Below, one piece after another: positions 1 through 22,460 of a stretch of 22,460 nucleotides of DNA. Under the pieces are notes generated by a model. It had not been told where the DNA came from. It did not search any database and was given only the letters and a program-made list of their open reading frames with translations. Every line of letters starts with the position of its first letter. Positions within the stretch are counted from its first letter, which is position 1. The stretch covers positions 1 to 22,460 of IMG/VR virus record IMGVR_UViG_3300042372_000168. One strand, 5' to 3'. This DNA comes from a virus. Made by a program: the position numbers and the translations under genes.

Positions 1-154
1 CACCGTTGCCGGTGCCGATGTTTACTGCCGCTTTGATGCCGTTAGAGTCGCCAGTGCCGACAATGCCAATGACAGAGCTGCGGACGGTGCGGATCGGGCG
101 TGCGCCGCTTTCGACTTCGAGGACTTGGACGCCGTGGAGGAATGTCTCGGACAT
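1..154 (-). CDS. FI: Tail sheath protein (P2 gpFI-like), N-terminal part
   Basis: This is the first 51 codons of a gene that runs off the left end of the window. The protein starts MSETFLHGVQVLEVESG and continues with a stretch reading RPIRTVRSSVIGIVGTG. That is the characteristic N-terminus of P2-like contractile tail sheath proteins, which wrap the tail tube and contract to drive DNA injection. The start is the ATG at 154-152. No Shine-Dalgarno sequence precedes it; instead TAACTT lies 6 nt upstream, with the conserved 19-bp element further up. In P2 the sheath gene FI follows fibre genes H and G and precedes tube gene FII, and the order here agrees. The identification rests on the N-terminus alone, but this segment is distinctive. 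Confidence 0.9.
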   Translation of the reverse strand, partial: MSETFLHGVQVLEVESGARPIRTVRSSVIGIVGTGDSNGIKAAVNIGTGNG

Positions 155-160
155 GGTGGG

Positions 161-202
161 AAGTTATGGGTGGGTGTTCTTGGGGTCGAGCGGGGTTTTG
201 TC
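161..202 (-). promoter_or_regulatory. Putative late promoter copy 1, upstream of sheath gene
   Basis: The exact 19-bp element GACAAAACCCCGCTCGACC (minus strand) occupies 202-184. Its last six bases, TCGACC, match the sigma70 -35 hexamer TTGACA at four of six positions. After a 17-nt spacer comes TAACTT (166-161), which fits the -10 core TAnnnT, and the sheath ATG follows 6 nt later. A transcript starting at the usual distance from this -10 would begin at or next to the ATG. The TGA stop of the preceding membrane-protein gene overlaps the first bases of the element. The repeat is seen directly; its promoter role is inferred. Confidence 0.6.
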
Positions 203-422
203 AGCGTGTTTTCCAGATGCACGAGCCGTGGCCGCATCCCTTCGAGAGTCGGTCGATGTCGTCCTGAAGTTTCTCGATGATCTTATCCTGCACGGAGAGT
301 CGGTCGGTGAGGCTGCGGTAGATGATCCCGGCAAGCGTCGCGATGACACCGCCGAGGAGGCCAAATACTGCAAGCACCCACGAGACGGGCACGACGAGTT
401 GAGAGGCGGTTGCGGTGTCCAT
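201..422 (-). CDS. Small membrane protein with C-terminal amphipathic helix (holin/spanin-like candidate)
   Basis: This is a 73-aa protein starting MDTATASQLV. Residues about 9-33 form one hydrophobic membrane segment rich in V, L, G and A. A charged, probably coiled-coil stretch follows (SLTDRLSVQDKIIEKLQDD), then a short Cys-containing tail (GCGHGSC). I chose the ATG at 422 because its first base is the last base of the TAA stop of the preceding small gene (TAATG), a classic coupling arrangement. An upstream in-frame ATG at 485 would add 21 unremarkable residues that overlap that gene. One membrane anchor followed by a coiled coil suits a spanin-type or accessory lysis protein, but there is no family-specific motif. 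The endolysin is about 5.4 kb away in the same transcription direction. Confidence 0.6.
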   Translation of the reverse strand: MDTATASQLVVPVSWVLAVFGLLGGVIATLAGIIYRSLTDRLSVQDKIIEKLQDDIDRLSKGCGHGSCIWKTR

Positions 423-577
423 TATCGTGCTGTTCTGTCGTTCGAGAGGTAGCCGAGAGCGGCGAGTGAAACCGGAAGAATCCAAGTCTTCCAGTCGGTG
501 ATCTCCGCTCCGTTTTGGACGGTGTTTTGCAACGCGGCGGCGGCGGCCGCGAGCAGTCCGATGATGGTCGTTTTCAT
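422..577 (-). CDS. 51-aa hydrophobic protein, holin-like
   Basis: A 51-aa frame starts MKTTIIGLLAAAAAALQ. It has a hydrophobic N-terminal stretch (about residues 4-16), a short polar part containing ITDWKTW, a second hydrophobic stretch (about 32-44) and a charged end (SNDRTAR). Two short membrane-type segments with a polar or basic tail fit the layout of small phage holins, which form the inner-membrane lesion that releases endolysin. It starts 3 nt after the stop of the 141-aa gene, and its TAA overlaps the ATG of the next membrane protein. That placement supports it as a real gene despite its size. Function is inferred from shape and context only. Confidence 0.55.
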   Translation of the reverse strand: MKTTIIGLLAAAAAALQNTVQNGAEITDWKTWILPVSLAALGYLSNDRTAR

Positions 578-580
578 GCG

Positions 581-1006
581 TTAGAGTAGTGGTTCGGGGA
601 TGGCGTTCTTGATCGCCTCCAGGTCGTCCGGAAGCGGGGTGGTGGTGATGTCTCTGAGAGCTTGCTTCTTGTCGGCGATCTCATTGCGCTTCGCCGTGCT
701 CAATCCCGCCTCGACCGCGCGCATGAGTTCCATGTCGAGCGCATCGAGCTTAGGCGCGCGGAGCTTCCGCCACACGTTGCGCTGAACCTCTTTCGCCGCC
801 TCGATGTCGATGGCAATCGCGCCGGCGTCCAGCTTCCACGCGTCGCGGAAATAGCGATCCTGCGGGAGCTGGTCGTCTTCGATGACTTTATGCTCCACGC
901 CCTCCGGAACCGCCGACGCGATGACCTTGTTGAGGGCGACTCCTGGCGCCGGATGCACAATGCATGTGCTGCCGTCGAGGTCTTGGTAGATGATGATTTT
1001 TGACAT
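581..1006 (-). CDS. Phage protein downstream of tail fibre (possible fibre-associated protein)
   Basis: The protein is 141 aa, starts MSKIIIYQDLDGSTCIVHPAPG and has an internal RYFRDAWKLD. Similar small proteins, beginning with this strand-rich segment and carrying an FRDAW-type motif, are common directly after tail-fibre or tail genes in phages. I know of no firm function for them. The C-terminal half, about residues 65-120, is helical and rich in K, R, E and A. The gene starts 13 nt after the collar-fibre gene ends, and 3 nt separate it from the next small membrane gene. It may act as a fibre chaperone, by analogy with P2 gpG which holds the same position after the fibre gene, but no sequence match to gpG is apparent. 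Confidence 0.65.
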   Translation of the reverse strand: MSKIIIYQDLDGSTCIVHPAPGVALNKVIASAVPEGVEHKVIEDDQLPQDRYFRDAWKLDAGAIAIDIEAAKEVQRNVWRKLRAPKLDALDMELMRAVEAGLSTAKRNEIADKKQALRDITTTPLPDDLEAIKNAIPEPLL

Positions 1007-1019
1007 GGCTTGGCTTTGG

Positions 1020-2804
1020 TTATGCGAAGGCGACGACGCAGATTTCGTCAGAGTCCTGAACGTCTGAACCTTCCGTCACGGTGATTTGCAGAGCGGATGT
1101 GGTCTTCGTTTCGCTCGAACGCGGCGACACCGTGCACGAGTCGGAAACGTCGTTGATCTGGCGGGCGGTGCCAACGAAGGCATAGAGAGAGCTTCCGAAA
1201 ACTCCATCCCAGTTGATCGTGTAGCGTCCGACGCCACGGTCAGTGATTGATGAGACCCCGTGCGAAGAGCGAATTGCGACCGTCCCAGCTCCGCTGAAAT
1301 TAACCCATGCCCTTGAAAGCCCGGGGGTCAGCCGCAGTGTCTGAGGCGTGACCGCTCGCACTGTATCTGTTCCGGTGTCGGTTTCCGTCTGCGTAGCTAG
1401 TTCGATGAGGCCAGCTCGTGTCGTGGTGGCCGTCACAGATGCGAGTCCCGCTGGAGTCACCGCACGCTCGGTATCGGTGCCGGTCTGCGTCTCGGTGTTG
1501 TTGGCCAGCTCGACCTTGCCCGCTGCCGTGGTCGAGGCAGAGGCAACCGTCGCGTTGATCGTGACGTTGGCCGCACCCGAGAACGAGGCTGATCCGGAGA
1601 GGTCGCCTCCGAGAGCGATGGTGCGAGCGGTGGCGAGTTGCGAGGCGGTGCTCGCGTTGCCGATGTAGCCAGGGCCGGTGAGCGTGCCGGTCATCGTGCT
1701 GCCGGACTTCCGGACGTAGATGTCCTCGGCCTGTCCTAAGAGGGCTGCGTCAACTTCGGAGAGCCTCTTTGCCTTGATGCAGGGCAGGAGCGCGACGTTG
1801 CGCGGGCGCGTCTCGCTAGCGTCCACCACCTGATTCGTGCCGGATGTTGCATATGGGCCGTTGTCGAATCCTGATACAGGTCCATACACGTGCTGGTCGT
1901 GCGCGTGGTTGCCGACGGTGTCGCCCTGGAACGATCCGAAAGCACGTCCCGAATCAATGCCGCGTCCGTTGTCCCAGCCCCGAATGAACTCGCCGCGAAG
2001 GTCGGGGATGTTGAAGGTCGTCGTGCCGTTCCCTACGCCGAAGCTCGTCCCGATCCGGGCGAAGAGAACGTCGTAGGTCGTGCGGCTGACTGCCTGCCCG
2101 TTACACTCCAGCCACGAATCTGGAGGCGTGTTCGCCGAGAAATAAGCCACCGTGCCGATGGGGATCGTGTCGCCTGCCGTGCGCTGATCGACGTATTCTT
2201 TGGTAGCCGCATGAAGCCCCGCTGTCGGATCACCCGGCAGCGTGAGCGCACCCGTCATCGTGTCGCCGGTCTTTTTCACATACCCGGCTGCGAGCTTGGC
2301 GGGAGTGACGATGCGCTCGTCATCGGTGCCTGCGCTCACTTCCGCGGTCGTCGCGATTTCGGCAACGCCCTTCACGGTCTGTGTGGCCTGCGGGTAGCTG
2401 AACGTGGTGTCGCCCACGGTGACCGAGCCAGCGGGAACGCCGGTGATGACCAAGTCCACCGCGATGAGCGCGACGGTTCCAGAACCCTTCGTGATGATGG
2501 GGCTAGACTGAGAGTAGATCGCCACGAGCGTATTGTCGGCAGTGAACAAGCCGATTTCCCGGACCGTGTAGGTATCGGTCGAGGAGTCGTTCGCGGTGAC
2601 GTGGATCGTGTCGTCGGCGACGGCACCTCCACCAGTGGCCGTGATCTTCTTGATCTCGGTGTTCAGAGCGGTGGCTGCAACGGTCGGAGTCCAACTGACT
2701 GAGCCGATGCCAACCTTGGCGATAGTGATCGGGTTCGTGCCGGTGTTGTTCGCGTTTACAATCGCGTTCTTGCCAGCGGTGGTGAGTAGGAATTGGAGTG
2801 ACAT
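1020..2804 (-). CDS. Tail fibre with collar domain (P2 gpH position)
   Basis: This is a 594-aa fibre protein. Residues about 1-140 (MSLQFLLTTAGKNAIVNA onward) match the N-terminal baseplate-attachment region of P2/Mu-type fibres (DUF3751-like). A phage tail-collar domain covers about 212-345, with IGTVAYFSANTPPDSWLECNG and FNIPDLRGEFIRGWD as hallmarks. Three copies of a fibre repeat of the form G-x-x-x-x-A-(x)n-GTD-x-x-R-x-VTP-x-x-L fall at about 146-171, 429-454 and 465-490. The C-terminus (RAWVNFSGAGTVAIR onward) resembles receptor-binding heads seen on many phage fibres. It starts 1 nt after the gpI stop. It probably binds the host surface and is fixed to the baseplate through the N-terminus. 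No invertible fibre segment or reverse-transcriptase cassette is near it. Confidence 0.88.
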   Translation of the reverse strand: MSLQFLLTTAGKNAIVNANNTGTNPITIAKVGIGSVSWTPTVAATALNTEIKKITATGGGAVADDTIHVTANDSSTDTYTVREIGLFTADNTLVAIYSQSSPIITKGSGTVALIAVDLVITGVPAGSVTVGDTTFSYPQATQTVKGVAEIATTAEVSAGTDDERIVTPAKLAAGYVKKTGDTMTGALTLPGDPTAGLHAATKEYVDQRTAGDTIPIGTVAYFSANTPPDSWLECNGQAVSRTTYDVLFARIGTSFGVGNGTTTFNIPDLRGEFIRGWDNGRGIDSGRAFGSFQGDTVGNHAHDQHVYGPVSGFDNGPYATSGTNQVVDASETRPRNVALLPCIKAKRLSEVDAALLGQAEDIYVRKSGSTMTGTLTGPGYIGNASTASQLATARTIALGGDLSGSASFSGAANVTINATVASASTTAAGKVELANNTETQTGTDTERAVTPAGLASVTATTTRAGLIELATQTETDTGTDTVRAVTPQTLRLTPGLSRAWVNFSGAGTVAIRSSHGVSSITDRGVGRYTINWDGVFGSSLYAFVGTARQINDVSDSCTVSPRSSETKTTSALQITVTEGSDVQDSDEICVVAFA

Positions 2805-2805
2805 G

Positions 2806-3336
2806 TCAGTAGGTAGCTAGTGCGTTGAGGCGGGCGAAAATCGCGGGGCGAAGAACTCCGACGATGTTCACCTCGCCGCTGCCAGTCGTGCCGAAGATGA
2901 TGTCGTAGTGCGAGCGCAAAGGCTTGTTTCGATCCACTGCTTTTGCCATCGCGTCTTGCATGGCGATTGTCGCGTTAGGGTTGACGATGTAGATCGTGAA
3001 GGTGTGCGGAGTTCCGGTCGGCGATTTCTCGAACCACTCGACGAGCTGCGAGTCAGCACCCAGCGAGGCCAGCGCACCGCGAACAGCACCCGAAGTGCCT
3101 TTCTGGCGGTGCGTGCTGATCGACGTGCGCACGACTGATCGCTTGATGGTTTCCGTCCAGTTTGGATCCCAAGTATCGACCGAGAGCGCCCAGGCCAGCC
3201 ACGGCAGCAGGACAACCGGGCACGCGTCAGCGCTCCACAGGTCACGGATCGGCGTGGGAACAGTCGCCGCACGTTCCACCGCGAGCGAGATTGCTCGCTC
3301 TTGGCTCGTCGCGGAGATGGGCAGAAGATCATTCAT
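2806..3336 (-). CDS. I: Tail protein I (P2 gpI-like baseplate protein)
   Basis: The protein is 176 aa, close to the usual length for P2 gpI. Near the N-terminus it carries the family hallmark: leucine-rich DLLPISATSQERAISLAVER, then DLWSADACPVVLLPWLAWALSVD. The Pro-x-x-Leu-Pro-Trp-Leu-Ala-Trp-type motif is typical of phage tail protein I, which sits at the baseplate edge and helps join the tail fibre. Its ATG overlaps the end of the gpJ gene by 8 bp. The order W-J-I-fibre is the P2 order, supporting the assignment. The C-terminal third is divergent. Confidence 0.92.
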   Translation of the reverse strand: MNDLLPISATSQERAISLAVERAATVPTPIRDLWSADACPVVLLPWLAWALSVDTWDPNWTETIKRSVVRTSISTHRQKGTSGAVRGALASLGADSQLVEWFEKSPTGTPHTFTIYIVNPNATIAMQDAMAKAVDRNKPLRSHYDIIFGTTGSGEVNIVGVLRPAIFARLNALATY

Positions 3337-4225
3337 CGGTGCCTGAAAGCGTTACGGTTCTGTGTGTGCAGTGCCCGTATGAGGTTTCATTGATCGTGAT
3401 GTTTGAGGTCGGGTGAGTTAGGTTCACTCGCTGCACTCCGGGCTGGTGGAGCGCGGCGTAAATTCCCGATAGAGTAATGTCGAAGCCCACCTTCAGAACG
3501 CTTGCAATGTAGGCGTCGAGCGCGTCGATAGCAGCCGTTAGAACCACTGAGGAATCGGGGCCGGGATAGGTGTAGATCGACGCCGTGATGTGGTAATTTA
3601 CTTTCGACGCGGCCTGCACGGTAACGAGGTCAGTTAGAGGCCTGATAGACTCGTCGTTGAGAGCGGCGGCGACTGCATTTATTACCGTGGTCGTGGGCTG
3701 TCCGTTGCCGACGCGTGAGAGAACAGAAATCAAGACTTCGCCGGGGTCGGGAGACGTAGCAGAAACGTCTAGCACGTCAGGATGCGCGGACAGCGCGTGG
3801 AAGATGTAGGCACCCTCCGGCCCTGCGGTGCTGAAACCTTCGAGCGAAAGCGTGATGCGTCCGCGAAAGTCCGCATCCGATTCCATCACTGCGGGGATGG
3901 GCGGGATCGCGGAGAGGTTCGCCTCGGTGATCACAAGCCGCGTCACCCCGAAGAGTGCGCCGATATGGTCGAGATCGGAGCCGAGAGCGTAGGCAAGCAT
4001 GGTCGCCCTGGCAGCGTCGTTGATGCGCTGGCGGATGATCACCTCGCGGTATGCCGCGACTTCGAGAATTTTATACGCCGGATCGGACTCCACGAGCGCG
4101 GAGAACTCCGGATCGCGTGCCTGGAGGTCGGCGAGCATCGCGGCGAAGATCGTCTCGAAGCTGAGCTGCTCCACCACCACGGGCGCGGGCAAGCTGGAAA
4201 GGTCGATGTTGGTGAACGCATTCAT
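3329..4225 (-). CDS. J: Baseplate assembly protein J
   Basis: The protein is 298 aa, near the roughly 300 aa typical of P2 gpJ. It opens with a segment pairing LPAPVVVEQLSFE with FAAMLADLQARDP. Next comes the conserved DPAYKILEVAAYREVIIRQR and ARATMLAYALGSDLDHIGAL, the signature of the baseplate J family. Wedge proteins of this family form the inner baseplate ring together with W. The ATG overlaps the gpW stop by 4 bp (ATGA), implying coupled translation. I see no truncation or odd residue. Confidence 0.95.
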   Translation of the reverse strand: MNAFTNIDLSSLPAPVVVEQLSFETIFAAMLADLQARDPEFSALVESDPAYKILEVAAYREVIIRQRINDAARATMLAYALGSDLDHIGALFGVTRLVITEANLSAIPPIPAVMESDADFRGRITLSLEGFSTAGPEGAYIFHALSAHPDVLDVSATSPDPGEVLISVLSRVGNGQPTTTVINAVAAALNDESIRPLTDLVTVQAASKVNYHITASIYTYPGPDSSVVLTAAIDALDAYIASVLKVGFDITLSGIYAALHQPGVQRVNLTHPTSNITINETSYGHCTHRTVTLSGTDE

Positions 4226-4971
4226 ATTACGATGCCGTCGAGGAATACGGGTTGGCCGGTCGGGAGGTAGATCGCCTCAAGGTCGATGACGATTGAGCCA
4301 GCGCGTGAGTTCTGTGGAACGGAAGCGGTGGCGACCGGGGGAGCTGCTTCGGTGATAATCGGCGTTCCGGTGGGTACCGCACCGTCGCCAATAGCTACGG
4401 CGGGTGCCCAGTCGGGGGCGAGGTTAGGCGTCGGTTGCAGGGCGAACTCTCGGATACCCGTCGTCCACGCGGAGCCTCCGGAGATATTCGGGTAATAGCC
4501 CATCACCCAGCGTCCCGATGTGCTGGTGGCGGCCTGCCATTGCACAATGATGGACGGGAAAACCGTGGTGGCGTCGCCCACCCCATAAGCCGGTTTCCCG
4601 TCTATGTCGGCGATGCGCGGGAGGAAGCCGGTGGCGTTTGGGGTGAGCGTCCCGCCGATCATAATGCCGGGTGGGCCAATCTGGATCGGAGCACTCGGCA
4701 CGCTCGCATCCTCTGCTGTGAATCGTCTCGCCTGCACGCGGGTGACCTGCAAGCGCGGTTCCCAACGGATCAGAGCCTCGGCAGTGGCCGCGAAAAGATC
4801 CACGAGGGTTTGCTCGTTGAGCGGATTATCGACCAGGTCGAAGAGCCTGGAGCCGTAGTTCCGGCGCATGACACGCGAACCCAGAGGAGTCGTCAGAATG
4901 TCCCTGATCGACTGCCGAAGGTGAGCCAGTCCGGAGAGGATTTTTCCGGTTCTTGCGTTGGTGCCTCGCAT
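4222..4971 (-). CDS. W: Baseplate assembly protein W (gp25-like) with a large insertion
   Basis: The protein is 249 aa from the ATG at 4971, about twice the length of P2 gpW (about 115 aa). The N-terminal part, residues about 8-83, is a clear gpW/gp25 wedge domain (GLAHLRQSIRDILTTPLGSR, then RRNYGSRLFDLVDNPLN, then EALIRWEPR). The family's closing strand (SIVIDLEAIYLPTGQPV) appears only at about 226-242. Between them lies an insertion of about 140 residues, roughly 84-224, rich in P, G, T and A and containing GRWVMGYYPNISGGSAW. A GTG at 4980 would add three residues. I prefer the ATG because its distance from the upstream 19-bp element matches the other copies and because the GTG overlaps the proposed -10. 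It begins the W-J-I-fibre unit. Confidence 0.88.
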   Translation of the reverse strand: MRGTNARTGKILSGLAHLRQSIRDILTTPLGSRVMRRNYGSRLFDLVDNPLNEQTLVDLFAATAEALIRWEPRLQVTRVQARRFTAEDASVPSAPIQIGPPGIMIGGTLTPNATGFLPRIADIDGKPAYGVGDATTVFPSIIVQWQAATSTSGRWVMGYYPNISGGSAWTTGIREFALQPTPNLAPDWAPAVAIGDGAVPTGTPIITEAAPPVATASVPQNSRAGSIVIDLEAIYLPTGQPVFLDGIVI

Positions 4972-4978
4972 TCGTCGC

Positions 4979-5020
4979 ACGGTAGGAACGGCGTTGCCCT
5001 TGGTCGAGCGGGGTTTTGTC
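4979..5020 (-). promoter_or_regulatory. Putative late promoter copy 2, upstream of baseplate W
   Basis: The 19-bp element GACAAAACCCCGCTCGACC occupies 5020-5002 on the minus strand. A 17-nt spacer leads to TACCGT (4984-4979), and the gpW ATG lies 7 nt further on. The stretch from this -10 to the ATG (CCTACCGTGCGACGAATG) matches that of copy 3 (CCTACCTTCGCACCAATG) at 13 of 18 positions. A hairpin terminator ends just upstream. That suits a promoter that restarts transcription for the baseplate genes. Confidence 0.62.
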
Positions 5021-5025
5021 TCCCA

Positions 5026-5060
5026 ACAGAAACTCCCGCCACCGGCGAGGGTGACGGGAG
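5026..5060 (-). terminator. Hairpin terminator between HNH gene and baseplate W
   Basis: On the minus strand CTCCCGTCACC (5060-5050) pairs with GGTGGCGGGAG (5043-5033) across the 6-nt loop CTCGCC. This gives 11 pairs with a single G-U, followed by TTTCTGT. It has the form of a rho-independent terminator, although the T-tract is broken. It would stop transcripts coming through the endolysin-tRNA-HNH segment. The next 19-bp promoter-like element begins 6 nt past the T-tract. Confidence 0.65.
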
Positions 5061-5083
5061 AACACTAGCCACGGGGAAAGCAA

Positions 5084-5107
5084 TTGCAGGGGCGGGATTT
5101 GAACCGG
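5084..5107 (-). other. tRNA-like 3' end fragment (T-arm plus acceptor strand)
   Basis: Directly after the TAA of the HNH gene the minus strand reads CCGGTTCAAATCCCGC and then CCCTGCAA. GGTTCAAATCC is a perfect T-arm (B-box) consensus, and CCCTGCA plus A would be the acceptor 3' strand and discriminator base. The T-stem is imperfect, with three of five pairs, and no matching D- or anticodon arm lies next to it. The matching acceptor 5' strand TGCAGGG is not found near the HNH gene. It is either a remnant of a tRNA cut by the HNH gene, a phage attachment-type sequence, or chance. Confidence 0.45.
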
Positions 5108-5476
5108 TTACAATTCGATCAAACCTGCGTGCAGTTTGGCGTGGCAGTTTTTACAAAGACAGACGCACTTTTCCAGCTCTTTTTCAATCTTGCCCTTTCC
5201 TATTTTTTGTCCATTTGAAACAGCTCCAATAGTGAAGTCCTTTGTGGATGGGTCAATATGGTGAGCATCCAAACAGGCGTGACAAGTCTCTCCGCATTTT
5301 TTGCATCCTTTTGATCTAAAGTCGGAGAGCAAAATTTTTATATGAACAGTCGTTTTTCTAGCGTTTTTCTTAACCCTAGCAAGGTGCTTCGCTTTGAACA
5401 CCGGATCTTTTTCAAGTCGCCTGCGCATGTATTCACGATGGTATTCCCTCCTTTTTTCTTGGTCCTTTAGTGGCAC
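5108..5476 (-). CDS. HNH endonuclease (homing type)
   Basis: The protein is 122 aa from a GTG start. The N-terminus is strongly basic (PLKDQEKRREYHREYMRRR), as in the many small free-standing phage HNH enzymes, and probably binds DNA. Zinc-knuckle cysteines are C58-x-x-C61 and C108-x-x-C111. The catalytic HNH core includes H72-H73 in ACLDAHHIDP and the final NCHAKLH (H112, H116). HNH enzymes cut DNA with one metal ion, and homing types spread their own gene. The gene is visibly more AT-rich than its neighbours, with codons such as AAA, TTT and AAT. It interrupts the P2-like V to W interval, between a tRNA gene and a tRNA-like fragment, so I read it as a recent mobile insertion. Confidence 0.88.
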   Translation of the reverse strand: MPLKDQEKRREYHREYMRRRLEKDPVFKAKHLARVKKNARKTTVHIKILLSDFRSKGCKKCGETCHACLDAHHIDPSTKDFTIGAVSNGQKIGKGKIEKELEKCVCLCKNCHAKLHAGLIEL

Positions 5477-5494
5477 GACTTGAAGCTACGGATT

Positions 5495-5524
5495 TATAAA
5501 GATCATTCAAGAATATTAAACCAA
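5495..5524 (-). promoter_or_regulatory. Weak candidate promoter for HNH gene
   Basis: In the AT-rich 52 nt between the tRNA and the HNH gene, the minus strand reads TTGGTT (5524-5519), an 18-nt spacer, then TTTATA (5500-5495). TATAAA two bases further on is an alternative -10, but with a 20-nt spacer. Base composition alone makes such matches likely, so this is only a candidate. Confidence 0.25.
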
Positions 5525-5528
5525 GAAA

Positions 5529-5601
5529 TTACAGCGGTCAGGATCGAACTGACGACCTCATGGGTATGAGCCAAGCGAGCTGCCAACTGCTCTACGCTGC
5601 G
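5529..5601 (-). tRNA. tRNA with CAT anticodon (tRNA-Met type)
   Basis: A complete 73-nt cloverleaf can be folded. The acceptor is CGCAGCG/CGCTGTA with a C1-A72 mismatch and a G-U at pair 2-71. The D-stem is GAGC/GCTC with loop AGTTGGCA. The anticodon arm is CTTGG-CTCATAC-CCATG with one T-T mismatch at 28-42 and anticodon CAT. The variable loop is AGGTC. The T-arm is GTCAG-TTCGATC-CTGAC, and the discriminator base is A. No CCA is encoded. It probably decodes AUG; a CAT anticodon could also be a modified Ile tRNA. The C1-A72 mismatch recalls initiator tRNAs, but the anticodon stem lacks their three G-C pairs. It sits between the endolysin and the HNH gene and is probably transcribed with them. 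Confidence 0.87.
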
Positions 5602-5677
5602 TTTGGCGGGAGTGCCCAAGGTATTGACGCGCTTGCCGAAGCATTCCGTCGATAAGCTCGAACCCTCCCGTTTGGGT

Positions 5678-5728
5678 GCCTGCCCTCTCTCGCTATCCTT
5701 ACGGAGTCACGGCGGAAAGAGGACAGGC
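5678..5728 (-). other. Long RNA hairpin in the endolysin-tRNA gap
   Basis: In the 187-nt gap between the endolysin and the tRNA, which has no supported gene, the minus strand reads GCCTGTCCTCTTTC (5728-5715). It pairs with GAGAGAGGGCAGGC (5691-5678) over 14 pairs. The 23-nt loop contains TCC-GTAA-GGA, a small inner hairpin with a GNRA-type loop. Both non-Watson-Crick pairs are G-U in the minus-strand RNA; on the plus strand they would be C-A mismatches. There is no T-tract after it, so it is not an ordinary terminator. It may be a processing site or a small structured RNA. Confidence 0.5.
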
Positions 5729-5788
5729 GGTGCACCAACCAATGATGCGAGGGCAAGTTGCCAACGCTGCGGAAGTTGTCGAGGAAAT

Positions 5789-6364
5789 TCAGCGGGTCGC
5801 CTGAAAATGCATGCTATCGAAGCCCCAGAACGCCCCAGCCGAAACCCAGCCTTCACGGGCGAACGCCTCCATGATTTCGAGCGGCATGTCAGCTTGCAGC
5901 GGCCACGTGTCCCGGAACGTGTTGTCGTCCGCGTCGAGGTCGATTGCTGCCCCCCATGCGTGAAGGCTCTTCGTGCTGCCGTCCCGCTTGTTCCGGTCGT
6001 TGTAGATTCCTCCGTAGTCCTCGGCCTCGTCCTTGATGTGCGGGAGTCGCGGGATCAGGTCACGGATCGCCGTGAGGATTCGGAGCAACGAGGCTGCGCA
6101 CTTCCGGTGAACGCGGGTGCGCGTGACGCGGATCCCGCCGTAGAACATCGGGTAGGGGAAATCGATCATCACCAGATTGGCCTCGTCCCCTGGCTCTCCG
6201 TAGAACGCGCGGAGCGATGCTTGGTCGGACGCTGGCCACGGGTTCGGAGTCGGCATGAGCGAACGGAGGTAGGCGCGGCACGCGGCTTGTGACTTCGGCC
6301 CCCAGAACCCGTCCGGGGTGACACCGATCTTGGTTTGCATCGCGATGATATGATCTCTGGTCAT
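5789..6364 (-). CDS. Endolysin, M15-family D,D-/L-D-peptidase
   Basis: The protein is 191 aa. The N-terminus, residues about 4-35 (IIAMQTKIGVTPDGFWGPKSQ), looks like a short peptidoglycan-binding repeat. The catalytic part carries the M15 zinc signature S-L-H-A-W-G-A-A-I-D with H135 and D142, and the closing WGFDSMHFQ with H186. Enzymes of this family cut peptide cross-links in the cell wall to release phage. No signal peptide is present, so it needs a holin to leave the cytoplasm. I start it at the ATG at 6364, which overlaps the TGA of the preceding gene (ATGA). A longer frame back to 6544 adds low-complexity residues over the DUF1353 gene. Placement between V and W is unusual for a P2-like order. 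Confidence 0.9.
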   Translation of the reverse strand: MTRDHIIAMQTKIGVTPDGFWGPKSQAACRAYLRSLMPTPNPWPASDQASLRAFYGEPGDEANLVMIDFPYPMFYGGIRVTRTRVHRKCAASLLRILTAIRDLIPRLPHIKDEAEDYGGIYNDRNKRDGSTKSLHAWGAAIDLDADDNTFRDTWPLQADMPLEIMEAFAREGWVSAGAFWGFDSMHFQATR

Positions 6365-6852
6365 GGCGCGGTCTTGTGTTTGGTATTGCAGGAGATGGCT
6401 GCGGAACTGGAACCGGTAATTTTGCGGTGCAGTCCGCCGAAGATCGAAACCGCGGCATGATAGGGAGCAGCTAGAATGCTGCCTTCCTGACGCATGAGGT
6501 GATAGAGGACGTCGTCGGCTTGCGAGAAGGTCCACGGGCAGCACGGCAGGCGGCCGAACTGATAGAGGAAATCGTGCACGAAGAACCCGGGAGCGGTCTT
6601 CCGGTGCGACGGTGTTCCGAACCTGAGCTTCCCGATCGTGAAGAAATGCGGACTCGCGCCGTCGGACGCATACCCGGCGAATATCGTCAGCCTGTCATCG
6701 ACAAGCGTCCCCATCATCCTTCCGCGATGAACTAACGTGTGTTCTCCGCACAGCCCAAGGCAAAGGTCTGTGACGAGATCGGAGGTCAATACGAACGGCC
6801 ATTTGCCGGGAACGGTGGTGTAGTTACAGTCGGTCAATGTTAGAGGCTTCAT
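6361..6852 (-). CDS. DUF1353 phage protein
   Basis: The protein is 163 aa. The central part (GYASDGASPHFFTIGKL, then RKTAPGFFVHDFLYQ) matches the DUF1353 pattern of Y-x-(S/T)-DGAS-x-P and (A/G)-x-x-VHD-x-LY. DUF1353 proteins are common in phages next to endolysins or tail genes; their function is unknown. The conserved D, H and D residues look like a possible metal or catalytic site, which is my inference. It begins 3 nt after the gpV stop, and its stop overlaps the endolysin ATG, so it probably belongs with the lysis or baseplate functions. The C-terminus includes a small hydrophobic patch (AAPYHAAVSIFGGL) that may be a buried helix rather than a membrane span. Confidence 0.78.
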   Translation of the reverse strand: MKPLTLTDCNYTTVPGKWPFVLTSDLVTDLCLGLCGEHTLVHRGRMMGTLVDDRLTIFAGYASDGASPHFFTIGKLRFGTPSHRKTAPGFFVHDFLYQFGRLPCCPWTFSQADDVLYHLMRQEGSILAAPYHAAVSIFGGLHRKITGSSSAAISCNTKHKTAP

Positions 6853-6855
6853 ACT

Positions 6856-7350
6856 TCAAGGGATTGGTGCTCCGGTCGGAGCTGGCTCGGAAGCCGTGTG
6901 AACGTGAGTGTGGTCCTTCAGGCTTATCGTTCCGGCCTTCACGTCGGCGGATGTCTCGATGTTGCAGTTCACGGTGATTTTCCCGCCCGAGAAACTAAGC
7001 GTTGCGCCTCCCACTCGAATCTCGAAGTTCCCACCCGCTGGGATGTCGATGCGGTAAGTGTTGTCGGCGGCGGTCGGCGCGCCGTATTCGCTCGTGTTGA
7101 TCGATCCGAACATCACGAAGCCTGACTCGAGTTCGCCCATCGGTGAGCAAACGCAGACTTGCTCGCCGATGCTTGGCGGGTTCCAGTCCTTCACCGCACC
7201 GGCTCGGCCAGTCATCCACGGAAGCCACGCCGTGACGGCCTCGCCGAATTGCACCTTGACCCGCCCCGTCGAGCGTTCGACTTCAGCGATCTTGCCGACG
7301 CGGAACAGGTTCGCCATGCGGCGTTGAAGGTCTCCGATCTCTGCGCTCAT
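6856..7350 (-). CDS. V: Baseplate assembly protein V (central spike)
   Basis: The protein is 164 aa. The N-terminal OB-like domain (FRVGKIAEVERSTGRVKVQFG, WLPWMTGRAG, then GEQVCVCSPMGELESGFVMFGSIN) is the gpV/gp45 fold of P2 and Mu spike proteins. Next is a beta-helical stretch (FEIRVGGATLSFSGGKITVNCN) and a histidine-containing apex, DHTHVHTASEPAPTGAPIP. In this family the tip histidines hold an iron or zinc ion and the trimer pierces the outer membrane. A spike of this type implies a Gram-negative-type envelope. The ATG overlaps the previous gene's stop by 4 bp. Here V is separated from W by the lysis genes and the tRNA-HNH island. Confidence 0.93.
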   Translation of the reverse strand: MSAEIGDLQRRMANLFRVGKIAEVERSTGRVKVQFGEAVTAWLPWMTGRAGAVKDWNPPSIGEQVCVCSPMGELESGFVMFGSINTSEYGAPTAADNTYRIDIPAGGNFEIRVGGATLSFSGGKITVNCNIETSADVKAGTISLKDHTHVHTASEPAPTGAPIP

Positions 7351-7889
7351 TCGGTGATCTGCACGGGCGGGTTAGGTGTTTCTCCGGCAAGGCCTCCGGA
7401 AGAGTAGACCTCGGAGGCGGACGGGAGCGGGTTGCCTTCCTCGTCCTCGGAGTCCAGTCGCCATGTGTCCGCGCCGAGCAGAGCCTCGTGCGAGAACTCC
7501 ACGCGCATGACCTCGTAGTCATCCTCTTTGCCTCGGATCACGTCGGGGTAGGCACCCAGCGCACTCGCCGCGCCGACTGGCACTCCCCAGCGCTTTCCGC
7601 GCACGAACGCCAGCACGGCGCCAGCCAGCGTCTTGACCGCCTGCTTCTGCCCGGACTTGTAGTCGAGCACGCAGTAGGCGTTGAAGTTGAGCACGCACGG
7701 CAGTTGCTCCGTGCCGATGTCGTCCGGGTCGTCGGCTTGGATGTCCTCCATCTCCAGCAAAATTCCAGGCGTGACGATGCGGTCGCCTGGTCTGCCGTAG
7801 AACGCCACGGTCGCGTCGGGATACTTCGCGGTGAGCGCGTCTTTGATCGCCTCGTGGAGATCGTCGATGTCGGTGGTGGGTTGTTTCAT
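7347..7889 (-). CDS. Putative tail-completion/terminator-type protein (Mu gp37-like position)
   Basis: The protein is 180 aa. It begins with a helical DIDDLHEAIKDALTAKYPDATVAFYGRP, then IVTPGILLEMEDIQADDP, and a strand-rich middle (LNFNAYCVLDYKSGQKQAVKTLAGAVLAFV). This alpha-beta layout, with an early Pro-Ala/Gly-(V/I)-LLE segment, is typical of the tail-terminator or completion proteins that precede V in P2/Mu-type phages. The C-terminal 40 residues are acidic and Pro/Ser-rich and probably disordered. It is joined to its neighbours by 4-bp ATGA overlaps on both sides. The role, joining tail to head or capping the tube, is inferred from fold pattern and position. Confidence 0.55.
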   Translation of the reverse strand: MKQPTTDIDDLHEAIKDALTAKYPDATVAFYGRPGDRIVTPGILLEMEDIQADDPDDIGTEQLPCVLNFNAYCVLDYKSGQKQAVKTLAGAVLAFVRGKRWGVPVGAASALGAYPDVIRGKEDDYEVMRVEFSHEALLGADTWRLDSEDEEGNPLPSASEVYSSGGLAGETPNPPVQITE

Positions 7890-8497
7890 GCGCGTGCGAT
7901 ATTGAGGTTGCCGACGATGCCGGCTGAATCGCCTTCGTCGCGGCCTGTGGCCTTGTCCAGTTCGATGAAGAAAAATTCGACGAACTTCGCCGCGACACGG
8001 GTTTCGAACTCCGCGAGGTAGGCGGTGCTCTTCGCCTCGATGGAGTGGTCGAGTTGCTTGATCGGGAGCCTTTCCTTGCCCACGCGCTGGAACGCATGGC
8101 CACCGAGTGCGCCGGAAATGAACCCGCCCTTGTAGGTGGTGCCTCGTGAGCGGATGCCTTTTTTCTGCTGCTTCGCGCCGAGGTATTTCAGGCTGATCGG
8201 GTTGAGGCCATACCAGAGACGGGCGGTCGAGTAGCCCTTGACGGACTGGTATTGAAACTTGATCCGCAGGCCTTTGCGGAGGGTGTGAAGCGGGACGTTG
8301 GCGGCTTTCGCCAGACCGCGCGCGCCTTCACGGTTTGCCCATTGGCCGGTCTTACGGACGGCCACTCTGAGCGCGGCCTTCATTTCTTTCTGCAAGACAC
8401 CCAGCAGTTCCTTCACGCGCTCCCAATCCTGAAAGACGAAGAGCGCGAGAAGGTTCTGTGCGGCGGCTGGCTCGAATCTGTTTCCTTCGGTGCTCAT
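7886..8497 (-). CDS. Z: Minor tail protein Z-like
   Basis: The protein is 203 aa and basic. The middle carries the gpZ hallmark: LWYGLNPISLKYLGAKQQKKGI, GGFISGALGGHAFQRVGKERLPI, and a preceding KGLRIKFQY segment. Phage minor tail protein Z helps complete the tail so it can join the head. An N-terminal helical region, residues about 14-60, precedes this core. It overlaps both neighbours by 4 bp. It lies after a FII-like joining protein and before the tail-completion candidate, which is the expected neighbourhood. Confidence 0.85.
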   Translation of the reverse strand: MSTEGNRFEPAAAQNLLALFVFQDWERVKELLGVLQKEMKAALRVAVRKTGQWANREGARGLAKAANVPLHTLRKGLRIKFQYQSVKGYSTARLWYGLNPISLKYLGAKQQKKGIRSRGTTYKGGFISGALGGHAFQRVGKERLPIKQLDHSIEAKSTAYLAEFETRVAAKFVEFFFIELDKATGRDEGDSAGIVGNLNIARA

Positions 8498-8796
8498 GGT
8501 TCGTGCGCGAGCTGGATCACTGCGAAGCCGGTTCCGTCGGGTTGCGGAGGGCGGGACACCGAGTAGGCTTTACCGCGGATCGTCGTCATGGCTTCACGCG
8601 GGATGCCGACGGAGTCAGACTCCGCACACGTCACCCGGGGCTGGGTCGTGTCGAGGACGGTCTCGCCGGTCTCCGCGTCAATGAAGCCATCGTCGAAGAT
8701 GCCCCTCAACGTCTTCGTTCCATCCTCCCACTCGAAAACGATTTCGTCGTCTTCGGAGAAGTCTTTGAGAAACACGCTGAGGGGATCGCGGATCAT
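8494..8796 (-). CDS. Head-tail joining protein candidate (lambda FII-like)
   Basis: The protein is 100 aa and acidic. The N-terminus (DPLSVFLKDFSEDDEIVFEW) and the end (TTIRGKAYSVSRPPQPDGTGFAVIQLA) follow the common layout of small head-tail attachment proteins. In those a beta-barrel ends with a G-x-x-Y-x-V-x-x-x-x-x-D-G-x-G-(x)4-L strand pair. It sits two genes after the capsid, where lambda and HK97-type phages place such proteins. It overlaps its neighbours by 4 bp at each end. Family assignment is by pattern, not a diagnostic motif. Confidence 0.6.
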   Translation of the reverse strand: MIRDPLSVFLKDFSEDDEIVFEWEDGTKTLRGIFDDGFIDAETGETVLDTTQPRVTCAESDSVGIPREAMTTIRGKAYSVSRPPQPDGTGFAVIQLAHEP

Positions 8797-9047
8797 TTGC
8801 CTCGTCCGTTCTTAGGAGTTGGTTTGGCGGGTTCCGCCTCGCCTTCTGGAAACGGAGCGACACCGTTCTCGGTGCTGATCACGCCTCCCGTTGCGGGTTC
8901 GGGTTCCGGCTCGCCTTCGACGGTAACGGCCTCAGCACGCTTTGCGCTGATGAGCTGGAGGCCGAACGTGCGGTTCACTTCGACGACCTCCCCGGTCTGG
9001 TATATTTTGCCTTCGATGCCGATGTTGCGGAGTAGTTTGATTTTCAT
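8793..9047 (-). CDS. Small phage protein following capsid gene, disordered tail
   Basis: The protein is 84 aa. Residues 1-40 (MKIKLLRNIGIEGKIYQTGE, ending LISAKRAEAV) form a small SH3-like strand set known from many short phage proteins next to capsid genes. The remainder is Glu/Pro/Gly-rich (EGEPEPEPATGG) and probably disordered. It is the first gene after the terminator that follows the capsid gene, and it leads the chain of 4-bp overlaps down to gpV. No function is established for such proteins. An A-rich ACAAAA, not a Shine-Dalgarno sequence, precedes its ATG. Confidence 0.7.
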   Translation of the reverse strand: MKIKLLRNIGIEGKIYQTGEVVEVNRTFGLQLISAKRAEAVTVEGEPEPEPATGGVISTENGVAPFPEGEAEPAKPTPKNGRGK

Positions 9048-9071
9048 TTTTGTTGGTGCTTCTACTTATGG

Positions 9072-9105
9072 AAAAAGGGGCGGGCAGCATAACCACCCGC
9101 CCCTT
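9072..9105 (-). terminator. Strong hairpin terminator after capsid gene
   Basis: On the minus strand AAGGGGCGGG (9105-9096) pairs perfectly with CCCGCCCCTT (9084-9075) around an 11-nt loop. An unbroken TTTTT at 9076-9072 overlaps the stem end. It starts 22 nt past the capsid stop. A rho-independent terminator here would let the capsid message accumulate above the downstream joining and tail genes, which then rely on read-through. Confidence 0.85.
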
Positions 9106-9127
9106 GAGGATCATTCAGGGCAACCCA

Positions 9128-11176
9128 TTAGGCAGGGTTGGTCTTGAACCAGGAGAACGACTCCGGACGGCGGATCGCGAAGTCCACGTCTTGGAACTGC
9201 GTGATGCGGATACGGCCTTTGTCGCTGTGGGTGTAAGGATCGACAGTCACGTCGAGGCCACCCCACATGCCGATCATCATGTCGGCCCAGTTTCCGAAGA
9301 ACACGTCGCCGGTGGTCACCTGATTGGAGACGCGGGTAGCGTAGCCGTTCACGGTGTTGCCGGGTTCCCAGATCGTGCCGGTGTCGCCACCGCCGCTGAA
9401 CTTCTGCGTGGTCTTCAGGTGACCGCGCATGCGGGCATTGAAGATGTAGAGCATGCTCTCCACGTCCGCGTCGTCGGCGGCGATCTCGGTTTCCATCTTC
9501 ACCAGTTCGGCGAAGGTGGGAGCGTCGTCGGCGGCCCACATGTCGGCATTGATGCCGGACTGGAGGGAGAGACCTCTTGGCTGGTTGTTGGCGTTCGTGC
9601 CGTAGAGACCGGCGCGGTCGATTTCGAGAGCCATCACGGTCGCGAGGTCGCGACGGAAGAGGGCTTCGACACCGAGCGAGTTCTGCATGAGCAACTTTCG
9701 AGTCAGCTCGCCGCGTGCGGAGAGAGTCTTCGGACGGAGGCTCACGAGGCCGAACGTGATGCCGGTCGATTCAGCGGCTTCGTCTTCGCCGATCCAGCTT
9801 GCGGCAGGGCCGGTCGCTTGTTTCGGGATGTCGATGTTACCGACCAGACCGCCAAGCTCGGAACCGAGACCCATGAGCGCGGAACGCTTGCGGAGCAGGT
9901 CGATGAACGAGGTGGTGAGAAGCACCGTCTCGATGCTGTTCGTGCCAGCGTTGGTGTAGCCGGAAGCGGTCTTCGCGCCGACGATGGTATCGGCACGCTG
10001 TCCCTTGAGCGGCTGGAGGAGAACGTCAACGGGAATGACCGTGCCCTTTGCGGAGCGGTGGGTCATCGCGTCGGCGGCGGTGCGGCAGGCTTCGAGTTCG
10101 AAGGCGGCTTCGTCGCGGAACTTCTTCGCTTGCTCAGGCTCGGCGCAGAGTGCGCGGAAGAGCTTGATCATGCTGAAGCCGCGAGACTCCTTCTCGCTCA
10201 GGCCGATGGGACGGGTGCCGTCGACCACGGACTTATTCCGCTTGTCGAGGTGATCGACAAGGGTGGTGCGGAACTGTTCGAGGGTCTGGCCTTTCTCGAC
10301 TGCTTCCTGGGCGAGGTCGCCAGCTTCGTATTGCTTGCCAGCGGCGAAGATCGCGCGAACACGATCCTGCTCGGCCTTCACGGCTTCGGCGGGAGTCGGC
10401 TCGTTGACGACCTGAGCGCGCTGAGCGGCGGTAGCTGGTGCGGGCGCGGGAGCGGGAGCGGGGTTGAGGGAGCGGGTGACAAGCGCGGCAAGATCAGCGT
10501 CGCTGATTTCGTCGGCCACAGTGATTCCGCGAGCGCGGAGCGCTGCGAGCATTTGTTCACGATTCATGATGTTGTTTTCTGGATGATTGGAGGTTTCAGG
10601 CTTGGTGAAGAACGAGCGGGCGTCGCGCCCGATTCCGACAGTGATGTCCGCAGGCACCGTCACAATGGAGACCTCGTAGGGTTCCCACCGTGTGACCGTG
10701 TAAACGTCCACGTTGTCGCGTTCTTCGGTTAGTTTCACTTCGCGGATGCGGTATCCGACCGACACATTGCCCAGGATTCCGGCCTGAACGTCGCGCCAGA
10801 CTTTCTCGCCGTCGTCGCTCTCGCTGAATCGGACTACACACCGGCCTTTCCGGTCTGCACCTATGGTTGCGGATTCGACGACGCCGACATACTTGTCCAC
10901 GTCATGATTGAAAAGAAGGGGAGCGCCGGAGCGCAGGCGGCTCATGTCCACCGCGTCGGGGGCGTGGGACAGAACCTCGATCATACCCGGCCAGCGTTCC
11001 AGCTCGATGTCGGAGCTGAATGAGAACTCGGCGGTGCGAGCCTCCACGTTGATGGCCCGCTTGTCGATCATCGCCATCCGGAAGCATGCCTGCCCATCGG
11101 CGACGATGTGCTGAGGGATCGCGCCCGCGTTGCGGGTCAGGATCATTCCGGCTGTGATGTAAGGGCGGGGACTCAT
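9128..11176 (-). CDS. Prohead protease-major capsid protein fusion (HK97-like)
   Basis: This is a 682-aa single frame joining two normally separate proteins. Residues about 35-190 are an HK97-type prohead protease (RSGAPLLFNHDVDKYVG with H91; GILGNVSVGYRIREV with S139; YEVSIVTVPAD), a serine protease that trims the head during maturation. A linker (TKPETSNHPENNIMN) leads at M204 to a scaffold-like region of about 140 residues. It includes a run of Ala-Pro repeats and helical, charged segments. Residues about 345-682 are an HK97-fold capsid protein, with VDVLLQPLKG, TSFIDLLRKRSAL, RGELTRKLLMQNS and the C-terminal DVDFAIRRPESF. The ATG at 10567 (M204) could give a separate 479-aa capsid product. 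The start at 11176 lacks a Shine-Dalgarno sequence and lies 7 nt from a TAnnnT. Confidence 0.9.
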   Translation of the reverse strand: MSPRPYITAGMILTRNAGAIPQHIVADGQACFRMAMIDKRAINVEARTAEFSFSSDIELERWPGMIEVLSHAPDAVDMSRLRSGAPLLFNHDVDKYVGVVESATIGADRKGRCVVRFSESDDGEKVWRDVQAGILGNVSVGYRIREVKLTEERDNVDVYTVTRWEPYEVSIVTVPADITVGIGRDARSFFTKPETSNHPENNIMNREQMLAALRARGITVADEISDADLAALVTRSLNPAPAPAPAPATAAQRAQVVNEPTPAEAVKAEQDRVRAIFAAGKQYEAGDLAQEAVEKGQTLEQFRTTLVDHLDKRNKSVVDGTRPIGLSEKESRGFSMIKLFRALCAEPEQAKKFRDEAAFELEACRTAADAMTHRSAKGTVIPVDVLLQPLKGQRADTIVGAKTASGYTNAGTNSIETVLLTTSFIDLLRKRSALMGLGSELGGLVGNIDIPKQATGPAASWIGEDEAAESTGITFGLVSLRPKTLSARGELTRKLLMQNSLGVEALFRRDLATVMALEIDRAGLYGTNANNQPRGLSLQSGINADMWAADDAPTFAELVKMETEIAADDADVESMLYIFNARMRGHLKTTQKFSGGGDTGTIWEPGNTVNGYATRVSNQVTTGDVFFGNWADMMIGMWGGLDVTVDPYTHSDKGRIRITQFQDVDFAIRRPESFSWFKTNPA

Positions 11177-11183
11177 TGGTGCG

Positions 11184-11226
11184 AAGGTAGGCGGGCGACG
11201 AGTCTAGGGTCGAGCGGGGTTTTGTC
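11184..11226 (-). promoter_or_regulatory. Putative late promoter copy 3, upstream of capsid gene
   Basis: GACAAAACCCCGCTCGACC occupies 11226-11208 on the minus strand. An 18-nt spacer leads to TACCTT (11189-11184), and the capsid ATG follows 7 nt later. It lies in the 184-nt gap after the lectin-like gene, just past two micro-ORFs. A promoter here would separate capsid expression from the upstream adhesin cassette. Confidence 0.62.
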
Positions 11227-11229
11227 GGG

Positions 11230-11283
11230 TCAGGTTGCCGCATTGATCAGCACGGTCAGAATCCATTCGGTAGGGACGGTCAT
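11230..11283 (-). CDS. 17-aa micro-ORF, possible membrane-protein remnant
   Basis: The frame encodes MTVPTEWILTVLINAAT and then stops. VPTEWILTVL resembles the start of phage single-span membrane proteins. Here it ends after 17 residues, 3 nt before the 19-bp element. Its ATG overlaps the stop of the 23-aa frame before it (ATGA). It may be a truncated holin or spanin gene, a leader peptide, or not translated. Confidence 0.25.
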   Translation of the reverse strand: MTVPTEWILTVLINAAT

Positions 11284-11351
11284 TGTGTGGGGGCTGGCTG
11301 AGGGGGTTCGAGGGGAGCTGAGTAAAAGATTTTCTCTTGGAACCAGTTCAT
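11280..11351 (-). CDS. 23-aa micro-ORF upstream of capsid promoter
   Basis: The frame MNWFQEKIFYSAPLEPPQPA-PTQ starts 9 nt after the stop of the lectin-like gene, and its TGA overlaps the next micro-ORF. It is short, Pro-rich at the end, and I recognise no family. Tight spacing and coupling to the following frame are the only support. Confidence 0.22.
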   Translation of the reverse strand: MNWFQEKIFYSAPLEPPQPAPTQ

Positions 11352-11360
11352 TATGATAAT

Positions 11361-13067
11361 TTACGGTAGCCCAACTGTGTATTTACCGCCCATGATGTAA
11401 ACGTCACCAGCCGCGACACCTGAAACCAAAACCGACGCTGAGAGGGCGCTAGTAAAGCCCCATGTGAGCGTCGCCCAGACGGTTGGATTGTCCTGTATTT
11501 CCAGCGTGCTGAGCCAACGGGATGGGTTTGAGGAGTTGCGTTTTTTGAAAATGGTTAGCCTGAACCGTTTGCCGGAGTGTGTGACTGTCCCGGTATCAAT
11601 TAGCGTCCCGATGGCGTTTGTAACTTGGATTCGCTTGTTGTTTGCGTTCGCGGCAAAAACGCCATCAATTACCACTTCTGTCCATGCCCCGTTGCTGGTT
11701 AGCTCTCTATCACCTATGGAAAGGATGGCTTGGCCGGATGCGGAGGCGGCGGATGACAGTTCGGAGGTCAGCAGGTTGATGTTGTAAGCGGGCTTATTGC
11801 TACCGCTCCCGGCGAAAGGAATCGCGCTAAAAGAGCCTGTCACACTCAAAGAGCCAGAATGCGTGTTGTTTCCTGAGAACGTAAGTTCCTGGTTAAGTGT
11901 GAGCTGCCCGTCTGTCGCGAGTCTTGAGACAATGGGTTCCTGCCTCGCTAGGTCGTATCCCTCGGGGGCGTTTGCAAATACCCTGTAAAGCCGAGCATGT
12001 CCCCTGTTGCCGACCAGATCATATTGCGACTCATACCACCAGTGAAGTGCAGGCCCCATTGCCTGTATCGGGGTGCGCTCGCCACCCGTAAGGGTCGCGC
12101 CGGAGACGGTGGTGTTCGCCCCGGATTCAGAAATGGTGATTGCGTTCCCAACGGGGCCAGCACGACGCGCTCCCATGCTCAACTGTGTGGAGGTAGCCAA
12201 TTCACCGCGCACAAGGGGGTTTTGAACGGTTCCTGTGCCGTAAAGTGTCCCCGCTCCCGATCCGGCATTCAATGCAGCAGAGGCATTCGTGGCGCAAATC
12301 AGAATGCTCGCCCCGATTTTTACGTCATTTGCGAGGGCCAGTGTGTTTTTCCACCTGTAAGTGACACCGCCCGCTGTGAACGTATCCCCATCCGATGGGA
12401 TGCCGGAAAAATTCAGTGTTCCGCGAGCGGGAGGATGTCGGAACACCCATGTCTGCCCCAACACTGTCACAAGGCAGTCCTTGCCCACAAATGTGAAAGA
12501 AATCTGATGCCGCCCACGACCATTTAGTGTTCCGCCTGCTGCGTTGTTGGAATAAGGCGTTGATCCGTCCCCCGTTATGGTGACATTCATGGGGGGCATG
12601 GTCTGGAAAAAAGCTCCATCCACCTCGCTGAAACCAAACTTGGATATCCCCTTTTGATTAACCTCTACATGAAGCATTCCGGCTTTCAGACGGATTCCGT
12701 TCCCGTCTTCATCTAGCAGCGGTTGATTGTTGAAAGCGTAAATGCAGGGGGTATCCCCGATGCCTGCCCCATCACCGACAAATTCGAGATCAAAAGTTAT
12801 GGTTTTGATCGGCTCGGGCATTTCAGTGCCGAAGTAAAAAAGCTCGCCCGCCGCACCTCCCCGCAAATATCCACCTGTGATGATTGGCGCGATGGACGAT
12901 GGAGCCGACCACCTCCATTTCATCCCGATGTCAGGGAGATCTCCGAGGGTAAGGATCGTGCCGTCGGGATGGGCGGAGAAGTCGTGGTAGAGTTTGGGAG
13001 CGTGGTAGTCCGCAATCTGCGCGGTGGCTCCGGCTGGGGTTAGGCCTGATTTCCGAATGATTTTCAT
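11361..13067 (-). CDS. Lectin-like virion protein with inserted domain (candidate adhesin)
   Basis: The 568-aa protein is beta-rich, with no signal peptide or membrane segment. Residues about 20-210 (YHDFSAHPDG, GGAAGELFYFG, GGTLNGRGRHQISFTFVGKD) look like a lectin or concanavalin-type sandwich. Residues about 216-330 are a phage-associated domain (GIPSDGDTFTAGGVTYRWKN, then GPVGNAITISESGANTT-VSGATLTGG). It seems inserted, because GQTWVFRHPP before it and LHWWYESQYD after it read as neighbouring strands of one sandwich. The C-terminal part has a second sandwich-like stretch (SGQAILSIGDRELTSNGAW) and ends GGKYTVGLP. Its ATG overlaps the 97-aa gene by 4 bp. It is likely a surface-exposed head or whisker adhesin; function is inferred. 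Confidence 0.6.
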   Translation of the reverse strand: MKIIRKSGLTPAGATAQIADYHAPKLYHDFSAHPDGTILTLGDLPDIGMKWRWSAPSSIAPIITGGYLRGGAAGELFYFGTEMPEPIKTITFDLEFVGDGAGIGDTPCIYAFNNQPLLDEDGNGIRLKAGMLHVEVNQKGISKFGFSEVDGAFFQTMPPMNVTITGDGSTPYSNNAAGGTLNGRGRHQISFTFVGKDCLVTVLGQTWVFRHPPARGTLNFSGIPSDGDTFTAGGVTYRWKNTLALANDVKIGASILICATNASAALNAGSGAGTLYGTGTVQNPLVRGELATSTQLSMGARRAGPVGNAITISESGANTTVSGATLTGGERTPIQAMGPALHWWYESQYDLVGNRGHARLYRVFANAPEGYDLARQEPIVSRLATDGQLTLNQELTFSGNNTHSGSLSVTGSFSAIPFAGSGSNKPAYNINLLTSELSSAASASGQAILSIGDRELTSNGAWTEVVIDGVFAANANNKRIQVTNAIGTLIDTGTVTHSGKRFRLTIFKKRNSSNPSRWLSTLEIQDNPTVWATLTWGFTSALSASVLVSGVAAGDVYIMGGKYTVGLP

Positions 13068-13357
13068 GACAGGATGTGGCTTGCGATTTCGAGTTTAGGA
13101 GTGCCGCTCGCGGTGATGAATTTCGCCACGTCGGCTTCGGCTTCATCAAGCTCGAAGATGTCCCCGTCTGCGATGCGCAGTCCGAGCGATGCCGTTGGGT
13201 TAGTGCCGTTCAAGGTCATGCGGACATCGCCGCCGACGGCCTGAATGATCACTGCCGCCGTGTCCTCGTGGCGAGTATATCCCAGCGTCGCCAGCGTCGA
13301 GGCGGTGCCGGTCGTGGAGATTGAGGCGTGGGCCTGATCGGGGTTAGGAATTCTCAT
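13064..13357 (-). CDS. 97-aa beta-rich virion protein
   Basis: The protein has short strands (VIIQAVGGDVRMTLNGTNPT, LGLRIADGDIFELD) and ends EIASHILS. The pattern V-R-(M/V)-T-L-(N/D)-G-(T)-x-P-T-(x)n-G-x-x-(x)-x-x-G-D-x-x-x-L recurs in small phage virion proteins that form a beta-barrel, often next to fibre genes. It lacks a firm function. It is 33 nt downstream of the beta-helix-like gene and overlaps the lectin-like gene by 4 bp, so it belongs to the adhesin cassette. It may be an adaptor or cap. Confidence 0.6.
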   Translation of the reverse strand: MRIPNPDQAHASISTTGTASTLATLGYTRHEDTAAVIIQAVGGDVRMTLNGTNPTASLGLRIADGDIFELDEAEADVAKFITASGTPKLEIASHILS

Positions 13358-13390
13358 GGTTATTCAGTGTTGGAGTTGGTGGGGATTGGC

Positions 13391-16207
13391 TTATGCGCTT
13401 AGAGCTGAGGCGAGGCTAGCCTTCTGCTGAATCAAGTCAAGTTGTGCGGAAAGCTCAGCCTCGACTGCTGTCGCGACGGCGGTGGCTGTAGGTGCGGGCG
13501 TCGTCGGGATCGCCGCAATCGCGGCGGCGGTATTGGCGGGTAGGTTGTCCGTCTTGGCCTTCACCAAGTTCAGCGACGCTTGTGTAGCAAGTGCGCTGTA
13601 ATCCAGACTCGGCGCAACGTAGACCTGATCCTGCCAGTTTACGTCAATACCGCCGCCGCCAGTCGTGACCGTGCGAGCTGGATAGACACCGTCAGAGCGG
13701 AAGATGCGAATCGCGTCGATTTGATAGATGAATGATGCCGTGCCGTTATCGAGGAACACGCTAACCATCCCAGTGTTTATCCGCAAATTGGCGACATCGA
13801 GCGCGGTAATGCCGCCGAAAAATTCGCGGATTCCTTGCTCAGTCGTGGTGTTGTAAACCCACCACGCGTAAAGGTTGGCTCCGCTGAAACTTGTGACCAG
13901 CGTCAGGTTGACGTCGTTTTGCACGTAGTCGGCTGCAAATCCGGTCGCGCTTGAACCGTCGCGCCCGTAGCTGTTATAGACCGCGTCATCGACCTGCGAC
14001 GCAAGGAACGTGACGCCCGATGCGGTGAGGATGCCGGTTGCTGACAAGCCGAGCTTTGCCGTTGCTCCGCTCGTGTAGGTAGCGGTAAGCGTGACGGTGA
14101 TGTCTGCTTCATAGACAAAAGATTGATAGAACCCGGGGCTGGCAAGCACGCCGTTGAACATCTCGACGCCGTTGTCCTCGTCATACACGCGCACCCGCGT
14201 GCCCGTGATGAGGTTAGGCGCGTTGATCGTCGCGAACTGCTGGGCGACCACGTTTGTGCCGACCGTGCCGATGGTCGTGTTGACCTTGACGATGTTGACC
14301 TGGGCGGAGCCGGTGTTGCTGATCGTGCCTTGGATGTCGCAGTCGGTCAGGGTGATGGTCACCGGCGTGTTTGTGCTGTAGTTCAGGTTCCCGGTCATCG
14401 TCACGCCCGTGAGGCTCGTCGGGATGTCTTGGATGACGTTCGGCGCGCTCACCGTGTTATTGGATACGACCGAGCCGTTGGCTAGGATGACCGAGCCGGA
14501 GGTGGTGATGCTTCCCGTGAAGTTCGCGGACTTGATGGCAATCGACGACCCGCTCGGCGTGAGGACATTGGCTGCCGACTGGTTGATGATGACGTTCAAA
14601 GAGCCCGCGCCGATGACGTTGCCGGACCGGGTGACGTAGGTAGCCGACTGGCCAGCGAAGTTCGTGTAGAGGTGGAACTTGGCAAAGTCGTAGAGCTGCT
14701 GCGCCGTGTCCAAGGACGTATAGGCCGAGACGGTCGTCATGTTGGACTGAGTGATGGACAGGTCAGGCAGCGCGACGGTGGAAATCGACAGCGGCCCCTG
14801 AGCGCGGCACTGGATGCGGTTCTGCGACAGGTTGTAAATGTAACCGATGCCGAAGAAGTCATACTCATCGCTGGTCGTCTGGCCGAAGTTGGTCGTGACC
14901 AAGCCGCCAGATCCCGGCGTCGCGGTAGGGGTCAAGGTCGTGACACCCGCCCTCAACCGCATCTCAATCGTGTTGCTGACGCCGCCCGTGGCCGTCGTGA
15001 ACAGCATAGTGCGGATGTCGGTGTTGTCGTAGAACGGACCGACGCCCGTATACTGACGGACGTTGCGGCGGTTGCCGTCGTTGCTTTCGGACGCGTAGAA
15101 CTTGAAGCCGACCACTCCAGCTCCCGCGAGGTCTCTCGTGGTAAACGAGACGTCCTGCACATAGTCATAGATGCCGGAGGCCCAGGGCGTCACCGCGTTA
15201 TCGAGCACGCCGAGCGAGCTACCGCCGCTGGCGTTCTTTACCCGCAGCCAAGCACCGCCCCAGATGTTCATGATCGGAGAAGTCGTTGCGAGCCACTGCG
15301 GAGCCAGGATGACGTTTGGCGCTGCGTCGAAGCCAGCCGAGTGGGCTACTTCCTTGGTGATCTGCTGGCAGTTTTTAAAAGTCACGCCCGAGAGGGTGGT
15401 CGGGAACGAGTTGAAGAAAATCGCGAAGTTCTCAATCGTGCAGTTCGTGAAACTGGTGATGCTGCCGTTCTGCATCCAGAAGCGAGAGCCGTTACCCTTT
15501 AAATGCGAGCCGACCACGTTAAAGCGACCGCCCGATTGACAGGCGAAGTTGTGGCGAATGGCGTAGGTGCCGCCCGTAAGGTTCACGGTTCCGGTCGATA
15601 CAATGTAGAACGACGAGCCCGTCGTGTTGATCTGGTGTTCGCCGCCGCCACCAGAAGGCGCGGGACGGCGTGAGAAGTAGACAAAGTCGGGGGCGTAAAT
15701 CGTCACGCCGTTCACGACCGTGCTCAGGTTGACCGTCATCGTGCCAGATACGCGGATGTCGTTGTCGCGCTGGGTGCCGCCGACCGCCGTATCGGTCTGG
15801 TTGTTGTAGACCAGTTTCTCGGTCAGGCCGTCAAACGAGAGCGTTCCGGTGACGTTCAACTGAGTGTTGACGGGGTTGTAAATCGTCGCGTTGCCGAGGT
15901 TCAGATTGGCGACCCCCGGCAAGGTGGCGAGCGCCGAAAGGCTGGTATCCGTGCCCGACTGCGTGATGATCGGGTAGTTGGCCGAGACGGTGTAGGCCGC
16001 GCCGCTCACGGCAGTCTCCACCGGGCGGTCAAGCGTGACGCTGGTCGTGCTGGTGAAGGTGGCGATGACGCCCCACTGGGAGCCGACCACAAGGATGGCG
16101 CCGACATTGCCAGCCGAGAAGGCCGTGCCTACGCCGGTGACGACGCGACCGCCTGCGGGGATGCTGATCGTGCCTGCTCCTGCTGAAGTTCCGAGTGCGA
16201 ATGCCAT
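13391..16207 (-). CDS. Large beta-helix-like fibre/adhesin
   Basis: The protein is 938 aa. The N-terminus (GTISIPAGGRVVTGVGTAFSA, then GQW-like VGSQWGVIATFTSTTSVTLD) is a small adaptor domain seen at the start of many phage fibre proteins. The long middle is rich in N, T, S, G and V, with repeated short strands (GTVNLTGGTYAIRHNF, GSITSFTNCTIENFAIFFN, SLTGVTMTGNLNYS). This is the look of a right-handed beta-helix as in tailspikes. The last 80 residues (DYSALATQASLNLVKAKTDN, then Ala/Thr/Pro-rich, then LIQQKASLASALSA) are probably a coiled-coil or trimerising tail. No catalytic motif of a depolymerase is evident. It lies between the collagen-like gene and the 97-aa gene and probably meets host surface glycans. 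Confidence 0.7.
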   Translation of the reverse strand: MAFALGTSAGAGTISIPAGGRVVTGVGTAFSAGNVGAILVVGSQWGVIATFTSTTSVTLDRPVETAVSGAAYTVSANYPIITQSGTDTSLSALATLPGVANLNLGNATIYNPVNTQLNVTGTLSFDGLTEKLVYNNQTDTAVGGTQRDNDIRVSGTMTVNLSTVVNGVTIYAPDFVYFSRRPAPSGGGGEHQINTTGSSFYIVSTGTVNLTGGTYAIRHNFACQSGGRFNVVGSHLKGNGSRFWMQNGSITSFTNCTIENFAIFFNSFPTTLSGVTFKNCQQITKEVAHSAGFDAAPNVILAPQWLATTSPIMNIWGGAWLRVKNASGGSSLGVLDNAVTPWASGIYDYVQDVSFTTRDLAGAGVVGFKFYASESNDGNRRNVRQYTGVGPFYDNTDIRTMLFTTATGGVSNTIEMRLRAGVTTLTPTATPGSGGLVTTNFGQTTSDEYDFFGIGYIYNLSQNRIQCRAQGPLSISTVALPDLSITQSNMTTVSAYTSLDTAQQLYDFAKFHLYTNFAGQSATYVTRSGNVIGAGSLNVIINQSAANVLTPSGSSIAIKSANFTGSITTSGSVILANGSVVSNNTVSAPNVIQDIPTSLTGVTMTGNLNYSTNTPVTITLTDCDIQGTISNTGSAQVNIVKVNTTIGTVGTNVVAQQFATINAPNLITGTRVRVYDEDNGVEMFNGVLASPGFYQSFVYEADITVTLTATYTSGATAKLGLSATGILTASGVTFLASQVDDAVYNSYGRDGSSATGFAADYVQNDVNLTLVTSFSGANLYAWWVYNTTTEQGIREFFGGITALDVANLRINTGMVSVFLDNGTASFIYQIDAIRIFRSDGVYPARTVTTGGGGIDVNWQDQVYVAPSLDYSALATQASLNLVKAKTDNLPANTAAAIAAIPTTPAPTATAVATAVEAELSAQLDLIQQKASLASALSA

Positions 16208-16211
16208 AGGT

Positions 16212-17035
<824 letters not shown>

Positions 17036-17039
<4 letters not shown>

Positions 17040-17380
17040 TCGATTTCGAGTCTTGTGCCGGTTGGATGGATTGTCGCTTCACCTTTGAAATACTTCTTCA
17101 CGTCGCCGCTCGGCAGCTTTACTAGCATATCCCAGAGATAGGTACCGGGAAGAGCGTCTACCGTTTGCTCGGGTTCTAGCTCCATCACAGCAACACCATT
17201 CAAAGCGTTCGTGATGTTGATAGAAAACTCGATCTTGTAAGTGCCGCGAGTGATCCAGGCGGTAAACGTGTAGCCGGTAATGTTGAGCGCGTTCGTCTGC
17301 TCCTTGTTCGTGAAAAGTCGCAGCGTCCGACGGTAGGTCGTCCCGGCTTCGATGTCTAAATTAAAACTTTTCGTCTTCAT
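17036..17380 (-). CDS. 114-aa beta-sandwich phage protein
   Basis: The protein starts MKTKSFNLDIEAGTTYRRTL. It runs through strands with ITGYTFTAWITRG and VAVMELEPEQTVDALPGTYL, then WDMLVKLPSGDVKKYFKGEA. The pattern G-x-T-(x)-R-R-T-L, then GYT-(x)-A-x-I, then L-PG-x-Y-x-(W/Y)-D-(x)-x-V-x-(x)-P-S-G is a widespread Ig-like phage domain related to baseplate/fibre adaptor N-termini such as BppU. I start it at the ATG at 17380, whose bases overlap the portal stop (ATGA). A longer frame back to 17767 only shadows the portal gene. It leads directly into the collagen-like gene and may attach that fibre to the particle. Confidence 0.72.
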
Positions 17381-18870
17381 TCTTCGGCCGGTGAATTCAT
17401 TGGTTGTGCAATCGGTGATCCAGGCGGCGGCTCGGGCGTGACACCAAGTGCCTCCATGTCGTCGTCGTCGCGCCGGAACTCCGACCACACGTCGGCAGAG
17501 TCGCGGCCAGAGGTTTCGCGGATGACCTCGCTGCGAGTCTTGATGCGCATCGCGATGGCTTTCTCGTTCGCGGCCATCTCGGCTTGCGGGTCGATCCATC
17601 CCCAGCGACGGCCTTGCCATGACACGGCGCGATACTTCGCGATGCGGTCGTAACGGAGAGGCTTGCCCGCCACGGTGACGGCTTCGGCGAGCAAGGCGCG
17701 TTGGAGCCACTTCTCGTAGAGCCATTCGTTCCACTGCTCGACGAGCAACTCTTGCAAGCCCTTCCACACCTCGCGCTCATCCAGCGCGCCTTGGCGGATG
17801 GAGCTGAAATTCACGGACGTGAGGTCGGACGCGAGGTTGTTGTAGCTGACGTTCAATCCCGAGCTGATCGAGCGCAGCATGGTCTTCGTGAACGGGTCGA
17901 TGGACTGATCCGGGAACGTCGGATTGAACGCCACAAACTCGCGGTTTCCGATGTCCTCGAACGTGCCTGGGTCGCCGTCCATTGGCAGCTCGTCGGTGTC
18001 CACGTCGTCACCGTCCGGGTTGCGAAAGAAGCCCATCTTCGCCGCACCTACACGGGCATTGACGAGGGCAGCATCTTCGAACCCACCGAGCATCCGCATG
18101 CGCCACAAAGCGGTGCGCATCCACGGAAGACCGCGCTTCTGGCCGACGACTTCGGGCAAAAAGATGTGGCACACGTTTTCCGCAGGCACGCGGTCGTAGT
18201 CGCGGCTCAGGCCTTGGATGTATCCCATCTGGCGTTCATCGAAGCGGCGGAAGTGGTAGGCGACCGGCGCGTTGTTCTCGTCCATCTCGATGCCGTGCCG
18301 GATGACACGACCGTTGCCCAAGTCTTGGTAGTGCGCGGGATCGAGCAACACTGGATCCACGATCTGCACCGCGAATCCGAACTCGTTCAGGTTCCGGCCA
18401 TATCGGGCGATGGCGATGAACTCGCCGTCGGTCGGGAGGGTCGACGCAATGAGACGCTCCACCGATTTCCGGCTGTGCTGCTTCGTCACGTCGAAGACCC
18501 CGCGCTTCGAGAACCGCGCAAAGCCGTCCTCGATTGCGTCGCTCGCCAGTGTGTCGGGCGTGCCATTCGGGTCTTTTATGTTTGCCATGAGCGCAAAGCC
18601 CATCGGCCCCGCGATGTTGTCACGGCAGAGCTGCACGAACTTCCGGGCGTGGTCGTTGTTCTGTCCCTGCTCCCGCGACCTCGCCACGAGGGTTGACCAG
18701 TGCTGGTAAATCCACGCGTCAACTGTGGTCGGCGTGACGTTCCATGACTGCTCCAGCCGCGTGTTGCTCGCTGCCTGAAAAATCCGTTTCATCGAGACGC
18801 GTTTTTCTGGCGTTGGCGCGACCGCGATCTGCGGTTGCGAGCGGCGAAGTATTTTGTCGAAAATGCCCAT
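17377..18870 (-). CDS. Portal protein (lambda gpB family)
   Basis: The protein is 497 aa. Features of the lambda-type portal family include the N-terminal RARDLVARSREQ-like segment (TLVARSREQGQNNDHARKFV), NIAGPMGFALMA, and LPTDGEFIAIARYG. QIVDPVLLDP and ENVCHIFLPEVVGQKRGLPWM follow, as does SGLNVSYNNLASDLTSVNFSSIRQGALDE. Twelve copies would form the ring at one head vertex through which DNA is packaged and to which the tail binds. The C-terminal 50 residues are acidic and Pro-rich. It starts 2 nt after the connector gene ends. In lambda the protease gene follows at once; here the adhesin cassette follows instead. Confidence 0.95.
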   Translation of the reverse strand: MGIFDKILRRSQPQIAVAPTPEKRVSMKRIFQAASNTRLEQSWNVTPTTVDAWIYQHWSTLVARSREQGQNNDHARKFVQLCRDNIAGPMGFALMANIKDPNGTPDTLASDAIEDGFARFSKRGVFDVTKQHSRKSVERLIASTLPTDGEFIAIARYGRNLNEFGFAVQIVDPVLLDPAHYQDLGNGRVIRHGIEMDENNAPVAYHFRRFDERQMGYIQGLSRDYDRVPAENVCHIFLPEVVGQKRGLPWMRTALWRMRMLGGFEDAALVNARVGAAKMGFFRNPDGDDVDTDELPMDGDPGTFEDIGNREFVAFNPTFPDQSIDPFTKTMLRSISSGLNVSYNNLASDLTSVNFSSIRQGALDEREVWKGLQELLVEQWNEWLYEKWLQRALLAEAVTVAGKPLRYDRIAKYRAVSWQGRRWGWIDPQAEMAANEKAIAMRIKTRSEVIRETSGRDSADVWSEFRRDDDDMEALGVTPEPPPGSPIAQPMNSPAEE

Positions 18871-18872
18871 GA

Positions 18873-19352
18873 TCAGAAGCGGACTGCGATTCGTGGCCCG
18901 AGCGTGGATCGTCCCGCCTCGGCGCGCTCTTCGCGTTTGTATTCGGCCTTCCAGTAGGAGAGCAGTTGCAGAAGCTCGGCCACCGAGTAGCGCTCAAGCT
19001 CGCGGTTGTTGATCCGGTATCGGCGTACGCCTTCCCCGGCATTACCTTCGAGCATGGCCTGCACGGCCTCGATGTTGCGCTGTGCGATGTTGCGTCGATC
19101 ACCGACACCCAGCACGTCTTCGAGCTTGAAGTTGCCGCGCGAGATGACGCCAATGCGCCCGCCTTGGTAGGTTCCCCACGCCTGCCACTCGTAGAACCCA
19201 GCCACCCAATCGGCGGTCAATGCGCTCCCAAGCCACGTGATGCCGGCTTTCGTCGCGGTGATCGTCCGGGTCGCTGGGCCACCTAGGCGGAACTCGACAG
19301 CCGTTGCTTCGGCGTCGTCCACTTGGATTCTGAGCGTTTCCCCCTTGATCAT
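18873..19352 (-). CDS. Head-tail connector with gpW-like C-terminus and N-terminal beta domain
   Basis: The protein is 159 aa. The C-terminal half, residues about 92-159 (NIEAVQAMLEGNAGEGVRRY, INNRELERYSVAELLQLLSY, KREERAEAG, ending RIAVRF), resembles lambda gpW: a helix, a two-strand turn with 'R(R)Y-x-I-N-(x)-R-E-L', and a second helix. gpW (about 68 aa) plugs the portal and joins the tail. The first 85 residues are an extra strand-rich domain (ETLRIQVDDAEATAVEFRLG, then ADWVAGFYEWQAWGTYQGG). It is similar in style to the Ig-like domain of the 114-aa protein after the portal. Its place between the large terminase and the portal is exactly that of gpW in lambda. The ATG lies 2 nt after the terminase stop, with no strong Shine-Dalgarno sequence. 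Confidence 0.75.
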   Translation of the reverse strand: MIKGETLRIQVDDAEATAVEFRLGGPATRTITATKAGITWLGSALTADWVAGFYEWQAWGTYQGGRIGVISRGNFKLEDVLGVGDRRNIAQRNIEAVQAMLEGNAGEGVRRYRINNRELERYSVAELLQLLSYWKAEYKREERAEAGRSTLGPRIAVRF

Positions 19353-19354
19353 GG

Positions 19355-21292
19355 TTACCAGTTCTTCACGAACGAACCTCGACGCTTGGCACGTCGCGGC
19401 TTCTCGGGACTATCCTCGGGCACCTTCGGTGGGTCGAGCGGGGTTTTGTCTGGCTCGGGTGCGCTCACGGGTGCGGGCTGTGCTGCTGCCATCAGCCTGG
19501 CGGGTTTCTCAGCCGCCTGCATCTTGATCCGGTAGGCGATCTTGTCGAGCTGCGGCCCAGCCATGACGAACGCCGCGAACGCATAAACTCGGCAGTCGAA
19601 CGCCTCGTTCCGCCTGTCCTTCGGCTTCTCGAACGTGGTCTTGCGGAAGCCCTTCACAAACTTGACGACGGGCTTCTCGGCGGTGAGCTGGCGGAACCAA
19701 TCCGCGTCCCGACCTGCCGGGAAGTGGCAGTAGCCTGGTCCCGGGTCGGACTGCTTGAGCCGACGCAAGACGACGCTCTTCGCGGTGTCGGTTCCGATGA
19801 TGTAGAGATCGACCGGCCTCTTGGCTTTGCCCGACCGCTTCCGGTTCGGCGGCCCCACAATCGGCAGGCCGTCACCGCCGCGCCCCTTGATTGCAAAGAT
19901 GCGGTCGCCTCGATGCCGCTTCACGTAGTTGTAGACCGACTGCGTGGCGCCATCCGTTCCGCCCGAGTCAACGAAGGTGTAGGAGACCGCGAGATCGACG
20001 CCGCTCTCGTGTTGCCACCGCTTGCGGACGTAGTCGGTGAAGTCGTTCCACGGGCTGTTTTTCTGCCCCTCCGGAATGTCAACGTCACCGTTGATCACGT
20101 GGTAGTCGATGCTCCACGACTCCTCGCCCGATCCCCACGCCACCACCTCAACTTCGATCCGGTCGGGCTGCACGTCGGCTCCCGCAGTCAGGAACAGGCC
20201 GCGAGCCGGAACCGGTGCCGCGTAGTTCTCGACGCGCTCCATCAGCTCGTGTTCGGTGACGACCTCGGAGCCGCCCTCCCACGTTTCGCCCAGCGAGGTG
20301 TTGACCCAGACTTGCAGCTTGAGCGGGTCATCCTTCGCTTCGAGGAAGTCCTCGACCACCTCCGAAATGTTTTTCCAAGGCGAGTAAAGCTCGTTCAGAT
20401 GGAAGCCAGCGATGCCGCGGAACGGCGCGGTCGCGATCCATCGGCCTCGGCGAACCGCGGCGTTCTTCTGGGCGTTGGTGAACTCCTCCTCGCATGACGG
20501 GCAGATCATCCGAGCGTCAGCGGTGTTCTCACGCTTGAACCTGACGTTGCCCCAGGCGAGCACGTGCGGCACGCCGCAGTGCGGACACGGCACGTGGAAC
20601 CGCCGCTTGTCGCTCAGCTCCCACTCACTCTCAATCCGGCTCGATCCCTTCACGGTCGGAGTCGAGACGAGGATGATCTTCCGGTTCCAGAACGTGGAGG
20701 CGCGTTTCTCCGCGAGCTTGACGGGGTCGCCCTCCGTGCCAGCCGACGGCGGGAAGCGGTCGATCTCGTCGCAAAGCACCAGGCGCACCGGGCGCGATGC
20801 GAGCGAGGCCGGGGCGTTCGCTCCAGCCGCCGTGACGTGGCCACCCGGGAACGTCTTGTGCAGGATCGTGTTGCCGCTGTCCCGCGACTTGACCCCCTTC
20901 ACCTTGTCGCGGACTGCCGGCGTGTCGCGGATCATTGGCGCGAGCCGGTCTTTCGACCACGTCTCGGCCATGTCGATCGTGGGCTGCACGACCAGAGTCG
21001 GGCACGGATCGTGGTCGATGTGATACCCGAGCGTGTTGTTGATGATCTCGGTCTTGCCGACCTGCGCCGACGACATGATGATCGTCCGCTTCACGCCCGG
21101 TTCGTGGGGCGCGTCCATGATCCCGCGCTGATACTCAGCTCGGCTCGTTCGCCACTGCCCGGGTTCGGCGCTGCTTTCGCTGCTTAGCCTTCGGCGGTTG
21201 TCCGACCACTGGCTCGTCGTCCATTTCGGTGGGGGTTTCCAAAGAGCCGCGATGCTCTTGAACGTATCGGTCGGTAGCGAGGCTCGGATCAT
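19355..21292 (-). CDS. terL: Terminase large subunit (lambda gpA family)
   Basis: The protein is 645 aa from the ATG at 21292. An N-terminal WKPPPKWTTSQWSDNRRRL and EPGQWRTSRAEYQRGIMDA match the family start. The packaging ATPase has an atypical Walker A, SSAQVGKTE (74-82), and a Walker B, VLCDEID (172-178). A zinc ribbon uses CPHC (236-239) and CPSC (264-267). The nuclease acidic residues lie in TAGADVQPDRIEVEV (D373), FVDSGGTDGA (D442) and NEAFDCRVYAFAA (D567). It cuts concatemers and pumps DNA into the prohead. Its first 53 codons overlap the end of the small-subunit gene. The tail after about 590 is Pro/Lys-rich, and residues DKTPLDP there are encoded by the 19-bp element. An upstream ATG at 21385 is in frame but adds residues unlike the family. 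Confidence 0.96.
   Translation of the reverse strand: MIRASLPTDTFKSIAALWKPPPKWTTSQWSDNRRRLSSESSAEPGQWRTSRAEYQRGIMDAPHEPGVKRTIIMSSAQVGKTEIINNTLGYHIDHDPCPTLVVQPTIDMAETWSKDRLAPMIRDTPAVRDKVKGVKSRDSGNTILHKTFPGGHVTAAGANAPASLASRPVRLVLCDEIDRFPPSAGTEGDPVKLAEKRASTFWNRKIILVSTPTVKGSSRIESEWELSDKRRFHVPCPHCGVPHVLAWGNVRFKRENTADARMICPSCEEEFTNAQKNAAVRRGRWIATAPFRGIAGFHLNELYSPWKNISEVVEDFLEAKDDPLKLQVWVNTSLGETWEGGSEVVTEHELMERVENYAAPVPARGLFLTAGADVQPDRIEVEVVAWGSGEESWSIDYHVINGDVDIPEGQKNSPWNDFTDYVRKRWQHESGVDLAVSYTFVDSGGTDGATQSVYNYVKRHRGDRIFAIKGRGGDGLPIVGPPNRKRSGKAKRPVDLYIIGTDTAKSVVLRRLKQSDPGPGYCHFPAGRDADWFRQLTAEKPVVKFVKGFRKTTFEKPKDRRNEAFDCRVYAFAAFVMAGPQLDKIAYRIKMQAAEKPARLMAAAQPAPVSAPEPDKTPLDPPKVPEDSPEKPRRAKRRGSFVKNW
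19409..19450 (-). promoter_or_regulatory. Putative late promoter copy 4, inside terL upstream of connector gene
   Basis: The exact 19-bp element lies at 19450-19432 (minus strand) within the last codons of terL. A 17-nt spacer leads to GATAGT (19414-19409), four of six matches to TATAAT. The connector ATG at 19352 is 56 nt further on, so this unit would have a leader, unlike the other three. As coding sequence the element specifies DKTPLDP in a low-complexity tail. Confidence 0.5.
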
Positions 21293-21929
21293 ATTCGGCA
21301 AGTTCGTTGAGTGATTGGATGACGGCCTCCTCGATGAGGTTGCGGATGGCTTCCAGGGACTCTTCGCCGTGGACGCGACCGGCAAGCGTCGTCGGCATCG
21401 AGAGGAGCTTCGCCTTTGCGTTGGAAATCATGTCGGCCCACACGGCCATGACCGCCCCACCGTCATGCACCTGAGCCTTGCGTAGATCGGCTTCGATCTC
21501 GGCGATGTCGGCCTTGGCCTTCGTCAGCCTCGCTCGGTGGGCTTCGTAGTCCTGTCCCTCGGGTGAGTCCGGGTCTCCGTCCCATTGGTTTTTCCGCTTG
21601 GTCTCCCGGTGGTGGACGATGCCCCGGATCGAGTCCCACACGGAGTAGCTGCCACGCGCGACCCGAACGACCACGCCCTCGTCCGCGAACTGCTCGATGC
21701 GCCTCTTGTCGTAGCCGAACATTTCGGCCAGCTCGCCAGCCGTGCAGGTCGCCGTCTTCAAGCCGATCTTCGGCGTGACCGTCGCCTCTTCGAGCAGCTT
21801 CTGTTCGGCGACTGTCGGCGTTCCTCCTTTTTTGATCTTCTTCACGATGTTGGAAATGGTCGCGGCCCGGATGCGGTCGGCCTGATCCGGTGTGAGTTGT
21901 CCCGCAGTCGCTTGGTTTTCTTCACTCAC
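21135..21929 (-). CDS. terS: Terminase small subunit (Nu1-like)
   Basis: The protein is 264 aa from a GTG start. Residues about 60-110 (CTAGELAEMFGYDKRRIEQFADEGVVV, then GSYSVWDSIRGIVHH) form the winged-helix DNA-binding domain of Nu1-type small terminases. Next comes the family's helical signature, QDYEAHRARLTKAKADIAEI with EADLRKAQVHD. The C-terminal helices probably bind the large subunit, and the basic end (KAKQRKQRRTRA) may touch DNA. This subunit finds the packaging site and hands it to terL. The GTG overlaps the end of the 143-aa gene, and the last 158 bp overlap terL. The cos site itself, if present, is not visible in the window. Confidence 0.92.
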   Translation of the reverse strand: MSEENQATAGQLTPDQADRIRAATISNIVKKIKKGGTPTVAEQKLLEEATVTPKIGLKTATCTAGELAEMFGYDKRRIEQFADEGVVVRVARGSYSVWDSIRGIVHHRETKRKNQWDGDPDSPEGQDYEAHRARLTKAKADIAEIEADLRKAQVHDGGAVMAVWADMISNAKAKLLSMPTTLAGRVHGEESLEAIRNLIEEAVIQSLNELAEYDPSLATDRYVQEHRGSLETPTEMDDEPVVGQPPKAKQRKQRRTRAVANEPS

Positions 21930-22353
21930 GAAAATGATGCGCTCCGAATTGGAAGTTCCGGCACGAGAGATACGCCTCGCCCAAGTGCGCGAATCGGCGA
22001 CGTGCTTCGGTGTCGTCGAACGAAATGTGATCGGCTCCAGCGATCTCGACCACGTCGCCGGTGTAGAGCGTGGAGCGGACAGCCGCGCCGTATTCCACCC
22101 TCAGCGCCATGTGGAAGTTCCGCTCCCAGCGATAGGGCGCGGACACGCCGCAGAGGTAGAGCACCTCGCCCGGATCGGCCTCGATCTGGATCGCCTGGTT
22201 GATCGGGAGCATTGTTCCAACGTCCGGGAAGTAGCTGCCCTTCAAGCAACGTGCGCAGTGCTGCTTCGGATCAAACCCGTTTACACGCTTCAGCCAGAAG
22301 TAGCGGAAGCCCTTGAATCGGTCTTCGTTGGAGGTGATGGTCAGCTTAGGCAT
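21922..22353 (-). CDS. Unknown 143-aa protein upstream of terminase
   Basis: I do not recognise this protein. It starts MPKLTITSNEDRFKGFRYFW and has one C-x-x-C (HCARCLKG, C33 and C36). A strand-rich middle (ADPGEVLYLCGVSAPYRWER, VEYGAAVRSTLYTGDVVEI) precedes an aromatic/His C-terminus (YLSCRNFQFGAHHFRE). There is no signal peptide or membrane span. The reading frame is well supported: it overlaps the previous gene's stop by 13 bp and the small terminase start by 8 bp, so all three are probably co-translated. Position suggests a packaging-related or late regulatory role, but nothing in the sequence proves it. Confidence 0.7.
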   Translation of the reverse strand: MPKLTITSNEDRFKGFRYFWLKRVNGFDPKQHCARCLKGSYFPDVGTMLPINQAIQIEADPGEVLYLCGVSAPYRWERNFHMALRVEYGAAVRSTLYTGDVVEIAGADHISFDDTEARRRFAHLGEAYLSCRNFQFGAHHFRE

Positions 22354-22460
22354 GGGAGTATTGCGGTCTCGATGTCGGTTGCTCTTCCGAGCGTCCGGCC
22401 TGCTCTGTTGATCGGCATGTCGAACTCACGGCGTAGGGAGTCAACCATGACACCCACGGG
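22341..22460 (-). CDS. C-terminal part of an unknown gene
   Basis: This frame is open from the right edge and ends at TGA (22343-22341), giving 39 residues that include VDSLRREFDMPINRAGR and end TAILPCLS. An internal ATG at 22448 could make it a complete 35-aa gene. The tight 13-bp overlap with the next gene favours a real coding region. I recognise no family. Confidence 0.5.
   Translation of the reverse strand, partial: PVGVMVDSLRREFDMPINRAGRTLGRATDIETAILPCLS

Follow-up and report, generated by a model that had tools for sequence, protein, structure and literature searches.

The question raised by this locus is whether late genes of a contractile-tail phage are read from messages that begin at the start codon itself, as a preliminary description had proposed from −10-like boxes abutting three of their ATGs. 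The stretch of DNA analysed here (‘the window’, 22,460 bp) is an IMG/VR virus record and represents a fragment: the late region of such a phage, on the minus strand, with a terminase and portal of lambda type, a fused protease-capsid gene, and a baseplate and tail of P2 type. Its late genes are densely packed on one strand. The genes relevant below are the following:

1..154, minus strand: tail sheath gene, 5′ part (gene cut at the contig end)
4222..4971, minus strand: gpW/gp25 baseplate wedge gene (ATG at 4971, 249 aa)
9128..11176, minus strand: fused prohead protease and major capsid gene (start ATG at 11176)
18873..19352, minus strand: head-tail joining gene, the first gene 3′ of a fourth promoter

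Comparisons were made at two depths. Together with two long relatives, G1 (L022, whose capsid is 77% identical to that of the window) and G2 (L103, whose terminase is 87% identical), the window forms what we refer to as the clade. Named cousins (Jilinvirus, Foxunavirus, Manovirus and others) were retrieved by tblastn; the window capsid is ~45% identical to those of Jilinvirus and Manovirus and the regulon layout is alike, a resemblance to Iiscvirinae in identity and layout alone.

Inspection of the three starts bore out the spacing reported before. TAnnnT hexamers end 6, 7 and 7 nt ahead of the ATGs at 154, 4971 and 11176 (TAACTT-N6, TACCGT-N7 and TACCTT-N7), the first T lying 12, 13 and 13 nt before the ATG of sheath, gpW and capsid, respectively. 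With +1 expected 7 nt past the hexamer, as in sigma70 geometry, these boxes and a fourth one yield the following predictions:

166-161, minus strand: sheath, −10 box TAACTT; the predicted +1 coincides with the A of the ATG (154), giving a leader of 0 nt
4984-4979, minus strand: gpW, −10 box TACCGT; +1 is predicted at the A in position 4972, giving a leader of 1 nt
11189-11184, minus strand: capsid, −10 box TACCTT; +1 is predicted at the A in position 11177, again giving a leader of 1 nt
19409..19414, minus strand: fourth promoter, −10 box GATAGT; +1 is predicted close to 19402

Across the clade, a TAnnnT placed 6–8 nt before the ATG precedes eight of nine late starts, as compared to one of 65 other starts (p = 5e-9), and the looser NANNNT is found at this distance ahead of all nine sheath, gpW and capsid starts of the window, G1 and G2.

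The boxes are anchored by a longer element, and the preliminary description cited neither this element nor its fourth copy. GACAAAACCCCGCTCGACC, an exact 19-mer, occurs four times in the window, always on the late strand, against a chance expectation of 0.02:

184..202, minus strand: 19-mer of the sheath promoter, proposed late-activator site
5002..5020, minus strand: 19-mer of the gpW promoter, exact copy
11208..11226, minus strand: 19-mer of the capsid promoter, exact copy
19432..19450, minus strand: fourth 19-mer, exact copy, within the gene for the terminase large subunit at its 3′ end

Three copies sit 17, 17 and 18 nt upstream of the sheath, gpW and capsid boxes, and the copy within the terminase gene sits 17 nt upstream of GATAGT. 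This fourth copy lies 79 nt before the ATG at 19352, where the predicted leader amounts to ~50 nt.

An exact 18-mer is also present in four short viral contigs, at the terminase end or at gpW. The two long relatives carry altered versions, GACAAAACCGCGCAAGACC in G1 and GACA[AG]AACCACGCTCGACC in G2, each at all four of the loci marked in the window; searches of the respective genomes that allowed up to three mismatches found neither version anywhere else. Such coordinated change within a genome is as expected for the sites of one trans-acting protein. Among the cousins, the versions are specific to the genus (GACAAACCCCAAGAAGA in ep3, GACACCCCGCACGAAGA in Arya, GGAAAATCCGCAAGAGG in Mano, GGAAATTCCGGACATGG in FoX5, and others), and the motif occupies the terminase end, the inside of the capsid gene, gpW and sheath, with additional copies ahead of the lysis genes in ep3 and Mano. 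We also considered the 19-mer as a repeat of the host genome. One genome per species from 84,980 bacterial and archaeal species gave 13 exact matches, single and scattered; one each in unrelated taxa is consistent with chance, and this reading was dropped.

What follows the motif is equally constrained. In 14 genomes, NANNNT stands at a fixed distance after each of 55 motif copies: A2 and T6 of the hexamer, located 19 or 20 nt past a 17-nt motif core, are present in 55/55, while non-overlapping offset pairs, taken as a control, give A2/T6 in at most 9/55. A2 and T6 are the key bases of the sigma70 −10 element. Conservation thus identifies the hexamer as a degenerate NAnnnT −10 element, which the polymerase would be expected to use. 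Between clade genomes, the 17-nt spacer is identical at merely 2–7 of 17 positions for capsid and gpW (9–11 for sheath). The capsid and gpW spacers have therefore diverged to chance identity, so that geometry is kept where sequence is not.

The start codons that enter this geometry appear secure. In-frame stops in the clade at −12 for sheath, inside the box, and at −30 or −21 for capsid exclude upstream starts at both genes; for sheath, the in-frame TAA within the −10 box renders an upstream start impossible. For gpW, ATG 4971 had been favoured over the in-frame GTG at 4980, a choice upheld by the homologous Met in the relatives (tblastn from residue 1). The first base of the GTG, in turn, falls within the −10 box, and neither G1 nor G2 offers another in-frame start. 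The window protein differs from 112-aa relatives by an insertion. The hexamer-to-ATG gap at gpW is 5–9 nt in 14 of 14 genomes, and this promoter and homology evidence corrects existing annotations: the gene is called 34 codons too far downstream in KA2-1 and PT1, and in Mano from a GTG that precedes the box.

The preliminary description had further pointed to missing Shine-Dalgarno (SD) sequences. None is indeed present at the sheath, gpW and capsid starts, yet in the window this is not diagnostic of leaderlessness: a 5-nt SD match occurs in none of the 72 clade genes, and one of 4 nt in 10% of them, less often than at random positions (22–24%). Because the whole clade does without SDs, their absence from three starts is uninformative. 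The cousins do use SDs, with 4-nt matches in 66% (ep3), 82% (Arya) and 52% (Mano) of genes. Their sheath promoter lies tens of nucleotides upstream, with the motif mostly around −86 to −89, and an SD-like AGGA is usual at the gene. At gpW, an SD accompanies 0/12 motif-bearing genes (a set that includes the contig L025) and 13/17 homologues without the motif (p = 6e-5), counts that are not fully independent because the genes are homologous. Judged from these sequences, the missing SD is diagnostic at gpW in the SD-using cousins, unlike in the window clade, and gpW alone keeps a predicted start-abutting promoter there. The best explanation appears to be that the gpW arrangement is common to the wider phage group, and that its extension to capsid and sheath is special to the SD-free clade.

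Real promoters might still give rise to functional mRNAs with leaders, if the start site lay further upstream or if most message arrived as read-through from the upstream operon. The close packing of the late genes on a single strand speaks for such a scenario, as does the SD-free nature of the clade, in which leadered messages are translated without an SD anyway. We nevertheless regard it as unlikely, since a leadered promoter needs no fixed spacing to the ATG, and the distance from box to ATG stays at 6–8 nt in three non-homologous genes across three genomes despite spacer divergence. The lack of an SD at gpW in cousins that otherwise use it likewise counts against leaders, as does a hairpin that in several cousins would mask the gpW start in read-through RNA. 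This hairpin, clear in the cousins, is weak or missing throughout the clade, and was rejected as part of the mechanism for the window. For sheath, gpW and capsid, the comparative evidence supports a sigma70-type −10 box from which transcription would start at the ATG or 1–2 nt before it, with leaderless mRNA as the best reading. The original proposal of leaderless late mRNAs would accordingly be narrowed to these three genes: the fourth promoter predicts a ~50-nt leader, and leaderlessness is thus not general among the late mRNAs.

A tRNA gene lies upstream of gpW:

5529..5601, minus strand: phage tRNA-Met(CAT), initiator-like, with a C1:A72 mismatch

An unpaired 1:72 position is a hallmark of initiator tRNAs. 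CAT-anticodon tRNAs with this feature occur in the window, G1, G2 and the contig L028 (C:A, C:C, C:A and C:A, respectively). GGG:CCC in the anticodon stem is found in the G1 tRNA and not fully in the other three. In L007, a close relative, the region upstream of gpW contains no tRNA. A connection between the initiator-like tRNA and leaderless translation is speculation.

Which protein might read the 19-mer is suggested by the relatives. In G1 and G2, a gene for a Mor/C-family protein sits directly ahead of the terminase genes or at the corresponding end of the contig. The G1 protein matches the PHROG late transcriptional activator family (phrog_836, E=3e-17), its Pfam Mor match being below the gathering score; the G2 protein matches Pfam Mor (E=1e-6) and the PHROG late transcriptional activator (E=8e-14). 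Activators of Mor/C type are also encoded by ep3, ECO1230-10, PT1, Mano and Alexa. No such gene was found in the window, a 22,460-bp fragment. Given the altered 19-mers at the same loci, the invariant downstream NANNNT and the Mor/C activator of the relatives, the late regulon is real, and probably a Mu-like, activator-dependent one.

In phage Mu, Mor occupies −51 to −36, where a −35 element is missing, and four late promoters depend on C (PMC4287176). The window resembles the Mor/C promoters (Pm, Plys, PI, PP, Pmom) in several respects: a small helix-turn-helix activator of the Mor/C family as the candidate regulator, four late promoters, and a site upstream of and overlapping the −35 region of a promoter with a sigma70 −10 box and a poor −35 (PMC4287176), the 19-mer being predicted at about −48 to −30. 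The motif differs from Mu Mor/C sites in that its sequence is unrelated and no clear dyad symmetry was found in it (at most 3/9 complementary pairs), and three of the four window promoters, unlike those of Mu, abut the start codon. We therefore describe the element as working like a Mu late promoter without filing it as one, because its dyad symmetry is not clear.

Taken together, we consider it likely that the window contains one late promoter used four times, composed of 19-mer and hexamer, served by a Mor/C activator and sigma70, and producing leaderless sheath, gpW and capsid messages and a leadered fourth. The phage activator, made before the late phase, would bind the 19-mer in the place of a −35 element and recruit the host's sigma70-type RNA polymerase, which would work from the degenerate −10 box. 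If sigma70 geometry holds, the sheath, gpW and capsid transcripts would begin at the A of the ATG or 1–2 nt earlier and be translated via direct recognition of the 5′ AUG; the transcript from the fourth promoter would begin ~50 nt ahead of the head-tail joining gene. In E. coli, leaderless mRNAs are usually poorly translated, so some of the gpW could come from read-through mRNA.

Less likely still than leadered messages is that a phage sigma factor or a polymerase modification reads 19-mer and box as a single bipartite promoter. Box and 19-mer do co-vary within a genome, all three start-abutting boxes of G2 being TAACGT, and the Mor-like protein of G1 has a weak Sigma70_r4_2 match (E=0.02), attributable to the shared helix-turn-helix. 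However, relatives and cousins encode a Mor/C late activator, A2 and T6 together are the mark of a sigma70 −10 element, and the position of the 19-mer fits that of the Mu Mor site (−51 to −36; PMC4287176). A role of the 19-mer in recombination, packaging or replication, beside coincidental TAnnnT boxes, could draw on its unusual conservation, which extends into terminase coding sequence, but is highly improbable, since the repeat is fixed in strand, in position ahead of late units and, in 55/55 copies, in its distance to NANNNT.

With respect to known systems other than Mu, late operons of phage P2 begin at the portal, capsid, baseplate and sheath genes, an order of late operons that the window shares. 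It differs from P2 in that its candidate activator family is not that of Ogr and no TGT-N12-ACA is found at its promoters; P2/Ogr sites, which place TGT-N12-ACA near −55, were rejected, the sole match in the window lying on the other strand, far from these starts. A TAnnnT close to the start codon is, as previously noted, known from leaderless genes elsewhere, namely in Actinobacteria and Deinococcus-Thermus (Zheng 2011, PMC3160421; PMC12340547). As in those genes, the first T lies ~12–13 nt before the ATG and an SD is lacking; unlike them, the phage genes would stand under an activator site, the first box position tolerates G or C, and the phage's host may not belong to these phyla. The view that leaderless expression of the most abundant virion proteins would be unusual for a phage needs qualification, as leaderless mRNAs had already been predicted for Cluster O mycobacteriophages, from the promoters PL1 and PR2 (PMC4351075). 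There, too, transcription is predicted to begin with the first base of a codon, yet the promoters are SigA-like and belong to mycobacterial phages, whereas here the genes encode virion proteins in a conserved, probably trans-activated regulon. Literature on Jilinvirus promoters yielded nothing relevant, a weak negative with most subscription journals outside the coverage. The Jilinvirus HeidiAbel (Bas97) of the BASEL collection grows on an E. coli K-12 host whose O-antigen has been restored, and belongs to a genus of few, not well characterised isolates; its report does not mention late promoters (PMC11990801). A search for ep3-type prophages with the ep3 gpW promoter region returned no match among complete E. 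coli genomes.

Leaderless phage messages have so far been regarded as odd single cases. Here, many phage genera keep the spacing from predicted promoter to AUG at one named virion gene, and a candidate activator accompanies it. A broader reading, which we put forward tentatively, is that this contractile-tail lineage always makes gpW from leaderless mRNA, even with E. coli and other SD-using hosts, and that its SD-free branch has added capsid, sheath and a phage initiator-type tRNA. With the cousin Bas97 growing on E. coli K-12, why a baseplate protein would be made from leaderless mRNA becomes directly testable, as does the question of whether leaderlessness is compatible with high expression of virion genes where SDs are absent.

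The gpW protein of the window is 249 aa long, as opposed to 111-112 aa in the two long relatives G1 and G2 and in the cousin phages compared, the extra ~137 aa being an insertion located somewhere after residue ~85 and ahead of the conserved C-terminus.

Features of the window and of the tRNA-carrying relatives L144, L146 and L028; each tRNA-Met(CAT) has a mismatched 1:72 pair and sits upstream of gpW, within the late region
window 4222-4971, gpW
window 5108-5476, HNH endonuclease ORF, flanked by gpW and the tRNA
window 5529-5601 (-), tRNA-Met(CAT)
L144:7243-7316 (-), tRNA-Met(CAT)
L146:11319-11394 (+), tRNA-Met(CAT)
L028:6099-6173 (+), tRNA-Met(CAT)
window 16212-17039, long protein with collagen-like Gly-X-Y repeats, between portal and capsid

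The HNH endonuclease ORF occupies an AT-richer patch (52% GC versus ~61%) and is possibly a homing insertion. The mismatched 1:72 pair makes the phage tRNA-Met(CAT) initiator-like, and this tRNA is common to four phages poor in Shine-Dalgarno (SD) sequences; no CAT tRNA was found in the examined regions of SD-using cousins, nor in the close relative L007.

In cousins, a late promoter lies within the fused protease-capsid gene (L148:20880, L151:5262, L150:5467, L153:5971 and others), whereas in the SD-free clade formed by the window, G1 and G2 the promoter precedes this gene. The collagen-like gene contains numerous DNA repeats in 9-nt phase.

Several annotated starts are probably wrong: gpW appears 34 codons too short in L166 (KA2-1) and L155 (PT1), that of L150 (Mano) is annotated from a GTG upstream of the -10 box, and the annotated sheath ATG of L167 (Mica) falls within the -10 box.

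Inverted repeats of 7-12 bp flank the gpW -10 box in the upstream regions of L148, L164, L168, L150, L023, L030 and L162, with the 3' arm near, touching or containing the ATG; their symmetry is conserved across genera while the bases themselves vary. Within the window clade, the repeat is weak or absent. In the cousins, these repeats could mask gpW within read-through mRNA.
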